A stretch of 64,000 nucleotides of DNA. Source: Brevirhabdus sp. (lineage in GTDB: Bacteria; Pseudomonadota; Alphaproteobacteria; Rhodobacterales; Rhodobacteraceae). Numbering within the stretch: position 1 is the first letter of the stretch; the number at the start of each line of letters is the position of its first letter. A model generated the notes under the pieces. The model worked only from the letters and a program-made list of their open reading frames with translations. It was not told where the DNA came from and did no database searches. The position numbers were made by a program, and so were the translations under genes. Location of the stretch: the NCBI GenBank assembly GCA_024637315.1, contig JAGXFH010000050.1, positions 62,001 through 126,000 on the forward strand. The letters are read 5' to 3'. Positions 1 to 64,000 of the stretch are shown here, one piece after another.

Positions 1-752
1 TGATGTGGATGCAGCGCATCCTTGAGGTAGACACAGGTGAGAATGGCAAACACATAGGCCTGGATGAAGGACACGAGGACCTCCAGCGCATAGACCGCGG
101 TGATTGCCGCGACGGGTGCGATCGCTCCGACACCCAGCACGCCCGCGAAGCCGGCGAACACTTTGATCACGGCATGGCCTGCCATCATGTTCCCCGCAAG
201 ACGGATGGAATGGCTGACCGGCCGCACGAAATAGGAAATGACCTCGATGATCGCCAGGATCGGCCGCAAGACCAGCGGCGCCGCCGAAATCCAGAACAGC
301 GACAGAAAACCGAAGCCGTTCTTCACGATCCCCAGGATCGTGACGAAGAAGAACACCGCCAGCGCCATCGTCGCGGTGACCGCGATGTGGCTGGTGGTGG
401 TGAAGGCCATCGGGATAAGCCCGAGGAAGTTCGCGAAGACGATGAAGATGAACAGTGTCATGATATAGGGGAAGTATTTCAGGCCGTCCTTGCCCGCCAC
501 GTCCTCGACCATCTTGTAGACGAAACCGTAGGCGAGTTCGGCGATCGACTGGATCCGGTTCGGCACGATCGCGCGGCCGCGCGTGCCGATGACCAGAAGG
601 CCGATCACGCACAACACCGAAAGCGCCATCCAGAACGTGACGTTGGTGGGCGTGTAGAAGTTGATCGCGTCGCCGCCGAACAGGGGCTTGACCAAGAACT
701 GATCCATCGGATGGATCTGCAGGCCGCTTGGTGCTTCGGTCTCTGTTGCCAC
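1..752 (-). CDS. atpB: F0F1 ATP synthase subunit a (partial, 3' end outside window)
   Basis: Membrane subunit a of the F0 sector, which forms the proton half-channels against the c-ring. The reading frame opens at a GTG (750-752) directly after the atpI stop and runs about 250 codons to the window edge with no stop. The translation ends ...YLKDALHPH, close to the usual C-terminus, so only a few codons are missing. The conserved helix segment with [14 protein letters not shown] carries the essential arginine of the proton path. It is hydrophobic throughout, with several membrane segments. GTG is preferred because it sits 2 bases after the atpI stop, as in a tightly packed atpI-atpB-atpE-atpF operon. 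Confidence 0.95.
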
Positions 753-754
753 GT

Positions 755-1108
755 CTAGTCCCCTTCGTCCGCACCGGAGGTTCCGGTCGTCTTCTTGACG
801 GCCGTTTCGGCCATCTTGTCCTTCTGCACTTCGGTGGCCGTGCGCAGCATCACCCGCACCCCGGCCGCGAAGCCCAGCAATATGAACAGCACCAGAAAGA
901 GCGGCAGCGTGCCAAACAGCACATCCAGCCCGTATCCGATACCGAAACCGATCAGCAGACCGGTCACCAGCTCGACCACCATCCGCCAGGCCAGATGCGC
1001 CTGAGAGTGGTGATCTTCCATCTTCGAGGTCGGCTTTTCCGCCTTTTTCGCCGCTTCGATCCGCTGTTCCAGCCTTGACAGCCGGTCCTTGTCAGCCTGA
1101 TCGATCAT
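755..1108 (-). CDS. atpI: ATP synthase protein I (AtpI)
   Basis: A 117-residue AtpI-family protein. It has a charged N-terminal third (many Lys/Glu, residues 1-40), then two hydrophobic segments: one around [20 protein letters not shown] and one around [14 protein letters not shown]. This is the usual AtpI layout. AtpI proteins help c-ring assembly and possibly Mg2+ supply, and are the first gene of alphaproteobacterial F0 operons, as here: atpB starts 2 bases after its stop. A sigma70-like promoter lies 30 bases upstream. Identity is supported by position, length and topology. Confidence 0.9.
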
Positions 1109-1137
1109 GCGAAAGCCCCCTTCGGACAGTCGGGCGG

Positions 1138-1166
1138 AACCTAGAAACCGGCAGGTCCAGAGTCAA
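1138..1166 (-). promoter_or_regulatory. Candidate sigma70-type promoter of the atpI-atpB operon
   Basis: On the minus strand TTGACT (1166-1161) and TAGGTT (1143-1138) are separated by exactly 17 bases and lie about 30 bases before the atpI ATG. This implies a short leader of roughly 20 to 25 bases. Sequence match only; no transcription start is known. Confidence 0.55.
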
Positions 1167-1290
1167 GCACGGAAACCGCGCCGACGTTCTAATTTAGTAT
1201 GTTGTTATCGTTGGATATTTTCAGACAAGTGATGGATGGTCACTGCGCCCGCGCAATGCGGTCGGGGCGCTGCTGTCCGGTTTGGCATAT

Positions 1291-1306
1291 TCAACCTTTC
1301 GGTTGA
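1291..1306. promoter_or_regulatory. Inverted repeat, candidate ArsR-family operator
   Basis: TCAACC-TTTC-GGTTGA is a perfect 6+6 palindrome with a 4-base spacer, centred about 40 bases before the ATG of the ArsR-type gene at 1338. Its place fits self-repression by that regulator. The match to any known ArsR-family operator is an inference, not a demonstrated site. Confidence 0.45.
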
Positions 1307-1337
1307 CGATTATCGCCGGCTGATCCTATGAGGCGCG

Positions 1338-1676
1338 ATGGACAACCGCCTTGACGCCCTTTTCGCCGCTCTCGCCGATCCGACCCGGCGGGCGATCCTG
1401 ACCATGCTTCTGGAAGACGACATGGCGGTGACCGACGTCGCCGAGCCGTTTCAGATGTCGCTGGCGGCGATTTCCAAGCATCTGACGATCCTGACCCGCG
1501 CCGGGCTGATCAGCCAGGAAAAGCGCGGCCGGGTGAAATGGTGCAAGCTGGAGCCCGACACGATGCGCGATGTCACCGTCTGGGTGCAGGGGTTCGGCCA
1601 GTTCGAGCCGGTCCATCTGGACGCGTTCGAGCGGTTTCTGGCGGCAGAATTCGCCGAGCCGGGCGAGACCGGCTGA
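1338..1676 (+). CDS. ArsR/SmtB-family winged-helix transcriptional regulator
   Basis: 112 residues. The N-terminal pattern ALADPTRRAILTML followed by an HTH (VTDVAEPFQMSLAAISKHLTIL) and a wing (ISQEKRGRVKWCKL) is the standard ArsR fold. No CxC or paired-Cys metal site is present; the single Cys lies in the wing, so it is probably not an arsenic or metal sensor. It resembles the metal-free subgroup usually paired with SRPBCC or glyoxalase-like genes, but no such partner is adjacent: the next gene is on the other strand. The palindrome at 1291-1306 may be its own operator. RBS-like GAGG precedes the ATG. Confidence 0.88.
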   Translation: MDNRLDALFAALADPTRRAILTMLLEDDMAVTDVAEPFQMSLAAISKHLTILTRAGLISQEKRGRVKWCKLEPDTMRDVTVWVQGFGQFEPVHLDAFERFLAAEFAEPGETG

Positions 1677-1762
1677 CCAGACCCGTTCGCCGCCATGACC
1701 TGCGCTTCAGCTTCGTCGGGACAGCTCTGCCAGCGCCCCGTCAGAGGGTCGGCCCGGCGATC

Positions 1763-2176
1763 TCATCGAACGACAAACACCGATATCTTCGCGTGCGAGG
1801 CCAGATATCCGGCATTGGACGAAAACACGTATTCGGCCATTCCCGGAACATGCGAGGCCATCACCACAAGATCGGCACCGACATCGTCGCAGGCCGTCAT
1901 GAGCCGGCTTTCCAGGTCAATCTTGAGGTCATGCGATGTGGCCGGATAGGGATGCATCGTGATCCCCGTCTCGTCGCTCAATTCTTCGGCAAAGCCGCGC
2001 AGCTTGGCCTCGTATTCCTGTGGCGTATGGGCGACAGCGCTTGGCGTCTCGGTGGTCACGCCGACCAGATAGAGCTTCGCGGAATAGGTGCGGGCAAGGT
2101 CCCGGGCCACGGTCAGCGCCTTTGACAGCGCCTCTTTGTGCAAAAGGTCCACAGGCACCACGATTGTCTTGAACAT
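1763..2176 (-). CDS. Universal stress protein (UspA family)
   Basis: 137 residues of a single Usp domain. It begins MFKTIVVPVD (first beta strand), has LVVMASHVPG in the fourth strand region, and ends in the ISVFVVR strand used for dimerisation. The usual ATP-binding G-2x-G-9x-G-S/T motif is replaced by a divergent stretch (SHVPGMAEYVFSSNAGYLASHA), so ATP binding is uncertain. The ATG at 2176 is chosen over upstream in-frame codons because GGAAGAGGG sits just before it. It stands alone between convergent and same-strand neighbours; no pathway is suggested by context. Confidence 0.87.
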   Translation of the reverse strand: MFKTIVVPVDLLHKEALSKALTVARDLARTYSAKLYLVGVTTETPSAVAHTPQEYEAKLRGFAEELSDETGITMHPYPATSHDLKIDLESRLMTACDDVGADLVVMASHVPGMAEYVFSSNAGYLASHAKISVFVVR

Positions 2177-2256
2177 CCCTCTTCCTTTCTTGGCGCGCGA
2201 ATGCGCCATGCGGGAAAAGGGATACAGGTACGCCGAACGCGCCGCTTTGCGACAGA

Positions 2257-3159
2257 TCAAACGGCGTCGCCCTTCAGCAGCATCGCCAGCGCCACCACCG
2301 TCAGCGCCACACCGGCCAGAACCGCCACGCGCGGCGCGCCGTTGCCAAGCGCGATTTCCCACAGGATCACCCAGCTTGGGGTCAGGTAGGTATAGGCCAT
2401 CACCTTGGAGGCCGGGATCCGCAATACGGCATATTGCAGGAGGACAAAGGTCGTCGATCCGGCAAAGACCGAGGTGTAGCCGATGGTGATCCAGACCAGC
2501 CAGGGCAGCGCCGCCCAGTCGGTCGCGAGGATATCCGCCCAGCCATAGACGGTGAGGATCACGAAGCCGGCCACGAGCATCCCGAACGTGTAGGCCACCG
2601 GGCTTTCACCGCGATTGAGCCGGCGCGAGACCGGCGTGTAGATCGCATGCGCGACTACGCCCCAGAAGAAGATCATCTCGCCCTTGCCGATGCGAAACGA
2701 CAAGAGCGCGTCGAGGTCGGCGCGAAAGATCACCCAAAGCGCGCCCGCACCGCCGATCAGCAGCGCAAGCGCGATCCTCGGCGTCGTGACCTGCCGCAAC
2801 AGGATCCAGCCGACCAGCGCCGCGATCGCCGGGGTCAGCGTGAAGACCGCGGCCGAGGACACCGGCGGCGCGGTTTTCAACCCTTCGAACATCAGCACAA
2901 AATAAATGGCGAAGAGCCCGCCGAGGATAAGGTAGCGCCACGGCGCATGCGCCACGTTCCGGTTCAGCACGCCGGTCGACCAGGCCAGCCCGCCGATCAG
3001 CACCGCCGCGATCAGGAACCGCACCGCGTTCAGCGCGGCAGGGGCGATGTCATTGGCCACCAGCGCGCCCAGGCTGAACGATCCCGCGACCAGCGCGGAA
3101 AACGCCAGCATCGCCAGATGGCCGCGCAGTTCCTGACGACGAAACTCGGTTCGCGTCAC
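2257..3159 (-). CDS. DMT-superfamily transporter with two EamA domains
   Basis: About 300 residues, ten hydrophobic segments in two homologous EamA halves, typical of drug/metabolite exporters of the inner membrane. The start is a GTG overlapping the TGA of the upstream LysR gene (GTGA, 3156-3159); another GTG lies two codons earlier (3165). The overlap implies translational coupling, so the LysR product probably controls or accompanies this exporter. The substrate cannot be read from the sequence; amino acids and related metabolites are common for this family. Confidence 0.88.
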   Translation of the reverse strand: MTRTEFRRQELRGHLAMLAFSALVAGSFSLGALVANDIAPAALNAVRFLIAAVLIGGLAWSTGVLNRNVAHAPWRYLILGGLFAIYFVLMFEGLKTAPPVSSAAVFTLTPAIAALVGWILLRQVTTPRIALALLIGGAGALWVIFRADLDALLSFRIGKGEMIFFWGVVAHAIYTPVSRRLNRGESPVAYTFGMLVAGFVILTVYGWADILATDWAALPWLVWITIGYTSVFAGSTTFVLLQYAVLRIPASKVMAYTYLTPSWVILWEIALGNGAPRVAVLAGVALTVVALAMLLKGDAV

Positions 3160-4037
3160 TGCCACGCTTTCGACTCTTCCTTCAGGAACCGCACGAAGGC
3201 CTGCACCTTGGCGGTGCGGTGCAGATCGACATGCGTGACCAGCCAGAGTTTCGACCGCCAGGCCGGATCGGACGGCATCAGCTCGACCAGATCGGGCCAT
3301 GCATCGAGGTTGTGCGCCGTGACGAAACCGATGCCGACGCCGTTCAGAACCGCCGCCGTCATCGCGGCAGGCTCGGAGGCCCGGAACACCACCGCGTCCT
3401 CGGGCACATGATCGGCCAGCCAGCGATGATGCGGCGCACGGACCTGATCGCCAGCGGCGCTGACCCAGCGGTGCCGTTTCAGGTCGGCAAGATCCTTCGG
3501 CAGACCGAAGCGCCGGGTATAGGCGGTCGAGGCGACCAGCCGCGGCAGAATGCCCTGCAAGGGCTGCACCACGTTGTCCGGCTCTTCCGGGATGTTCCCG
3601 GCGCGGATCGCCACATGCGCCTCGCCATATTCCAGCCGGAACATCCGCGAATCCGTCAGGTATCGCACCGCCAGCCCGTCATGCGCGGCCTGAAACCGCG
3701 CCAGGACCGGAACCAGGATGCTGGAGAACCCGACCACGCTGGTCACCACAAGCTCTCCGGAAACCCCGCCGTCCTGACCCTTGATGCGGCCCATGAGCTG
3801 TGAGAACTGGTCGTCGGTCGCCGCCGCCACCTTGAGCAGATCGGCCCCCGCCTCGGTTGCAGTATAGCCACGCGCGTGGCGCTGAAAAAGCTTCACGCCC
3901 AGCCGTCCTTCAAGCGCGTCGATATGCCGGATCACGGTCGCATGGTGCACGCCCAGCACCTCTGCCGCACCACTGACGGTGCCCAGCCGCGCCACCTGGT
4001 AGGCGGTGCGGATCTCGTCCCAGTTGGATAGACTCAT
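3156..4037 (-). CDS. LysR-family transcriptional regulator
   Basis: 293 residues. An N-terminal HTH (residues about 10-65, with GTVSGAAEVLGVHHATVIRH and the recognition-linker EGRLGVKLFQR) is followed by a type 2 periplasmic-binding-like effector domain (from about residue 90). ATG at 4037 is used; the in-frame ATG 19 codons upstream would add a segment with no family match. Its stop overlaps the GTG of the DMT transporter, so the two form an operon, rather than the more common divergent arrangement. The effector is unknown. Confidence 0.9.
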   Translation of the reverse strand: MSLSNWDEIRTAYQVARLGTVSGAAEVLGVHHATVIRHIDALEGRLGVKLFQRHARGYTATEAGADLLKVAAATDDQFSQLMGRIKGQDGGVSGELVVTSVVGFSSILVPVLARFQAAHDGLAVRYLTDSRMFRLEYGEAHVAIRAGNIPEEPDNVVQPLQGILPRLVASTAYTRRFGLPKDLADLKRHRWVSAAGDQVRAPHHRWLADHVPEDAVVFRASEPAAMTAAVLNGVGIGFVTAHNLDAWPDLVELMPSDPAWRSKLWLVTHVDLHRTAKVQAFVRFLKEESKAWQ

Positions 4038-4256
4038 TTCGGATCCTTCACGCTGACCACACGCGATCGTCTTGTGCCATGCTGAACACGGCACCGGTCA
4101 AGGGTGATGAATTTCAGCCGGATGTTCCAGCCCTATCTCCGGCCTCGAGCCGGAAGAGCTTCACGCCGACGGCGGGCCGCCCGACGGGAACACCCGATTT
4201 GCCGGTCCCGCGCCCGGTCGCATGTGATCACTGGCGGCCCCGCTCTGTCCTGCCCC

Positions 4257-5015
4257 TTACCGGGCGAACCAGCTTGCCCTGGACGGTGCTGCCACCGCTT
4301 GCCATTCCTCGGCCAGCGACAGCCGCTCGGCCAGCATCAGCGAGGCGAGGTCGGTGATCCTCGGGGCGCCCTGGTACCGCAGATGATCCATCAGACGGTG
4401 TGAATGGATGATCTTGACCTCGGCATCCAGCGGCTCCCAGGCGTCGAGCACGGTGACCCGGCGCAGGTTGAATTCGGGTGGCAGCACGTAGAAGCGCATA
4501 TCGGATTGCCAGAGCACATCCTTCAGCACGATCTGGTCGCGCGACAGGCCGGAGGCATGGAACCGGCTCAGCCAGTCGGCAAGGAACCTGGCCATCGCCG
4601 CAGACCGGCGGTACAGGACCACGCCGGAATTCAGCTGCGGAAATGCGTAAGGCGTCGTGACCATCAGTCCCTCTCGGATCAATTCCGAGGCGCGGCGCAC
4701 GTCATGGGCCATCGCCAGATCGAACCGGTCGAGAATGCCCCAAAGATCCCCCAGATCCCCGGCAACCAGCGTATCGGCGTCCAGAAACAGGGTCCTGTCG
4801 AACCGGCTGAGCGCCATGCATTCGATCTTGGCGCGGGGATGCACGACCGGCACGCGGTGAACCCGGTCGAACAACTCCAGCCCGGTCGCATCCGGGTTGT
4901 CGGTAAACAGATCGGCCGCGATGCCCGGATTTGTCAGTCGCAGCGACCGCGCCGATTGCACCGCCAGATCGACGTAGCCTGCGCCCGTCGCCACGTAGAT
5001 CACCCCTGCCGACAT
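4257..5015 (-). CDS. Putative GT-A glycosyltransferase / nucleotide-diphospho-sugar transferase
   Basis: 252 residues. It starts GVIYVATGAGYVDLAVQSARSL, the first strand and helix of a GT-A fold, and has the metal-binding DxD motif in RTLFLDADTLV (residues about 95-100) and LNSGVVLYRR further on. This is like GT8 and related families that transfer a sugar from a nucleotide donor. There is no signal peptide or membrane segment, so it probably acts in the cytoplasm on glycan or lipid-linked substrates. It is a single gene with no glycan cluster around it. The acceptor and donor are unknown. Confidence 0.75.
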   Translation of the reverse strand: MSAGVIYVATGAGYVDLAVQSARSLRLTNPGIAADLFTDNPDATGLELFDRVHRVPVVHPRAKIECMALSRFDRTLFLDADTLVAGDLGDLWGILDRFDLAMAHDVRRASELIREGLMVTTPYAFPQLNSGVVLYRRSAAMARFLADWLSRFHASGLSRDQIVLKDVLWQSDMRFYVLPPEFNLRRVTVLDAWEPLDAEVKIIHSHRLMDHLRYQGAPRITDLASLMLAERLSLAEEWQAVAAPSRASWFAR

Positions 5016-5421
5016 GACGCCCTTCCCTGCAACAGCAAATGTTGTAGCGCGATACAGGCTTTTGTCTAAGATCGCGCAGTGGCAAAAAAGCGGTCGATCC
5101 GGCCGCGGCCAGTCGCAGGACGACAGCATCCGGCTGTTTCCGTCGAGGCGCTGGCCGTCACCGCGAAGTGCCACTGACTTGACTCGTCCGCCGCGCGCGC
5201 GTATCTGCCGCCAAAATCCGGAAGTCATCATAGCTTCCGGTCCCCTTGTGCAAAGGGGATCGCCGTCAGTCAGCGCGTCGCGCCCACTGGCGCGCTTGTC
5301 GTTTGTGCTGCGCCTTCGGCGCGCGTGTTGTCTGAACTGCGCCAGATGGTGCGGTTTGCGTTTGAACCGTTCTTTCCTATCTGGAAAGGACACCCTGAAA
5401 CCGGCGAAAGGAGCCGCGGCG
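5016..5421. other. Intergenic region upstream of ffh
   Basis: 406 bases between two divergent genes, so both promoters should lie here. It holds a GCGCC-TTC-GGCGC stem-loop (5310-5322) and a good ribosome-binding site GAAAGGAG (5405-5412) before the ffh ATG. An open frame continues upstream from ffh through this region but has no family character; I treat it as non-coding. No SRP RNA-like structure was recognised. Confidence 0.5.
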
Positions 5422-6918
5422 ATGTTTGAAAGTCTCTCAGAACGCCTGTCCGGCGTCTTCGACCGGCTCACCAAACAGGGCGCGCTGTCGGAGGATGACG
5501 TCAAGACCGCGCTGCGCGAGGTGCGCGTGGCGCTTCTGGAGGCTGACGTCTCGCTGTCGGTCGCCCGCGATTTCGTCAAGGCGGTGCAGGAAAAGGCCAC
5601 CGGCCAGGCGGTCACCAAATCCGTCACCCCCGGCCAGCAGGTCGTCAAGATCGTGCATGACGAGCTTGTGCATGTGCTCTCTGCGGGCGACGAACCCGGC
5701 GCGCTGAAGATCGACAGCCCGCCGGCGCCGATCCTGATGGTGGGCTTGCAGGGCGGCGGCAAGACCACCACCACCGGCAAGCTGGCGAAACGGCTGAAGG
5801 ACCGGAACGGCAAGCGCGTTCTGATGGCCTCGCTTGACGTCAACCGCCCGGCGGCGATGGAACAGCTGGCGATCCTTGGCACCCAGATCGGCGTCGACAC
5901 GCTGCCGATCGTGCCGGGGCAGAAGCCGGTCGATATCGCCCGGCGCGCCAAGCAGCAGGCGACGATGGGCGGCTATGACGTCTACATGCTCGACACCGCC
6001 GGCCGGTTGCAGATCGATCAGGTGCTGATGGACGAGGTCGCGCAGGTCCGCGATGTCACCAACCCGCGCGAGACGCTGCTGGTCGTCGACGGGCTGACCG
6101 GCCAGGTCGCCGTCGAGGTGGCCGAGGAGTTCGAGGCCAAGGTCGGCATCACCGGCGTCGTGCTGACCCGGATGGACGGCGACGGGCGCGGCGGCGCCGC
6201 GCTGTCGATGCGCGCGGTCACCGGCAAGCCGATCAAGTTCGTCGGCCTCGGCGAAAAGATGGATGCGCTCGGGGAATTCCACCCCGAGCGGATCGCCGGC
6301 CGCATCCTTGGCATGGGTGACATCGTCAGCCTGGTCGAGAAGGCGCAGGAGACCATCGAGGCCGAACAGGCCGAACGGATGATGCGCCGTTTCCAGAAGG
6401 GTCAGTTCAACATGAACGACCTGAAGATGCAGCTGGAACAGATGCAGAAGATGGGCGGCATGGAAGGCGTCATGGGCATGATGCCCGGCATGGGCAAGAT
6501 GTCCAAGCAGATCGAAAAATCGGGCTTTGACGACTCGATCTTCCGCCGCCAGATCGCGCTGGTCCAGTCGATGACCAAGAAGGAACGCGCCAATCCGCAG
6601 ATCCTGCAGGCCAGCCGCAAGAAACGCATCGCGGCGGGCGCGGGGCTGGAGGTGTCCGAGCTGAACCAGCTTCTGAAGATGCACCGGCAGATGGCCGACA
6701 TGATGAAGAAGATGGGCAAGATGGGCAAAGGCGGGATGCTGAAACAGGCGATGAAAGGCATGTTCGGCAAGGGCGGGATGCCCGGTGGGATGCCGGACAT
6801 GAACGACCCCGCAGCGATGGAACAGGCGGCCAAGGCGCTTGGCGGCAAGCTGCCCGGAATGGGCGGCGGCGGGATGCAGCTGCCGCCGGGTCTTTCGGGC
6901 TTCGGGAAAAAGAAGTGA
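5422..6918 (+). CDS. ffh: Signal recognition particle protein Ffh
   Basis: 498 residues. An N-terminal helical bundle is followed by the G domain with the P-loop GLQGGGKTT (from residue 108), DTAGR (191-195) and TRMDGDGRGG (249-258). The C-terminal M domain, rich in methionines (from about 330), binds SRP RNA and signal sequences. The tail is a Gly/Met-rich stretch (about 440-498), longer than in E. coli and common in Rhodobacterales. It targets nascent membrane proteins to FtsY. The ATG at 5422 follows a strong GAAAGGAG. It is the first gene of the ffh-to-rpmE run; the next gene starts inside its stop (GTGA). Confidence 0.98.
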   Translation: MFESLSERLSGVFDRLTKQGALSEDDVKTALREVRVALLEADVSLSVARDFVKAVQEKATGQAVTKSVTPGQQVVKIVHDELVHVLSAGDEPGALKIDSPPAPILMVGLQGGGKTTTTGKLAKRLKDRNGKRVLMASLDVNRPAAMEQLAILGTQIGVDTLPIVPGQKPVDIARRAKQQATMGGYDVYMLDTAGRLQIDQVLMDEVAQVRDVTNPRETLLVVDGLTGQVAVEVAEEFEAKVGITGVVLTRMDGDGRGGAALSMRAVTGKPIKFVGLGEKMDALGEFHPERIAGRILGMGDIVSLVEKAQETIEAEQAERMMRRFQKGQFNMNDLKMQLEQMQKMGGMEGVMGMMPGMGKMSKQIEKSGFDDSIFRRQIALVQSMTKKERANPQILQASRKKRIAAGAGLEVSELNQLLKMHRQMADMMKKMGKMGKGGMLKQAMKGMFGKGGMPGGMPDMNDPAAMEQAAKALGGKLPGMGGGGMQLPPGLSGFGKKK

Positions 6919-7541
6919 CCGCGCAGGCGACATATCCCCATGAGGTGCCGCCCGCCAGCGCCGCTGCCGCCCTTTCGGCGAGCCTGCAGGCGATGCTGCC
7001 CCGGCTGGAAACGGCGCGGCTGGCGCTGCGGGCGATCACGCTGGCGGATTTCCCCACCTTCCACGAGATTTTCACCGACCCTCTCCGCGCCCGCGGGCTG
7101 GGCGGTCCGTTCGATCGTTCCGGCGTCTGGGACGAGTTCACCGAATGCGTCTCGGGCTGGCTGCTGCGCGGCCACGGCGCGTGGGCTATCGAGGAAAAGG
7201 CCAGCGGGGCGCTGGCGGGCTTCACCCTCGTGCACATGGAGTTCGGCGACCGCGAGCCGGAACTGGGCTGGTTCCTGGCTGCCCGGGCCGAGGGCAATGG
7301 CATCGCCTTCGAAGCGGCGGCGGCCGCGCGTGATCACGCGCTTGAAGAATTGAAACTCGACAGCCTGGTGAGCTACATCGGCCCGTTCAATACCCGCTCT
7401 GCCGCGCTTGCGGCCCGACTTGGCGCCACACGCGATCCTGTGGAAGAGGCCGCGCTTGAAACCTTCCGGGGCGAGCCGGTGCAGGTCTGGCGCCACTGGC
7501 CGCCGCTGGACGAAGACGGCGGCATCGAGGCCTGCGCATGA
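6915..7541 (+). CDS. GNAT-family N-acetyltransferase
   Basis: 208 residues starting at a GTG overlapping the ffh stop. The fold pattern TARLALRAITLADFPTF at the start and ELGWFLAARAEGNGIAFEAAAAARD (acetyl-CoA loop region), then NTRSAALAARLGA near the end, is that of the RimJ-like Acetyltransf_3 family, which acetylates protein N-termini or small amines. The pyrophosphate loop is degenerate (ARAEGNGIA instead of Q/RxxGxG/A). It sits in a tandem pair with the next gene and overlaps it by ATGA. This pair between ffh and rpsP is a known feature of Rhodobacterales; the substrate is unknown. Confidence 0.87.
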   Translation: MTAQATYPHEVPPASAAAALSASLQAMLPRLETARLALRAITLADFPTFHEIFTDPLRARGLGGPFDRSGVWDEFTECVSGWLLRGHGAWAIEEKASGALAGFTLVHMEFGDREPELGWFLAARAEGNGIAFEAAAAARDHALEELKLDSLVSYIGPFNTRSAALAARLGATRDPVEEAALETFRGEPVQVWRHWPPLDEDGGIEACA

Positions 7542-8056
7542 TGACGATCCCGATCCTCGAGACCGAGCGGATGATCCTGCGCGGCCCCAGGCCCGAGGAT
7601 TTCGAGCCGTTCGCCACGTTCCTGACCACCGAGCGCAGCAAGAGCATCGGCGGCCCCGCCAACCGGGCCGACGCGTGGCGCGACATGGCAATGATGATCG
7701 GGCATTGGGAACTGCGTGGCTATGGCATGTGGTGGCTTGAGGAAAAGACGACCGGCAACGCGGCAGGCAGTGTCGGGCTGTGGCAGCCCGAGGGCTGGCC
7801 GGGGCTGGAGCTTGGCTGGATCGTCTATGACGGTTTCGAAGGCCGCGGCTTCGCCTGCGAGGCGGCGATGGCCAGCCGCCGCTACGCCCATGCCGCGCTT
7901 GCCGATATGCCACTGATCAGCCTGATCGCGCCCGACAATGCCCGCTCGATCGCGCTGGCCGAACGTATGGGTGCCAGCCGCAATGGCACCTGGACCTCGC
8001 CCGCGGGAAAAGCGGCGCTGATCTACAGCCACCCCGAACCGGAGGCCGCCGCATGA
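7538..8056 (+). CDS. GNAT-family N-acetyltransferase
   Basis: 172 residues, second member of the tandem pair. It shows ETERMILRGPRPEDFEPF (first strand and helix), ELGWIVYDGFEGRGFACEAA with the better-preserved acetyl-CoA loop GFEGRGFA, and NARSIALAERMGA near the C-terminus. Likely a RimJ/RimL-type acetyltransferase. The ATG overlaps the previous stop (ATGA), and its own stop overlaps the chorismate mutase start (ATGA), so the three are translationally coupled. The two GNATs probably arose by an old duplication. Confidence 0.88.
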   Translation: MMTIPILETERMILRGPRPEDFEPFATFLTTERSKSIGGPANRADAWRDMAMMIGHWELRGYGMWWLEEKTTGNAAGSVGLWQPEGWPGLELGWIVYDGFEGRGFACEAAMASRRYAHAALADMPLISLIAPDNARSIALAERMGASRNGTWTSPAGKAALIYSHPEPEAAA

Positions 8057-8403
8057 GTGACCCCACAGCCCGCGCCGCCGCACTTCTGAAAGATCACCGT
8101 GACAGCATCGACCGGCTGGACGCGATCCTGGTCTTCACCCTGGCAGAGCGGTTCAAGCACACCCGCGCCGTCGGCAAGCTGAAGGCCGAACACAATTTGC
8201 CGCCGTCCGACCCGGCGCGCGAAGACCAGCAGATCGCGCGTCTGCAAGGGTTGGCGAAAGAGGCCGATCTCGACCCCGATTTCGCCCGCGAATTCCTGAA
8301 CTTCATCATCGAGGAAGTCATCAGGCACCACAAGAAGCACAGCGAACCGTCTGGTTCGAAGAAGCACAGCGAACCGTCCGGTTCGACCGACACGAAGGAA
8401 TGA
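8053..8403 (+). CDS. Chorismate mutase, AroQ class
   Basis: 116 residues. All-helical AroQ-type mutase converting chorismate to prephenate for Phe/Tyr synthesis. Visible conserved positions are [12 protein letters not shown] (helix 1), [15 protein letters not shown] (with the catalytic Arg and Lys), and [12 protein letters not shown]. The domain ends at about residue 95. The tail is unusual: a nine-residue unit, KKHSEPSGS, occurs twice in tandem, encoded by a 27-bp duplication (see 8332-8385), and then TDTKE. Relatives usually lack this tail, so it is probably a recent and neutral extension. Only 49 bases separate it from rpsP. Confidence 0.9.
8332..8385 (+). repeat. Tandem duplication, 2 x 27 bp, each copy with a stem-loop
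   Basis: Copies 8332-8358 and 8359-8385 differ at one base (8352 T versus 8379 C). Each contains an inverted repeat: CGAACC-GTCT-GGTTCG in copy 1 and CGAACCG-TC-CGGTTCG in copy 2. The length is a multiple of three, so the chorismate mutase frame is kept and gains nine residues per copy. Confidence 0.9.
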
Positions 8404-8452
8404 CAGGGGCTTTTCCCCGTCTCGAATAGCTAGCAAACAGGAGAAACAACCA

Positions 8453-8968
8453 ATGGCTATGAAAATCCGTCTCGCCCGCGGTGGCTCGAAAAAGCGCCCG
8501 CATTACTCGATCGTCGCCGCCGATTCGCGGATGCCCCGCGATGGCCGCTTCATCGAGAAGCTGGGCACCTACAATCCGCTGCTGCCCAAAGACAGCGAAG
8601 ACCGCGTGAGGATGGACGCCGAGCGCATCCAGCACTGGCTGGGCCAGGGCGCACAGCCCACCGACCGGATTTCCCGGATGCTGGAAGCTGCCGGAATTGT
8701 GGAAAAGAAGGCTCGCAACAACCCCAACAAGGGTAAGCCGGGCAAGGCTGCGGAAGAGCGCGCTCAGTCTAAGCTGGACAAGGCCGCCGCAGCCGCGGAA
8801 GCCGCAGCCGCGCCGAAGGAAGAGCCGGTCGCGGAAGAAGCCGTAGCCGAAGAGGCTGTCGCCGACGACGCCGCAACCGTCGAATCCGCAGCCGTCGAAG
8901 CCGCAGCCGAAACCCCTGCGGAAGAGACCAAGGAAGAGACCAAGGCAGAAGCGAAAACCGCTGAATAA
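8453..8968 (+). CDS. rpsP: 30S ribosomal protein S16 with Ala/Glu-rich C-terminal extension
   Basis: 171 residues. Residues 1-85 are ordinary S16 ([19 protein letters not shown], then [13 protein letters not shown]). From about residue 90 there is a long extension: a Lys/Asn/Gly basic linker, then about 65 residues dominated by Ala and Glu with repeating VAEEA units, ending in TKAEAKTAE. Alphaproteobacterial S16 proteins are commonly longer than the 82-residue E. coli protein. The extension is low-complexity, acidic and probably disordered. Start: ATG at 8453 after AGGAG; a second ATG two codons later could also serve. Confidence 0.97.
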
Positions 8969-9001
8969 TCCCCGGCCCTCGCCGGTGGATGGAGACAGGT
9001 C

Positions 9002-9145
9002 GTGAAAATCATCGCGATACTGATGCTGGGCGCGGGCATCTGGCTGGGCGTCAAGGCGGAACGGTTCATGTATATGGACAGCTGTCTTGACGCTGGCGGC
9101 CGGATCGACCAGCGTGGCTTTTGCGAGGGAGCGCGGTCCGAATGA
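9002..9145 (+). CDS. Small hypothetical protein (47 aa) coupled to rimM
   Basis: A GTG-initiated frame of 47 residues. It starts [20 protein letters not shown], a single N-terminal membrane or signal segment, and then has a short outer part with two cysteines (SCLDAGG and GFCEGAR) that could form a disulfide. GGAGACAGG lies just before the GTG. The stop overlaps the rimM start (ATGA, 9142-9145), a coupling arrangement that supports real translation. I do not recognise a named family. It is too short for most automatic gene callers. Confidence 0.65.
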
Positions 9146-9651
9146 CGACTGAGCGTATCTGCGTCGGTGCCATCGCCGGTTCCTTCGGCGTGAACGGAGA
9201 GGTGCGGCTGAAGAGCTTCTGCGCCGAGCCCGAAGCGATTGCCGATTATGCCCCGCTTTACAGCGAGGATGGCACCCGCAGCTTCTCTCCCGCAATCACC
9301 CAGACCACCAAGAACGGTTTCGTCGCCCAGATCCCCGGCATCACCAGCAAGGAAGACGCCGACGCGCTGCGCGGCATCAGCCTGTTCGCGGACCGCGACA
9401 AGCTGCCGGGTCTGCCGGATGATGAATTCTACCACGCCGACCTGATCGGGCTGGAGGTCGTGGATACCGGCGGCACGGTTCTGGGGCAGGTCCGCGCGGT
9501 CCTGAACCACGGTGCCGGCGATCTGCTTGAGGTGCACGGACCGGGCCTGAAGGCTTCGGTCCTGCTGCCCTTCACACGGGCCATCGTTCCGACGGTCGAT
9601 CTGACAGCCGGGCGTATCGTCGCCGACCCGCCAGAAGGGCTGATCGAGTGA
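9142..9651 (+). CDS. rimM: Ribosome maturation factor RimM
   Basis: 169 residues. The N-terminal RimM barrel opens with [21 protein letters not shown], the family hallmark. The C-terminal PRC-barrel half contains [14 protein letters not shown] and ends [14 protein letters not shown]...IVADPPEGL. RimM binds S19 and helps mature the 30S head. The ATG at 9142 is inside the stop of the small gene before it. The in-frame codons upstream of this ATG belong to that gene's overlap and are not used. Position between rpsP and trmD is the standard order. Confidence 0.96.
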
Positions 9652-9738
9652 TCCAGGGCCAAGGCGCCAGGACCGTCCGGGAACAAATCCACCGCCGCCG
9701 GGTTCAGCCTCTGTCGAAATTCACACAGGACAGGTGCC

Positions 9739-9900
9739 ATGCTGAAACTCATTCTCATTCTCCTTGTCATCGCCGCCGTCGCCGCGCTTCTCGGATTCGG
9801 CCGGTTGTCGGGGGCCGCGCTGACGGGGGCACGTTTCCTGATCGGCATTGTCCTGGTGCTGTTTCTGCTTGTCATCCTCGGGTTTGTCGCCGTCGCCTGA
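9739..9900 (+). CDS. DUF1328 (UPF0391) small membrane protein
   Basis: 53 residues. Two hydrophobic segments (LKLILILLVIAAVAALLGF and FLIGIVLVLFLLVILGFVAV) are separated by a short RLSGAALTGA linker. Length, topology and the linker match the DUF1328/YtjA family of small inner-membrane proteins of unknown function, which often respond to envelope stress. The ATG follows ACAGGACAGG. It lies 87 bases after rimM on the same strand; whether it belongs to the same transcript is unclear. Confidence 0.8.
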   Translation: MLKLILILLVIAAVAALLGFGRLSGAALTGARFLIGIVLVLFLLVILGFVAVA

Positions 9901-9937
9901 CCTGCGCTGACCGCCACCCGCCCGCAGTTCGCACCGG

Positions 9938-10744
9938 ATGACCCGGGTCATCGTTCATGCCGGGTTTCACAAGACCGGCAGCACCAGCCTGCAGGACTAT
10001 CTGAAACAAAACCGCACGGCGCTTCAGCCCTGCCTGACCTATTACGGCAAGGCCGATTTCCGTCAGGCCGGCGCCCATGCCCGGATCTACGGCCAGCGCC
10101 GGTTCTGGTGGCGGCGGCTGATGTTCCGCCGGGCGTTCCGGCGGTTCCTTGCGGCGATACCGGAGGCCCCCGTCATCGTGCTGTCGCGCGAGACGTTTTC
10201 CGGGGCGATGCCCGGCCACCGAACCCTGGGCGGGCGACGGGTCAAGGATTACGCCGGTGCCGCGGTCCCGCTGGCGCGCGAAATCCTGCGCGGCCTTCGC
10301 GAACGGTTCGGTCCGGAGGTCGAGGTCGAGTTCCTTTACACGCTGCGCGACCGTGAGGACTGGCTGGCCAGCGTGCATGGCCATTTGCTGCGGTCGATCC
10401 ATTTGACCGAAGATCTGGCAGCTTTCGCGGCCGGTTTCCCGTCGCCGCCCGATCCCGAGGCCGAGGCCGCCCGGATCGCCCGGGCGCTTGCGCCGGTGCC
10501 GGTTCATGTCGCCTGGCTGGAAGATCTCGGGCGCCGCCCGGACGGCCCGGCGGCAGCGGTGCTCGACCTTGCCGGAGTGCCGGACGCCCTGCGTGCCGGG
10601 CTACCGCTGGCCGACCGTCGCAACAGCGGACAGACGGCGGCGCTGCGCGCGGAATTCCTGCGGCTCAACCGGGCCGGTGGCAGCCGTGCCGCGTTGAAGG
10701 CCGCGAAAGAGGCCCTGCTTGCCGCTGACCGGCAAAAGCCGTAA
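9938..10744 (+). CDS. Sulfotransferase-like P-loop protein
   Basis: 268 residues. The N-terminal VIVHAGFHKTGSTSLQDYL is the 5'-phosphosulfate-binding loop of PAPS-dependent sulfotransferases, and VIVLSRETFSG further on resembles the 3'-phosphate-binding serine region. This family in Rhodobacterales often modifies surface polysaccharides. There is no signal peptide, so the site is cytoplasmic. It is an insertion in the otherwise conserved rimM-trmD interval and ends 10 bases before trmD. The acceptor cannot be predicted. A nucleotide-binding protein of another P-loop class is the alternative. Confidence 0.7.
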   Translation: MTRVIVHAGFHKTGSTSLQDYLKQNRTALQPCLTYYGKADFRQAGAHARIYGQRRFWWRRLMFRRAFRRFLAAIPEAPVIVLSRETFSGAMPGHRTLGGRRVKDYAGAAVPLAREILRGLRERFGPEVEVEFLYTLRDREDWLASVHGHLLRSIHLTEDLAAFAAGFPSPPDPEAEAARIARALAPVPVHVAWLEDLGRRPDGPAAAVLDLAGVPDALRAGLPLADRRNSGQTAALRAEFLRLNRAGGSRAALKAAKEALLAADRQKP

Positions 10745-10754
10745 CCAGCGGCGC

Positions 10755-11585
10755 ATGAGCGACAAGCCAAGATCCCATGGTCGCCTCTCGATCGCCGCGA
10801 CAGCGAAACCCCGAGAGCTGGTGACCGACACGCCCGAACTTGCCGGCGCCTGGAAGGCGCGGGTGATCACGCTGTTGCCGACGGCCTTTCCCGGCATTCT
10901 GGGCGAATCCCTTACCGGCAAGGCGCTGCAAGACGGCCTGTGGCAGTTGCAAACCTTCGATCTTCGCGCGTTCGGCGAGGGGCGGCACCGCAATGTCGAC
11001 GACACCCCCGCGGGCGGCGGCGCCGGGATGGTGTTGCGCGCGGATGTGGTGGCGAATGCCCTGACCGCCGCCGCCGATGGCACGCCGAGGGACCGCGCCC
11101 GCTGGCCGGTCATCTACCTCAGCCCGCGCGGCAAACCCTTTACGCAAGCCATGGCGCAGCGTTTCGCCAGCACCGAGGGCATCACCCTGCTTTGCGGCCG
11201 CTTCGAGGGGGTGGACGAGCGCGTGATCGAGCATTTCGGCATCGAGGAGGTCTCGCTTGGTGATTTTGTCCTGACCGGAGGCGAGATCGCCGCACAGGCC
11301 TTGATTGATGCGACTGTCCGGCTTATACCCCGCGTGCTTGGGAATCAGGCTTCAACCGAGGAGGAATCCTTCTCGGATTTTTTGCTTGAACATCCCCAGT
11401 ACACGAAGCCCGCCGTCTGGGAAGGCCGTGAGATACCCGACGTTCTTCTGTCGGGGCATCACGGGAAGATCGCTGACTGGCGCCGGGTGATGGCCGAGAG
11501 GCTGACAAAGCAACGACGACCTGACCTCTGGCGGGCTTACTGTGCCAAGCACGATAGGGACCCGGATGAAGACCGAGAGCTCTGA
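10755..11585 (+). CDS. trmD: tRNA (guanine-N1)-methyltransferase TrmD
   Basis: 276 residues. Makes m1G37 in tRNA using S-adenosylmethionine. The SPOUT knot is visible: [29 protein letters not shown] and [16 protein letters not shown], plus [14 protein letters not shown] in the N-terminal half. The C-terminal DNA-like tRNA-binding part has [13 protein letters not shown] and [13 protein letters not shown]. The first 30 or so residues are an extension relative to E. coli, seen in related Rhodobacterales. ATG at 10755 is chosen because the earlier in-frame ATG lies inside the sulfotransferase gene. Confidence 0.96.
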
Positions 11586-11638
11586 GGACGCGCCAAACAC
11601 TTCGCGGAAAGAACCGTGAGCAAATAGGAGTACCCGCG

Positions 11639-12022
11639 ATGAATCTTATCGCACAGCTGGAAGCCGAGCAGATTGCCGAGCTCGGACATGAAATTCCGGA
11701 TTTCAAGGCGGGTGACACCATCCGCGTCGGCTATAAGGTGACCGAGGGCACCCGCAGCCGCGTTCAGAACTACGAAGGCGTCTGCATCAGCCGCAAGAAC
11801 GGCAAGGGCATCGCCGGCTCGTTCACCGTCCGCAAGATTTCCTTTGGCGAGGGCGTGGAGCGGGTGTTCCCGCTGCACTCGACCAATATCGACAACATCA
11901 CCGTTGTGCGTCGTGGCAAGGTGCGCCGCGCCAAGCTGTATTACCTGCGCGCGCGTCGCGGCAAGTCCGCGCGTATCGCGGAAGTTTCCAACTACAAAGC
12001 GCTTGACGGCGCCAAGGCATAA
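11639..12022 (+). CDS. rplS: 50S ribosomal protein L19
   Basis: 127 residues. [15 protein letters not shown], then [29 protein letters not shown] and [28 protein letters not shown] are diagnostic for L19, which sits at the 30S-50S interface. The ATG follows AATAGGAGTACCCGCG. The gene ends with a short Ala/Lys tail. Order trmD-rplS is conserved across bacteria. Confidence 0.98.
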
Positions 12023-12034
12023 GGACCAGCCGAG

Positions 12035-12256
12035 ATGAAAGCAGATACCCATCCCGACTATCACATGATCGACGTCAAGCTGGTTGACGGCACCGTCGTG
12101 CAGATGAAATCGACCTGGGGCAAGGAAGGCGACCAGCTGTCGCTGGACGTCGACCCCTCGGTGCATCCGGCCTGGACCGGTGGCGGCACCCGCCTGATGG
12201 ACACCGGCGGCCGCGTTTCGAAGTTCAAGAACAAGTACGCAGGCCTGGGCTTCTAA
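12035..12256 (+). CDS. rpmE: 50S ribosomal protein L31 (cysteine-free form)
   Basis: 73 residues beginning [20 protein letters not shown] and ending [12 protein letters not shown]. It is L31, but with no cysteine at all, so it is the zinc-independent form; this is the usual type in Rhodobacterales. It starts 12 bases after rplS and is followed by a strong terminator. No second, zinc-binding copy is seen in the window although the Zur regulon is nearby. Confidence 0.96.
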
Positions 12257-12282
12257 GCGCCCCGCCATCGCCAGATCGCAGG

Positions 12283-12306
12283 CGCCGCCCCTCGGGGCGG
12301 CGTTTT
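12283..12306 (+). terminator. Rho-independent terminator after rpmE
   Basis: A perfect 9-bp stem, CGCCGCCCC / GGGGCGGCG, with a two-base loop (12292-12293), is followed by TTTT and TGCGTT. It closes the ffh-to-rpmE run. Confidence 0.85.
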
Positions 12307-12492
12307 GCGTTGTCGACCCGCTGATCTTCCAGGGATCCCCGCGCCATAACAAAACAGTGATCTCGAATCCGCAGGCCGGCCGGAACGCCTTTGCTTGTCC
12401 TCCGTTGAGTCATCAGATGAGCGTCCAAGGTAGGGGAACGAGAATTCCTCCGCTTCCCCCTTGGGGCGCTCTTCCTGGGGCGAGGCCCCCTT

Positions 12493-12511
12493 CTTGGGAT
12501 GTCATCCCAAG
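12493..12511 (+). other. Stem-loop in the leader of the repeat-protein gene
   Basis: CTTGGGAT-GTC-ATCCCAAG forms a perfect 8-bp stem with a three-base loop, ending 29 bases before the ATG at 12541. There is no T-run after it. It may stabilise the leader or mark an attenuator; function unknown. Confidence 0.5.
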
Positions 12512-12540
12512 AGGATTGAAAATGAGAATAGGAGTAACCC

Positions 12541-13182
12541 ATGAAACGCTTTCTGCTTACAACAGCATTGGTTCTGACCACCGCTGGCGCCGGCTTCGCG
12601 CAGGACAATTCGCAGATCCGCGCCCAGGTTGACGACGCGCTGACCAAGTTGAACATCAATGTCGATGCCAGCACACTGACCGACGCGCAACTGAGCGAGA
12701 TCTTTCTGCTGACCAACAGCGCTGATTCCGGCAACAAGGCCCGGGTTGAAGCGGCGCTGAGCGACATGATGGGTCCGATGGCCTCGATGGAAGCGTCGAG
12801 CAGCCAGTTGCGCACCAGTGTTCAGAATTCACTGGACAGGATGGGCATCGAAGGCGATGTCAGCACGCTCAGCAACGCGGACGTGACCAAGCTCTATCTG
12901 ATGTTGAACAGCGCCGAGATGGGCACCGCGACCGAGGCACAGATTCAGGAAACCTTTGCCACGATGCAACCCGGATCGAGCGATGCGGAGACCGACACGA
13001 TGTTGGTGATCAACATGCCGGAAAGTCAGTTGCGGACCTCAGTGGGGAACCGGCTGCAGACGATGGGTCTGGACATTGACGTCGATGCGCTCTCGCAAGC
13101 GCAGCTGGGCCAGATCCACCTGCTGACGACCAGCGCGACGGACAGCAGCGTTGCGGCAGAGATCGAAGCGATCGTCAACTGA
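12541..13182 (+). CDS. Secreted protein of three ~40-residue repeats, function unknown
   Basis: 213 residues. A clear signal peptide (MKRFLLTTALVLTTAGAGFA, cleaved before QDN) is followed by three copies of a helical unit at about residues 24-62, 86-124 and 160-200. Each begins SQ(I/L)R(A/T)xV, continues with xxLxxxxxxxDxxxLxxAxL, and ends with a LLTxSA-like segment. Linkers between copies are poorly conserved. No cysteines and no known catalytic motif. The mature protein is very acidic. GGAGTAACCC precedes the ATG. The gene is monocistronic, with its own hairpin leader and a strong terminator. A periplasmic or external role is inferred from the signal peptide only. Confidence 0.8.
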   Translation: MKRFLLTTALVLTTAGAGFAQDNSQIRAQVDDALTKLNINVDASTLTDAQLSEIFLLTNSADSGNKARVEAALSDMMGPMASMEASSSQLRTSVQNSLDRMGIEGDVSTLSNADVTKLYLMLNSAEMGTATEAQIQETFATMQPGSSDAETDTMLVINMPESQLRTSVGNRLQTMGLDIDVDALSQAQLGQIHLLTTSATDSSVAAEIEAIVN

Positions 13183-13232
13183 CGCTTGACGAAGCGCTCG
13201 CTTCACTGACGCTTGACGAAGCGCTCGCTTCA
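13179..13232 (+). repeat. Tandem duplication, 2 x 27 bp, each copy with a stem-loop
   Basis: Copies 13179-13205 and 13206-13232 are identical. Each contains GAAGCG-CT-CGCTTC, a 6-bp stem (13191-13204 in copy 1). The first copy overlaps the stop codon of the repeat-protein gene (TGA 13180-13182), so the array lies between the stop and the terminator. Confidence 0.9.
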
Positions 13233-13241
13233 AGAACCAGC

Positions 13242-13280
13242 AAGGCCCCGCCGGATCCAACCGGCGGGGCCTTTTCTTTT
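13242..13280 (+). terminator. Rho-independent terminator
   Basis: A 13-bp stem, AAGGCCCCGCCGG / CCGGCGGGGCCTT, with loop ATCCAA (13255-13260), is followed by TTCTTTT. It is the strongest terminator in the window and ends the repeat-protein gene. Confidence 0.93.
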
Positions 13281-13431
13281 GTCACCACCACCTTTTTCAG
13301 TTTCCTTAATCAATTCTTCACCAACACCGGATAGCGTCCGGACCATCTCCAATTAGAGCAAAAACCATGTCGCACCCGCGGATCCCGCGGGTCCGCCGCG
13401 CTGTCGAACCATATCAGCCAGGAGCCTTGTC

Positions 13432-13698
13432 TTGACCAACCCATTCGAGAATCGAACCAGTTCACTGTCCGGTCCCGCGACCGATATCCTGCCCGTCACC
13501 CCGAATGACAGCACCGACCTGTCGGAAGTCGCCATCGCGCTTTATGTCGAAACCGGCGGTACGCTGTCGCTGGTCACGGTCCGCGGCGGCGCGCGCACGA
13601 TCGCCGTCGCGGACCGCTCGATCCTGCCCGTCGGGGTTCGCAAGGTGAACGCGACCGGCACCAGCGCCAGCGGCATTCACGCCATGGTGATCGCATGA
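13432..13698 (+). CDS. ghsA: GTA-type head spike base protein (rcc01079/GhsA-like)
   Basis: 88 residues from a TTG (13432) with AGGAG seven bases upstream. Contains DILPVTPNDSTDLSEVAIALYVETGG and ends VGVRKVNATGTSASGIHAMV. Composition and size match the small spike base protein family known from the Rhodobacter capsulatus gene transfer agent (rcc01079), which with its neighbour forms the head spikes that bind capsule. The next gene overlaps by ATGA, as in that locus. Assigned from recalled family features and gene order, so a search should confirm. No other GTA structural gene is in the window; in R. capsulatus the spike genes also lie away from the main cluster. Confidence 0.7.
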   Translation: MTNPFENRTSSLSGPATDILPVTPNDSTDLSEVAIALYVETGGTLSLVTVRGGARTIAVADRSILPVGVRKVNATGTSASGIHAMVIA

Positions 13699-14765
13699 AA
13701 ATCTGTTGCGATCTCTCGGTGACATCCGCCCCATATCACATGCGTTCGGCCCCCCAGGCCCCCTGGCACACGCCCTGGGCCTCGCCGGTCACTGCGTTGT
13801 CGGCCGGGCTGGTGCTCGATTTCGCCGCCGGGGCTTACGGCGCGGATGGCGTACAGGGCACCCTCCCTGGTCTGATGGGGTTCAGCCGCGCCTCTGCCGC
13901 CTCGGTGATTGACGGCGCGGGGATGCTGGTCGGCTCTCCGGCCAACACCGCGCGCCTCACCCACGATCCGCTGACCCTGGCTCGGCTGGGGTTGCTGCTT
14001 GAAAGCGCGCGCAGCAACCTCTTCGCCAACAGCGGCGCCCCGGTCACCCAGACCGTCACGGTCACCGCCGCCAGCCATGTGCTGTCTTTCTACGGCACAG
14101 GCAGCATCACGCTTTCGGGCGCGCATGTGCTTGAGGTCACGGGCAGCGATGCCTATCCGTCGCGCCGGCAGGTTGCCTTCACTCCGGCGGCGGGCACCCT
14201 GACGCTGACCCTCGCGGGCCAGATTCAGGCGCCGCAGCTAGAGGTCGGCAGCATCGCCTCGTCCTATATCCCCACAACGACCGCGCTGGGTCTGCGGGCC
14301 GATGACAACGCCACCGTCGCGCTGGGGCCGTGGTATTCGGCCAGTGCCGGGACGCTGGTCTTTTCGGGCTATGTACAAAGCGCAGCCGCGAACGACCGGA
14401 TCCTCGAGATCGACGACGGTTCCGCCACAACCCGGCTGTCGCTTCTGTGGAACACCGTCCTTGGCAAGCCGCAATTCCAGGTCTGGAACGGCGGGGCGCT
14501 GCAGGCGGCCATCGCGCCGCCGGGCAATGCGGTGGCCTTCGGAACAGAGTTCCGCGTGGCGATCGCCTATGGGCCCAATGCCTTCGGCATATCGCTGAAC
14601 GGCGGCGCCGTGGCCGCCGACGACGCCGGCACCGTCCCGACCGGGGTCAACGTGCTGCGCCTTGGCCGGGCCGCTGGCGGTGCTCAGGGTCTCATGGTCA
14701 CCGAATCGCTTGTCTATTATCCCGAGCGTCTCTCGGATGCCGAACTTCAGGCGATGTCCGCCTGA
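13695..14765 (+). CDS. ghsB: GTA-type head spike fibre protein (rcc01080/GhsB-like)
   Basis: 356 residues. The central region has LLLESARSNLFANS and, later, PQLEVGSIASSYIPT, a motif pair typical of phage head-spike and fibre proteins; the C-terminal 150 residues look like a lectin-like beta sandwich (LVFSGYVQS, ILEIDDGSATTRLSLLW, FRVAIAYGPNAFGISLNG, LVYYPERLSDAELQAM). Probably binds a cell-surface glycan as the distal part of a spike. ATG overlaps the stop of the base-protein gene. A strong hairpin follows the stop. Could be a prophage remnant instead, but no other phage gene is near. Confidence 0.68.
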   Translation: MKICCDLSVTSAPYHMRSAPQAPWHTPWASPVTALSAGLVLDFAAGAYGADGVQGTLPGLMGFSRASAASVIDGAGMLVGSPANTARLTHDPLTLARLGLLLESARSNLFANSGAPVTQTVTVTAASHVLSFYGTGSITLSGAHVLEVTGSDAYPSRRQVAFTPAAGTLTLTLAGQIQAPQLEVGSIASSYIPTTTALGLRADDNATVALGPWYSASAGTLVFSGYVQSAAANDRILEIDDGSATTRLSLLWNTVLGKPQFQVWNGGALQAAIAPPGNAVAFGTEFRVAIAYGPNAFGISLNGGAVAADDAGTVPTGVNVLRLGRAAGGAQGLMVTESLVYYPERLSDAELQAMSA

Positions 14766-14773
14766 TCCGACCA

Positions 14774-14808
14774 AAACCGCCCCGCGCCGCCCGGCGACGG
14801 GGCGGTTT
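14774..14808 (+). terminator. Terminator-like hairpin after the spike genes
   Basis: AAACCGCCCCG (14774-14784) pairs perfectly with CGGGGCGGTTT (14798-14808) around a 13-base loop. Only three T follow from the stem itself, so termination in the forward direction is likely but not certain. Confidence 0.65.
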
Positions 14809-14866
14809 GCCATTGCCCCACACGTCAACCCGGCTATGACTGACCCTCGGGACAAGGGACAGAACC

Positions 14867-15880
14867 ATGCCAACCGCACTCGTCACTGGCTCAGCCGGTT
14901 TTATCGGTTACTTCCTTTGCCAGCGCCTGCTGGCAGAGGGCTGGACCGTGACTGGCTTCGACGCGCTGACCGACTACTACGACGTGGCGTTGAAGCAGCG
15001 CCGCCACGCGATGCTGTCGCAGCATCCCGGCTTCACCCCGGTGATCGAGCGGCTGGAAGCCGATGGCGTGCTGGAAACGCTCGTCGCACAACTCCGCCCC
15101 GATGCGGTGATCCACCTCGCCGCCCAGGCTGGCGTGCGCTACTCCATCGACGCGCCGCGCTCTTACGTGGACGCCAACCTGATCGGCACGTTCAACCTGC
15201 TGGAAGCGGTCCGGAACACGCCGACGGCACACCTTCTGATCGCCTCGACCTCCAGCGTATACGGCGCCAACACGAAGATGCCCTATGCCGAGACCGACAA
15301 GGCCGACAGCCAGATGTCGTTCTACGCCGCGACCAAGAAGGCGACCGAGGCGATGGCGCATTCCTACGCCCATCTCTACGGCCAACCCACGACGATGTTC
15401 CGCTTCTTCACCGTCTACGGGCCCTGGGGCCGGCCCGACATGGCGCTTTTCAAATTCACCAGGGCGATCCTCGTCGGCGCACCGATCGAGGTCTACAACC
15501 ACGGCAAGATGCTCCGCGATTTCACCTATATCGACGATCTGACCGAGGGGCTGTTCCGGCTGATCGAGGTCGTTCCGGCCCGACCCGAAACCCGCGAAGA
15601 CATCGCCGATCATGACAGCCTGTCGGCCGTGGCACCGTTCCGCATCGTCAACATCGGCAATGGCCGGCCGGTGCAACTGATGGATTTCATCACCGCGATC
15701 GAATCCGCCACCGGCTGCGAAGCGATCAAGGACTTCAAGGAGATGCAGCCGGGCGACGTTCCCGCCACCTGGGCGGACACGACATTGCTCCGCAGCCTTA
15801 CCGGCCATGAGCCAAAGACCGAAATCGACGAGGGCGTCGCCCGCTTCGTCGCATGGTACCGCGACTACTACCGGACCTGA
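14867..15880 (+). CDS. NAD-dependent epimerase, probably UDP-glucuronate 4-epimerase
   Basis: 337 residues. Extended SDR: NAD-binding GSAGFIG (residues 8-14), the DALTDYYDVALKQRR segment typical of UDP-glucuronate epimerases, catalytic Ser/Thr (STSSVYG) and YxxxK (FYAATKKATE). The HLAAQAGVRYS and GPWGRPDMALFKF segments are characteristic of the LpsL/CapI branch, which makes UDP-galacturonate for surface polysaccharide. UDP-glucose 4-epimerase is the less likely alternative. It stands alone between a terminator and the convergent putA. Confidence 0.88.
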   Translation: MPTALVTGSAGFIGYFLCQRLLAEGWTVTGFDALTDYYDVALKQRRHAMLSQHPGFTPVIERLEADGVLETLVAQLRPDAVIHLAAQAGVRYSIDAPRSYVDANLIGTFNLLEAVRNTPTAHLLIASTSSVYGANTKMPYAETDKADSQMSFYAATKKATEAMAHSYAHLYGQPTTMFRFFTVYGPWGRPDMALFKFTRAILVGAPIEVYNHGKMLRDFTYIDDLTEGLFRLIEVVPARPETREDIADHDSLSAVAPFRIVNIGNGRPVQLMDFITAIESATGCEAIKDFKEMQPGDVPATWADTTLLRSLTGHEPKTEIDEGVARFVAWYRDYYRT

Positions 15881-15888
15881 CCGGGCAG

Positions 15889-15911
15889 CATCATTCGTCC
15901 GCAAATATCCC
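15889..15911 (+). repeat. 23-nt dispersed repeat, copy 1
   Basis: This 23-base sequence (begins CATCATTCGTCC, ends AAATATCCC) is identical to 20011-20033. It starts 8 bases after the epimerase stop and is followed by a GTGGGGC/GCCCCAC hairpin. Confidence 0.8.
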
Positions 15912-15916
15912 GGGGT

Positions 15917-15933
15917 GTGGGGCAGCGCCCCAC
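15917..15933. terminator. Hairpin between convergent epimerase and putA
   Basis: GTGGGGC-AGC-GCCCCAC, a perfect 7-bp stem, lies between the stops of the two convergent genes. No strong T-run is present on either side, so it is a possible bidirectional terminator only. Confidence 0.5.
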
Positions 15934-15939
15934 GACCCT

Positions 15940-18900
15940 TTATGCCGCCGTCGCCAGCAGTTCGGCATTGCCGCCGGTCGCGGTGGTGTCGATGCAGATA
16001 TGCCGCTCCAGATGACAGCGCGGACCGAAATCGGCCTCGCTCACCAACTGCACCAGCGCGCCCTTGCGCCCCGCAAGCGCCAGCCGCGCCGCGCGCAGAT
16101 CCTCGGTCTCCGACCACATCACCACCAGATCGAACCCGGCAAGCCGCGCCAGTTCTGACCGGTCCAGCACGCCATCGACATCGCCGTCCGGCACCACCGT
16201 GACGGCCGCGCAGCCATTGGCCCGCGCGATCCGTGCCTGCTCTTCGGCGTCGGCCAGACTTGGCCCGAGGCACAGCACCGTGCCGCGTCCAAAGGTCATC
16301 AGCCGGTTCGATTCACCCGTCGGCCCCGGCAGCGACTCGGCCGCCAGCATCTCGCCCTCGCGCTTCGCCCGGTCCAGGGCCGCCTGCACCGCGCCCGCAT
16401 CGGCCGCCTTGCCCGCAACAACCGCGCCCTCGCGCACCTCGCCCTTGACGAACCGCGCGACATAGTCCGGCCCGCCCGCCTTCGGTCCGGTGCCCGACAG
16501 CCCCTCTCCACCGAAGGGTTGCGAGCCAACGACGGCGCCGATCTGGTTGCGGTTGATATAGATGTTGCCCGCCCGGATCCGCGCCGCTGTCATGTCGACC
16601 CGGTTGTCGATCCGCGAATGCATGCCGAAGGTCAGCCCGTATCCGGTTGCGTTGATTGCCTCGATCACCTGCCCGATCCGGTCTGCCTTGTAGGTCGCGA
16701 CATGCAGCACGGGGCCGAAGATCTCGCGGTCGAGATCGCCGATCCCCGAGACTTTCAGCACTGCCGGACCCACGAACGTACCCGCCTCCGGTGCGGTTAG
16801 CTGCTTCATCAGTCGGCCCTCGGCCCGCGCTGCTTCGATATGCGCCACGATCCCGGCCCGCGCGTCCTCGTCGATCACCGGTCCGACATCGGTGGCCAGC
16901 GTCCAGGGATCGCCCAGTGCAAGTTCATCCATCGCGCCGAAAAGCATCTCGAGGAACGGCGTCGCCACATCCTCTTGCAAATAGAGAACCCGGAGCGCCG
17001 AACAGCGCTGCCCGGCCGACTGGAACGCCGAGGCGACGATATCGCGCACCGCCTGTTCTGGCATCGCGGTGGAATCCACGATCATCGCATTCAGCCCGCC
17101 GGTCTCGGCGATCAGCGGCGCATGCGGGTCAACGACACCGGCCATGCCGCGATTGATCGCCTGCGCCGTCTCGGTCGAGCCGGTAAAGACGACGCCGCCG
17201 ACCCGCTCATCCGCAGTCAGCGCCGCACCAACGACACCGCCCTCGCCCGGCAGCAGTTGCAGCGCGCTGATGGGAACCCCCGCCTCATGCATCAGCCGAA
17301 CCGCGATCGCCGCGGTGATGCCGGTCTGCTCGGCCGGTTTCGCCAGCACCGCGTTGCCAGCCGCCAGCGCCGCCGCGATCTGCCCAGTAAAGATCGCCAG
17401 CGGGAAATTCCATGGCGACACGCAGGTCACGACGCCGCGCGCCGCACCCTGCACCTCTTCGCCGCGATCGGCATAGTAGCGAAGGAAGTCCACGGCTTCA
17501 CGCAACTCTGATATCGAATCGGCGGCGGACTTGCCGGCCTCGCGGGCCAGCACCGCGAAGAACTCGCCGAAATGCTCCTCGTAGAGGTCGGCGGCCTTCC
17601 GCAGCGCCCTGGCCCGCTCGCCCGCAGGCGCTTGCCAGACCGTCGCGGCCTTCAAGGCCGCCGCCGCATCCTCCTTCGACGCCCAAAGAACCTCACCCAC
17701 CACATCCTTGGGCCGCGCCGGATTGCGGATTTCTTGCGGTTCTGCGCCCTTGACCTTGCCCGCGATGATCGGTCCCACCGACCAGCGCTTGCCGGCAAAC
17801 GCATCCCGCGCCGTCTCGAATTCCGCCAGATCGCGCGGATCGCGGATATCCCAACCCCTGGAATTCCGCCGCGCCCCGAAAATCTCTGCGGGCATCGGCA
17901 GCGGCGACCCCTTGTCCTGCACCGCCTGCAAGGCCGCGAACGGATCGGCGGCAATCACCGCAGGCGGCACGTCCTCGTTGACGATCTGGTTGACGAACGA
18001 AGAGTTCGCGCCGTTCTCCAGCATCCGCCGCACCAGATAGGCCAACAGGTCCCGATGCGCACCGACCGGCGCATAGATCCGGCACCGCGTACCCTCGGCC
18101 TTCAGCACGGCGGAATGCATCACCTCGCCCATGCCGTGAAGACGCTGGAACTCGAACGCATCGCGATCCGTGGCCGTTTCAAGCACCGCCGCCACCGTAT
18201 GCGCGTTGTGCGTGGCAAATTGCGGATAGATCCGGTCGGTCATCCCAAGCAGCTTCCTGGCGCAGCAAAGATAAGCCGCGTCGGTTGCCACTTTCCGGGT
18301 GTAGACCGGATATCCGTCCAGCCCAAAAACCTGTGCCTTCTTGATCTCACTGTCCCAATAGGCACCTTTTACAAGTCTTATCATGATCTTTCGGTCAAGG
18401 CTCTCGGCCAGCGCATACAGCCAGTCCAGCATGTAGGGCGCGCGCTTGCCATAAGCCTGCACCACCACCCCGAAGCCGTCCCACCCCGCCAGCTCGGGGC
18501 GCGAAAGAACCGCCTCGATGATATCGAGCGACAGGTCCAGCCGGTCAGCCTCCTCGGCGTCGATGTTCAGCCCCATCCCGGCCTTGCGCGCCATCAGCGC
18601 CAATTCGAACGTCCGTTCGACCAGTTCGCTCATCACACGGTCGCGCTGCTGCACCTCATAGCGCGGATGCAGTGCCGACAGCTTGATCGAGATTCCCGGA
18701 TTGTTGCGGATATCGTCGGACTTACAATGCGACGCCAGCTTCGCGATCGCGTCGGAATAGGCATCGTAGTGATGCTGCGCATCCTTCGCCGTCAAGGCCG
18801 CCTCGCCGAGCATGTCGAATGAATAGCTGTAACCCTGCGCCACCATCTTCGAGCCGCGCTTCAGCGCTTCGCCAATGGTCTGGCCCAGCACGAACTGATG

Positions 18901-19404
18901 CCCCAGTTCCTTGATCGCGCGGCCCACAGCGGTGCGGATCATCGGCTCGCCCAGCCGCTTGACCGCGGAATGCAGGGTCGCCGCGATCCCCGGCTGATGA
19001 TCCTCTCGCAGCACCCGGCCGGTCAGCATCAGGGCCCAGGTCGAGGCATTGACCAGCGATGACGACGAGTGCCCCAGATGCTCGTCCCACGAGGAACTGG
19101 CGATCTTGTCCTCGATCAGCTCGTCGATCGTATGCTTGTCGGGCACCCGCAACAACGCCTCGGCCAGACACATCAGCGCGATGCCCTCATCGGTCGACAG
19201 CCCGTATTCCGACAGGAACACCTCCATCAACCCCGGAGAGGCATGGCCGCGCACGCCCTCGATCATCTTGACCGCCCGCGCCGTCGCCCGCTCGCGCACC
19301 GCCTGCTCGACCGGCTGCGCTTCGATCAGATCGGCCAGCAACCCCGCCTCGGCCCGGTGATGCGCATCGCGGATTGTCTCTCTCAGGTGCTGCAGATCGG
19401 CCAT
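15940..19404 (-). CDS. putA: Bifunctional proline dehydrogenase / L-glutamate gamma-semialdehyde dehydrogenase
   Basis: 1154 residues. Oxidises proline to glutamate in two steps with FAD and NAD. The PRODH barrel covers about residues 130-440 (RLVKGAYWDSEIK near 340). The ALDH domain covers about 530-980, with ETGGLNAMIVDS and the catalytic Cys801 in SAGQRCSALRVL. A C-terminal ALDH-like extra domain follows (about 990-1154), typical of long PutA proteins. There is no ribbon-helix-helix segment at the N-terminus, so unlike E. coli PutA it is not a repressor; the divergent Lrp-type gene fills that role. ATG at 19404 follows AGAGGATG. Confidence 0.97.
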   Translation of the reverse strand: MADLQHLRETIRDAHHRAEAGLLADLIEAQPVEQAVRERATARAVKMIEGVRGHASPGLMEVFLSEYGLSTDEGIALMCLAEALLRVPDKHTIDELIEDKIASSSWDEHLGHSSSSLVNASTWALMLTGRVLREDHQPGIAATLHSAVKRLGEPMIRTAVGRAIKELGHQFVLGQTIGEALKRGSKMVAQGYSYSFDMLGEAALTAKDAQHHYDAYSDAIAKLASHCKSDDIRNNPGISIKLSALHPRYEVQQRDRVMSELVERTFELALMARKAGMGLNIDAEEADRLDLSLDIIEAVLSRPELAGWDGFGVVVQAYGKRAPYMLDWLYALAESLDRKIMIRLVKGAYWDSEIKKAQVFGLDGYPVYTRKVATDAAYLCCARKLLGMTDRIYPQFATHNAHTVAAVLETATDRDAFEFQRLHGMGEVMHSAVLKAEGTRCRIYAPVGAHRDLLAYLVRRMLENGANSSFVNQIVNEDVPPAVIAADPFAALQAVQDKGSPLPMPAEIFGARRNSRGWDIRDPRDLAEFETARDAFAGKRWSVGPIIAGKVKGAEPQEIRNPARPKDVVGEVLWASKEDAAAALKAATVWQAPAGERARALRKAADLYEEHFGEFFAVLAREAGKSAADSISELREAVDFLRYYADRGEEVQGAARGVVTCVSPWNFPLAIFTGQIAAALAAGNAVLAKPAEQTGITAAIAVRLMHEAGVPISALQLLPGEGGVVGAALTADERVGGVVFTGSTETAQAINRGMAGVVDPHAPLIAETGGLNAMIVDSTAMPEQAVRDIVASAFQSAGQRCSALRVLYLQEDVATPFLEMLFGAMDELALGDPWTLATDVGPVIDEDARAGIVAHIEAARAEGRLMKQLTAPEAGTFVGPAVLKVSGIGDLDREIFGPVLHVATYKADRIGQVIEAINATGYGLTFGMHSRIDNRVDMTAARIRAGNIYINRNQIGAVVGSQPFGGEGLSGTGPKAGGPDYVARFVKGEVREGAVVAGKAADAGAVQAALDRAKREGEMLAAESLPGPTGESNRLMTFGRGTVLCLGPSLADAEEQARIARANGCAAVTVVPDGDVDGVLDRSELARLAGFDLVVMWSETEDLRAARLALAGRKGALVQLVSEADFGPRCHLERHICIDTTATGGNAELLATAA

Positions 19405-19453
19405 GGAATCATCCTCTTGAAACGGTTTGGAGCAATCTACACCGTCGCGATTG

Positions 19454-19464
19454 GGCAAATTGCC
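19454..19464. promoter_or_regulatory. Palindrome in the putA-putR divergent promoter region, candidate PutR site
   Basis: GGCAA-A-TTGCC is a perfect 11-bp palindrome 50 bases before the putA ATG and 69 bases before the putR ATG. Lrp-family proteins bind AT-centred palindromes of this kind. Assignment to PutR is inferred from position. Confidence 0.4.
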
Positions 19465-19532
19465 TGTCTTTCGCGAATTTCTCGGCATATAGACTGTATT
19501 TTACACCCAGGTCAGCCGGAAAGACTGAAAAA

Positions 19533-20003
19533 ATGCCCACTTACGATGCGCTCGACCAGATCGACCGCAAGATCCTCAGAATCCTCAGCCGTGACGGCCG
19601 CCTGCCGGTGACAGAACTTGCCGCCGAGGTCGGGCTTTCGAAGACCCCCTGCCAGTCGCGGCTCAAACGGTTGCAGGCGCAGGGCTACATCCAGGGCTTC
19701 CGCGCCATCCTGAACCCGGCCAAACTGAACCTCACCCATGTCGCCTTCGCCGAGGTCAAGCTGCGCGACACCTCCGAAAAGGCGCTCTCGGCGTTCAACG
19801 CCGCCGTCCTGAAAGTTCCCGAGATCGAGCAATGCCACATGATCGCCGGCTCTTTCGACTACCTGCTGAAAATCCGCACGAAGGACATCCAGGCCTATCG
19901 CCAGGTCCTGGGCGAAACCATCTCGACCCTGCCACATGTCGGCAGCACCTCGACCCATGTCTCGATGCAATCGGTCAAGGACACCGCCTTCGACCGCGCC
20001 TGA
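19533..20003 (+). CDS. putR: Lrp/AsnC-family regulator, proline-responsive activator PutR
   Basis: 156 residues. N-terminal HTH (LDQIDRKILRILSRDGRLPV, then LAAEVGLSKTPCQSRLKRL) and a C-terminal RAM effector domain (HVAFAEVKL to the end, with CHMIAGSFDYLLKI). It is divergent from putA with a 128-base shared region, the arrangement in Rhodobacter and Agrobacterium where PutR activates putA when proline is present. ATG at 19533 is preferred; upstream in-frame sequence lies in the promoter region. Confidence 0.92.
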   Translation: MPTYDALDQIDRKILRILSRDGRLPVTELAAEVGLSKTPCQSRLKRLQAQGYIQGFRAILNPAKLNLTHVAFAEVKLRDTSEKALSAFNAAVLKVPEIEQCHMIAGSFDYLLKIRTKDIQAYRQVLGETISTLPHVGSTSTHVSMQSVKDTAFDRA

Positions 20004-20010
20004 CCCTTCC

Positions 20011-20033
20011 CATCATTCGTCCGCAAATATCCC
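20011..20033 (+). repeat. 23-nt dispersed repeat, copy 2
   Basis: Identical to 15889-15911 over 23 bases. It starts 7 bases after the putR stop, the same offset relative to a stop codon as copy 1. Confidence 0.8.
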
Positions 20034-20048
20034 CGCGCGGAGCGCATC

Positions 20049-20067
20049 GCCTGTCCGCAGGACAGGC
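20049..20067. terminator. Hairpin between convergent putR and znuB
   Basis: GCCTGTCC-GCA-GGACAGGC is a perfect 8-bp stem with a three-base loop. No T-run, so a possible bidirectional terminator only. Confidence 0.5.
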
Positions 20068-20111
20068 AAACCCTCACCTGGCCCGGCACGGGCCGCAGTC
20101 CGGAACCCCGG

Positions 20112-20900
20112 TCAGCCCGCGCGACGACCCGGCAAGGACAGCGCAAAGATCGCCGCCGCCACCACCACGATGCTCGGACCGGTGGGCGTGTCGGCCAGGA
20201 ACGAGGCCCAGACACCGCCAAGACTGGCCGCCATGCCGAACAGCACCGCCAGCGCCGCCATGCCCTCGGGTGTGCGCGCAAAGCCGCGCGCCGCCGCTGC
20301 CGGCACGATCAACAGCGCTGCGATCAACAATGCGCCGACCACTTTCAGCGCCAGCGCCACCACCACCGCCAGCGCCAGCGTCAACACCATCCGCTCGCGC
20401 CGCGGGTCGATCCCTGCGCTGGCCGCCAGCTCCTCGTTCAGCGTCGCGGTCAAAAGCGGCGCCCAGCGCCAGACCAGCAAGGCCAACACAGCGCCCGAAC
20501 CGCCCCAGATCACTGCCAGATCCGCCTTTGTCACGGTCAGGATATCGCCGAACAGGAACGCCGTCAGGTCGATCCGCACCCCCTCGACAAAGGAAATCGC
20601 TACCAGGCCAAGCGCCAGCGCCGAATGCGCCAACACCCCCAGCACCGCATCCATGCCGTGGCCGCGCCCGACCAGGGCCGTCACCGACATTCCCATCGCC
20701 AGCGCCACCGCCAGCGTCCCGACCGTCACCGACAATGAAAACGCCAGCGCCAGAGCCACGCCCAGAACCGCCGCATGCGCCATTGCATCGCCGAAATAGG
20801 CCATCCGCCGCCAGACGACGAAGGCCCCCAGCGGCCCTGTCGCCAGGGACAATCCGACCCCTGCCAGCACCGCCCGGATCAGGAAGTCGTCCAGGATCAT
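20112..20900 (-). CDS. znuB: Zinc ABC transporter permease ZnuB
   Basis: 262 residues, very hydrophobic with about eight membrane segments, ABC-3 family. Family marks include WRRMAYFGDAMAHAAVLGVAL near residue 30, SFVEGVRIDLTAFLFGDIL and VVGALLIAALLIVPAAAARGFA. It forms the membrane channel of the ZnuABC zinc importer. Its ATG overlaps the znuC stop (ATGA), and the znuC-zur pair overlaps likewise, so zur-znuC-znuB is one coupled operon. Confidence 0.95.
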   Translation of the reverse strand: MILDDFLIRAVLAGVGLSLATGPLGAFVVWRRMAYFGDAMAHAAVLGVALALAFSLSVTVGTLAVALAMGMSVTALVGRGHGMDAVLGVLAHSALALGLVAISFVEGVRIDLTAFLFGDILTVTKADLAVIWGGSGAVLALLVWRWAPLLTATLNEELAASAGIDPRRERMVLTLALAVVVALALKVVGALLIAALLIVPAAAARGFARTPEGMAALAVLFGMAASLGGVWASFLADTPTGPSIVVVAAAIFALSLPGRRAG

Positions 20901-21697
20901 CGCCGCCCCCCGGCATGATCACCATGCACGTGGCCTTCGGCACCCAGCGCGCCATCGGCAGGGTCATGGTCAGGCACGTCATGCACATGATCGTGGTCAT
21001 GGTCATGCTCGTGCCGGTAAAGCGCCAGGGCCCCGCCGGTTCCGACGCCGAAAAGCGCCCGGTATTCCGGCGCTTCGGACACCACTTCGGGGCTGCCCTC
21101 GCAGCAGATGTGACCGTTGAGGCAGATCACCCGGTCAGAGGCGCGCATCACCACATGCAGATCGTGGCTGACCAACAGGATCGCCGCGCCGGTCTCCTGG
21201 CGCACCTCCTCGACCAGCCTGTAGAACGACTCGACGCCCGGATGGTCCAGCCCCTGCGTCGGCTCGTCGAGGATCAGGATGTCGGGCTCGGCCAACAGCG
21301 CCCGCGCCAACAGCACGCGCTGGAACTGCCCGCCGGACAAAGCCGTCATCTGCCGCGTCTCCAGCCCCTCGACCCCGACCCGCGCCATCACCACGCTGAC
21401 GGTTTCGGCACTTTGCCGCTGCGGCAGCGACAGGAACCGCGCGACGGTGATCGGCAGGCTCGCATCTATCGCCAGCCGCTGCGGCACATAGCCGATCCGC
21501 AGGCCGGGCTTGCGCATCACCGATCCGCGCGTCGGTTTCAAGACGCCCAGCAGCGCGCGGATCAGCGTCGATTTTCCGGATCCGTTCGGCCCGACCACGG
21601 TCACGATTTCGCCTTTCGAGATGCTGAAATCCACATGGCTCAACACCGGCGCGCCGCTGTAGCGCAGGCTCAGGTCGCGGGTCTCGATCAGGTTCAT
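20897..21697 (-). CDS. znuC: Zinc ABC transporter ATP-binding protein ZnuC
   Basis: 266 residues. Walker A GPNGSGKST (residues 36-44), signature LSGGQFQRVLLARALL and Walker B ILILDEPTQGLD. The last 35 residues are rich in His and Asp (HEHDHDHDHVHD and more), a tail commonly seen on ZnuC proteins and thought to bind zinc. Energises ZnuB at the inner membrane. Overlaps both neighbours by ATGA. Confidence 0.96.
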   Translation of the reverse strand: MNLIETRDLSLRYSGAPVLSHVDFSISKGEIVTVVGPNGSGKSTLIRALLGVLKPTRGSVMRKPGLRIGYVPQRLAIDASLPITVARFLSLPQRQSAETVSVVMARVGVEGLETRQMTALSGGQFQRVLLARALLAEPDILILDEPTQGLDHPGVESFYRLVEEVRQETGAAILLVSHDLHVVMRASDRVICLNGHICCEGSPEVVSEAPEYRALFGVGTGGALALYRHEHDHDHDHVHDVPDHDPADGALGAEGHVHGDHAGGRR

Positions 21698-22185
21698 GCG
21701 GGCTCTGCCGCGCAGGTCGGACAGGTACCCAGCACCTCGACATTGACCCGCGCGATCCGAAAGCCCAGCCGCCCCGCAGCGGCGTCGAGCGCCCCGCGCA
21801 CCTCTTCTTCGGGGGCCTCTGCCACCGTGCCGCAGGTATCGCAGATAAAGAAGGCCGGAGCATGCGCCTCGCCGGGCTGCATGCAGGCGGTAAAGGCGTT
21901 CAGCCGCCGGATCCGGTGCGCGAATCCATTCTCGACCAGAAAATCCAGCGCCCGGTAGGCCACAGGCGGCTGGCTGCCGAAACCGTCCCTGGCCAGCCGC
22001 TCCAGCACCTCGTAGGCGCCAAGCGCGCGGTGTTCCTCGAGCAAGATCTCCAGCGTCCGGCGGCGGACCGGGGTCATCCTGATCCCCGCCTTGGCCGACA
22101 GGGCCTCGGCGCGGTCAAGCACCGGGCCGGAACAGTTTTCGTGATCGTGCCGCTGGAATGCGGCGGCGGGGTTGGTGATCGACAT
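21694..22185 (-). CDS. zur: Zinc uptake regulator Zur (Fur family)
   Basis: 163 residues. Fur-type winged helix (MTPVRRRTLEILLEEHRALGAYEVLERL, then QPPVAYRALDFLVENGFAHRI), followed by the dimerisation part with the structural zinc site CDTCGT and CPTC. An HDHENC segment near the N-terminus may add a metal site. ATG at 22185 is chosen over the adjoining GTG codon. First gene of the zur-znuC-znuB operon; a Zur box lies 13 bases upstream of its start, so it should repress its own operon and divergent znuA in zinc-replete cells. Confidence 0.93.
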   Translation of the reverse strand: MSITNPAAAFQRHDHENCSGPVLDRAEALSAKAGIRMTPVRRRTLEILLEEHRALGAYEVLERLARDGFGSQPPVAYRALDFLVENGFAHRIRRLNAFTACMQPGEAHAPAFFICDTCGTVAEAPEEEVRGALDAAAGRLGFRIARVNVEVLGTCPTCAAEPA

Positions 22186-22197
22186 CACTTTGCCTCT

Positions 22198-22212
22198 TGT
22201 TATCTTATAACA
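22198..22212. promoter_or_regulatory. Zur box between zur and znuA
   Basis: TGTTAT-CTT-ATAACA, a perfect palindrome, sits in the 69-base divergent region and matches the alphaproteobacterial Zur consensus (TGTTATA-n-TATAACA type). A partial second copy (GTTATGTTATTTC, 22214-22226) follows, which could hold a second dimer. Confidence 0.8.
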
Positions 22213-22254
22213 CGTTATGTTATTTCATCACGACACCAGATACAAGGACCGCCG

Positions 22255-23118
22255 ATGCGCCCGACCCTCGCCGCTCTTCTTCTCGTCGTCGCCGGCCCGG
22301 CCACTGCCGAACCGAAGGTCGTCACCGACATCGCCCCGGTGCATTCGCTGGTCGCGGCGGTGATGGGTGAACTCGGCCAGCCAGACGTTCTGCTCGACGC
22401 CGCCGCCGACCCGCATCACATCACGCTCCGCCCGTCGCAGGCCCGCGCGCTTGCCGGGGCGGATGCGGTGTTCTGGATCGGTCCGGCGTTGACGCCCTGG
22501 CTTGCCAAGTCGCTCGCCTCGCGGCCCGAAACGATCGCGCTGACCGAGTTTCCCGGAACCGCCCTGATCACGGGCCACGACGATCACGGCGACAGCGACC
22601 ACGGCCCCTTCGACCCCCATGCCTGGCTCGATCCCGCAAATGCGGTGCTCTGGCTGCGCGTCATCGGCGAAACGCTCGGCCGGATCGACCCGGAGAATGC
22701 CGCCGCCTACGCCGCCAATGCCCAAAAAGCCGCGGCGGACCTGCAAGCGCTGAGCGCCGAGCTGGCCGCGGAACTCGCGCCGCTTACCGGCAATCGCTAC
22801 CTCGTCGCCCATGACGCCTATGCCTATTTCGCCGGCCATTTCGGCCTGAACCTGTCCGAGGCGATCTCGGACAGCGATGCCGAGGCCGCTTCGGCAGCGC
22901 GACTGGCCGAACTGCGCGACAGCCTGGCCGCCCAGCCCGTCACCTGCGCCTTTCACGAACCGCAGCAAAGTCCCGCAGGCCTCGAAACACTGCTGGCCGG
23001 CACCGACACACCGCAGGCCACGCTCGACCCGCTGGGATCCGCACTTGCCCCCGGCCCCGCGCTTTATCCCGATCTCTTGCGGGCGATGGCTGGCAGCATC
23101 GCCCACTGCGCCGACTGA
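22255..23118 (+). CDS. znuA: Zinc ABC transporter substrate-binding protein ZnuA
   Basis: 287 residues. Signal peptide MRPTLAALLLVVAGPATA, then the cluster A-I fold: VTDIAPVHSLVAAVMGELG, ADPHHITLRPSQARAL (first zinc His), a short His/Asp loop (GHDDHGDSDHGPFDPHAW) and VAHDAYAYFAGHFGL (later His). Periplasmic zinc capture for ZnuBC. The His-rich loop is short compared with E. coli. Divergent from zur with the Zur box between. Confidence 0.95.
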   Translation: MRPTLAALLLVVAGPATAEPKVVTDIAPVHSLVAAVMGELGQPDVLLDAAADPHHITLRPSQARALAGADAVFWIGPALTPWLAKSLASRPETIALTEFPGTALITGHDDHGDSDHGPFDPHAWLDPANAVLWLRVIGETLGRIDPENAAAYAANAQKAAADLQALSAELAAELAPLTGNRYLVAHDAYAYFAGHFGLNLSEAISDSDAEAASAARLAELRDSLAAQPVTCAFHEPQQSPAGLETLLAGTDTPQATLDPLGSALAPGPALYPDLLRAMAGSIAHCAD

Positions 23119-23179
23119 CCCCCCTTGATCCCGACCCCAAAGGCGCGGACACTCCGGCACGCCGCAGAAGGGGACCACA

Positions 23180-24040
23180 ATGACCAGCACGATCTTCGAC
23201 CCCACGCCCTGCGACCTTGGCGAAGGCCCGTTCTGGCACCCCGAACGGCAGCAGTTCTTCTGGTGCGACATTTTGGGCCGGAAACTTCTGACCCGCGCCG
23301 ACGACAAGACCCATTGCTGGGAGTTCCCCGGTCATGTCTCGGCGCTTGGCTGGACCGACCGTGATCATTTGCTGATCGCCAGCGAAACTGCGCTTCACCT
23401 GTTCGACCTGACGACCGGCAAGAACGAAGTCGTCGTCGCGCTGGAGGCCGACAACCCCGCGACCCGGTCCAACGATGGCCGCGCCGACCCGCAGGGCGGC
23501 TTCTGGATCGGCACGATGGGCAAGAAGGCCGAGACAAGGGCGGGCGCCATCTACCGCTACTACCGCGGCGAGGTCCGGACCCTCTATCCCGGCATCACGG
23601 TCCCGAATTCCATCGCTTTCGCGCCCGATGGCACCACCGCCTATTTCACCGACACGCGGACGCAGGTGATCCGCCGCCAAAACCTTGACGCGCAAGGGTG
23701 GCCCAAGGGCGACCCGGAACCCTTCGTCGACTGCACCGACCTGCCCGGCTCGCCCGACGGCTCTGTCGTCGATGCTGGGGGCTACCTCTGGAACGCGCAA
23801 TGGGGCGGCTGGCGGGTGGCGTGTTATTCCCCCGAGGGCGAGTACCTGCGCGAGGTCACCTTCAACGCCGCCCACACCTCTTGCCCAGCTTTCGGAGGGC
23901 CGGATCTGACGACCCTTTTCTGCACCTCGGCGCAGGAAAACCTGACCGATTCGGACCGCAACCGCAGCAGTGACCACGGCAAGACCTTCGCCGCAGAAAA
24001 CGTCGCCAAGGGGCAGCCCGAACACCGGGTCATCCTGTGA
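23180..24040 (+). CDS. SMP-30/gluconolactonase-family sugar lactonase
   Basis: 286 residues, six-bladed propeller of the SMP-30/Gluconolactonase/LRE family. DLGEGPFWHPERQQFFWCDI carries the metal-binding Glu; RSNDGRADPQGGFWIGTM the substrate/metal Asn and Asp; PNSIAFAPDG and GSPDGSVVDAGGYLWNAQWGG the later metal ligands. Hydrolyses an aldonolactone to the aldonate. It overlaps the aldose epimerase by four bases, and both suit oxidative sugar breakdown; galactonolactone from the galactose module at 33-43 kb is a plausible substrate, but arabino- or xylonolactone are equally possible. Confidence 0.87.
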   Translation: MTSTIFDPTPCDLGEGPFWHPERQQFFWCDILGRKLLTRADDKTHCWEFPGHVSALGWTDRDHLLIASETALHLFDLTTGKNEVVVALEADNPATRSNDGRADPQGGFWIGTMGKKAETRAGAIYRYYRGEVRTLYPGITVPNSIAFAPDGTTAYFTDTRTQVIRRQNLDAQGWPKGDPEPFVDCTDLPGSPDGSVVDAGGYLWNAQWGGWRVACYSPEGEYLREVTFNAAHTSCPAFGGPDLTTLFCTSAQENLTDSDRNRSSDHGKTFAAENVAKGQPEHRVIL

Positions 24041-25035
24041 CCCGCACAGCGTTCGGAAAAACCCCCGCCGGAACCGAGGTCGAGCGGCTGACGCTTGGTG
24101 ACGGCACGCTGACCGCGCAGATTCTGACCCTCGGCGCGATCCTGCAAGACCTGCGGCTCGCCGACAGGCCATATACGCTGACCCTGGGCGGCACCGACCT
24201 TGCCGCCTATCTGGGGCCGATGAAGTACTACGGCGCGGTTGTAGGGCCCGTCGCCAACCGGATCGCCCATGCCAGCGCGGTGCTGGATGGCCAACGCTAC
24301 CACTTCGCCGCCAACGAGGACGAAACGACCCTGCATGGCGGCCCGTTCGGCACCCATGCCCTGATCTGGGAAGTGCACGAACAGACCCAGACCAGCGCCA
24401 CGCTGCGGCTGTCGCTGCCCGACGGGCTTGGCGGCTTTCCCGGCCGTCGCATCCTGATGGCGACCTTCAGCATCTTCCCCGGCGCGGTGCTGGAACTGAT
24501 GCTGACCGCCACGACCGACACGCCGACCTGGATCAACCTCGCCAATCACAGCTACTGGAATCTCGATGGCACGGAAACGACCGAGGGGCACGAGCTGACG
24601 ATCGACGCCGAAAGCTACCTGCCGGTCGATGCCGCGATGATCCCCACATCGCCAGCCCCGGTTGAGGGAACGGAGTTCGACTTCCGCTCTCCGCGCCGCA
24701 TCGGCGCCGGGCAGCCGGACCGCTACGACCACAATTTCTGCCTGTCCGACAGCCGCCAACCGCTGCGCCAGGTCGCCCGGCTCCGGGGTCGCTCCGGCCT
24801 TGAGATGACGCTGGAAACCACCGAACCCGGCCTGCAGATCTACGACGCCGCTCACAATGACACCGCGCCGCATCAGGGACATCACGGGCAACCCTACGGT
24901 CCCTTTTCCGGCATTGCGATCGAGGCGCAGGGCTGGCCCGACGCCCCGAACCGCCCCGATTTTCCGGGCACGAGGCTTGATCCCGGCGAGACCTACGAAC
25001 AAGTCACCCGCTGGCATTTCAGGGACGCGCCATGA
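24037..25035 (+). CDS. galM: Aldose 1-epimerase (galactose mutarotase)
   Basis: 332 residues. GalM fold with VVGPVANRIAHASAVLDG, NEDETTLHGGPFGTHALIWEV (first catalytic His), INLANHSYWNLDG (second His, HSYWNL is the family hallmark) and YDHNFCL. Interconverts alpha and beta anomers of free sugars, as needed before oxidation by an anomer-specific dehydrogenase. Starts at a GTG inside the stop of the lactonase (GTGA) and overlaps the MDR gene by ATGA. Confidence 0.92.
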   Translation: MTRTAFGKTPAGTEVERLTLGDGTLTAQILTLGAILQDLRLADRPYTLTLGGTDLAAYLGPMKYYGAVVGPVANRIAHASAVLDGQRYHFAANEDETTLHGGPFGTHALIWEVHEQTQTSATLRLSLPDGLGGFPGRRILMATFSIFPGAVLELMLTATTDTPTWINLANHSYWNLDGTETTEGHELTIDAESYLPVDAAMIPTSPAPVEGTEFDFRSPRRIGAGQPDRYDHNFCLSDSRQPLRQVARLRGRSGLEMTLETTEPGLQIYDAAHNDTAPHQGHHGQPYGPFSGIAIEAQGWPDAPNRPDFPGTRLDPGETYEQVTRWHFRDAP

Positions 25036-26099
25036 CGATCCCTGCGAAGATGTCCGGCTTCGTGCTGACCGGGCATGGCGGCCCTGACAAGCTGGAATGG
25101 CGGACCGATCTCGACGTTCCGCAGCCCGGTGCCGATGAGGTGCTGATCCGCGTCCACGCCTCTTCGGTCAACAACACCGATATCAACACCCGGATCGGCT
25201 GGTATTCCAAATCGGTGACCGGCAGCACCTCGGACGCGACCGGCGCCACGCTGGCTGACGGTGCGGTTGGCGGCTGGTCGGGCACGCCGCTGGCACTGCC
25301 GCGCATCCAGGGCGCGGATTGCTGCGGCCGGATCGTCGCGGTCGGTCGGGACGTGCCGCAATCGCGGATTGGCGAGCGTGTGCTGGTCCGCTCGATGCAA
25401 TCGGCCGAGGCGACCGACGGACCCTTCTCGATCGTCACCTTCGGCACGGAATGTGATGGCGGCTTCGCGGAATTTGCCCGCACCGGTACGGCCCAGGCAC
25501 TGCCCGTCACGTCCGACTGGACCGATACAGAGCTTGCCTCGATCCCCTGCGCCTATTCGACCGCCGAGGGGATGCTGCAACGCATCGGACTTGCGGCAGA
25601 GCGTGTGCTGATCACCGGCGCCTCGGGCGGTGTCGGCTCTGCCGCCCTCCAGCTGGCCAAGCGCCGCGGCGCGCATGTGACAGCACTCACCAGCGCCGAA
25701 AAGGCCGCGGAACTGCGCGCGCTCGGCGCCGATGACACGCTGGACCGCCCTGACGCGCTGCCGCCCGGCAGCTTCGACGCCATTGTCGATCTGGTTGGAG
25801 GTCCGCGCTGGCCCGACATGATCGACGCACTGCAGCGCGGTGGCCGATACATCGCCTCGGGCGCCATCGCCGGGCCGCTGGTGCAGCTTGACCTGCGTAC
25901 GCTCTACCTGCGCGATCTCACGCTATACGGCTCGACCTTCCAGCGCGACGGCATCCTGGCTGACGTGATCGGTTACGTCGAGCGCGGCGAGCTTCGCCCG
26001 ATGATCGCCGCTGAATTCGCGCTGAAAGACCTCAAGGCCGCGCAAGAGGCCTTTCTGGCCAAGTCGCATATCGGCAAGATCGTCATCCGCAACCTCTAG
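25032..26099 (+). CDS. Zinc-independent MDR-family oxidoreductase
   Basis: 355 residues. Medium-chain dehydrogenase with the GroES-like half (VLIRVHASSVNNTDINTRIGWY, QGADCCGRIVAVG) and Rossmann half (VLITGASGGVGSAALQLAKRRGA). The NNTD motif and the lack of the four structural Cys place it with quinone-oxidoreductase-like enzymes using NADPH. An unusual insertion (about residues 60-85) lies between the two early motifs. Third gene of the coupled trio; its role in sugar metabolism is not obvious. Confidence 0.85.
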   Translation: MTIPAKMSGFVLTGHGGPDKLEWRTDLDVPQPGADEVLIRVHASSVNNTDINTRIGWYSKSVTGSTSDATGATLADGAVGGWSGTPLALPRIQGADCCGRIVAVGRDVPQSRIGERVLVRSMQSAEATDGPFSIVTFGTECDGGFAEFARTGTAQALPVTSDWTDTELASIPCAYSTAEGMLQRIGLAAERVLITGASGGVGSAALQLAKRRGAHVTALTSAEKAAELRALGADDTLDRPDALPPGSFDAIVDLVGGPRWPDMIDALQRGGRYIASGAIAGPLVQLDLRTLYLRDLTLYGSTFQRDGILADVIGYVERGELRPMIAAEFALKDLKAAQEAFLAKSHIGKIVIRNL

Positions 26100-26114
26100 C
26101 AGCCCCGCCCCGGC

Positions 26115-29100
26115 TCAGGCCGCGCCCCATCCGCCGCCACCCGGCGTCCGCAATTCGAACAGCCCGCCTTCCGGCAGGTCGATCTCGTCATTTCCCTGCA
26201 ACCGCTGGCGGCTTCCATCGGGCAGTTCGGCCCAATTCTCGCCCACCGCCCCCGGCGCGCCGCCTTGCACCCCGAAGGGCGGCACCTTGCGGTGCGAACA
26301 CAGCGTCGTCACCGTCACCGGCACCTGAAACCGCAGCCGCCTTACAACGCCGTTGCCCCCGGTCCACTTGCCCTTTCCACCCGATCCCGCGCGAATGCGG
26401 AACTCTTCCAGCCGCACCGGAAAGCGCTTTTCCAGAACCTCCGGATCGGTCATCCGGGTGTTGGTCATATGACTCTGCACCGCGTCGCAGCCATCAAAGC
26501 CGGGTCCCGCACCGGTGCCGCCGGCGATCGTTTCGTAATTCTGGAAATCGTTGTTTCCCCAAACGAAATTGTTCATCGTCCCCTGGGATCCGGCGATCAC
26601 GCCCAGCGCACCATAGAGCGCATTGCAGGCGGCTTGACTGACTTCAGTATTGCCCGCAATGACAGCAGCAGGATAGGCGGGGTTCAGCATCGATCCCTCT
26701 GGAACGACAATTTCCAGCGGTTTCAGGCAGCCCTCGTTCAGCGGAATATCCGCGCCGACCATCGTGCGGAAAACGTACAGAACCACCGCCCGGCAGATCG
26801 AGAACGGCGCATTGTAATTGCCCGAATGCTGCGGCGAGGTTCCGGTGAAGTCGATCACCGCCTGCCGGTTTTCGCGGTCGACCCTGACCTCGACCTCGAT
26901 CACTGCGCCATGATCCATCGGATAGGAAAATCTGCCATCCTTCAGCCGGTCGATCACCTGACGAACGCTCTCCTCGGCATTGTCCTGCACATGCTGCATG
27001 TAGGCTTGCACGACATCCAGCCCGTAGTTCCGCACCACCCGCAGCAGCTCGTGCCGGCCGGTCTCGTTCGCGGCAACCTGCGCCTTCAGGTCGGCCATGT
27101 TCTGCGGGATGTTGCGGCAAGGATATTGCCCGGATCCCAGCGTTTCCTCGGCCAGTTCTTCCTGAAACGTCCCTTGCGACACCAGCCGCACATTGTCGAT
27201 CAGCACGCCCTCTTCGTCGATATGGCGGCTGTCGGGCGGCGCAGACCCCGGTGTGCGCCCGCCGATATCGGCGTGATGCCCGCGCGACCCCAGCCAGAAC
27301 GCCACGCGATCCTCGACGAAAACCGGGGTCACCACGGTCACGTCGGGCAGGTGCGTTCCGCCGTTGTAAGGCGAGTTCAACATGAACGCATCGCCCGGAT
27401 GAATGTCGCCCGCATTCTCTCGCATCACGGTTCGGATTGAGTCCGACATCGAGCCGAGATGTACCGGCACATGCGGCGCATTCGCCACCAGATCGCCGTC
27501 CTGATCGAAGATCGCACAGGAAAAATCCAGTCTTTCCTTGATGTTGACCGACCAAGAGGTGTTGGCGAGCGTCGCCCCCATCTGATCGGCCACCGACATC
27601 AGCAGGTTGTTGAACACTTCCAGCAACACCGGATCGGCCTCGGTTCCCGCCGCCGCCGGCCGGGCCGCCTTGCCGGATCGCTCGAGGATCAGATTGCCAA
27701 GATCGTCCAGTTGGGCCGCCCAGCCCGGCTCTACCACGTTGGTGCCGGTGGCTTCCTTTATGATGGCCGGACCCTCTATCCGGTTTGCCGGATCGAGAGA
27801 ATTCCGGTCGTAGATCGGAACCGATCGGTTCTTTCCGCCGATATGTATGCGAATTTGAACTTCCGGCATGCCGCTTCCCGATTTCCTGATCGCCTCCGGC
27901 GCCTCTCCGGTGCCGCCAATGGCCTCGACACTGACCATTTCGAACAGCAGCGCGCGATTGGGCGAGATGAAGCCAAACCGCGCCTGATGCGCCGCTTCGA
28001 ACGCGGCCTGCATGGCCTCTGCCTCGCTGAACGGCACTTCGAGCGCCTGATGGCTGCCATCATAGCGTAGATAGGCGCGCGCCTCGGTGGTGACTTCGGC
28101 AATCCCCTGATCCTGCACTTCGGCAATCGCCTCGGCTTCGATCCTGTCCAACGCCGTTCGCGCCGCGCCGATATCCGACAGCGCGGTATCGAGCTGCATT
28201 TCCCGCATCGCCCGGATCTGCGCAAGCCCCATGCCATAGGCCGAAAGCACGCCGGCAAACGGGTGCAGGAACACCCGCCGCATCCCCAAGGCATCGGCAA
28301 CGAGACAGGCGTGTTGACCACCTGCCCCACCAAAACATTGCAGCGTGTATCCGGTCACATCGTGGCCCCGCTGAACGCTGATCTTCTTGATCGCATTGGC
28401 CATGTTATCAACGGCAATCCGCAGGAATCCCTCGGCCAGATCCTCGGGCATTCTGGGTTCGGCACCGGTGGCCCTTGCAACCTCGTCGGACAATTCAAGG
28501 AACAACTGCTGAACCATGTCCCGGTCCAGCGGCTGGTCGCCTTCAGGCCCGAAAACATGTGGAAAGTGGTCGGCGTTCAGCTTGCCCAGCATCACGTTGC
28601 AATCGGTCACCGTCAGCGGACCGCCGCGGCGGTAACAGGCTGGACCCGGATCGGCGCCGGCGCTTTCTGGACCGACCTGAAACCGGCCATCACGGAAGGT
28701 GCAGATCGACCCGCCACCCGCAGCGACGGTGTGGATATCCATCATCGGCGCGCGCATCCGCACGCCCGCCACCTCGGTCTCGAACGAGCGCTCGAAGTCG
28801 CCCGCATAGTGGCTGACATCGGTCGAGGTGCCGCCCATGTCGAACCCGATCAGCTTGTCGAACCCTGCCGCCCGACCGGTCTCGACCATCCCGACGATTC
28901 CGCCTGCCGGACCCGACAGGATGGCGTCCTTGCCCTGAAACAGACCGGCATCGGTCAGCCCGCCATTGGACTGCATGAACAACAGCTTGCCACAGGCGCG
29001 ACCAACATCGAGCGCATCCGCGACCTGGTCGACATAGCGCCGCAGAATCGGCGAAAGATACGCATCGACCACTGTCGTATCCCCCCGCCCGACGAGCTTG

Positions 29101-29702
29101 GCCAACCGCGAGACCTCGTGACTTGCTGAAACCTGGGTGAAACCGATCTCGCGGGCGATCCTGGCGACCCGCGCCTCGTGTTCGGGGTTGAGATAGGCGT
29201 GCAGAAACGCAATCGCGACCGACCTGATCCCCTCATCGAAAGCGCCTTGCAAAAGCGTCCGTGCCCCCGCTTCGTCGAGGTCGCGCAGCACCTCTCCGTC
29301 AGCATCCAGCCGTTCGGACACCTCGCCAACCTGTTCATAAAGCAGGTCGGGGCGTTTGATATGCAGGTCGAAAAGCCGGGGGCGGGTCTGGTAGCCGATC
29401 CGCAAGAGATCGCCGAAACCCTCTGTGATCAGCAGTAGCGTGCGTTCTCCCTTGCGCTCCAGCAGTGCGTTGGTGGCTACGGTCGTGCCCATCTTGACCG
29501 CCCTGATCGCCGCATCCGGTATCGGCTGGCCCTCTGCCAGTTCCAGGATTTCCCGGATACCGTGGACCGCGGCATCACGGTAGCGCTCGGGATTTTCTGA
29601 CAGCAGTTTGTGGCTCAGCAGCTCGCCGTCGGGGCGCCGCGCGACAACGTCGGTAAAGGTTCCGCCCCGGTCGATCCAGAATTCCCATGCAGTCGTCATC
29701 AT
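26115..29702 (-). CDS. 5-oxoprolinase (fused hydantoinase A/B)
   Basis: 1195 residues. N-terminal HyuA part ([19 protein letters not shown]; later [15 protein letters not shown]) binds ATP; the C-terminal HyuB part (from about residue 700: [59 protein letters not shown]) completes the enzyme. The single-chain form is typical of ATP-dependent 5-oxoprolinase, which opens pyroglutamate to glutamate. N-methylhydantoinase or acetone-carboxylase-like relatives usually have separate subunits, so this call is favoured. The gene is alone. ATG at 29702 with a second ATG immediately after; GGAG precedes both. Confidence 0.88.
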
Positions 29703-29822
29703 GTTCTCCGATGGCTGAACAACCGGTCCGACAGTCGGCTTGGGATGTCAACGGCCTTGCGATCGAAAGGTTCTGTTAACCAATCTTGCACCATCCTGAG
29801 CGCAAATCGATAGGAGCAGGAC

Positions 29823-30815
29823 TTGATCGCCCAACTTGACCGGAAACTTGTCGCCGCCCGACCCTGGAAATTGTGGTCGCGGCTCGTCGCTTACGTGATG
29901 TTCGAGGGGCGGCCGCTCACCACTCGCGGAAGCTGGATCAACCCCATCGTTCTTGCCGGATACCGGCTTTGCTCGATGCTGCCCTGGCGATCGTGCGACG
30001 TCAGCCCGATCTTCATCCTTGGCGTTGGACGTAGTGGCACCACCGTGCTTGGTTCGATCCTGTCTCTGCATCCCGATATCGGATACCTGAACGAGCCGAA
30101 AGCGCTCTGGCACGCCGCCTTGGGCGATGACGACCTGATCGGATCCTACAGCAGGACGCCCGGACGCTACCGCATGGACCGGTCCGATGTCACCCCGATC
30201 AAGCGGCATCGGCTGCAGCGGTTTTACCGGATGTTTCTCAGCCTGACGGGCAGTCGGCGGATCGTCGACAAATACCCCGAACTTCTGTTTCGCAGCGACT
30301 TCCTCGATGATGTATTTCCGACCGCGCGAAAGATCATTCTGGTTCGACATGGCGCCGATTTCTGCGACTCGGTCCGGTCGTGGTCCGAGCGCAACGGGAG
30401 CCTCGACCATGCCGGAAAGATGGATTGGTGGGGTCGTAACGACCGTAAATGGCACTCGCTGATCGGCGATATCGTGATGAGCGATCCGACCCTCGCCGAT
30501 CTTCGGCCGATACTGGGTGATTTGCAGGCCCCCGTCGACAAGGCCGCCGTCGAGTGGATTGCGTCGATGCAAGAGGCTTTGAGGCTGCAAGGCGCGGCTG
30601 CGCCGGGAATACTGATGGTGCGTTACGAAGATCTTGTTTCGAGACCCGAAGAGACCGTCGCGGGCATCTGTGATTTCTGTGATCTCGATCAGGATGGAAC
30701 CATGCTCGCCTACGCGAAAACGACCCTCGAACCACGATCAAGAAAGCCACCGCCCGATCTTCATCCGGCGCTTCGGCCGCATTTCGAACGGACCATCCGG
30801 GCTCTCGGATACTGA
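29823..30815 (+). CDS. Sulfotransferase family protein
   Basis: 330 residues from TTG (29823) with AGGAG upstream. FILGVGRSGTTVLGSIL is the PAPS-binding P-loop; KIILVRHGADFCDSVRSWSER is the conserved 3'-phosphate segment (usually VRNP, here VRHG); the tail ILMVRYEDLVSRPEET is the C-terminal family motif RYEDLxxxP. Probably sulfates a surface carbohydrate. It lies 13 bases before the glycosyltransferase ATG at 30829, so the two likely act on the same glycan. Confidence 0.85.
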   Translation: MIAQLDRKLVAARPWKLWSRLVAYVMFEGRPLTTRGSWINPIVLAGYRLCSMLPWRSCDVSPIFILGVGRSGTTVLGSILSLHPDIGYLNEPKALWHAALGDDDLIGSYSRTPGRYRMDRSDVTPIKRHRLQRFYRMFLSLTGSRRIVDKYPELLFRSDFLDDVFPTARKIILVRHGADFCDSVRSWSERNGSLDHAGKMDWWGRNDRKWHSLIGDIVMSDPTLADLRPILGDLQAPVDKAAVEWIASMQEALRLQGAAAPGILMVRYEDLVSRPEETVAGICDFCDLDQDGTMLAYAKTTLEPRSRKPPPDLHPALRPHFERTIRALGY

Positions 30816-30828
30816 CTGGATCTTAGGA

Positions 30829-32092
30829 ATGCGCGTCCTGCATGTCAGTCACAATCATCATATCGTCGGAGGGTCAGACCGTGTCTTTTTCGAAACCTCG
30901 GCGCTGCTTGAAAAAGGCGGGGCACGAAATCTTTCCGTTCTGCCTGAGTGGCGCGAATGATCTGCCATCGGCCTGGTCGGAGTTTTTCCCAAGAGGTGCC
31001 GATACATCGCATCCACGGCTGTCCGATACCGGCCGATATTTCTACAACAGCGATGCCCGCCGGCGCCTCTCGCGAATGCTCGACGTCGTCGGGCCGATCG
31101 ACGTCGCGCACCTGCATATCTATCATGGCAAGCTGACGCCGGCGATCCTGCCGGTCCTGAAGGCGCGCGGCATTCCGATCGTCCACACGCTGCACGAATA
31201 CAAGCTTGCCTGTCCGGTCTACACGATGCAGCGCCACGGCACCAACTGCGACCGCTGCGTCGGTGCCAGCGTTCTGTCCAGCATCCGGCACCGTTGCAAG
31301 GATGGCTCGATCCTGAAATCCGCCGTGATGGCCGCCGAGATGACCGTCTCGAGGATGCTCGGCGACGTTCGGTTGATCGACCGCTTCATCTGCGTCAGCA
31401 CATTTCAACGAGAGATCATGCTGCGCGCGGGCCTGCCCGCGTCCAAACTCGTCACGCTGCCTAATTTCATGAAGGCAATGCCCAGGGACACGATGCCCGG
31501 ACACGATGGTTACCTGCTTTATGCCGGACGGATCGAAGCCCTCAAGGGGTTGCCGACGCTTGTGAACGCGATCGTCGGAACGGGCCGCCGACTGGTCATT
31601 GCGGGGGGCGGTTCCTGGGTACCTGAATTGCGTGAACGCATCAGCAACTACCCGAACATTACCTATCTGGGGTTCCAAGCCGGTCGCGACCTTCAAGACC
31701 TGATAGGGCGGTCGCAAGCGGTCATCGTGCCGTCGGAGTGGTACGAAAACTGCCCGATGACGGTTCTGGAGGCCAAGGCAAGCGGTCGTCCCGCCGTCGC
31801 CTCAAGGATCGGCGGCATACCGGAGCTTGTTCGGGACGGCATCGATGGATTTCTTTTCGACCCGGGCGATGTCGCGGACTTGCGCCAAGCGTTGGACCGG
31901 CTCGACGCGGCCGATTACACCAAGGTGTCGGAGAACGCGCAGACAGATGTCAGGCATAGATTTTCAGCCAGGATGCACCTTGCCGGTTTGCTGCGTGTCT
32001 ACGCCGCGGCGGGTGCGGGTGGCGAGTGCGACCGACACCGTTTGCTTGCGGCGTCATCAGACGTCGATCCACAGCCCTTCGCACAGAACTGA
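30829..32092 (+). CDS. Glycosyltransferase family 4, with a frameshift near the N-terminus
   Basis: GT-B glycosyltransferase. The first 31 codons (30829 on) read MRVLHVSHNHHIVGGSDRVF, the expected first strand and Gly-rich donor loop, then run into a stop at 30960. From about 30923 the protein continues in the +1 frame (GHEIFPFCL, onward for some 390 residues) with VHTLHEYKLACPVY, LLYAGRIEALKGL and the EX7E motif PSEWYENCPMTVLEAKASGRP. Removing one G from the GGGG run at 30919-30922 gives LLEKGGHEIFPF, an intact family sequence. So the gene carries a +1 indel, either a real inactivation or an assembly error. A downstream ATG at 30842 would give a protein lacking the first strand. Confidence 0.8.
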
Positions 32093-32587
32093 AACAGGGC
32101 GGGTGCAACGGATCAGCGTGTAGGTGATGATCGTCTCGGGCACCCGCATGACACTCGGACGACCAAGGGCATCGGCCGCCCGCGCCACCGAACGCCCGGA
32201 AATGGCCTGACGCGAACTGATCGCCTGAAACGGTGCCAGCAGGACATCTTGGGCCGGAAGGTTGCGCCCAAATGCACCGGCCCTGATACGGATTGGCAGT
32301 GCTTCGGGGTGATAACGAAGAAACTCCTCATCCAGCACGATCCGGTCGACGCGTTCGATCTTCACGAAGCCGCCCGACCTGGTGCGCACCATGTCACGCT
32401 CTCGAAGGGCCTGCGCGTGCATATCGCCGAACGAGGTGGAGACTCGGGTCAAGGGGCCAAGCCCCTTGAGGTTGCCCAGGGACTCGGCCGAGCGAGGGGC
32501 GGCTTTCGACTGCAAACGCTCATCGGCATTCGGCAGGATAGCCGAACGGGGCCGGCTGACGGGGACATTAGGGTGTTCTGTGGTCAT
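32057..32587 (-). CDS. Hint-domain-like protein (Hint_2 type)
   Basis: 176 residues. After about 40 divergent residues, STSFGDMHAQALRERDMVRTR and VKIERVDRIVLDEEFLRYHP, then PIRIRAGAFGRNLPAQDVLL, match the Rhodobacterales Hint_2 module, which derives from intein/hedgehog self-processing domains. The residue at the usual catalytic Cys position is replaced (STSF), so self-splicing is not expected. Starts at ATG 32587 inside the stop of a small upstream frame. Its 3' end overlaps the convergent glycosyltransferase by 36 bases. Function unknown; often next to surface-polysaccharide genes. Confidence 0.65.
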   Translation of the reverse strand: MTTEHPNVPVSRPRSAILPNADERLQSKAAPRSAESLGNLKGLGPLTRVSTSFGDMHAQALRERDMVRTRSGGFVKIERVDRIVLDEEFLRYHPEALPIRIRAGAFGRNLPAQDVLLAPFQAISSRQAISGRSVARAADALGRPSVMRVPETIITYTLIRCTRPVSVLCEGLWIDV

Positions 32588-32754
32588 GAAATCAATTCTA
32601 TTTGCAACATATTGGCATCCGGCGCCACGAACGGCAGCTGGCCTACGATCGAGGTAACATCGGCGCAATGCTGTTGGGAGTTGGCTAAAAAGACGGTCTG
32701 GTCGCGAATACAACCGCAGAGCAGCGCAAGACGAGGCCAGCGGTCGGATTGCAT
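32584..32754 (-). CDS. Small hypothetical frame coupled to the Hint-like gene
   Basis: 56 residues from an ATG at 32754 (longer starts possible to 32823). It reads DRWPRLALLCGCIRDQTVFL, then ends ANMLQIELIS. Its stop overlaps the ATG of the Hint-like gene (ATGA), the main reason to treat it as real. No clear RBS and no family match. May be the N-terminal remnant of a larger gene. Confidence 0.35.
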   Translation of the reverse strand: MQSDRWPRLALLCGCIRDQTVFLANSQQHCADVTSIVGQLPFVAPDANMLQIELIS

Positions 32755-33067
32755 CGTATCTATCTCATCAGTCTCGATAAGGCTGGACACATTGGCGCGA
32801 AAGATTTTTCTATTTAACAACAAACGCTTAACGATTTATTGGGCGGGATAACACCGCATCGCCTCGTTTCGGGCCACGATCCGATCGCAAAGATCGGTGT
32901 TGAATTATACCCGCAAGAGATGTGTTGCCGTTTGGGGGTTGGCTTGATCGCCAACCGCGAACAGATTGTTTCCGGTCAAATCTGACGCCTGAGCAGAAAC
33001 GATCATATACCTTGTACGAAATAGTTTCCCGATCAGCGGCAAACAGCCACTTGGTTCAGTTCAAATC
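32755..33067. other. AT-richer intergenic region
   Basis: 313 bases clearly richer in A and T than the neighbours (for example around 32805-32835 and 33000-33030). Short inverted pieces occur (CGATCCGATCGCAAAGATCGGTG region, and GGTTGG-CTTGATCG-CCAACC at 32937-32956). No coding frame or RNA gene was recognised. A T-loop-like GTTCAAATC at 33059 lacks the flanking stem of a tRNA. Confidence 0.4.
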
Positions 33068-33412
33068 CTAGCGCAGATGCTCGGCTACTTTCGCAAGGAC
33101 GCCTTCGATCGCATATTTCGGCGAGGTGCCGACCTGATTGACCAATATCAATGGCGAATTCTTTGGGGTGTCGGCAGCACGGTCCGCCACTAGCAACCGA
33201 AGCGACCTCGCCAGCGTCTCTTCTGCTTCGCGCAACCGTTCCAGTTCGCTCAGTATTTCAGAGACTTGCGCCTTCCGGCCCTTTGCGCTGATCTCGGTTC
33301 CGCCGCTAAGCGCTGCAACCGCCTGACGAATGTCCAGCGCGCACGGAGCCAGTTCCTCGATGCAGAAACGATCGAATTCGGGCTCTGAAAGAACCCTTTT
33401 TACCTTTGCCAA
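33068..33412 (-). CDS. Hypothetical protein, helical
   Basis: About 114 residues from a candidate TTG at 33412; the frame is open to 33529 with an ATG there, but the extra part is Arg-rich and unconvincing. The body contains FDRFCIEELAPCALDIRQAV, a likely coiled-coil stretch (VSEILSELERLREAEETLARSL) and a C-terminal ILVNQVGTSPKYAIEGVLAK. I recognise no family. It may be a true orphan gene or a remnant; it sits between AT-rich DNA and the sugar transporter operon. Confidence 0.4.
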   Translation of the reverse strand: MAKVKRVLSEPEFDRFCIEELAPCALDIRQAVAALSGGTEISAKGRKAQVSEILSELERLREAEETLARSLRLLVADRAADTPKNSPLILVNQVGTSPKYAIEGVLAKVAEHLR

Positions 33413-33546
33413 GCCCCGACCCCCAGACAATATCGTCTGCTCACCGCCTACCGGATGATGACGCCGACGACAAATATTCTTGGTTGCCTGGCAGTCGACG
33501 GCGCGTTTCCGCCGATCTCGTGTTCGCAATCAGACGGTCGGTGTCC

Positions 33547-34605
33547 CTAGCGGATCCGCTGGTTTGTCTTTTCTTCGAAGACCATGCACCGGGCAGGATC
33601 AAAGCGGACGCCCACCTTCGACCCGATCTCGGACCGCTCGTCACCGCGTTCCTCAACCACCAGCTTCTCCCCATTCTCCGCGACCAGGTAGGAATAGGAC
33701 ACACCCCCCAATGCCTCGGTCAGATCTACGGTATGGGTCGCGCCCTTCGGGTCGATCTGCAGATGTTCGGGCCGGATACCCAGGCTGACCGCGACACCCA
33801 TGGATGGCGTCGTGATCGGGGCTGGCACATCCTGCTTCAGCGATGGCACGCCGATGCCGGTGCCGGTGCTTGACCCCGCCAGGAAATTCATCGCCGGTGA
33901 CCCGATGAAACCGGCCACGAACTTGTTGTCGGGGTCGCGATAAAGGTCGAGCGGCGCGCCGACCTGCTCTATATATCCCGCCCGCAGCACCACGATCTTG
34001 TCGGCCAGCGTCATCGCCTCGACCTGATCATGCGTCACGTAGATCATCGTGGCGCCGATCTCGTTGTGCAGGCGCGAGATTTCGACCCGCATCTCGACCC
34101 GCAATTCGGCATCGAGGTTCGAGAGAGGCTCGTCGAACAGGAACACTTCCGGACCGCGGACAATCGCGCGGCCAATGGCAACACGCTGGCGCTGGCCGCC
34201 GGACAGCGCCTTTGGCTTGCGCTGCAGGTAGTCGTCAAGCTTCAGAATGCGCGACGCTTCGGCGACCTTGGCGGCGATTTCCGCCTTGGGATGACGGTTC
34301 ATCTTCAGACCAAAGCCCATGTTCTCGGCAACCGTCATATGCGGGTACAGGGCGTAGGTCTGGAACACCATCGCGACGCCGCGCTCCACGGGATCCAGAC
34401 GGGTCACATCACGGTCACCGATCTCGATCGCGCCGGCTGTCGTCTCTTCCAGCCCCGCCACCATTCGCAACAGGGTCGACTTGCCGCAGCCTGACGGGCC
34501 GACGAACACGCAGAATTCCCCGTCACCGATTTCCAGGTCAACCCCGTGGATCACCTGTGTCTGGCCGTAGCGCTTTGTGACATTCCGAAGTTTCACGCCT
34601 GACAT
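33547..34605 (-). CDS. ugpC: Sugar ABC transporter ATP-binding protein (UgpC/MsmK type)
   Basis: 352 residues. Walker A GPSGCGKST (36-44), signature LSGGQRQRVAIGRA, Walker B VFLFDEPLSNLD, switch His in YVTHDQVEAMTLAD, then a C-terminal MalK/UgpC-like regulatory OB domain. It energises a CUT1 sugar importer and most likely serves the permeases at 36883-38656 although encoded on the other strand. It starts 3 bases after the IclR stop, forming an operon with that regulator. Confidence 0.9.
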   Translation of the reverse strand: MSGVKLRNVTKRYGQTQVIHGVDLEIGDGEFCVFVGPSGCGKSTLLRMVAGLEETTAGAIEIGDRDVTRLDPVERGVAMVFQTYALYPHMTVAENMGFGLKMNRHPKAEIAAKVAEASRILKLDDYLQRKPKALSGGQRQRVAIGRAIVRGPEVFLFDEPLSNLDAELRVEMRVEISRLHNEIGATMIYVTHDQVEAMTLADKIVVLRAGYIEQVGAPLDLYRDPDNKFVAGFIGSPAMNFLAGSSTGTGIGVPSLKQDVPAPITTPSMGVAVSLGIRPEHLQIDPKGATHTVDLTEALGGVSYSYLVAENGEKLVVEERGDERSEIGSKVGVRFDPARCMVFEEKTNQRIR

Positions 34606-34608
34606 TGG

Positions 34609-35418
34609 TTATCTCTCCGCTGTTTGCATGGTTTTCTGTTCCATCGGAAACCGCCAGAACTCGGCCTCTGCCGCAATCTTCCGGGTCGCGTCGCGCATGT
34701 CGGGGACAAGCGTCTCCAACTGCTTCAGGCTTGTCCTCTCGGTCGAGCTCGTCACCGAAATCGCGCCATGCATGCGGTTCTTGCCGGTCAGGATCGGTAC
34801 CGCCACACAGATGATCCTCGGCTCGTGTTCCTCACGATCGAAGGCGTAGCCGCGCAACCGGATCGCTTCCAGCTCTGCGACCAGTTCTGCCTGAGAGCCG
34901 CAGGTCGAGGCGGTAAAGCGGTGATAGGATTGCTGCGGCAGAATGCGGGCCAGATCGGCATCCGTCAGGAATGCCAGCATCGCCTTGCCAACGCCGGTGC
35001 AATAGGCCGGTCCGACCTTGCCTGCCTGAGAGAACATCTCGATCGGGCGCCTGGCATTCCGCTTGTCGACATAAAGCACATGCGCATTGTCGAGTTGCGC
35101 GAGATGAATCGTTTCGCCGATGCGATGGCTTAGTGCGTCGAGATAAGGCCGCGCGACCGGGGCCAGCGAGGATTGGGCCCAAGCCGCATGCGCCAGCCGC
35201 ACCAACCGGACCCCCAACGAATAGGTCTGCCGGTCAGGGTCATAGGCCAGAAGTCCCTCGGTCGTGAGGGTTTGAAGGAACCGGTACAGGGTCGCCTTGG
35301 GAAATTCGCTGTCGGAAAGCAAGTCGCTGAACCGCACCGGTCGGCCATAGGCAGCAATCTGGTCCAGAACGCCCAGCGCCTTGCCGACCGTCCCGCTGCC
35401 TTTTGACTCTGCTTTCAT
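34609..35418 (-). CDS. IclR-family transcriptional regulator
   Basis: 269 residues. N-terminal winged helix (VGKALGVLDQIAAYGRPVRFSDLL, FPKATLYRFLQTL) and C-terminal IclR effector domain (GETIHLAQLDNAHVLYVDKR; GPAYCTGVGKAMLAF). IclR proteins of this position usually repress sugar or acid catabolism until the sugar or an intermediate binds. It is divergent from the binding-protein gene at 35548, with a 129-base region containing a palindrome (35514-35530). Confidence 0.9.
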   Translation of the reverse strand: MKAESKGSGTVGKALGVLDQIAAYGRPVRFSDLLSDSEFPKATLYRFLQTLTTEGLLAYDPDRQTYSLGVRLVRLAHAAWAQSSLAPVARPYLDALSHRIGETIHLAQLDNAHVLYVDKRNARRPIEMFSQAGKVGPAYCTGVGKAMLAFLTDADLARILPQQSYHRFTASTCGSQAELVAELEAIRLRGYAFDREEHEPRIICVAVPILTGKNRMHGAISVTSSTERTSLKQLETLVPDMRDATRKIAAEAEFWRFPMEQKTMQTAER

Positions 35419-35513
35419 CTATCGCCCTCCCTGTTTCCGCAAACCACCGGCTCGGAGGAAATTGTTGACAAGTCTTACCGAGTCGGTGTTCTCTTTTCAA
35501 TATGTAAAACTAG

Positions 35514-35530
35514 GTTTCAAATAATGGAAC
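35514..35530. promoter_or_regulatory. Imperfect palindrome, candidate IclR operator
   Basis: GTTTCAAATAATGGAAC is a near-symmetric 17-base element just before the RBS of the sugar-binding-protein gene. Position and general shape fit an IclR-family site; symmetry is imperfect. A TTGACA (35465-35470) upstream is a possible -35. Confidence 0.35.
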
Positions 35531-35547
35531 AGCCAAGGGAGAGAAAA

Positions 35548-36789
35548 ATGCAGTTCAGATATCTTGCGCCCCTCATGGCGCTGGCGACGACCACGGTCGT
35601 CGCGACATCGGCGTTGGCGCAGCAGCGCACGCTGGTCATCAACACCGACACGTCGGATCCGGCCCCGAAAGCGGCGTTCGAACAGTTGATCGCCGACTTC
35701 GAAGCCGCCAATCCCGATATCAAGGTCGAATGGAACCTGTTCGACCATGAAGGCTACAAGACGGCGATCCGCAACTTCCTGTCTGCCGACGCGCCGGATC
35801 TGGCCAACTGGTATGCCGGCAACCGGATGGCTCCCTTCGTGAATGCCGGCCAGTTCGAGGATATCTCGGATGTCTGGGCCGAAAACAATCTGGGCGAAAC
35901 GCTGGCTTCTGCTGAAGCGTCGATGACCATCGACGGCAAGCAGTGGGGCATACCCTACACCTACTATCAGTGGGGCATTTACTATAACAAAGACGTCTAC
36001 GAACAAGTCGGAGTCGAGGTGCCCGGCAACTGGGACGAATTCGTCGCCAATTGCGCCAGGTTCGAAGAGGCGGGCATCGACTGCCTGACCACGGGAACCA
36101 AAGCCTTGTGGCCGGGGGCCGGCATTTTCGACTACATCAACCTGCGCACCAACGGCTATGAATTCCATATGGATCTGGCCAACGGCAAGATCGAATGGAC
36201 CGACCCGCGGGTGCGTGAAGCCTTCGCGCAATGGGCCAGGATCGTCGAGCCGGGCTACATCACCGACAACCACGCGGCAATCGACTGGCAGGATGCCGCA
36301 GCGCTTCTGGTGCAGGGCAAGGCCGCCAATTACGTCATGGGCAACTTCGCCGTGGCCACGTTCAAGGATGGCGGCATGACCGACGACACCCTCGGCTTCA
36401 TGCCGTTCCCCGAAATCACTCCCGGCGTCCCACGCGCCGAGGATGCGCCGACGGATACGATCCACATCCCGGCCGGCGCGAAGAACAAGGAAGACGCCAA
36501 GAAGTTCCTGGCCTTCCTGGCGCAACCGGACACCCAGACCAGGATCAACGAAATTCTTGGCCAGCTGCCGGTGAACAACCAGTCTTCGGTAGGGGATGAT
36601 CCGTTCCTTCAGCAGGGGTTCGCCATGCTGTCGGACGCCTACGCGCTCGCCCAGTTCTTTGACCGCGACGCCCCGGCTGAAATGGCAAAACTGGGGATGG
36701 AGGGTTTCCAGGAATTCATGGTTCGCCCGGAGAATCTGGACCAGATCCTCGACCGGCTCGAAAAGGCGCGCCTGCGGATCTACCAGTGA
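35548..36789 (+). CDS. Sugar ABC transporter substrate-binding protein (CUT1)
   Basis: 413 residues. Signal peptide (MQFRYLAPLMALATTTVVATSALA, before QQR), then an extracellular solute-binding protein family 1 fold with FEQLIADFEAANPDIKVEW, GIPYTYYQWGIYYNKDVYEQ and YVMGNFAVATFKDGG. Periplasmic sugar capture for the following permeases. ATG at 35548 has GGGAGA upstream, better than the ATG at 35524. Context suggests a galactoside or galactose-containing oligosaccharide. Confidence 0.92.
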   Translation: MQFRYLAPLMALATTTVVATSALAQQRTLVINTDTSDPAPKAAFEQLIADFEAANPDIKVEWNLFDHEGYKTAIRNFLSADAPDLANWYAGNRMAPFVNAGQFEDISDVWAENNLGETLASAEASMTIDGKQWGIPYTYYQWGIYYNKDVYEQVGVEVPGNWDEFVANCARFEEAGIDCLTTGTKALWPGAGIFDYINLRTNGYEFHMDLANGKIEWTDPRVREAFAQWARIVEPGYITDNHAAIDWQDAAALLVQGKAANYVMGNFAVATFKDGGMTDDTLGFMPFPEITPGVPRAEDAPTDTIHIPAGAKNKEDAKKFLAFLAQPDTQTRINEILGQLPVNNQSSVGDDPFLQQGFAMLSDAYALAQFFDRDAPAEMAKLGMEGFQEFMVRPENLDQILDRLEKARLRIYQ

Positions 36790-36796
36790 CAGGACA

Positions 36797-36820
36797 GGGC
36801 GGCCGAGTCATCGGTCGCCC
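36797..36820 (+). other. Intercistronic stem-loop after the sugar-binding-protein gene
   Basis: GGGCGGCCGA-GTCA-TCGGTCGCCC pairs over 10 bp with one G-U wobble, 7 bases after the stop. There is no T-run. Such hairpins protect the upstream mRNA and raise binding-protein levels over permease levels. Confidence 0.6.
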
Positions 36821-36882
36821 GCCTTCCGCCGACAGCCGTTGACCGCCGCTCCAGCGCCAACACAAGCAAAGCCACGGGGAAG

Positions 36883-37809
36883 ATGATGCCCACAGCCGTC
36901 GTACCGCCACGTTCCTCAAACCGCAGCTGGTGGCGCCAGAACCAGCAATGGCTGACGCCGTGGCTGTTCCTCGCGCCGGGCATCGCGATGTTCGTCCTCT
37001 ACGTCATCAGCCCGATCTTCCAGAGTTTCTGGCTGTCCTTCTACGACTGGGACGGGCTGGGCGAGGCGACTTGGGTCGGCACCGGCAACTATATCGAACT
37101 CTTCGACGATGGCGCTTTCTACACGTCGCTCTGGAACAACGTCCTGTGGCTGGTTCTCTACATGCTGGCAGTGCCCGCCGGGCTTGGCATCGCCATCTTT
37201 CTCAACCAGACGGTGCGCGGCATCCGTCTTTACAAGTCGCTCTTCTTCTTTCCCTTCGTGATCAGCCAGGTCGTGGTCGGCCTGATGTTTTCTTGGTTCT
37301 ACGCCCCGAATTTCGGCCTTTTCTACAAGCTCATCGAATGGATGACGGGCACCGGCGTGGCCATTCTTGCCGATCCCGATCTGGTGACCTACGGCATCAT
37401 CGCCGCCGGCCTCTGGCCGCAGATCGCCTATTGCATGATCCTCTATCTCACCGGCCTCAACAACGTCTCGCCCGACCAGATCGAGGCGGCCCGGCTTGAC
37501 GGCGCCAGGGGGTTCCGGATGCTTTGGTACATCATCCTGCCGCAACTGCGCCCCGCCACCTTCATCGCGGTGGTCGTGACCGTCATCGGCGCGCTGCGGT
37601 CGTTCGACCTGGTGTCGATCATGACCGATGGCGGTCCCTTCGGTTCCAGCCGCGTGCTGTCGTTCTACATGTACGAACAGGCGCTGTCGGAATACGGCTA
37701 CCGGATGGGTTATGGCGCGGCGATCGCCGTCATCCTATTCATGATCATGATGGTCTTCATCTCGGGTTTCATCTGGAAGATGGTCCGCGACGAGAAAGAG
37801 GGGTACTGA
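36883..37809 (+). CDS. Sugar ABC transporter permease (MalF-like)
   Basis: 308 residues with six membrane segments. The EAA loop is EAARLDGARGFRMLWYIILPQL, typical for CUT1 inner-membrane subunits. N-terminal FLAPGIAMFVLYVISPIFQSF matches the MalF/UgpA group. Start at the first of two consecutive ATGs (36883) after GGGGAAG. The next permease starts one base after its stop. Confidence 0.92.
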   Translation: MMPTAVVPPRSSNRSWWRQNQQWLTPWLFLAPGIAMFVLYVISPIFQSFWLSFYDWDGLGEATWVGTGNYIELFDDGAFYTSLWNNVLWLVLYMLAVPAGLGIAIFLNQTVRGIRLYKSLFFFPFVISQVVVGLMFSWFYAPNFGLFYKLIEWMTGTGVAILADPDLVTYGIIAAGLWPQIAYCMILYLTGLNNVSPDQIEAARLDGARGFRMLWYIILPQLRPATFIAVVVTVIGALRSFDLVSIMTDGGPFGSSRVLSFYMYEQALSEYGYRMGYGAAIAVILFMIMMVFISGFIWKMVRDEKEGY

Positions 37810-37810
37810 A

Positions 37811-38656
37811 ATGTTCCCGCGCCCAATCGAACAGGCCTCGGCGCCGTCGCGCATTGCCTACCAGGTCGCGCTGCCGATCGTGTTGATCCTGTGGCTTCTG
37901 CCGCTGATCGGCGTGGCGATCACCTCGGTCAGACCATCGAGCGACCTTGCGGCGGGCAACTATTTCGGCGTTCCGTCCTACCTCGCCTTCGAAAACTATC
38001 TGGATGTGTTCCGCAACTCGCCCATTGCCAGCTACATCCTGAACTCTTTCAAGGTGACGATACCGACGATGATCGGAGCCGTTGCGCTGTCCTGTCTGAC
38101 CGGTTTCGCGCTGGGGATTTACAAGTTCCGGGCCAATATCTTCGTCTTTTTCCTGTTCGTCGCCGGCAACTTCGTGCCGTTCCAGATCCTGATGGTGCCG
38201 GTCCGCGACTTGACGGTGAACATGGGGCTCTATAACACCTCGCTTGGCCTGATCCTGTTCCATGTCGCGTTCCAGACCGGGTTCTGCACGCTTTTCATGC
38301 GCAACTTCATCCGCGCCCTGCCGTTCGAACTGATCGAGGCTGCCAGGGTCGAGGGTGTCGCGGAATGGCGCATTTTCTGGTTCGTGGTGTTGCCGATCAT
38401 GCGGCCTGCCATCGCGGCGCTCAGCGTGCTGATCTTCACCTTCATCTGGAACGATTATTTCTGGGCCACAGTGCTGACGACAGGGGCCTCGACGCAGCCT
38501 GTCACGGCCGGCCTCTACTCGCTGAACGGCCAGTGGGTCGCCGCCTGGCATCTGGTCTCGGCCGGGTCGATCGTGGCGGCGCTGCCGCCGGTGATGATGT
38601 TCTTTCTGATGCAGAAACACTTCATCGCCGGTCTCACCCTCGGCGCCGTCAAGTAA
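37811..38656 (+). CDS. Sugar ABC transporter permease (MalG-like)
   Basis: 281 residues, six membrane segments, EAA loop EAARVEGVAEWRIFWFVVLPIM and C-terminal KHFIAGLTLGAVK, which is the standard MalG/UgpE ending. Partner of the MalF-like subunit; both should dock on the ATPase at 33547-34605. Confidence 0.93.
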   Translation: MFPRPIEQASAPSRIAYQVALPIVLILWLLPLIGVAITSVRPSSDLAAGNYFGVPSYLAFENYLDVFRNSPIASYILNSFKVTIPTMIGAVALSCLTGFALGIYKFRANIFVFFLFVAGNFVPFQILMVPVRDLTVNMGLYNTSLGLILFHVAFQTGFCTLFMRNFIRALPFELIEAARVEGVAEWRIFWFVVLPIMRPAIAALSVLIFTFIWNDYFWATVLTTGASTQPVTAGLYSLNGQWVAAWHLVSAGSIVAALPPVMMFFLMQKHFIAGLTLGAVK

Positions 38657-38681
38657 CCACTGTCCTGAAGGAATGCGCCCC

Positions 38682-39452
38682 ATGACGAAAACCGCGACCT
38701 ACCCGGACCTCAAGGATGCCTCTGTCTTCATCACCGGGGGTGGGTCCGGCATCGGTGCCGTCCTGACCCGAGGTTTTCTGGAACAGGGTGCGAAGGTGGC
38801 CTTCGTGCAACGGTCCGACAGTTCCGAATTCGTCGCGCAGATGGCGACGGAAACCGGTAACCGCCCGCTGTTCATCCCATGCGACATCACCGACATCGCC
38901 GCGCTGAGATCGGCGTTGGGTCAGGCGGCGAAGGCGCATGGCCCGGTAACGGTGCTGGTCAACAATGCCGCCAACGACAAGCGCCACACGACCGAAGACG
39001 TGACGGAAGAGTTCTGGGACTCGTCGATGGCGATCAACCTGAAATCCTATTTCTTCGCCTGCCAGGCGGCGGTTGCCGGCATGAAGAAGGCCGGCGGCGG
39101 CTCGATCATCAACTTCTCGTCGATCAGCTACATGATGGGAAATGCCGGATACCCGGCCTATACGACCGCCAATTCGGGGATCAATGGCCTGACCCGATCT
39201 TTGGCGCGGGAATTCGGGGCGGACCGGATACGCGTGAACGCGCTGGCGCCCGGCTGGGTCATGACCCGCAAGCAAAAGGACCTGTGGGTGACGCCCGAGG
39301 GGCTGGCTGCACATCTGGAACGGCAATGCCTGAAGGATGCGCTGGACCCCGCCGACATCGTCGGCGGCGTGCTGTTTCTCGCCTCGAACGCATCGAGGAT
39401 GATGACCGGGCAGGCGCTGGTCATCGACGGCGGCGTGGTGGTCACCGGATGA
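38682..39452 (+). CDS. SDR-family oxidoreductase, possible galactose dehydrogenase, catalytic Lys replaced
   Basis: 256 residues. NAD(P)-binding TGGGSGIG (18-25), NNAAN (94-98), catalytic Ser in NFSSIS and Tyr160. The YxxxK motif reads Y160-T-T-A-N164: the usual Lys is Asn (codon AAT at 39171-39173). The C-terminal [14 protein letters not shown] is normal. By context it would oxidise a sugar, for example galactose to galactonolactone. ATG at 38682 is spaced correctly from AAGGA; the ATG at 38673 is too close. Its stop overlaps the kinase start. Confidence 0.85.
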   Translation: MTKTATYPDLKDASVFITGGGSGIGAVLTRGFLEQGAKVAFVQRSDSSEFVAQMATETGNRPLFIPCDITDIAALRSALGQAAKAHGPVTVLVNNAANDKRHTTEDVTEEFWDSSMAINLKSYFFACQAAVAGMKKAGGGSIINFSSISYMMGNAGYPAYTTANSGINGLTRSLAREFGADRIRVNALAPGWVMTRKQKDLWVTPEGLAAHLERQCLKDALDPADIVGGVLFLASNASRMMTGQALVIDGGVVVTG

Positions 39453-40378
39453 TGCAGGGCCAGCCCGAACCAGACTGGATCGGCGTCGACTGGGGCACCA
39501 CCCATCTGCGCGCCTGGGCGATGACGGCGGACGGCGTCGAGCTGGCCGGCGCCGACTCGGGCATGGGCATGGCCAGCCTGACCCGCGACGGCTTTGAACC
39601 TGCGCTGCTGGACCTGATCGATCCCTGGCTCTCGGGCGCGCCGATGACCGTCATCGCCTGCGGCATGGTCGGCTCGCGTCAGGGCTGGGTCGAGGCGCCC
39701 TATTCCGCGGTTCCCTGCCCCGCCATCGCCGCCGCGATGGTCGCGGCACCCATCACCGATCCGCGCCTTGAGGTCCATGTCATCCCCGGCATCAAACAGC
39801 TGGACCCACCCGACGTGATGCGCGGCGAGGAAACCCAGATCGCCGGCTTCCTGCACCTTGATCCCGGATACAACGGCATCCTCTGCCTGCCCGGCACGCA
39901 TACCAAATGGGTCCGGATCAGCGACGGTCAGGTCAGCGCCTTCCGCACGGCGATGACCGGAGAGGTCTTTGCCTGCCTCAGCCAGCACTCCGTTCTGCGC
40001 CATACCGTTGCGCCAGACGGGAGGGATGGCGGGTGGGACGACGACGCCTTCGCCGAAGCCCTGAATGACACCCTGTCGCGGCCAGAACATCTGGCGACCC
40101 GGCTTTTCGCGCTGCGTGCCGACCATCTGCTGAACGGCACCCCGCCCGGAATTTCCACCGCTCGCCTCTCGGGTCTGCTGATCGGCATCGAACTGGCCGC
40201 AAGCCGCGGCTATTGGCTGGGCCAGAACGTGACCCTGATCGGAGCGACGAGGCTGGCGAGGATCTACGCGCAGGCGCTGGCCGCCCAAGGCGTCCCCGCG
40301 ATACTTGCCGACGACAGCGCCGTGACGCAGACTGGCCTTTTCACCGCCTACCAGGCCCTGAAGGAGCCCGTGACATGA
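39449..40378 (+). CDS. dgoK: 2-dehydro-3-deoxygalactonokinase
   Basis: 309 residues, DgoK family of the ASKHA fold. [14 protein letters not shown] is the phosphate-binding loop at the start; [27 protein letters not shown] and [11 protein letters not shown] follow, all characteristic of KDGal kinases. Phosphorylates 2-keto-3-deoxygalactonate. The start (39449) overlaps the SDR stop and its stop overlaps the aldolase ATG, so kinase and aldolase are coupled. Confidence 0.93.
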
Positions 40379-40980
40379 GCCGCCCGCTGATCGCCATCCT
40401 GCGCGGCATCACGCCGCCCGAAGCCGCCGACATGGCCGCGACCCTGATCGAGGCCGGCATCGACCGGATCGAGGTGCCGCTGAACTCTCCGCAGCCGTTC
40501 GACAGTATCGCGGCGATGGTCCAGGCGCATGGCGGCCGCGCCCTGATCGGCGCTGGAACCGTGCTGACGACTGAGGATGTGCAGAAGGTCGGCGATGTCG
40601 GCGGCAAGCTGATCGTCTCGCCCGACATGAACCCAGAGGTGATCGCCAAAACCAAGGCGCTTGGGCTGCAAAGCTTCCCCGGCGTCCTGACCCCCAGCGA
40701 ATGTTTCGCGGCCCTCAAGGCCGGGGCCGACGGCCTCAAGGTGTTCCCGGCATTTCAGATGGGCCCCGAGGGGCTGAAGGCGATTCGCGCCGTGCTGCCG
40801 GCCTTGACACAGGTCTACATGGTCGGCGGTGTCGGCCCTGAAACCTTCAGGCAATGGCTGACCGCCGGGGCCAATGGCTTCGGACTCGGCAGCTCGCTCT
40901 ACCGTCCGGGCGAGGCGGTCGCGGATGTCGCGGCCAAGGCGCGCGACGCGGTTGCCGCTTACGACGCCGCCACTGCCTGA
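40375..40980 (+). CDS. dgoA: 2-dehydro-3-deoxy-6-phosphogalactonate aldolase
   Basis: 201 residues. KDPG/KDPGal aldolase family: [23 protein letters not shown] with Glu33, IGAGTVLT, and the Schiff-base Lys122 in [19 protein letters not shown] in place of the TLRTP of KDPG aldolases favours KDPGal. Splits the kinase product into pyruvate and glyceraldehyde 3-phosphate. Starts at ATGA overlap with dgoK. Confidence 0.93.
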
Positions 40981-40993
40981 CGGGATCAATTCG

Positions 40994-42898
40994 ATGAAAC
41001 GTGCGCTTGGAGTCTGCTACTATCCCGAACACTGGCCCGAAGATCAGTGGCCTGACGACGCCGCCCGGATGGCCGAAACCGGCCTGACCTGGGTGCGGAT
41101 CGGCGAGTTTGCCTGGTCGCGCCTGGAACCGCAGCCGGACAGGCTCGATTTCGGCTGGCTGGACCGGGCGATCGAGGTTCTGGGCGCGGCTGGCCTAAAG
41201 GTCGTGCTTGGCACCCCCACCGCGACGCCGCCGCGCTGGATGCTGGACCGGCACCCCGACATGCTGGCGCAGGACGCCCAAGGTCGGCCGCGCAAGTTCG
41301 GCTCGCGGCGGCATTATTGTTTCAGCCATCCCGGTTACCGGACGGAATGCGCCCGCATCGTGGCGGCGCTGGCCGAACGCTACGGCCAGAACAGCCATGT
41401 CGCGGCCTGGCAGACCGATAACGAATATGGCTGCCACGACACCACCCTGTCCTACTCGGCCGCCGCCCGCGACGGCTTTCGCCACTGGCTTGCCCAACGC
41501 TATCAGTCGGTCGAGGCGCTGAACCGCGCCTGGGGCAACGTGTTCTGGTCGATGGAATACCGCAGCATCGACGATATCGATCTGCCGAACCAGACGGTGA
41601 CGGAACCGAACCCGGCGCATCTGATGGCCTTCCGCCGCTACGCGTCCGATCAGGTCGTCGCGTTCAACCGGCTGCAATCGCAGATCATCCGCCGCCAAAG
41701 CGCGGCACCGATCCTGCACAACTACATGGGCCGGATCACCGACTTCGACCATTTCGCGGTCGGCGCTGATCTCGATATCGCCAGTTGGGACAGCTATCCA
41801 ATCGGTTTTCTGTCCGACCGCCTGGAAGCGAGCGAGGATCACAAGACCGCGTTCCTGCATCAGGGCGATCCGGACTTTCAGGCCTTCCACCACGATCTTT
41901 ACCGTGCTGTCGGGCGCGGACGCTGGTGGATCATGGAACAGCAGCCCGGCCCGGTGAACTGGGCACCGTGGAACCCCGCGCCGCTGACCGGCATGGCCCG
42001 CCTCTGGGCCTGGGAAGCCTTCGCGCACGGGGCAGAGGCGGTCTGTTATTTCCGCTGGCGACAGGCGCCCTTCGCACAAGAGCAGATGCATGCGGGCCTT
42101 CTGCGCCCCGACAGCGCAGCCGCGCCCGCTCTGGACGAGGTGGCCGAGGTCGCCCGCGAACTGGCCGAGATGCCGGAAGCCGGAACAGTCAGGGCGGACA
42201 TCGCGATCATCTTCGACTATGCCTCGGCCTGGGCGTGGGAGGTCCAGCCACAGGGCAAGGATTTCGACTATTTCCGTTTGGTCTTCGCATTTTATCGCGC
42301 ACTTCGCCGCGCGGGGGTGTCGGTCGACTTCCTGCCTTCGGACAGCGCCAGCCTGAAATCCCACAAACTGGTTTTCGCCCCCGGCCTGATGACGATTCCA
42401 CCCCCCCTGATGACGGCGATGGCTGCGCATGAGGGCACACTGATCCTCGGCCCCCGGACCAATTCCAAGACGCCGGACTTCGCGACCCCGGTGCCGCTAC
42501 CGCCGGCGCTGGATTTCCTCGACGCGCGGATCAGCCTGGTCGAAAGCCTGCCCCCCGCCATCGCGATCTCTCTGCAGGGCGGCGGCGCGGTCCGGCACTG
42601 GCTGGAACGGCTTGAGGGCAATTTCAAAGTGACCCTGAAAACCACGGACGGCGCACCGATCATGGCCTCGACCGGATCGAAACACTACCTTGCCGGCTGG
42701 CCCGACGATACGGCGCTTGACCGAATCGTGGCAGATGCGTGCAAGGCCGAGGGCATCGCCCGCACCCCTGTCACCGGCGGCTTGCGCATCCGGGACACGG
42801 CGACGCATCGCTTCGTATTCAACTACGGCAAGGATCCGGCAGATTTCGCGGGCCAGACCGTGTCCGCCGCGGGGGTCCTCTGGCGGCCATTGGCTTAA
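40994..42898 (+). CDS. Beta-galactosidase, GH42
   Basis: 634 residues. LGVCYYPEHWPEDQW at the N-terminus, acid/base Glu144 in WQTDNEYGCHDT and nucleophile Glu315 in WWIMEQQPGPVNW define family GH42. The A domain (1-380) is followed by a trimerisation domain (about 385-580) and a small C-terminal beta domain. No signal peptide, so it cuts imported galactosides in the cytoplasm. It is the last gene of the operon. Zinc-site cysteines of some GH42 members are not evident. Confidence 0.93.
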   Translation: MKRALGVCYYPEHWPEDQWPDDAARMAETGLTWVRIGEFAWSRLEPQPDRLDFGWLDRAIEVLGAAGLKVVLGTPTATPPRWMLDRHPDMLAQDAQGRPRKFGSRRHYCFSHPGYRTECARIVAALAERYGQNSHVAAWQTDNEYGCHDTTLSYSAAARDGFRHWLAQRYQSVEALNRAWGNVFWSMEYRSIDDIDLPNQTVTEPNPAHLMAFRRYASDQVVAFNRLQSQIIRRQSAAPILHNYMGRITDFDHFAVGADLDIASWDSYPIGFLSDRLEASEDHKTAFLHQGDPDFQAFHHDLYRAVGRGRWWIMEQQPGPVNWAPWNPAPLTGMARLWAWEAFAHGAEAVCYFRWRQAPFAQEQMHAGLLRPDSAAAPALDEVAEVARELAEMPEAGTVRADIAIIFDYASAWAWEVQPQGKDFDYFRLVFAFYRALRRAGVSVDFLPSDSASLKSHKLVFAPGLMTIPPPLMTAMAAHEGTLILGPRTNSKTPDFATPVPLPPALDFLDARISLVESLPPAIAISLQGGGAVRHWLERLEGNFKVTLKTTDGAPIMASTGSKHYLAGWPDDTALDRIVADACKAEGIARTPVTGGLRIRDTATHRFVFNYGKDPADFAGQTVSAAGVLWRPLA

Positions 42899-43422
42899 CC
42901 GCCAGCGTTGCCTGCACCGCACCGTTTCCACGCGGCGTATCTGCATCGTGGCCGTCAACTTCGATCACTTCCGTGTGGTCAACCTGCACGTCGACGATGT
43001 CCGACAGGACCTGCGACGCCCAGTCCGAGCCTGGCGTGGCGCCATCTCATTTTGCATGTCAAACTGAGGTCGTCCCCAAGAGTGTCGCCAACGGAACCGT
43101 TGATTAATATTTTAAACACGTGTATTGATATTCTTGACTTACCACTCTTGCTGGTCGCTGTACTCCTAGTGACGATCAGCCATCGAATGGGGAAAAAATT
43201 TGCAATCCAGACGACTGCGAAGATACCAATGACAGGCCACTTTCGAGCCTGAGCATGAGTCCGTGACAAATGCAGAGGTAGTGCTAGGCTTTAGGAAAGG
43301 AACGACAAGATTTGCGGAGCGCGGTCGCCGGACCGACCCGCAATAAACCAACTTCAGGTGGAAAGCCCGGCCGGAAGAGCCGGGGAGTCATTGAGCAGAA
43401 GAACAGTTAAAAGGGAGAAGAC
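42899..43422. other. Intergenic region between the galactoside and TAXI-TRAP operons
   Basis: 524 bases. The middle (43080-43220) is AT-richer. It contains a CTTGACTTACC element (43132-43142) that could be a -35 box, and two GC hairpins before the TAXI gene (GGTC-GCCG-GACC at 43323-43334; CCCGGC-N7-GCCGGG at 43366-43384). AAAAGGGAGAAGAC (43410-43422) is the RBS for the next gene. Open frames here show no family character. No terminator with a T-run was found after the GH42 gene. Confidence 0.45.
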
Positions 43423-44385
43423 ATGATGAAGCATTGGAAACAAATCGCACTGGCCGGAGCCGTCTCGCTGTCAACGACAGCCGCGGGCGCTCAGGAACGG
43501 TTCATCACCATCGGCACCGGCGGTCAGACCGGCGTTTACTTCGTGGTCGGGCAATCGATCTGCCGTCTCATCAATCGCGGCACGGCCGACCACAACCTGA
43601 AATGCACCGCTCCATCGACCGGCGGCTCGATCGCCAACATCAACGCGATTGCGGCCGGCGACATGGATATGGGTGTCGCGCAGTCGGATTGGCAGTACCA
43701 CGCCTATAACGGCACGTCCGAGTTTGAAGGCAACAAGTTCGACAACCTGCGCGCGGTGTTCTCGGTTCACGGCGAACCCTTCAACGTCATCGCCCGCAAC
43801 GATTCCGGTATCGAGTCTTTCCAGGACCTGGTGGGCAAGCGCGTCAATATCGGCAACCCCGGTTCCGGCCAGCGCGCCACGATGGAAGTGGTGATGAACG
43901 AGATGGGCTGGACCCTGGATGATTTCGCCCTCGCCTCCGAGCTCAAGCCCGCCGAACAGGCTGCAGCCCTTGGCGACAACAAGGTCGACGCCATCATCTA
44001 CACGGTCGGCCACCCGAACGGCTCGATCCAGGAAGCGGTGTCGACCGTCGATGCCCATCTGGTGCCGGTTGAAGGCCCGGAGATCGACAAGCTGGTCGAC
44101 GAAAACCCGTTCTACGCCAAGGCCACGATTCCGGGCGGCATGTACCAGGGTACGGACAGCGACGTGAACACGTTCGGCGTCAAAGCCACGTTCGTCACCT
44201 CGGCCGACGTGCCCGATGACGTTGTTTACGAGGTCGTCAAGGCGGTCTTCGACAATTTCGACCGCTTCAAGAAACTCCACCCGGCCTTCGAGAACCTGAC
44301 CGAAGAACAGATGATCCTGGACGGTCTTTCCGCGCCGCTGCATCCGGGGGCCGAGAAGTACTATGCAGAACGCGGCTGGATGTAA
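43423..44385 (+). CDS. TAXI-family TRAP transporter solute-binding protein
   Basis: 320 residues. Signal peptide to about residue 23 (MMKHWKQIALAGAVSLSTTA, cut after AGA). FITIGTGGQTGVYFVVGQSICRLIN, APSTGGSIANINAIAAGDMDMGVAQSDW and GKRVNIGNPGSGQRAT are hallmark TAXI segments. Periplasmic receptor for the fused TRAP permease downstream. TAXI substrates are poorly known; glutamate/glutamine-like compounds and other organic acids are recorded for the family. Confidence 0.94.
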   Translation: MMKHWKQIALAGAVSLSTTAAGAQERFITIGTGGQTGVYFVVGQSICRLINRGTADHNLKCTAPSTGGSIANINAIAAGDMDMGVAQSDWQYHAYNGTSEFEGNKFDNLRAVFSVHGEPFNVIARNDSGIESFQDLVGKRVNIGNPGSGQRATMEVVMNEMGWTLDDFALASELKPAEQAAALGDNKVDAIIYTVGHPNGSIQEAVSTVDAHLVPVEGPEIDKLVDENPFYAKATIPGGMYQGTDSDVNTFGVKATFVTSADVPDDVVYEVVKAVFDNFDRFKKLHPAFENLTEEQMILDGLSAPLHPGAEKYYAERGWM

Positions 44386-44411
44386 TCCTGCCCAAGCTGC
44401 CTGAACTCGGA

Positions 44412-44437
44412 GTGGGGGCGCACGCCGCGCCCTCCTC
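44412..44437 (+). other. Intercistronic stem-loop after the TAXI gene
   Basis: GGGCGC (44416-44421) pairs with GCGCCC (44427-44432) around a five-base loop and can extend with wobble pairs. It lies 27 bases after the stop and has no T-run. Same position type as 36797-36820. Confidence 0.5.
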
Positions 44438-44500
44438 ACCCGACCGGACGATACGATCACCAACAGGGACGCCCGGATCACGCGGGCGCATGGGGACAAA

Positions 44501-47248
44501 ATGGCGAACAAGGACCAACAACAGGCCGCTGCTGTCGAAAGTGCAGCTGCCGGTCGCGGCGGACTGAGCCAGGCCGAACTCGACGAACTGGTCGCGTCTT
44601 CAGATACCGGCGGACGCGCCGCTGCGGGGCCGGTCGGCTTATTCCTGATGCTGGTCGCGCTGGCCTGGTCCCTGTTCCAGCTTTACATCGCGTCGCCCAT
44701 CGGGCTTTTCAATGATACCTGGGCGCGTTCGATCCACCTTGCCTTCGCAATATTCCTGGCCTTTGCCGCCTTTCCCGCCGCCCGAACCAAGTTTCAGATC
44801 GGCCTCGGCATTGCTGTGCCCTTGATCCTCGGCGCGCTTTTCATGTTCTCGGCCAAGGGCGGCACCAGCGTCTGGTGGATACCTGTCATTTCGATCGCCG
44901 TGATGGCCGCAGTTGCGCTGGGATCGCCGAAAGACCGTATTCCAGTCTGGGAATGGGCCTTGGCCATCGTCGGCGCCGCGACAGCACTTTACCTCTACGT
45001 CTTCTACAGGGAGATTTCGGGCCGCGTCGGCGCGCCGATCACGCAGGATTTCGTGGTCTCCGTCATCGGTCTGATCGTCCTGCTGGAGGCGACCCGCCGC
45101 GCGCTTGGCCCTGCCCTGATGATCGTGGCCACGGTGTTCCTGGTCTACACGATCCTTGGGCCACACATGCCCAGCATCATCGCCCACAAGGGCAACAACC
45201 TGTCCGAAATCGTGAATCATCAGTGGATCACGACCGAAGGCGTGTTCGGCATCGCGTTGGGCGTGTCCACCTCCTTCGTCTTCCTCTTCGTGCTTTTCGG
45301 CTCACTGCTGGACCGGGCCGGAGCGGGCAACTATTTCATCCAGGTCGCGTTCAGCCTGATGGGCCACATGAAGGGCGGACCGGCCAAGGCCGCCGTTGTA
45401 TCCTCGGCGATGACAGGTCTGATCTCTGGCTCTTCGATCGCCAACGTCGTCACCACCGGCACCTTCACCATCCCGCTGATGAAGAAGGTCGGCTTCAGCT
45501 CTGAAAAGGCCGGCGCGGTCGAGGTCGCCTCTTCGGTCAACGGCCAGATCATGCCGCCGGTTATGGGTGCTGCAGCGTTCCTGATGGTGGAATATGTCGG
45601 CATCCCCTATTTCGACGTGGTCAAGCACGCCTTCCTGCCTGCCGTGATCAGCTATATCGCGCTGGTCTACATCGTGCATCTCGAAGCGCTGAAGGCCGGG
45701 ATGGAGGGTCTGGAGCGCGCTTACGTTCCGAAACCCATCGTCCAGCGCCTGATCGGCATCGCCTTCACAATTGCCGCGATCTGCGCGATCTCGTTCGCGG
45801 TCTATTACGGCATGGGCTGGATCCGCCCGGCCTTCCCGAACACCGCAGGCTACATCATCTTCGCCTTCATCGGCCTTGTCTATATCGGCCTGCTCTACGT
45901 CGCGTCGAAAGAACCGCCGCTCAAGCTCGACGACCCGAACGAACCGGTCACCAACCTGCCGCTGCCGGGCCCAACGATCCGATCCGGCCTGCACTTCATC
46001 CTGCCCGTCGTCGTTCTGGTCTGGGCGCTGATGATCGACCGCCTGTCGCCGGGCCTTTCAGCCTTCTGGGCCGCGTCCTACATGATCTTCATCCTGCTGA
46101 CCCAGCGCCCGCTGATGGCCATGTTCCGCGGCGAAAGCCGGCTGGCCGGCGACATCAAGCACGGCTTCCTGGACCTGATCGACGGTCTTGTGACCGGCGC
46201 GCGCAACATGATCGGCATTGGCATCGCCACCGCAACCGCCGGCATCATCGTCGGCTCGGTCAGCCAGACCGGCGTCGGCTCTGCGCTCGCCGACGTGGTC
46301 GAGGTGCTGTCGGGCGGCAATATCCTGGCGATCCTGTTCCTGACCGCGATCCTGTCGCTGATCCTCGGCATGGGCCTGCCCACCACGGCGAACTACATCG
46401 TGGTCTCGGCATTGCTTGCGCCGGTGATCGTGACGCTCGGCCAGCAGAACGGCCTGATCGTGCCGCTGATCGCCGTTCACCTCTTCGTGTTCTACTTCGG
46501 CATCATGGCTGACGTGACGCCCCCTGTGGGCCTTGCCAGTTTCGCCGCCGCCGCGGTGTCCGGCGGTGATCCGATCAAGACCGGCGTGATTGCATTCTTC
46601 TACAGCCTGCGCACCGCGGCCCTGCCGTTCCTGTTCATCTTCAACACCGAACTGCTGCTGATCAATGTCGGCTGGGGCCAGGGTATCTTCGTCTTCATTG
46701 TCGCGACGATAGCCATGCTGCTTTTTGCGGCAGCCACGCAGGGCTGGTTCCTTGCCAAGAACCGGTTCTACGAAACAATCGCGCTTCTGCTGATCGCGTT
46801 CACCCTGTTTCGCCCTGGCTTCTGGATGGACATGGTCTCGGCCCCCTATTCCGAGGAAGCCCCGGCAGAGATTGCCGAAGCCGCCGCTGCGACCCCGCCG
46901 GGCCAGGAACTGCGCCTGCGGGTCAGCGGTCTGAACGACCTTGGCGATCCAATCCAGTTCGTCGCGATCCTGCCCATCGGCGAAGGTGCCACGGGCGAAG
47001 AGAAGCTGGAAAATGCCGGCCTGGTGTTCCGCAATGAGGGCGATCAGATGTTCATCGACGATGTGTCCTTTGGCAGCCCCGCAGCCAATGCCGGACTCGA
47101 CTGGGATCAAGAGGTGCTGCGCGTCCTCAAGCCGCTGGACCAGCCCAGCAAGTACTGGATGTTCATTCCTGCACTTCTGGTTCTGGCGCTGATCGTCTTC
47201 CTGCAACGCGGCCGCGCGGCTGCGCCACGGAAGACAGCGGCCGCCTGA
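44501..47248 (+). CDS. TRAP transporter fused permease (DctQM) with DUF3394 C-terminus
   Basis: 915 residues. N-terminal cytoplasmic stretch (1-45), a four-helix DctQ-like part (about 45-200), then the DctM part with about twelve segments (MTGLISGSSIANVVTTGTFTIPLMKKVGF; GMGLPTTANYIVVSALLAPVI). Residues about 780-900 form the soluble DUF3394 domain (LRLRVSGLNDLGDPIQFVA), then a final membrane anchor. This fused form pairs with TAXI receptors; the Na+-driven importer acts in the inner membrane. 11 bases before the UspA gene. Confidence 0.94.
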   Translation: MANKDQQQAAAVESAAAGRGGLSQAELDELVASSDTGGRAAAGPVGLFLMLVALAWSLFQLYIASPIGLFNDTWARSIHLAFAIFLAFAAFPAARTKFQIGLGIAVPLILGALFMFSAKGGTSVWWIPVISIAVMAAVALGSPKDRIPVWEWALAIVGAATALYLYVFYREISGRVGAPITQDFVVSVIGLIVLLEATRRALGPALMIVATVFLVYTILGPHMPSIIAHKGNNLSEIVNHQWITTEGVFGIALGVSTSFVFLFVLFGSLLDRAGAGNYFIQVAFSLMGHMKGGPAKAAVVSSAMTGLISGSSIANVVTTGTFTIPLMKKVGFSSEKAGAVEVASSVNGQIMPPVMGAAAFLMVEYVGIPYFDVVKHAFLPAVISYIALVYIVHLEALKAGMEGLERAYVPKPIVQRLIGIAFTIAAICAISFAVYYGMGWIRPAFPNTAGYIIFAFIGLVYIGLLYVASKEPPLKLDDPNEPVTNLPLPGPTIRSGLHFILPVVVLVWALMIDRLSPGLSAFWAASYMIFILLTQRPLMAMFRGESRLAGDIKHGFLDLIDGLVTGARNMIGIGIATATAGIIVGSVSQTGVGSALADVVEVLSGGNILAILFLTAILSLILGMGLPTTANYIVVSALLAPVIVTLGQQNGLIVPLIAVHLFVFYFGIMADVTPPVGLASFAAAAVSGGDPIKTGVIAFFYSLRTAALPFLFIFNTELLLINVGWGQGIFVFIVATIAMLLFAAATQGWFLAKNRFYETIALLLIAFTLFRPGFWMDMVSAPYSEEAPAEIAEAAAATPPGQELRLRVSGLNDLGDPIQFVAILPIGEGATGEEKLENAGLVFRNEGDQMFIDDVSFGSPAANAGLDWDQEVLRVLKPLDQPSKYWMFIPALLVLALIVFLQRGRAAAPRKTAAA

Positions 47249-47259
47249 AGGGAACTGCA

Positions 47260-47691
47260 ATGTATGACAACGTTCTGCTGACGCTCGACCTCAACCACCC
47301 GATTTCCTGGCGCAGAGCCTTGCCCGAAGCGGTGGCGCTGGTCCGCGCCTCGAAGGGCAAGCTGCATGTGATAACGGTGGTTCCCGACATGGGAACCCCG
47401 CTTGTTTCCGGCTTTTTTCCGGACAATTTCAAGGAAAAGGCGCTGACAAAGGCCGAAGTCGAGTTGCAGAAAATCGTCGATGCCGAGATTCCAAATGATA
47501 TCGACGTCAAACAGCACCTCGCCTTTGGCGCGATCCACGAAGAGGTGCTGGCGGCGATCACCAAGATCGGTGTCGATCTTGTGGTAATGGCGTCACACGC
47601 ACCCGACAAAATGCGCGAATTCCTGGTTGGCTCGCATGCTGACAGGATTGTGCGCCGTTCGCCTGTTTCAGTTCTCGTTGTCAGAGCATAA
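47260..47691 (+). CDS. Universal stress protein, TeaD-like, coupled to TRAP
   Basis: 143 residues. MYDNVLLTLDLNHP, DLVVMASHAPDKMREFLVGSHADRIVRRSPVSVLVVRA. Here the ATP-binding loop is close to G-2x-G-9x-S (VGSHADRIVRRSPVS), better kept than in the Usp at 1763-2176. Usp proteins are encoded with TRAP transporters; in Halomonas TeaD binds ATP and restrains TeaABC. A similar brake on this importer is inferred. Confidence 0.88.
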   Translation: MYDNVLLTLDLNHPISWRRALPEAVALVRASKGKLHVITVVPDMGTPLVSGFFPDNFKEKALTKAEVELQKIVDAEIPNDIDVKQHLAFGAIHEEVLAAITKIGVDLVVMASHAPDKMREFLVGSHADRIVRRSPVSVLVVRA

Positions 47692-47761
47692 GACATGAGT
47701 CCCGCGGCAAATATGATGCGGTCCAAAGCCGGACCAGCCGCTTGGACGGAGAGTTTCTGAC

Positions 47762-48745
47762 ATGACCCCTTTCGCAATCGCCGGCATCCAGATGTACGTG
47801 AATGCGCTGCAATCGAACGTCGATGGCATGCTGCACCGGCTGGACGTCCTTATGGCCCGCTTCCCCTGGACGCAGATGGTGCTGTTCTCGGAACTGGCGC
47901 CGTTCGGCCCGCTGCCGCGCTTCGCGCAGCCTTTCTACAACGAACCCGTGGAACGTTTCTGCGACGCCGCCAAAAAACACAATATCTGGCTGATTCCGGG
48001 CTCGATGTTCGAGAAGGCCGAGAATGACGCGATCTACAACACCTCTGTCGTGATCAACCCGCAAGGTGAGATCGTGACGAGCTACCGCAAGATGTTCCCA
48101 TTCCGTCCCTACGAGGCGGAAGTCGAGGCCGGAACCGAGTTCTGCATCTTCGACGTGCCAGAGGTTGGCCGCTTCGGGCTGTCGATCTGCTATGACATCT
48201 GGTTTCCGGAAACCACCCGGCAACTGACCAGCCAGGGCGTCGAGGTTCTGTTGCACCCGGTCCTGACCGGCACAACCGACCGCGACGCGGAACTTGCCAT
48301 CGCGCGGGCCACAGCGGCGCAGTTCCAATGCTATGTGGTCGACGTCAATGGTCTTGGCGCGGGCGGCAACGGCCGGTCCTGCGTGATCGACCCGGCGGCG
48401 ACGGTTCTGCACCAGTCCGCCGGCCAGGAGGACATGTTCCCGATCGAGCTTGACCTCAGCCAGGTCCGCCGTCAGCGCGAAACCGGCATGAAGGGCCTCG
48501 GCCAGGTGCTGAAAAGCTTCCGCGACCGGTCCGTCGACTTCTCGATCTATGACCGTGCCAGCGGCACCGATGTCTACCTGCATGGTCTGGGCCCGCTCGA
48601 GATTCCGAAGCAGGGATCGCGCGCCGGACTGCATGTCGACGTCAAGACCGATACGATTGGTTTCAGGTCTTCACAGACTCAGGCGCTGTCGAATGTAACA
48701 GACCTGCATTTAACGCCCGTTCCGGGCAAATCTACTGGCAGTTGA
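47762..48745 (+). CDS. Carbon-nitrogen hydrolase (nitrilase superfamily)
   Basis: 327 residues. Catalytic triad visible: Glu44 (VLFSELAPFG), Lys110 (SYRKMFPFRP), Cys143 (GLSICYDIWFPE). The fold continues to about residue 260, after which a 60-residue tail with no known domain follows. It hydrolyses an amide or carbamoyl compound; true nitrilases usually have different flanking residues. Same strand and spacing as the TRAP genes (70 bases) and the decarboxylase-like gene (75 bases), so probably one functional group. Confidence 0.87.
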   Translation: MTPFAIAGIQMYVNALQSNVDGMLHRLDVLMARFPWTQMVLFSELAPFGPLPRFAQPFYNEPVERFCDAAKKHNIWLIPGSMFEKAENDAIYNTSVVINPQGEIVTSYRKMFPFRPYEAEVEAGTEFCIFDVPEVGRFGLSICYDIWFPETTRQLTSQGVEVLLHPVLTGTTDRDAELAIARATAAQFQCYVVDVNGLGAGGNGRSCVIDPAATVLHQSAGQEDMFPIELDLSQVRRQRETGMKGLGQVLKSFRDRSVDFSIYDRASGTDVYLHGLGPLEIPKQGSRAGLHVDVKTDTIGFRSSQTQALSNVTDLHLTPVPGKSTGS

Positions 48746-48820
48746 TCCGCAATTCGGGCAAGGCCGTCCGCGCCTCGCTCTGTATCTCGGATTTTCCGCC
48801 GGTAACACGGGGAATACGCG

Positions 48821-51562
48821 ATGCAATCAATGAGCGATTATTATTCTGCCATTCAGCTGCGCTCTGACCGTTGGAGCAAGCTGCGCGAAACCACTGACGC
48901 CTTGGCGCGCGACCCCGACAGTCGTCACGCCAAGGCCACTCGCGCCAAGATCAGCGAGCTTTTCGACTCGCTTTCCCTGATCGAAGCCTATTGGGCCTTT
49001 CCCGGCGTGCAGGCTTTCGATCATATCCGCCGCCAGTTCGACCACGGCAATCTTGACGATGTCGCCTTCGCCGTCCACCGCGTGACCCGCGGCCTCACGA
49101 CCGGGGCCTATCGCCGCCGCCACATCCCGCTTGACCGTGACGCCGCCGAAGCCGACGATCACGAAGACGAGGCGATGCTGTCGCCCGAAGCCCGTGCCCT
49201 GACCAAGCCCTATTTCGAAGTGATGATCGTCGACAACGTCAACGAACATCAGGAACGCTGGCTGAAATCCAACATGACGTCGATGCGCCGCGCCGAGGAC
49301 CCTTTCACCTATGAGGCGGTGGTCGTGCCCAGCCTGCAGGACGCGCTGATCGGCGTCCTTTTCAATCATAATATACAGGCCATCGTCGTGCGCCCCGGCC
49401 TGAAGATGGAATCGAAGGTCGATCTGCCGATCCTGAAACGCTACCTGAACCGGGCCGGCGGGATTGAAAACATCGAGGAGCTGGCGCCCGAGGATTACGG
49501 CCCCGAACTCTGCCGCCTGATCGCCAAGGTCCGGCCCGAACTTGACGCCTATCTCGTGACCGAGCGCTCGGTCGAGGATATCGCCGGTCTCGATCTCGGC
49601 ATCTGCCGCCGGGTCTTCTACAATCAGGAAGACTTCGTCGAACTGCACCTCAATATCCTGCGCGGTGTGCAGGCCCGGTTCAAGACGCCGTTCTTCACCG
49701 CGCTCAAGGAGTATTCCAAGCAGCCCACCGGCGTTTTCCACGCCATGCCGATCAGCCGCGGCAAGTCGATCAGCCGCAGCCACTGGATCCAGGACATGGG
49801 CGCGTTTTACGGTCCCAACATCTTCATGGCCGAAACCTCTGCCACGTCAGGCGGGCTCGACAGCCTGCTGGAACCGCACGGACCGATCAAGGAAGCCCAG
49901 GAACTCGCCAGCCGCGCCTTCGGATCGAAACAGACCTTCTTCGCCACCAACGGCACCTCGACCTGTAACAAGATCGTGGTGCAGGCACTGGTGCGCCCGG
50001 ATGACATCGTCCTCGTGGACCGTGACTGCCACAAGTCGCACCATTACGGCATGGTGCTGGCCGGGGCCAACGTGGTCTATCTCGACAGCTATCCGCTCAA
50101 TGAATATTCGATGTATGGCGCGGTGCCATTGACTGAGATCAAGCACTCCTTGCTCAAGCTCAAAGCCGCCGGCAAGCTCGACAGGGTAAGGATGCTGTTG
50201 CTGACAAACTGCACCTTCGACGGCATCGTCTACAATGTCGAACGAGTGATGGAGGAATGCCTCGCCATCAAACCCGACCTCGTTTTCCTCTGGGACGAGG
50301 CGTGGTTCGCCTTCGCCCGCTTCGGCCCCACCTACCGCCAGCGGACCGGGATGAACGCCGCCAACAACATGCGGGTAAGCCTGCGTACACCGGAACATGC
50401 CAAGGCCTATGAAAAGCAGCAGGAAAAACTGAAGGACGCGGACGAGAAAACCCTGCTGAAGACCCGGCTGATCCCGCCGCCGAATGCCCGCGTCCGGGTC
50501 TATGCCACGCAATCAACCCACAAGACGCTGACCTCTCTGCGTCAGGGCTCGATGATCCATGTCAACGATCAGGACTTCAAGGGCGAGGTCGAGCAGAGCT
50601 TCCACGAAGCCTACATGACCCATACCTCGACCAGCCCGAACTACCAGATCATCGCCTCGCTCGATGTCGGTCGCCGGCAGGTGGAACTGGAAGGCTTCGA
50701 ATTCGTCCAGCGCCAGGTCGAAGCCGCGATGTCGATGCGCCGCGCCATTTCGACCCATCCGCTGTTGCAGAAGTACTTCAAGGTTCTCACCGCCGGAGAC
50801 ATGATCCCCGACACGCACCGCGAAAGCGGGGTCGAAAGCTACTACGACCCCGATCAAGGCTGGACCGATATCTGGGATTGTTGGGAAAAGGACGAATTCG
50901 TGCTGGACGCAACCCGTGTCACGCTTTCCGTTGGCGGCACCGGCTGGGACGGGGATACGTTCAAGACTGATATCCTGATGGACAAGTACGGCATCCAGAT
51001 CAACAAGACCTCGCGCAACACGGTCCTCTTCATGACCAATATCGGCACCACGCGGTCCTCGGTCGCCTATCTCATCGAGGTGCTGGTCGAGATCGCCAAA
51101 AGCCTCGATGAACTGCTCGACGACGCCTCGAAGATGGAACGCCTGGCCTTCGACCGCCGGGTCAAGAACCTGATGGAGGATCTGCCGCCGCTGCCGGATT
51201 TCAGCCGCTTTCACGATGCGTTCCGCACCGATCAGGTGACCCCCGAGGGCGATATCCGCAGCGCGTTTTTCCTCAGCTATGACGCGAACAATTGCGACTA
51301 CCTCGAACTGGACGGGTCGCTGAAAAAGGCAATGGATGCCGGACAAGAGGTCGTCTCGGCGTCGTTCATCATCCCTTATCCGCCCGGTTTCCCGATCCTG
51401 GTGCCGGGGCAGGTTGTCAGCAAAGAGATCCTGGCCTTCATGCGGGCACTCGATGTCAATGAGATCCATGGTTACCGCGCTGATCTGGGCCTGCGCGTCT
51501 TTACGCAGGATGCCTTGGAGCGGCATGCCAAAAAGATGAAAACCGCACTCGCAGCTAAATAA
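48821..51562 (+). CDS. Orn/Lys/Arg decarboxylase-like PLP enzyme (913 aa)
   Basis: 913 residues, long for the family (E. coli LdcI 715). The first 150 residues are helical and unlike known decarboxylases. A wing-like segment follows (YEAVVVPSLQDALIGVLFNH and LPILKRYLNRAGG, about 160-215). The fold type I core has TSATSGGLDSLLEPHG, ATNGTSTCNKIVVQALV, FLWDEAWFAFARF and the PLP Lys568 in ATQSTHKTLTSLRQ. C-terminal LVPGQVVSKEILAFMRALD is as in family members. It should act on a basic or other amino acid; the long N-terminus and the ATP-grasp partner make the true reaction uncertain. RBS ACGGGGAA precedes ATG 48821. Confidence 0.88.
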   Translation: MQSMSDYYSAIQLRSDRWSKLRETTDALARDPDSRHAKATRAKISELFDSLSLIEAYWAFPGVQAFDHIRRQFDHGNLDDVAFAVHRVTRGLTTGAYRRRHIPLDRDAAEADDHEDEAMLSPEARALTKPYFEVMIVDNVNEHQERWLKSNMTSMRRAEDPFTYEAVVVPSLQDALIGVLFNHNIQAIVVRPGLKMESKVDLPILKRYLNRAGGIENIEELAPEDYGPELCRLIAKVRPELDAYLVTERSVEDIAGLDLGICRRVFYNQEDFVELHLNILRGVQARFKTPFFTALKEYSKQPTGVFHAMPISRGKSISRSHWIQDMGAFYGPNIFMAETSATSGGLDSLLEPHGPIKEAQELASRAFGSKQTFFATNGTSTCNKIVVQALVRPDDIVLVDRDCHKSHHYGMVLAGANVVYLDSYPLNEYSMYGAVPLTEIKHSLLKLKAAGKLDRVRMLLLTNCTFDGIVYNVERVMEECLAIKPDLVFLWDEAWFAFARFGPTYRQRTGMNAANNMRVSLRTPEHAKAYEKQQEKLKDADEKTLLKTRLIPPPNARVRVYATQSTHKTLTSLRQGSMIHVNDQDFKGEVEQSFHEAYMTHTSTSPNYQIIASLDVGRRQVELEGFEFVQRQVEAAMSMRRAISTHPLLQKYFKVLTAGDMIPDTHRESGVESYYDPDQGWTDIWDCWEKDEFVLDATRVTLSVGGTGWDGDTFKTDILMDKYGIQINKTSRNTVLFMTNIGTTRSSVAYLIEVLVEIAKSLDELLDDASKMERLAFDRRVKNLMEDLPPLPDFSRFHDAFRTDQVTPEGDIRSAFFLSYDANNCDYLELDGSLKKAMDAGQEVVSASFIIPYPPGFPILVPGQVVSKEILAFMRALDVNEIHGYRADLGLRVFTQDALERHAKKMKTALAAK

Positions 51563-51577
51563 AACAGGGAGGCCCAA

Positions 51578-53038
51578 ATGGCCAAGAAAATGCTGAACAA
51601 CATCTCGGAAATCCGCCGCTATTTCCATCGCAACGAAGACCCGATCTACTTCATCTCGGCCACCAACTTCAATCTGCTCGGGATCGATGAGTGGTGCAAG
51701 AACTTCAAGTATATCTGCTACATAGACTGCTATGACGGCCGCCATCCGAACGTCTTCTGCCCGTCAGAGCAGCCCCATGCAGAGTTTCAGTCGATCGAGG
51801 ATATCAACAACTACCTGCTGCAGCATAAGGAGGTCATCGACCTTATCAAACGCCGCGGCGGCAAGCCGAAATTTGTATTCCTGATGTTCGACGAGGAAAC
51901 CGAGCGGCTGTCGAAAGAGCTTGGCGCTGATGTCTGGTTCCCGAAGGCGAAACTTCGCACCAACATGGACAACAAGATCGAGACCGTCCGCATCGGCAAC
52001 AAGGCCGGAGTGCCGTCGGTGCCGAACGTGCTGGCAGAAGTCAAATCATATGAGGACCTGAAGAAGACCTGCGAAAGGGCCGGTATCGGCCACGACCTTG
52101 TGCTGCAATCGGCCTTCGGCGATAGCGGCCACACCACCTTCTTCATCAAGTCAGAGGCCGATTTCCGCCGCCATGAACACGAGATCATCGGCGAAGGCGA
52201 AATCAAGATCATGAAGCGCATCGACTGCCGCGGCTCGGCCATCGAGGCCTGCGCGACCTCGGAAGGCACGATCGTCGGCCCCTTGATGACCGAACTCGTC
52301 GGCTTCAAGGAACTGACCCCCTATCGCGGCGGCTGGTGCGGCAACGAGATCCTCTCGACCGCGTTCCCGCCCAAGGTCCGCGACAAGGCCCGCGACCTGA
52401 CCTTCAAATTCGGCGAGCAACTGCGGAAAGAAGGCTATCGCGGATATTTCGAGCTGGACTTCCTGATCGACAAGAAGACCGGCGACCTCTGGCTGGGCGA
52501 GTTGAATCCGCGGATCACCGGCGCATCCTCGATGACCAACCACGCCGCCTTCGCCCATGCAGACGCGCCGCTCTTCCTGTTCCACTTGCTGGAATTCTCG
52601 AAGGCCAAGTTCAAGCTGGACGTGGACGAGTTGAACGACCGCTGGGCCGATCCCGACATGATCGACAGCTGGTCGCAGATGGTCATCAAGCATACCGAGG
52701 ACACTGTGGACATCGTGACCCACGCGCCGCAATCGGGCATCTACAAGATGCTGGAGGATGGTCGCGTGGTCTTTGATCGCTTCGACTATCACCGCCGCGC
52801 GGTGGAATCAGAGAACGAGGCGTTCTTCCTGCGGATCACCAAGCCCGGCGATTACCGCTATGAAGGCGCCGATCTGGGCATTCTTGTTACCCGTGGCCGC
52901 TCGATGACGTCGGGGTTCCAGTTGAACGAGCGCGCGAAACGGTGGATACACGGCATCAAGCAAAGCTTCGCCGCCCAACCCTTGCCGGTGGCAGAGGCTG
53001 GACCGGATCTTGCGGATCCGGCCTTCAAGATCATGTAA
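51578..53038 (+). CDS. ATP-grasp enzyme of unknown specificity
   Basis: 486 residues. ATP-grasp core about residues 100-340: HDLVLQSAFGDSGHTTFFI (nucleotide and Gly-rich loop), EIKIMKRIDCRGSAIEA, and YFELDFLIDKKTGDLWLGEL followed by NPRITGASS, with the metal-binding Glu and Asn. The first 90 residues look like a pre-ATP-grasp Rossmann part, and the last 130 are unique. Automatic tools may call it biotin carboxylase, but no biotin-carboxylase partners exist here. It may join an amine or amino acid to a carboxylate. Starts 15 bases after the decarboxylase with AGGGAGG upstream, so tightly linked. Confidence 0.82.
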   Translation: MAKKMLNNISEIRRYFHRNEDPIYFISATNFNLLGIDEWCKNFKYICYIDCYDGRHPNVFCPSEQPHAEFQSIEDINNYLLQHKEVIDLIKRRGGKPKFVFLMFDEETERLSKELGADVWFPKAKLRTNMDNKIETVRIGNKAGVPSVPNVLAEVKSYEDLKKTCERAGIGHDLVLQSAFGDSGHTTFFIKSEADFRRHEHEIIGEGEIKIMKRIDCRGSAIEACATSEGTIVGPLMTELVGFKELTPYRGGWCGNEILSTAFPPKVRDKARDLTFKFGEQLRKEGYRGYFELDFLIDKKTGDLWLGELNPRITGASSMTNHAAFAHADAPLFLFHLLEFSKAKFKLDVDELNDRWADPDMIDSWSQMVIKHTEDTVDIVTHAPQSGIYKMLEDGRVVFDRFDYHRRAVESENEAFFLRITKPGDYRYEGADLGILVTRGRSMTSGFQLNERAKRWIHGIKQSFAAQPLPVAEAGPDLADPAFKIM

Positions 53039-53068
53039 CCCACCGGGCAAGTGCCCAAGGCGACCGAT

Positions 53069-54058
53069 ATGGAAATGCTCTGGCGCGCTATCGACCTTCC
53101 GGATCCCGGCCCGAAATGGGCCGGGCTCTTTCACGAATTCTGGCCCGCCTATCACACCTGGTGGCAGCGCGAAGGCGTCCATGCCCGCCCCACCTACCGC
53201 GACAGTCACCGCGCGCTGCGTCAGCATATGCCGGAACTGATGCCGATCTACGAAACGCTCTGCGAACTGGCAGGCGGCGGCGATAACGCGGCGCGGTTTC
53301 TCAGCTTCTACGGACCGCCCGCCTACCTTTCCGGCTGCAGCCAGGCGATCTGGCCGGGGGCCGAACCCGTGCTGGTCCGCAACTACGACTACAACCCGCA
53401 TGCCTTCGACCGGCTGGTGATGCGCACCAACTGGCAAGGCCGCAAGGTGATCGGCACCAGCGACGGGCTGTGGGGACTGGTGGACGGCATGAACGATGCC
53501 GGGCTTGCCGTATCGCTGACCTTTGGCGGCCGCCGTGTCGTCGGCGAAGGCTTTGGCGTGCCGCTGATCCTGCGCTACGTCCTGCAAACCTGCGAAACTG
53601 CGGAAGAGGCCGGCAAGGCGCTGTCTCGCGTACCGACACATATGAGCTACAACGTCACCGTCGTCGACGCCAAGCGCAACTACCTGACCGCGCTGATGGC
53701 CCCCGACCGCAAGACCCGCATCACCCATGCCGCGGTCGCCACCAATCATCAGGACAAGGTGGAATGGGACAGCCATGCCCGCTTCACCGCCACCGTAGAG
53801 CGCGAACGCTTTCTGCTGCACCGCCTTACCCTTCATGTCGATCCGGAAGAGAAATTCATCGGGGCGTTCCTGCGCCCGCCGCTTTATTCCTCGGCCTTCG
53901 CGCAGGGTTTCGGCACGCTTTACACCGCTGTCTACCGCCCGCGCCTTGGTCAGATGGAGCTGCGCTGGCCCCGCGCGCTCTGGCCGCTGAACCTTCACGA
54001 TTTCGTCGAGGATCAGCGCATGATCTACACCCCCGAACCAGCAGGACAGGTGCTATGA
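53069..54058 (+). CDS. C45-family self-processing acyltransferase/hydrolase
   Basis: 329 residues from ATG 53069 (a GTG at 53051 in frame is possible). NTN hydrolase of the acyl-CoA:6-aminopenicillanate acyltransferase type. Cleavage is expected in PAYLSG|CSQAIWPG, making Cys90 the N-terminal nucleophile of the mature beta chain; LVRNYDYNPHAFD, GLVDGMNDAGLAVSLTFGGR and HMSYNVTVVDA are other family marks. Such enzymes form or cut amide bonds. It ends in an ATGA overlap with the aminotransferase. Substrate unknown. Confidence 0.85.
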   Translation: MEMLWRAIDLPDPGPKWAGLFHEFWPAYHTWWQREGVHARPTYRDSHRALRQHMPELMPIYETLCELAGGGDNAARFLSFYGPPAYLSGCSQAIWPGAEPVLVRNYDYNPHAFDRLVMRTNWQGRKVIGTSDGLWGLVDGMNDAGLAVSLTFGGRRVVGEGFGVPLILRYVLQTCETAEEAGKALSRVPTHMSYNVTVVDAKRNYLTALMAPDRKTRITHAAVATNHQDKVEWDSHARFTATVERERFLLHRLTLHVDPEEKFIGAFLRPPLYSSAFAQGFGTLYTAVYRPRLGQMELRWPRALWPLNLHDFVEDQRMIYTPEPAGQVL

Positions 54059-55374
54059 ACCATGTTTTTCCCCGCCACAGCCGCAAGCAGAACCCGGTCG
54101 CGACAGGGGGCGAGGGTTGTTATCTGATCGACTCGAACGGCAAACGCTACCTTGACGGGTCAGGCGGCGCCGCGGTGTCCTGCCTTGGCCATGGCGACCC
54201 CGAGATTATCGCCGCGATCAAGGCGCAACTCGACAAGATCGCCTTCGCCCATACCGGTTTCTTCACTTCCGAACCCGCCGAAGCGCTTGCCGATCTTCTG
54301 ATCGAACACGCGCCGCCGGGAATCGAGCGGGTCTATTTCGTCTCTGGCGGATCCGAGGCGACCGAGGCCGCGATCAAGCTCGCGCGGCAGTATTTCGTCG
54401 AGAAGGGCGAACCCGAGCGCGGCCGCCTGATCGCGCGAAAGCAAAGCTATCACGGTAACACCATCGGCGCCTTGTCGGCCGGCGGCAACGAATGGCGCCG
54501 CGCGCAGTTCGCACCGCTGCTGCTCGATGTCAGCCATATCGACCCCTGCTACGACTACCGTCTGCGCCGCGAAGGCGAGAGCCCTGAAGATTATGGCCTG
54601 CGCGCCGCCAATGCTCTGGAAGAGGAACTGCTGCGCGTCGGCCCCGAAACCGTCATGGCGTTCATGGCCGAACCGGTTGTCGGCGCCACCGCCGGTGCCC
54701 TGCCGCCCGCGCCGGGCTATTTCCGCCGCATCCGCGAGATCTGCGACAAATACGGGGTGCTCTTGATCCTCGATGAGGTGATGTGCGGCATGGGTCGCAC
54801 CGGCACACTGTTCGCCTGCGAGCAGGACGGCATCGCCCCGGATATCGCCTGCATCGCCAAGGGTCTCGGGGCGGGATATCAGCCAATCGGCGCGATGTTG
54901 TGCACCGCAGAGATTTACGACACGATCCGCGACGGCACCGGGTTCTTCCAGCATGGCCACACCTATATCGGCCACCCCACCGCCACCGCAGCGGGTCTTG
55001 CCGTGGTCAGCGCGATCCTGAACCGCAACCTGCTGGACCGAGTCAAGACCCAGGGCGACAAACTCGCCGATGCTCTGCAGGACCGTTTCGGCCAGCACCC
55101 GAATGTCGGCGACATCCGCGGCCGCGGCCTGTTCCGTGGCATCGAGATCGTCGAGGACCGTGACACCAAGGCCGCCTTCGACCCCACGAGCGGCATCGCC
55201 GCCAAACTGAAGTCCGCGGCCTTCGACGAGGGGCTGATCTGCTACCCGATGTCGGGCACGATCGACGGCCAGACAGGCGACCACATCCTTTTGGCGCCGC
55301 CGTTCATCATCGAGGATGCGCAGATCACCGAACTGACCGACAAGATCGACGCGGCGATCAAAAGGGTGCTCTAG
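54055..55374 (+). CDS. Class III aminotransferase (omega-amino donor type)
   Basis: 439 residues. Fold type I: YLDGSGGAAVSCLGHGDPEI, FVSGGSEATEAAIKLARQYF, LILDEVMCGMGRTGTLFACEQ (PLP-binding Asp) and the Schiff-base Lys in DIACIAKGLGAGYQP. It fits enzymes moving the distal amino group of diamines, GABA or beta-alanine, or unusual alpha-amino acids. Start overlaps the C45 gene stop. As the partner of a decarboxylase-like enzyme it could take a resulting amine to an aldehyde; inference only. Confidence 0.9.
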   Translation: MNHVFPRHSRKQNPVATGGEGCYLIDSNGKRYLDGSGGAAVSCLGHGDPEIIAAIKAQLDKIAFAHTGFFTSEPAEALADLLIEHAPPGIERVYFVSGGSEATEAAIKLARQYFVEKGEPERGRLIARKQSYHGNTIGALSAGGNEWRRAQFAPLLLDVSHIDPCYDYRLRREGESPEDYGLRAANALEEELLRVGPETVMAFMAEPVVGATAGALPPAPGYFRRIREICDKYGVLLILDEVMCGMGRTGTLFACEQDGIAPDIACIAKGLGAGYQPIGAMLCTAEIYDTIRDGTGFFQHGHTYIGHPTATAAGLAVVSAILNRNLLDRVKTQGDKLADALQDRFGQHPNVGDIRGRGLFRGIEIVEDRDTKAAFDPTSGIAAKLKSAAFDEGLICYPMSGTIDGQTGDHILLAPPFIIEDAQITELTDKIDAAIKRVL

Positions 55375-55481
55375 ACAGCGCCCACCGGTGTCGCCGCCGC
55401 GCCTCATTCTGCTGCAATCGCTGCGCGCTCCATTGACCTGTCAGGCTCCGATATGCTCACCAAGGCGCAAAGGAGCCTCCG

Positions 55482-55919
55482 ATGCCCAAACCGATCCATA
55501 TCCTGAACGGCCCCAACCTGAACCTGCTGGGTCAGCGCCAGCCAGAGGTCTATGGCTCGGAGACGCTGGTAGATGTCGAGAAATGGTGCGCCACGATGGC
55601 AAAGGAACTCGGCTTGGCCTGCTCCTGCCTGCAATCAAACCATGAAGGTCAGCTTGTCGACTGGATTCAGGAGGCCAGACAATCCGCCTCTGGCATCATC
55701 ATCAATCCCGGCGCCTACAGCCACACCTCCGTCGCGATTCTCGACGCGCTGAACGCCTTCGACGGCCCGGTGCTCGAGGTGCATATCTCGAACATCCACA
55801 AGCGCGAGGCGTTCCGGCATCACTCCTATGTCTCGCATCGCGCCGATGGCGTCATCGCCGGCTTCGGCACCGAGGGCTACGCACTGGCCCTGCGCCGGAT
55901 GGCCAGCCTGCTGGGCTGA
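55482..55919 (+). CDS. aroQ: Type II 3-dehydroquinate dehydratase
   Basis: 145 residues. [23 protein letters not shown] at the N-terminus with the Tyr/Arg lid, [33 protein letters not shown] and [20 protein letters not shown] with the catalytic His: a complete AroQ. Dehydrates 3-dehydroquinate. There are no other shikimate genes here; it lies at the end of the amine/amide run, 107 bases after the aminotransferase, which is unusual. It may be a second, catabolic copy acting on quinate-derived dehydroquinate. Confidence 0.93.
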
Positions 55920-56019
55920 AGCGTTTCGACAAATACTTGAGGCAGAGGGTATCGGAATTCGCGTTCGGGCGCAGCAAGAGGCAGCGCAATTCCGATTCAC
56001 TCTTTTCCCGAAACGCTTC
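55918..56019. repeat. Long imperfect inverted repeat after aroQ
   Basis: GAAGCGTTTCG (55918-55928, including the last two bases of the aroQ stop) pairs with CGAAACGCTTC (56009-56019). Inside it ATCGGAATT (55951-55959) pairs with AATTCCGAT (55988-55996), with GCG/CGC continuing. The whole can fold into one ~100-nt branched hairpin between convergent aroQ and the RpiR gene. Confidence 0.7.
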
Positions 56020-56052
56020 GGGCCATACGAGGGCTGCGGCGATCAGTGCGGT

Positions 56053-56931
56053 TCAGGTGAATTTCCGGAAGCTTCTTGTCTGGTTGAACATCTCTTCCAG
56101 CTCTTCCATCCGAGGCCGTGTCTCATCCCAGTTAAGCTCTTGCACGGCCGAGATCATCGTTTCCAGCAGCAGCACTGTCGCCACCGAGGAATCCCAGGCC
56201 GACGGCACGACGATCCGGCTGTTGAAGCAATGTCGGGCGAACCGCGCCACCGGCGAGCGCCACTGGTCGGTGAACAGCACGATCGCGGCGCCTCTGGATT
56301 GCGCCAGTTCCGCCAGCTTCAGCGTGCTGTTCTCATAGCGCCGCATGTCGAAGACGATCAGAACGTCCCCGTCCTTCATATCAAGAAGGTAGTGCGGCCA
56401 GCCGCTGGCGCCGGACTGGAAGTTCACCACTCCACCCCGGATCATCTGCATATGAACGAACAGGTAATCGGCCAGGGACCGCGTCACCCGTCCGCCGACG
56501 ATGTTGATGACCCGGTCCCGATCCGCCAGCAGCGCACAGGTCGCGTCGAACGTCTCGGTCTCGATATGCGCCAGGGTCTGCCGGATATTGCCAATCACCG
56601 CCTCGGTGAAGCGGTTCAGGATATGCCCTTCGGGGGCGCGGCCGGCCCAGATGTCATGCTTGGCAATCGGCCCGGTGATCTTCGCCTCCAGCTCGCGCCG
56701 CAACTCCTGCTGAAAATCCGGGAATCCCTTGTAGCCCAGCTTCTGCACCATCCGCGCCACTGTCGGCGTCGATACTTCCGCGGTCAACGCGACGGCGGTG
56801 ATGGACCTCAGACCCGAGACCGGGTAATTCTGCAGGATCGTATCGGCCAATTGCCGTTCCGCGCGGGTCAGACTGTCCAGCCGCGCATGCAGGCGGTCCG
56901 CAATCGTTTCGAATTCCTCGGCCAAGCCCAA
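56053..56931 (-). CDS. MurR/RpiR-family transcriptional regulator
   Basis: 292 residues. N-terminal HTH_6 domain (LTRAERQLADTILQNYP, AEVSTPTVARMVQKLGYKGFPDF) and a C-terminal SIS domain (RVINIVGGRVTRSLADYL to VLIVFDMRRYE), which senses a phosphosugar or other small ligand. Divergent from the amidohydrolase-TRAP-GS operon, which it probably controls. A TTACGTAA palindrome (56980-56987) and a TTGACA lie in the shared region. Confidence 0.92.
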   Translation of the reverse strand: MGLAEEFETIADRLHARLDSLTRAERQLADTILQNYPVSGLRSITAVALTAEVSTPTVARMVQKLGYKGFPDFQQELRRELEAKITGPIAKHDIWAGRAPEGHILNRFTEAVIGNIRQTLAHIETETFDATCALLADRDRVINIVGGRVTRSLADYLFVHMQMIRGGVVNFQSGASGWPHYLLDMKDGDVLIVFDMRRYENSTLKLAELAQSRGAAIVLFTDQWRSPVARFARHCFNSRIVVPSAWDSSVATVLLLETMISAVQELNWDETRPRMEELEEMFNQTRSFRKFT

Positions 56932-57049
56932 CCCTTTCCGCGGCGCCCAACCGCAAACCGCTGGCGACAGGTCAAATCCTTACGTAATTTTCTTGACAGC
57001 TCAAGCGCGGATGAAGAAATCTGTTCAACAGGTGGGGGAGAGATTGCGG

Positions 57050-57838
57050 TTGCCGACCAGCACGGACATTGCCAGAGACGCCGATGCAGCGCCCTGCATC
57101 CTGACGAATGCCGCCGGCAGTTCGCCGGTTCTACTGGTCTGCGAACATGCCTCGAACCGCATCCCCGCCGAATTCGGCGACCTGGGGCTCAGCGAGGACG
57201 CCCTTACCAGCCATATCGCCTGGGATCCGGGCGCATTGGCCGTCGCGGAGAATCTCAGCGCGATCCTTGATGCCAGACTGATTCACAGCACGATCTCGCG
57301 GCTGGTATATGACTGTAACCGCCCGCCCGAGGCCGAAGACAGCATCCCGGCGCGCAGCGAACGCTTCGACATCCCCGGCAACCAGCACCTTGATCCCCGC
57401 GCCCTCGACCGGCGGGCAGAGGCCGCCTATCGCCCGTTCCAACACCTGATGACCCGCACGCTGAACGAGATGCAGACTGCGGTGCTTGTCACGGTCCACA
57501 GCTTCACGCCGGTCTATTTCGGCAAACCCCGCGCCACCGAGATCGGCATCCTGCACGATACCGACAGCCGACTGGCCGATGAAATGCTCACCCTCGCTGG
57601 CGATCATCTGCCCGGACTCGTGCAGCGCAACCAACCCTACGGGCCGGCGGACGGCGTGACCCATACCTTGCGGGAACACGCGTTGATCCAGGGGCACCTG
57701 AACGTGATGCTGGAACTCCGCAATGACCTGATCGCCACCACCGAACAGCAGCAAGCCATGGCGCTGGCGCTGGCAAGAACGATCGCCGCGGCCCTCGCCA
57801 ATCTCGGCGTTGCCCACGATCTGAGGGTGAAGGCGTGA
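57050..57838 (+). CDS. N-formylglutamate amidohydrolase family enzyme
   Basis: 262 residues from a TTG at 57050, chosen because GGGGGAG lies 9 bases upstream; other in-frame starts (57044, 57011, 56993) exist, but the TTGACA at 56993-56998 there looks more like a -35 box. SSPVLLVCEHASNRIPAEFG and SHIAWDPGALAVA carry zinc ligands; LVYDCNRPPEA and VTVHSFTPV follow. The family cleaves N-formyl- or related N-acyl amides of glutamate. In this operon it may remove a gamma-glutamyl or similar group; substrate inferred from context. Confidence 0.83.
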   Translation: MPTSTDIARDADAAPCILTNAAGSSPVLLVCEHASNRIPAEFGDLGLSEDALTSHIAWDPGALAVAENLSAILDARLIHSTISRLVYDCNRPPEAEDSIPARSERFDIPGNQHLDPRALDRRAEAAYRPFQHLMTRTLNEMQTAVLVTVHSFTPVYFGKPRATEIGILHDTDSRLADEMLTLAGDHLPGLVQRNQPYGPADGVTHTLREHALIQGHLNVMLELRNDLIATTEQQQAMALALARTIAAALANLGVAHDLRVKA

Positions 57839-58347
57839 TGGGCTTCCTGCGCAGCTATGTCCGCGTCGTCGATGCGATCAACTACCGGGTCGGGCGGGTG
57901 GTGATGTACGGCATCTTCGTGATGATGGCGATCCTGTTGTGGTCATCGATCTCGAAGACCCTGCCAAACATGCTGCCCTCGCTCTGGACCCTTGAAATGG
58001 CGCAATTCGCCATGGTCGCCTATTACATCCTCGGCGGTCCCTACTCGATCCAGCTTGGCTCGAACGTTCGCATGGACCTGTTCTATGGCGCCTGGAGCGA
58101 CAAGCGAAAGGCATGGTTCGACGGATTTACCGTGCTGCTTCTCTGTTTCTATCTCGGCGTCCTGCTTTACGGCGCCATCGACAGCACCAGCTACGCGATC
58201 AGGTACGGCGAACGGAACCCGACCGCCTGGCGGCCGGTTCTGTGGCCGATCAAATCGATCATCTGCGTCGGGCTGTTCCTGATGCTGCTTCAGGCCGTTT
58301 CCGAACTCTTCAAGGACATCGCCAAGATCAAGGGTAAGCCGATCTGA
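57838..58347 (+). CDS. dctQ: TRAP transporter small permease (DctQ)
   Basis: 169 residues with four membrane segments, for example MYGIFVMMAILLWSSI, FAMVAYYILGGPYS and FTVLLLCFYLGVLLYGAI. LGGPYSIQLGSNVRMDLFYG is the conserved DctQ segment (usually R-x-D at the end). Starts at an ATG inside the amidohydrolase stop (TGATG), and ends in the same way on dctM. Second TRAP system of the window, with separate Q, M and P genes. Confidence 0.9.
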   Translation: MGFLRSYVRVVDAINYRVGRVVMYGIFVMMAILLWSSISKTLPNMLPSLWTLEMAQFAMVAYYILGGPYSIQLGSNVRMDLFYGAWSDKRKAWFDGFTVLLLCFYLGVLLYGAIDSTSYAIRYGERNPTAWRPVLWPIKSIICVGLFLMLLQAVSELFKDIAKIKGKPI

Positions 58348-59669
58348 TGTCGCACGAAATGATCGCACTCCTGATGTTCTCGTCGATGATGCTTATGCTG
58401 ATGACCGGCCAGCGCGTCTTTGGCGCCATCGGCGGCGTGGCGGTGATCGCCTCGCTTGCGCTCTGGGGCACCGGCGGCTCGCTGATCCCGTTCTCGGCGG
58501 CGATGAAGCTGATGAAATGGTATCCGCTGCTGACCTTGCCGATGTTCATCTTCATGGGCTATGTGCTGTCGGAATCGAAGATCGCCGACGACCTCTACAA
58601 GATGTTCCATGTCTGGATGGGGCCGGTGCATGGCGGCCTTGCCATCGGCACGATCGGACTGATGGTGCTGATCTCGGCGATGAACGGGCTTTCGGTCGCC
58701 GGCATGGCCATCGGCGCCACGATCGCGCTGCCGGAACTCTTGAAACGCAACTACGACAAGAAGATGGTGACCGGCGTGATCCAGGCCGGATCATCGCTTG
58801 GCATCCTCGTGCCGCCCTCGGTCGTGCTGGTCCTCTACGCGATGATTGCCCGCCAGCCGGTCGGCCAGCTTTGGCTGGCTGGGGTCTTTCCGGGCCTGAT
58901 GATGGCCGGGCTCTTCATCCTTTACATCTACATTCGCTGCCGCATCCAGCCGCACCTGGGCCCGGTCCTGCCACCCGAGGAACGCAACGTCCCGATGGCC
59001 GAGAAACTGCGCCTGCTGCGCGCGGGACTGCTGCCGATCATCATTTTCGCCGCGATGATGGTGCCGTTCATCAAGGGCTGGACCAGCCTGGTGGAAAGCT
59101 CTGCCATCGGCGCGATCACCGCCTTTCTGGCGGCCGTCATCAAGGGCCGGATGACCAGAGAGGTGTTCGAGGTCTCGGTCCGCCAGACCCTCGCCATCAC
59201 CTGCATGTTCATGTGGATCATTCTGGCCGCCCTCGGCTTTGGCGCGGTCTTCGACGGGCTTGGCGCGGTCCGGGCGATCGACAACCTCTTTACCGAACAG
59301 ATGCACCTCGATCCCTGGACGATCCTGATCCTGATGCAGATCTCGTTCCTCTTGATGGGCACGTTTCTTGACGACACCGCCATGCTGGTCATCGTCGCCC
59401 CGCTCTACGTGCCGCTGGTGGACGCGCTTGGCTTCGACCTGATCTGGTACGGCGTGCTTTACACGATCACCACCCAGATCGCCTACATGACCCCGCCATT
59501 CGGCTACAACCTGTTCCTGATGCGCGCCATGGCGCCGCCGGAAATCAGCCTGCGCGACCTCTACGCCTCGATCATCCCGTTCGTGCTGGTGATGATTCTG
59601 GCCCTCAGCCTGATCATGATCTTCCCGCAGATCGCGATGTGGCTGCCCAACTACGTCTACGGAAAGTAA
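58347..59669 (+). CDS. dctM: TRAP transporter large permease (DctM)
   Basis: 440 residues with about twelve membrane segments. MTGQRVFGAIGG, PLLTLPMFIFMGYVLSESKI and VIQAGSSLGILVPPSVVLVLYA are typical for DctM, as is MGTFLDDTAMLVIVAPLYVPL. It is the ion-driven translocator of the TRAP system. Coupled to dctQ by TGATG; 70 bases before dctP. Confidence 0.94.
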   Translation: MSHEMIALLMFSSMMLMLMTGQRVFGAIGGVAVIASLALWGTGGSLIPFSAAMKLMKWYPLLTLPMFIFMGYVLSESKIADDLYKMFHVWMGPVHGGLAIGTIGLMVLISAMNGLSVAGMAIGATIALPELLKRNYDKKMVTGVIQAGSSLGILVPPSVVLVLYAMIARQPVGQLWLAGVFPGLMMAGLFILYIYIRCRIQPHLGPVLPPEERNVPMAEKLRLLRAGLLPIIIFAAMMVPFIKGWTSLVESSAIGAITAFLAAVIKGRMTREVFEVSVRQTLAITCMFMWIILAALGFGAVFDGLGAVRAIDNLFTEQMHLDPWTILILMQISFLLMGTFLDDTAMLVIVAPLYVPLVDALGFDLIWYGVLYTITTQIAYMTPPFGYNLFLMRAMAPPEISLRDLYASIIPFVLVMILALSLIMIFPQIAMWLPNYVYGK

Positions 59670-59739
59670 CCAGAACTCCAATGCAAAAGGAGCATTCGCA
59701 AGACCCTACGAGCGCCAAGAAACCAACAAGGAGAGAACC

Positions 59740-60768
59740 ATGACAACCAGACGCAAGTTCATCGCCGGTGCCGCAGCCGCCCCGGCAGCCCTCGCCGCGC
59801 CCGCGCTGGCGCAATCCACCATCACCTGGCGGATGCAGACCTATGCCGGCCCGGCTCTGGCCGAGCACGTCGTCAAGCCGGCCGTCGACATGTTCAACAA
59901 GATCGCCGGCGACCGGATGCAGATCGAGCTCTTCTTCGCCGACCAGTTGGTCCCCACGGGAGAGCTGTTTCGCGCCATGCAGTCGGGCACCATCGACGCC
60001 GTGCAATCGGATGACGACTCGATGGCCTCGCCGACCGAGGTGACTGTCTTCGGCGGCTACTTCCCCTTCGCCTCGCGCTACTCGCTCGACGTCCCGGTGC
60101 TGTTCAATCAGTACGGCCTGAACGAGATCTGGGACGCCGAATATTCGGCCGTCGGGGTCAAGCACATCTCGGCCGGGGCATGGGATCCCTGCCACTTCGC
60201 CACCAAGGACCCGATCAACTCGCTGGCCGATCTTCAGGGCAAGCGGGTCTTCACCTTCCCGACCGCAGGCCGCTTCCTGACCCAGTTCGGCGTTGTCCCG
60301 GTGACCCTGCCCTGGGAAGATATCGAGGTCGCCGTCCAGACCGGAGAGCTTGACGGGATCGCATGGTCGGGCATCACCGAGGATTATACCGTCGGTTTGG
60401 CAGATGTGACCAACTACTTCCTGACCAACAACATATCGGGCGCATGGGCCGGATCGTTCTTTGCCAACATGGACCGCTGGAACGAGCTGCCCGAGGATCT
60501 GCAAACCCTCGTCCGGGTCTGCTGCGACCAGTCGCATTACTACCGCCAGTGGTGGTATTGGGGCGGAGAGGCATCGCTGCGTGTCAATGGCGACAAGCTG
60601 CAACTGACCACGATCCCCGACGAGGAATGGGAAACGGTCGAACAGGCCGCCGTCAAGTTCTGGGATGAAATCGCGGCGGAATCCGAGACCAAGGCGAAAG
60701 TCGTCGAGATCTTCAAGCAGTACAATGCCGATATGGTGAAGGCTGGAAGGCCCTATCGCTACGGATAA
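59740..60768 (+). CDS. dctP: TRAP transporter substrate-binding protein (DctP) with Tat signal
   Basis: 342 residues. Twin-arginine signal (TTRRKFIAGAAAAPAALA, cut before QSTITW), then a DctP fold: MQIELFFADQLVPTGELFRAMQSG, GKRVFTFPTAGRFLTQFGVVP, and GELDGIAWSGITEDYTVGLADV. Tat export implies folding before export. Related to the binding proteins for mannitol/chloroaromatics and lactate-like acids; substrate here probably a nitrogenous compound from context. RBS AAGGAGAG before the ATG. Confidence 0.93.
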   Translation: MTTRRKFIAGAAAAPAALAAPALAQSTITWRMQTYAGPALAEHVVKPAVDMFNKIAGDRMQIELFFADQLVPTGELFRAMQSGTIDAVQSDDDSMASPTEVTVFGGYFPFASRYSLDVPVLFNQYGLNEIWDAEYSAVGVKHISAGAWDPCHFATKDPINSLADLQGKRVFTFPTAGRFLTQFGVVPVTLPWEDIEVAVQTGELDGIAWSGITEDYTVGLADVTNYFLTNNISGAWAGSFFANMDRWNELPEDLQTLVRVCCDQSHYYRQWWYWGGEASLRVNGDKLQLTTIPDEEWETVEQAAVKFWDEIAAESETKAKVVEIFKQYNADMVKAGRPYRYG

Positions 60769-60807
60769 GCATTGCTCCGGCATAGCCGAGCATTGAACCA
60801 CCCACGC

Positions 60808-60834
60808 GATGCCCCGGATCCGATCCGGGGCATC
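60808..60834 (+). other. Intercistronic stem-loop between dctP and the GS-like gene
   Basis: GATGCCCCGGAT-CCG-ATCCGGGGCATC, a perfect 12-bp stem, 40 bases after the dctP stop and without a T-run. Strong enough to slow or shield transcript ends; it marks a change in operon expression. Confidence 0.7.
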
Positions 60835-60857
60835 GGCCCTGATCATAGGACCATACC

Positions 60858-62222
60858 ATGCCCGGCAACCTAACGCTTACCGACCTCAAGAAACGCGTCA
60901 AAGACGGCAGCATCGACACCGTCATCGCTTGCGCCCCCGACATGCAGGGCCGGCTGATGGGCAAGCGTTTCCACGCCCAGTATTTCGTCGATGGCGGCTA
61001 TGAAGAGACCCATTGCTGCAATTACCTGCTGGCCACCGATATCGAGATGGAGACCGTGCAGGGCTATGCCTCGACCAGTTGGGCGGCGGGCTATGGCGAC
61101 TACGTCATGAAGCCCGATCTGGCGACGCTTCGCCTGATCCCGTGGCTGGAGAAAACCGCGCTGGTGCTGTCGGACCTGCATGACCACCACACCCACGACC
61201 TTGTCGCCCACGCCCCCCGGACTATCCTGAAACGCCAGATCGAACGGCTGGAGGGACTTGGCCTGACCGCCGCCGCGGCGACCGAACTGGAATTCTTCGT
61301 GTTCCGCGAGACCTACGACGAAGCCCGAGACAAGCACTATCGCGGCCTGACCACGATCAGCCCCTATAACGAGGATTACCACATCTTCCAAACCACCAAG
61401 GAAGAGCACCTGATGCGCGCCATCCGCAACGGCCTCTACGGAGCCGGGGTGACGGTCGAGAACACCAAGGGCGAGGCTGATCCCGGCCAGGCAGAGGTCA
61501 ACATCAAGTATTCCGACGCGCTCGATACCGCCGACACCCATGTGCTGGTCAAGAACGCCGTCAAGGAAATCGCCTGGGCCACCGGCCATGCCGTCACCTT
61601 CATGGCCAAGCCGCATCACGACATGGCCGGATCGTCGAGCCACATCCACCAGTCGCTCTGGAAGGCGAAGAAGAACGCCTTCCACGATCCCAAGGGCAAA
61701 CACGGCATGTCGGCGCTGATGCAGCACTACCTGGCCGGGCTTCTCGCCCATGCCGATGAACTGACCTATTTCCTTGCGCCCTACATCAACTCCTACAAAC
61801 GCTTCTCCGCCGGCACCTTCGCGCCCACCAAGGCGATCTGGTCCGCCGACAACCGCACCGCCGGTTACCGGATCTGCGGCACCAACACCAAGGCGGTCCG
61901 CGTCGAGTGCCGGGTTGGCGGCTCCGACCTCAACCCTTACCTGGCGCTGGCCGCGCAGATCGCGGCGGGCATCGCCGGGATCGAGGGCAAGATGAAGCTG
62001 GAGCCCGAGTTTTCCGGCGACGCCTACGCCGCCGAAAAGGCCCGCGACATCCCTCGCAGCCTCAGCGCCGCCACCAAGGCTCTTGACGGATCGAAGATGC
62101 TGCGCAAAGCCTTCGGCGACGCGGTGATCGACCACTACGTCCACGCCGCCCGCTGGGAACAGGAAGACTTCGACCGCAAGGTCACCGACTACGAAATCGC
62201 CCGCGGGTTCGAGAGGTTCTGA
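60858..62222 (+). CDS. Glutamine synthetase-family ligase (gamma-glutamyl-amine type)
   Basis: 454 residues. GS fold: beta-grasp (1-100, with APDMQGRLMGKR), TELEFFVFRETYDEA (metal Glu), ENTKGEADPGQAEVNIKYSD, TFMAKPHHDMAGSSSHIHQSLW (metal and ATP sites) and NRTAGYRICGTNTKAVRVE. It lacks the adenylylation-site Tyr region of GlnA, and belongs with enzymes that attach glutamate to amines. Context (aldehyde and alcohol dehydrogenases, TRAP uptake) fits a catabolic gamma-glutamylation step. Two bases before the ALDH gene. Confidence 0.88.
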   Translation: MPGNLTLTDLKKRVKDGSIDTVIACAPDMQGRLMGKRFHAQYFVDGGYEETHCCNYLLATDIEMETVQGYASTSWAAGYGDYVMKPDLATLRLIPWLEKTALVLSDLHDHHTHDLVAHAPRTILKRQIERLEGLGLTAAAATELEFFVFRETYDEARDKHYRGLTTISPYNEDYHIFQTTKEEHLMRAIRNGLYGAGVTVENTKGEADPGQAEVNIKYSDALDTADTHVLVKNAVKEIAWATGHAVTFMAKPHHDMAGSSSHIHQSLWKAKKNAFHDPKGKHGMSALMQHYLAGLLAHADELTYFLAPYINSYKRFSAGTFAPTKAIWSADNRTAGYRICGTNTKAVRVECRVGGSDLNPYLALAAQIAAGIAGIEGKMKLEPEFSGDAYAAEKARDIPRSLSAATKALDGSKMLRKAFGDAVIDHYVHAARWEQEDFDRKVTDYEIARGFERF

Positions 62223-62224
62223 CA

Positions 62225-63604
62225 ATGCCGACCACCCTCAAGTGCATCTCTCCGATCGACGGCTCGATCTATGCCGAGCGTCCCACCCTCGGCCTCGATC
62301 AGGCCACCGCCGCCGTCACCCGCGCCAGCCGCGCGCAAGCCGCCTGGGCCGACCTGCCGCTGGCCGAACGGATCAGCCGGGTGATGATCGCGCGCGAGAA
62401 GATCGGCGAAATGAATGACCAGATCGTCACCGAACTCGCCTGGCAAATGGGCCGTCCGGTCCGCTATGGCGGCGAATTCGGCGGCTTCAGCGAACGCACC
62501 ACCTATATGGCCGAGATCGCCGAAGACGCGCTGGCCGATGTGACGATCGAGGACAGCGCCAGGTTTCGCCGCTTCATCCGCCGGGTACCGCACGGGCTGG
62601 TGCTGGTGATCGCGCCCTGGAACTATCCCTACATGACCGCGATCAATACCGTGGCCCCGGCGCTCATCGCGGGCAATGCAGTGATGCTGAAGCACGCCAG
62701 CCAGACCCCCCTGGTCGGCGAACGGCTGGCCGGGGCCTTCGACGCGGCGGGCATCCCCGAAGACGTGTTCCAGAACGTCTTTCTCGACCACGATACGACC
62801 TCGCACCTCATCGCCGCCAAGTCCTTTGGCTTTGTCAACTTCACCGGCTCTGTCGGCGGCGGTCGCGCCATCGAACGGGCCGCCGCCGGAACTTTCACCG
62901 GTCTCGGGCTGGAACTTGGCGGCAAGGATCCGGGCTATGTCATGGACGATGCCGATCTCGACGCCGCCGCCGAAACCCTGATGGATGGCGCGATGTTCAA
63001 TTCGGGCCAGTGCTGCTGCGGGATCGAGCGGGTCTATGTCATCGAAAAGCACTTCGACGCCTTCGTCGAAAAATGCGTCGCCATCGTCTCGAAATCGAAA
63101 CTCGGCAACCCGCTGGACCCGGAAACCACGCTAGGCCCGATGGCCAACATCCGCTTCGCCGAAGAGGTCCGCAAACAGACCGCCGAGGCCGTGGCGGCAG
63201 GCGCCAGGCCGCTGATCGACGCCAAGCTCTTTCCCGAAGACGGCGGCACCTACCTGATGCCGCAGATCCTGGTCAACGTCGATCACTCGATGCGCGTCAT
63301 GCGCGATGAGTCGTTCGGCCCGGTCGTCGGCATCATGCCGGTCAAATCCGACGAGGAAGCGATGCGGTTGATGAATGACAGCGAGTTCGGCCTTACCGCC
63401 TCGCTCTGGACCGCCGATGCGGACCGCGCCGAACGCATCGGCAACCAGATCGAGACCGGCACCGTCTTCATGAACCGCTGCGATTATCTGGACCCGGCGC
63501 TCTGCTGGACCGGCTGCAAGAATACCGGGCGCGGCGGCGGCCTGTCGGCCATCGGCTACCACAACCTGACGCGCCCGAAATCCTATCACCTCAAGAAAGC
63601 CTGA
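62225..63604 (+). CDS. Aldehyde dehydrogenase family protein
   Basis: 459 residues. Catalytic Glu230 (LGLELGGKDPG) and Cys264 in SGQCCCGIERV, where three Cys occur in a row. NAD site at FTGSVGGGRAIE and PWNYPYM. The coenzyme-binding KPS/E is KHASQTP (K156-H157), a variant shared by a subgroup. Would oxidise the aldehyde made by the next gene's product, giving an acid. Starts two bases after the GS-like gene. Confidence 0.93.
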   Translation: MPTTLKCISPIDGSIYAERPTLGLDQATAAVTRASRAQAAWADLPLAERISRVMIAREKIGEMNDQIVTELAWQMGRPVRYGGEFGGFSERTTYMAEIAEDALADVTIEDSARFRRFIRRVPHGLVLVIAPWNYPYMTAINTVAPALIAGNAVMLKHASQTPLVGERLAGAFDAAGIPEDVFQNVFLDHDTTSHLIAAKSFGFVNFTGSVGGGRAIERAAAGTFTGLGLELGGKDPGYVMDDADLDAAAETLMDGAMFNSGQCCCGIERVYVIEKHFDAFVEKCVAIVSKSKLGNPLDPETTLGPMANIRFAEEVRKQTAEAVAAGARPLIDAKLFPEDGGTYLMPQILVNVDHSMRVMRDESFGPVVGIMPVKSDEEAMRLMNDSEFGLTASLWTADADRAERIGNQIETGTVFMNRCDYLDPALCWTGCKNTGRGGGLSAIGYHNLTRPKSYHLKKA

Positions 63605-63606
63605 CC

Positions 63607-64000
63607 ATGACCCCCACCGCCAACTGGTCCTATCCCACCGCGATCCGCTTTGGCGCGGGCCGCATCGCCGAACTGGCCGACGCGTGCAAGGCCGCGGGCA
63701 TCGGCAATCCCCTGCTGGTGACCGATCGCGGTCTTGCCGCCTTGCCGATCACCGAGCAGGCGCTTGATTGGCTGGACGCGGCCGGGCTTGGCCGCGCGCT
63801 CTTTTCCGAGGTCGATCCGAACCCGAACGAAAAGAACGTCGCGGCAGGCGTCAAGGCGTTCAAGGATGGCGGCCACGATGGAGTGGTGGCCTTCGGCGGC
63901 GGCTCCGGCCTCGATCTGGGCAAGGCGGTCGCGTTCATGACCGGCCAGAGCCGACCGATCTGGGATTTCGAGGATGTCGGCGACTGGTGGACCCGCGCCG
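63607..64000 (+). CDS. Iron-containing alcohol dehydrogenase (partial, 3' end outside window)
   Basis: First 131 residues only. WSYPTAIRFGAGRIAELADACK at the N-terminus and VVAFGGGSGLDLGKAVAFM, the NAD-binding motif of group III Fe-dependent alcohol dehydrogenases. The iron-binding His and Asp lie beyond the edge. Probably oxidises the alcohol carried by the gamma-glutamylated substrate. Starts two bases after the ALDH stop. Confidence 0.92.
   Translation, partial: MTPTANWSYPTAIRFGAGRIAELADACKAAGIGNPLLVTDRGLAALPITEQALDWLDAAGLGRALFSEVDPNPNEKNVAAGVKAFKDGGHDGVVAFGGGSGLDLGKAVAFMTGQSRPIWDFEDVGDWWTRA

What the first reader, a model, noticed from the sequence alone, without database searches (positions are those of the whole stretch)
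47762..55374. Unassigned amine/amide operon: CN hydrolase, decarboxylase-like enzyme, ATP-grasp, C45 NTN hydrolase, aminotransferase
Five tightly packed same-strand genes follow a TAXI-TRAP importer. The sequence shows a decarboxylase-fold PLP enzyme 15 bases before an ATP-grasp gene, then a self-processing C45 enzyme 30 bases on, then an overlapping aminotransferase. I cannot place this combination in a described pathway. Amide-forming (ATP-grasp) and amide-cutting (C45, CN hydrolase) enzymes together suggest either breakdown of an N-acylated amino acid or amine, or making and releasing a small amide. Function is inferred from families only.
Basis: partly seen in the sequence, partly recalled or inferred. 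Interest (0 to 1): 0.8.

Follow-up and report, generated by a model that had tools for sequence, protein, structure and literature searches.

The report
Conserved glutamate-linked amide gene module
Four neighbouring enzyme genes of unknown purpose travel together through many marine, soil and plant-associated bacteria, often beside a probable glutamate importer or genes for handling GABA, and they appear to form an undescribed route that builds and cuts amides around glutamate-family amino acids.

Summary
The genes are as described. Four of the five (CN hydrolase 'CNH', Orn/Lys/Arg-type PLP enzyme 'OKR', ATP-grasp 'ATPG', C45 hydrolase) form a conserved core; the aminotransferase is an accessory. 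In 198 same-family genomes, OKR and close ATPG occur in the same 32. Of 80 named loci found through ATPG, 74 carry all four on one strand; 19 carry the aminotransferase. My searches found no published pathway. OKR is a full-length relative of M. tuberculosis Rv2531c, activity unknown. The Glu proposed to hold lysine's side chain is Asn in 49 of 49 OKRs, with an Arg near the PLP lysine, so a free basic amino acid is an unlikely substrate. The adjacent TAXI importer is 60% identical to a proven glutamate-binding protein and keeps its strongest contacts. GABA aminotransferase genes recur nearby (24 of 145 loci); in four loci an arginine/ornithine-to-GABA gene set replaces OKR. Best reading: a glutamate-family amino acid becomes GABA through an amide that ATPG makes and C45 cuts. 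All reactions are inferred; glutamate as the importer's cargo is the best-supported step.

The parts
43423..44385 (+). TAXI-type TRAP solute-binding protein, probable glutamate binder
   Evidence: TIGR02122 364 bits against 84.35; 60% identity to VcGluP 8s4j and main ligand contacts kept
44501..47248 (+). fused TRAP membrane protein with C-terminal DUF3394 domain
   Evidence: PF06808 and PF11874
47260..47691 (+). universal stress protein
   Evidence: PF00582
47762..48745 (+). CN hydrolase (CNH), core gene
   Evidence: PF00795; E44, K110, C143 invariant in 44 of 44
48821..51562 (+). Orn/Lys/Arg-decarboxylase-fold PLP enzyme (OKR), Rv2531c family, core gene
   Evidence: PF01276; full-length match to 9n0o/9n0n; K568, N728, R574 invariant in 49 of 49
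51578..53038 (+). stand-alone ATP-grasp enzyme (ATPG), core gene
   Evidence: NF005096; model pLDDT 89.3; fold comparison
53069..54058 (+). C45-family Ntn amidohydrolase/acyltransferase, core gene (alternative start GTG 53051)
   Evidence: PF03417, NF040521; model pLDDT 93.1; Z 29.2 to isopenicillin N acyltransferase precursor; Cys96 (numbered from 53051) invariant in 47 of 47
54055..55374 (+). class III aminotransferase, accessory gene
   Evidence: PF00202, NF005685 760 bits against 485; close copy on the same strand in 19 of 80 named loci

Best explanation
A glutamate-fed amide pathway that ends in GABA. Step 1 (supported by homology and ligand contacts): the TAXI-TRAP system imports L-glutamate or a close analogue. 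Step 2 (inferred): ATPG joins a carboxylate, most simply the side-chain carboxylate of glutamate, to an amine, leaving the alpha-amino acid head free. Step 3 (inferred, with residue support): OKR removes the alpha-carboxylate of this non-basic amino acid and gives a GABA amide, or GABA directly if glutamate itself is the substrate. Step 4 (inferred): C45 cuts or transfers the GABA amide and CNH cuts a second small amide, releasing GABA. Step 5 (supported by neighbours): a class III aminotransferase, PRK07483-type here and a true GABA aminotransferase at other loci, feeds GABA into central metabolism.
For: Importer: 60% identity to VcGluP, which binds glutamate at 0.065 uM; Y45, S75, Q93, E125, Y200, V44, H123, G156 and G203 kept in the window protein; Y, S and Q at the three costliest mutated positions in 22 of 22 TAXI proteins of these loci; same DUF3394 domain on the membrane protein. 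OKR: the position aligned with LdcI Glu526 is Asn, and a Ser six residues after the PLP lysine is Arg, in 49 of 49 and in Rv2531c. OKRs without the other core genes sit beside aspartate:alanine-type antiporters in 7 of 145 loci. Neighbours in 145 loci: GABA aminotransferase 24, glutamate-synthase-like 10, SSADH 8, glutamate dehydrogenase 3; GABA aminotransferase directly upstream in L212-L214, with members over the NCBIfam cut-off. Catalytic residues of CNH and C45 intact.
Against: No reaction is shown. TAXI/TRAP genes are missing near many loci (TRAP membrane protein in 57 of 145), and peptide-type ABC genes stand at others (DppA-D matches in 8 to 15 of 145). The window TAXI protein differs from VcGluP at S40, Y46, D157, M201 and one disulfide. 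Glu526 as substrate contact rests on docking and an earlier proposal. In L203 and L216-L218 an arginine/ornithine set replaces OKR, which glutamate as substrate does not explain. SpeB stands at 4 of 145 loci. Some distant ATPG loci lack OKR, C45 or CNH (L068-L071, L087, L219-L222). The genome has two other PF00282 decarboxylases and a GABA aminotransferase elsewhere.
Confidence: 0.35

Rival explanations
1. Amine-capped ornithine/arginine (or lysine) breakdown. ATPG caps the side-chain amine; the capped amino acid loses its head group either through OKR plus aminotransferase plus aldehyde dehydrogenase, or through racemase, D-amino acid dehydrogenase, AruI and aldehyde dehydrogenase; C45 then uncaps N-acyl-GABA. 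The cap would stop the amino-aldehyde from closing into a ring, as gamma-glutamyl does in the PuuA-PuuD putrescine route (recalled).
For: L203 and L216-L218 hold ATPG and C45 inside an AruI, aldehyde dehydrogenase, D-amino acid dehydrogenase and racemase set; the L203 racemase is Orr-like (393 bits, under the cut-off of 480) and carries an Arginase-family domain. SpeB-type genes in 4 of 145 loci and again in L217 and L218. PuuR-like regulator in 19 of 145. An amide-capped side chain would also explain Asn728 in OKR.
Against: The importer looks like a glutamate binder. The PuuR-like protein scanned is under the cut-off (153.8 against 211). The antiporter-linked OKRs keep the same Asn and Arg residues without ATPG or C45.
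Confidence: 0.22
2. A biosynthetic operon: the four enzymes make a GABA- or amine-containing amide (an osmolyte or signal), with C45 working as an acyltransferase and CNH as a tailoring amidase, rather like the ATP-grasp/PLP decarboxylase pair of butirosin assembly (recalled).
For: The closest solved fold to C45 is isopenicillin N acyltransferase (Z 29.2). Amide ligase plus decarboxylase in one operon. The module lies inside an ectoine-type catabolic cluster in L108 and L110.
Against: Importer genes and catabolic aminotransferase or SSADH genes are the recurrent neighbours; I saw no recurrent exporter among the neighbour families counted, though I did not search for exporters as such.
Confidence: 0.2
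3. Ordinary polyamine metabolism: OKR decarboxylates arginine, ornithine or lysine and CNH is an AguB-like N-carbamoylputrescine amidase.
For: OKR family membership; the best NCBIfam hit of CNH is AguB; SpeB in 4 of 145 loci.
Against: AguB score 69.2 against a cut-off of 410.25; Glu526 replaced by Asn in 49 of 49; the role of ATPG and C45 is left unexplained.
Confidence: 0.1
4. ATPG is a biotin-free N-carboxylase of the PurK kind that uses bicarbonate on an amine, urea or guanidine group, and C45 and CNH break the product down.
For: PurK and biotin carboxylase top the structural comparison (Z 22-24); E308, N310, R312 invariant in 51 of 51; a urea-transporter-family gene lies beside the module in L118 and L119.
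Against: PylC (amide ligase) and PurT lie within about 2 Z units, so the fold does not discriminate; the positions of the biotin carboxylase ATP-site Lys and catalytic Glu (roles recalled) hold Gln and Ala/Cys/Ile.
Confidence: 0.07

Closest known systems
Rv2531c of M. tuberculosis (PDB 9n0n, 9n0o, 9n0p)
   Same: Full-length homologue of OKR (query residues 14-902, E about 5e-248), same Asn and Arg substitutions
   Different: Activity unknown according to a 2026 review (PMC12910592, passages). I did not look at its genome neighbourhood.
Bacterial Lys/Arg decarboxylases LdcI and AdiA
   Same: PLP fold and STHK lysine motif
   Different: OKR is about 200 residues longer; Glu526 to Asn and Ser to Arg near the PLP lysine
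VcGluPQM, glutamate-specific TAXI-TRAP of Vibrio cholerae (PMC11574862; outline and sections 19, 22, 23, 24 read)
   Same: 60% identity, main glutamate contacts, DUF3394 domain
   Different: S40, Y46, D157, M201 and the C191-C216 disulfide not kept
Isopenicillin N acyltransferase and other C45/Ntn amidases (NAAA, penicillin V acylase, bile salt hydrolase)
   Same: Fold over 302 residues for the acyltransferase precursor, Cys nucleophile position shared with mature penicillin V acylase and bile salt hydrolase
   Different: 8-20% identity in the 50 rows listed; substrate unknown
PurK, biotin carboxylase, PylC and PurT ATP-grasp enzymes
   Same: Fold, Z 22-24
   Different: 9-16% identity in the 50 rows listed; biotin carboxylase ATP-site Lys and catalytic Glu positions changed
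PuuA-PuuD gamma-glutamyl putrescine pathway and BtrJ/BtrK of butirosin assembly (both recalled)
   Same: Logic only: ATP-made amide, processing, amide cut, GABA product
   Different: Different enzyme families, as far as recalled; not compared here

Membership tests
Group III Orn/Lys/Arg decarboxylase acting on a basic amino acid | OKR major domain and PLP lysine | tested here: met
   PF01276 E 9.9e-77; S-T-H-K568 invariant in 49 of 49
Group III Orn/Lys/Arg decarboxylase acting on a basic amino acid | Glu at the LdcI 526 position, proposed contact for the substrate's distal amine | tested here: not met
   Asn728 in 49 of 49; role of Glu526 from PMC5607190, passages, based on docking
Rv2531c-type amino acid decarboxylase | full-length sequence match including the long N-terminal part | tested here: met
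   query 14-902 aligned, 828 bits
Biotin carboxylase (name of NCBIfam NF005096) | catalytic Glu (E. coli Glu296) and ATP-site Lys (Lys159); roles recalled | tested here: not met
   aligned positions are Ala/Cys/Ile316 and Gln177 in 51 of 51 (alignment to pyruvate carboxylase; counts)
Biotin carboxylase (name of NCBIfam NF005096) | partner biotin carrier and carboxyltransferase genes | not tested
   no dedicated search was made
Carboxylate-amine (amide-forming) ATP-grasp ligase | ATP-grasp fold with amide ligase activity | tested here: inconclusive
   fold close to PylC (Z 23.1) but equally to PurK and biotin carboxylase; activity not testable here
C45 autoproteolytic acyltransferase/hydrolase | model over cut-off, Ntn fold and invariant Cys nucleophile | tested here: met
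   NF040521 172.8 against 85; Z 29.2; Cys96, Arg110, Asp113 invariant in 47 of 47
C45 autoproteolytic acyltransferase/hydrolase | self-cleavage before the Cys | not testable with these tools
   needs purified protein
Nitrilase-superfamily CN hydrolase | Glu-Lys-Cys triad | tested here: met
   E44, K110, C143 in 44 of 44
N-carbamoylputrescine amidase (AguB) | NCBIfam equivalog cut-off | tested here: not met
   69.2 against 410.25 bits
Glutamate-specific TAXI-TRAP system | ligand contacts of VcGluP | tested here: met
   main contacts kept, four of the listed residues changed
Glutamate-specific TAXI-TRAP system | measured glutamate binding | not testable with these tools
   needs purified protein
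Puu gamma-glutamyl putrescine pathway | PuuA, PuuB and PuuD enzyme families | not tested
   no search with these models was made; a PuuR-like regulator stands at 19 of 145 loci, the one scanned under the cut-off (153.8 against 211)

The most novel reading that the evidence does not exclude
A new kind of GABA-forming pathway in which an Orn/Lys/Arg-fold decarboxylase works on an amide-bearing or acidic amino acid (a gamma-glutamyl amide, glutamate itself or capped ornithine), with the amide made by a stand-alone ATP-grasp ligase and released by a C45 hydrolase. It would point to the chemistry of the whole Rv2531c family and overturn the names 'biotin carboxylase' and basic amino acid decarboxylase.
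Probability: 0.35. Interest if true: 0.75.

Novelty: new variant of a known kind. Interest (0 to 1): 0.58.

Why it matters
It gives a genomic context and a short list of testable substrates to an orphan PLP-enzyme family that has solved structures but no known activity. It shows that two enzymes in many genomes probably carry the wrong names. It also points to an unrecognised way in which roseobacters, rhizobia and others handle glutamate, arginine or GABA, which matter in marine nitrogen cycling and legume symbiosis.

Tried and rejected
Polyamine reading with an AguB-type amidase: score far below the cut-off. Biotin carboxylase reading: catalytic positions changed. Lysine 5-aminovalerate (DavB-DavA, recalled) reading: a CN hydrolase would fit, but the suggestive neighbour, a protein similar to succinate-glutarate CoA-transferase (533 bits against a cut-off of 750), was scanned only in L069, whose copy of the module lacks OKR; weaker CaiB-type matches stand at 11 of 145 loci. 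I made no search for lysine monooxygenase. Ectoine catabolism: the module lies inside such a cluster in L108 and L110; EutB/EutC-like matches also occur in L042 and L061. Glutamate-decarboxylase-gap argument: the genome has two PF00282 decarboxylases elsewhere, so it proves nothing; a complete GABA aminotransferase also lies elsewhere in the genome.

Literature: searches gave no description of this gene set; the library holds only open-licence papers, so absence is weak. One search returned nothing; one search gave one useful paper, PMC5607190 (passages). The 2025 structure paper on Rv2531c was not held; I know of it from passages and a reference of PMC12910592. PMC10203303 was looked at in passages; those passages did not describe this gene set.

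Gene calling: my first calls took antisense ORFs for genes in high-GC loci and were replaced by a codon-usage caller of my own. Fold lists: no family is claimed to be excluded by its absence.

Limits of counts. Hits covering under 40% of a query were dropped. In one search OKR rows under 851 residues were dropped (48 of 50 kept, plus the window protein). In one search short rows were dropped (CNH 43 of 44, C45 46 of 48 and ATPG 50 of 50 kept, plus the window protein each). Alignments A1 and A2 took 33 of 51 and 29 of 49 sequences in hand. Of the 32 genomes with close ATPG, 29 loci besides the window's own were read; G078 and G087 (split contigs) were not. Of the six lacking a core gene, five are cut by a contig end and one (L192) has room for CNH but lacks a match. 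Related genomes are not independent. The OKR tree was a quick one with long branches.
Full report
Observation. The five ORFs are real, same-strand and tightly packed (gaps 75, 15, 12 or 30, and -4). Family scans confirm CN hydrolase, OKR decarboxylase fold, C45/AAT and class III aminotransferase; the ATP-grasp protein passes only the NCBIfam model NF005096, named 'biotin carboxylase'. The TAXI protein, fused TRAP membrane protein and Usp upstream are spaced by 115, 11 and 70 bases (coordinates) and probably belong to the same unit.

What is conserved. I fetched 29 loci from other genera of the family. The order CNH-OKR-ATPG-C45 is kept: OKR 29 of 29, C45 29 of 29, CNH 28 of 29 (the exception, L072, starts at a contig edge inside OKR), TAXI and its membrane protein 18 of 29, a close aminotransferase on the same strand 6 of 29. 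In the best 80 named genome loci found through ATPG, OKR occurs in 80, C45 in 79, CNH in 75, all four in 74, the TRAP membrane protein in 37 and a close aminotransferase in 19. Searches of the same 198 family genomes with ATPG and with OKR pick the same 32 (counted). Median gaps are 69, 17 and 13 bases for CNH-OKR, OKR-ATPG and ATPG-C45, over 39, 45 and 46 same-strand pairs. So the core is four genes, and the aminotransferase is accessory.

Reach. ATPG at E 1e-40 or better is found in 11 of 385 genomes sampled across the class (two of them family members) and 11 of 398 across the phylum (four of them family members); OKR at E 1e-60 in 17 of 398. Outside the family the order can change (CNH-ATPG-C45-OKR in L108-L110; two divergent pairs in L111) while the set stays together. 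The module, or OKR-ATPG-C45 without CNH, also lies on plasmids of Rhizobium leguminosarum (one carries nifA), on pSymA of Sinorhizobium meliloti RU11/001 and on a Cupriavidus plasmid. The linkage is looser for distant ATPGs: L068-L071 have ATPG, C45 and CNH but no OKR, L219 and L220 only ATPG and C45, L221 and L222 only ATPG and CNH, and L087 ATPG next to an aminotransferase.

OKR. The protein aligns over nearly its whole length with Rv2531c of M. tuberculosis (PDB 9n0n, 9n0o, 9n0p). A 2026 review says that its activity has not been clarified (PMC12910592, passages). The PLP lysine motif is intact. Glu526 of LdcI, put forward as a contact for the substrate (PMC5607190, passages; docking plus an earlier proposal), aligns by my count with Asn728, which is invariant in 49 of 49. 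A Ser six residues after the PLP lysine becomes Arg574, also invariant in 49 of 49 and present in Rv2531c; Arg732 is invariant in 49 of 49 but is Ile in Rv2531c. I infer that the substrate is not a free basic amino acid. Seven OKRs without the other core genes nearby sit beside AspT-type aspartate:alanine antiporters (L112-L117, L205; annotated aspT in L205, just under or under the NCBIfam cut-off in L112). They form one clade in a quick tree of 54 rows (SH-aLRT 100). An acidic amino acid exchanged for its decarboxylated product would fit.

ATPG. The model (pLDDT 89.3) resembles PurK, biotin carboxylase, PylC and PurT about equally (Z 22-24), so the fold alone cannot choose between amide ligation and carboxylation. 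The positions of the biotin carboxylase ATP-site lysine and catalytic base (roles recalled) hold Gln177 in 51 of 51, and Ala (47), Cys (2) or Ile (2) at 316. It should not be called a biotin carboxylase.

C45 and CNH. The C45 model (pLDDT 93.1) matches the precursor of isopenicillin N acyltransferase over 302 residues (Z 29.2, rmsd 3.1) and, from Cys96 on, mature penicillin V acylase and bile salt hydrolase. Cys96, Arg110, Asp113, Asn201 and Asn232 are invariant in 47 of 47, and the CNH triad in 44 of 44. Both look like active amidohydrolases or acyltransferases; their substrates are unknown.

Importer. The TAXI protein is 60% identical to VcGluP, whose glutamate Kd is 0.065 uM and glutamine Kd 11 uM (PMC11574862, outline and sections 19, 22, 23, 24 read). 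The residues whose mutation costs most affinity (Q93, Y45, S75) are kept in 22 of 22 TAXI proteins of these loci; in the window protein S40, Y46, D157, M201 and one disulfide are not. The membrane protein carries the same DUF3394 domain. Glutamate or a near analogue is therefore the likely cargo. Against this, most loci lack TAXI/TRAP genes nearby (TRAP membrane protein in 57 of 145), and peptide-type ABC genes stand at some.

Neighbours. Of 145 loci, 24 have a GABA aminotransferase as best match, 19 a PuuR-like regulator, 11 a CaiB-type CoA-transferase, 10 a glutamate-synthase-like gene, 8 SSADH, 4 SpeB and 3 glutamate dehydrogenase, on either strand. GABA aminotransferase again precedes the core in L212-L214. 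The scanned GABA aminotransferases and SSADH are over NCBIfam cut-offs; the scanned PuuR-like protein is not. In L203 and L216-L218, ATPG and C45 sit inside a set without OKR: amino acid permease, AruI, aldehyde dehydrogenase, D-amino acid dehydrogenase and racemase in 4 of 4, SpeB and divergent CNH in 3 of 4. In L203 AruI and SpeB pass their models, the racemase is like ornithine racemase (under its cut-off) and also carries an Arginase-family domain. Arginine or ornithine would reach GABA by that set (pathway recalled). So both arrangements point towards GABA.

Mechanism. I commit to a route in which a glutamate-family amino acid reaches GABA through an amide made by ATPG and cut by C45. Shown: conservation, linkage, intact catalytic residues, the importer's ligand contacts, the substrate-side change in OKR. 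Inferred: every reaction. The glutamate-first and capped-ornithine versions both remain open; the first explains the importer and the antiporter-linked clade better, the second the OKR-less arrangement.

Verdict. The locus is a conserved metabolic module for which my searches found no description. I rate it a new variant of known amide and GABA chemistry rather than a new class of system, unless the OKR substrate proves to be an amide-bearing amino acid.

Noticed in passing
window 56053-60768: A second unit follows: RpiR-type regulator on the minus strand, an N-formylglutamate amidohydrolase family gene, and genes that read as a second TRAP importer (small and large membrane parts, binding protein; the TRAP part read from the sequence, not scanned).
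   Followed up: partly
window 55482-55919: Type II 3-dehydroquinate dehydratase gene 107 bases after the aminotransferase; it looks unrelated to the module.
   Followed up: no
L203:13785-15572: Fusion of an ornithine-racemase-like domain with an Arginase-family domain in an arginine/ornithine catabolic operon of a Shinella plasmid.
   Followed up: partly
L112-L117 and L205: OKR-family decarboxylases without the other core genes, beside aspartate:alanine-type antiporters: a possible new decarboxylase/antiporter pair.
   Followed up: partly
L118:11426-14241 and the matching part of L119: A urea-transporter-family protein carrying a Peptidase_M23 domain, and a 215-residue protein without a Pfam hit, directly upstream of OKR-ATPG-C45 in a distant lineage.
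   Followed up: partly
L201:11977-17554: In a lentil Rhizobium plasmid OKR is annotated as two genes and C45 is cut short next to an IS30 transposase gene, so the module seems to be decaying there.
   Followed up: no
L200:5326-9160: A Nif11-type RiPP precursor gene with radical SAM maturation genes lies near the module on a clover Rhizobium plasmid.
   Followed up: no
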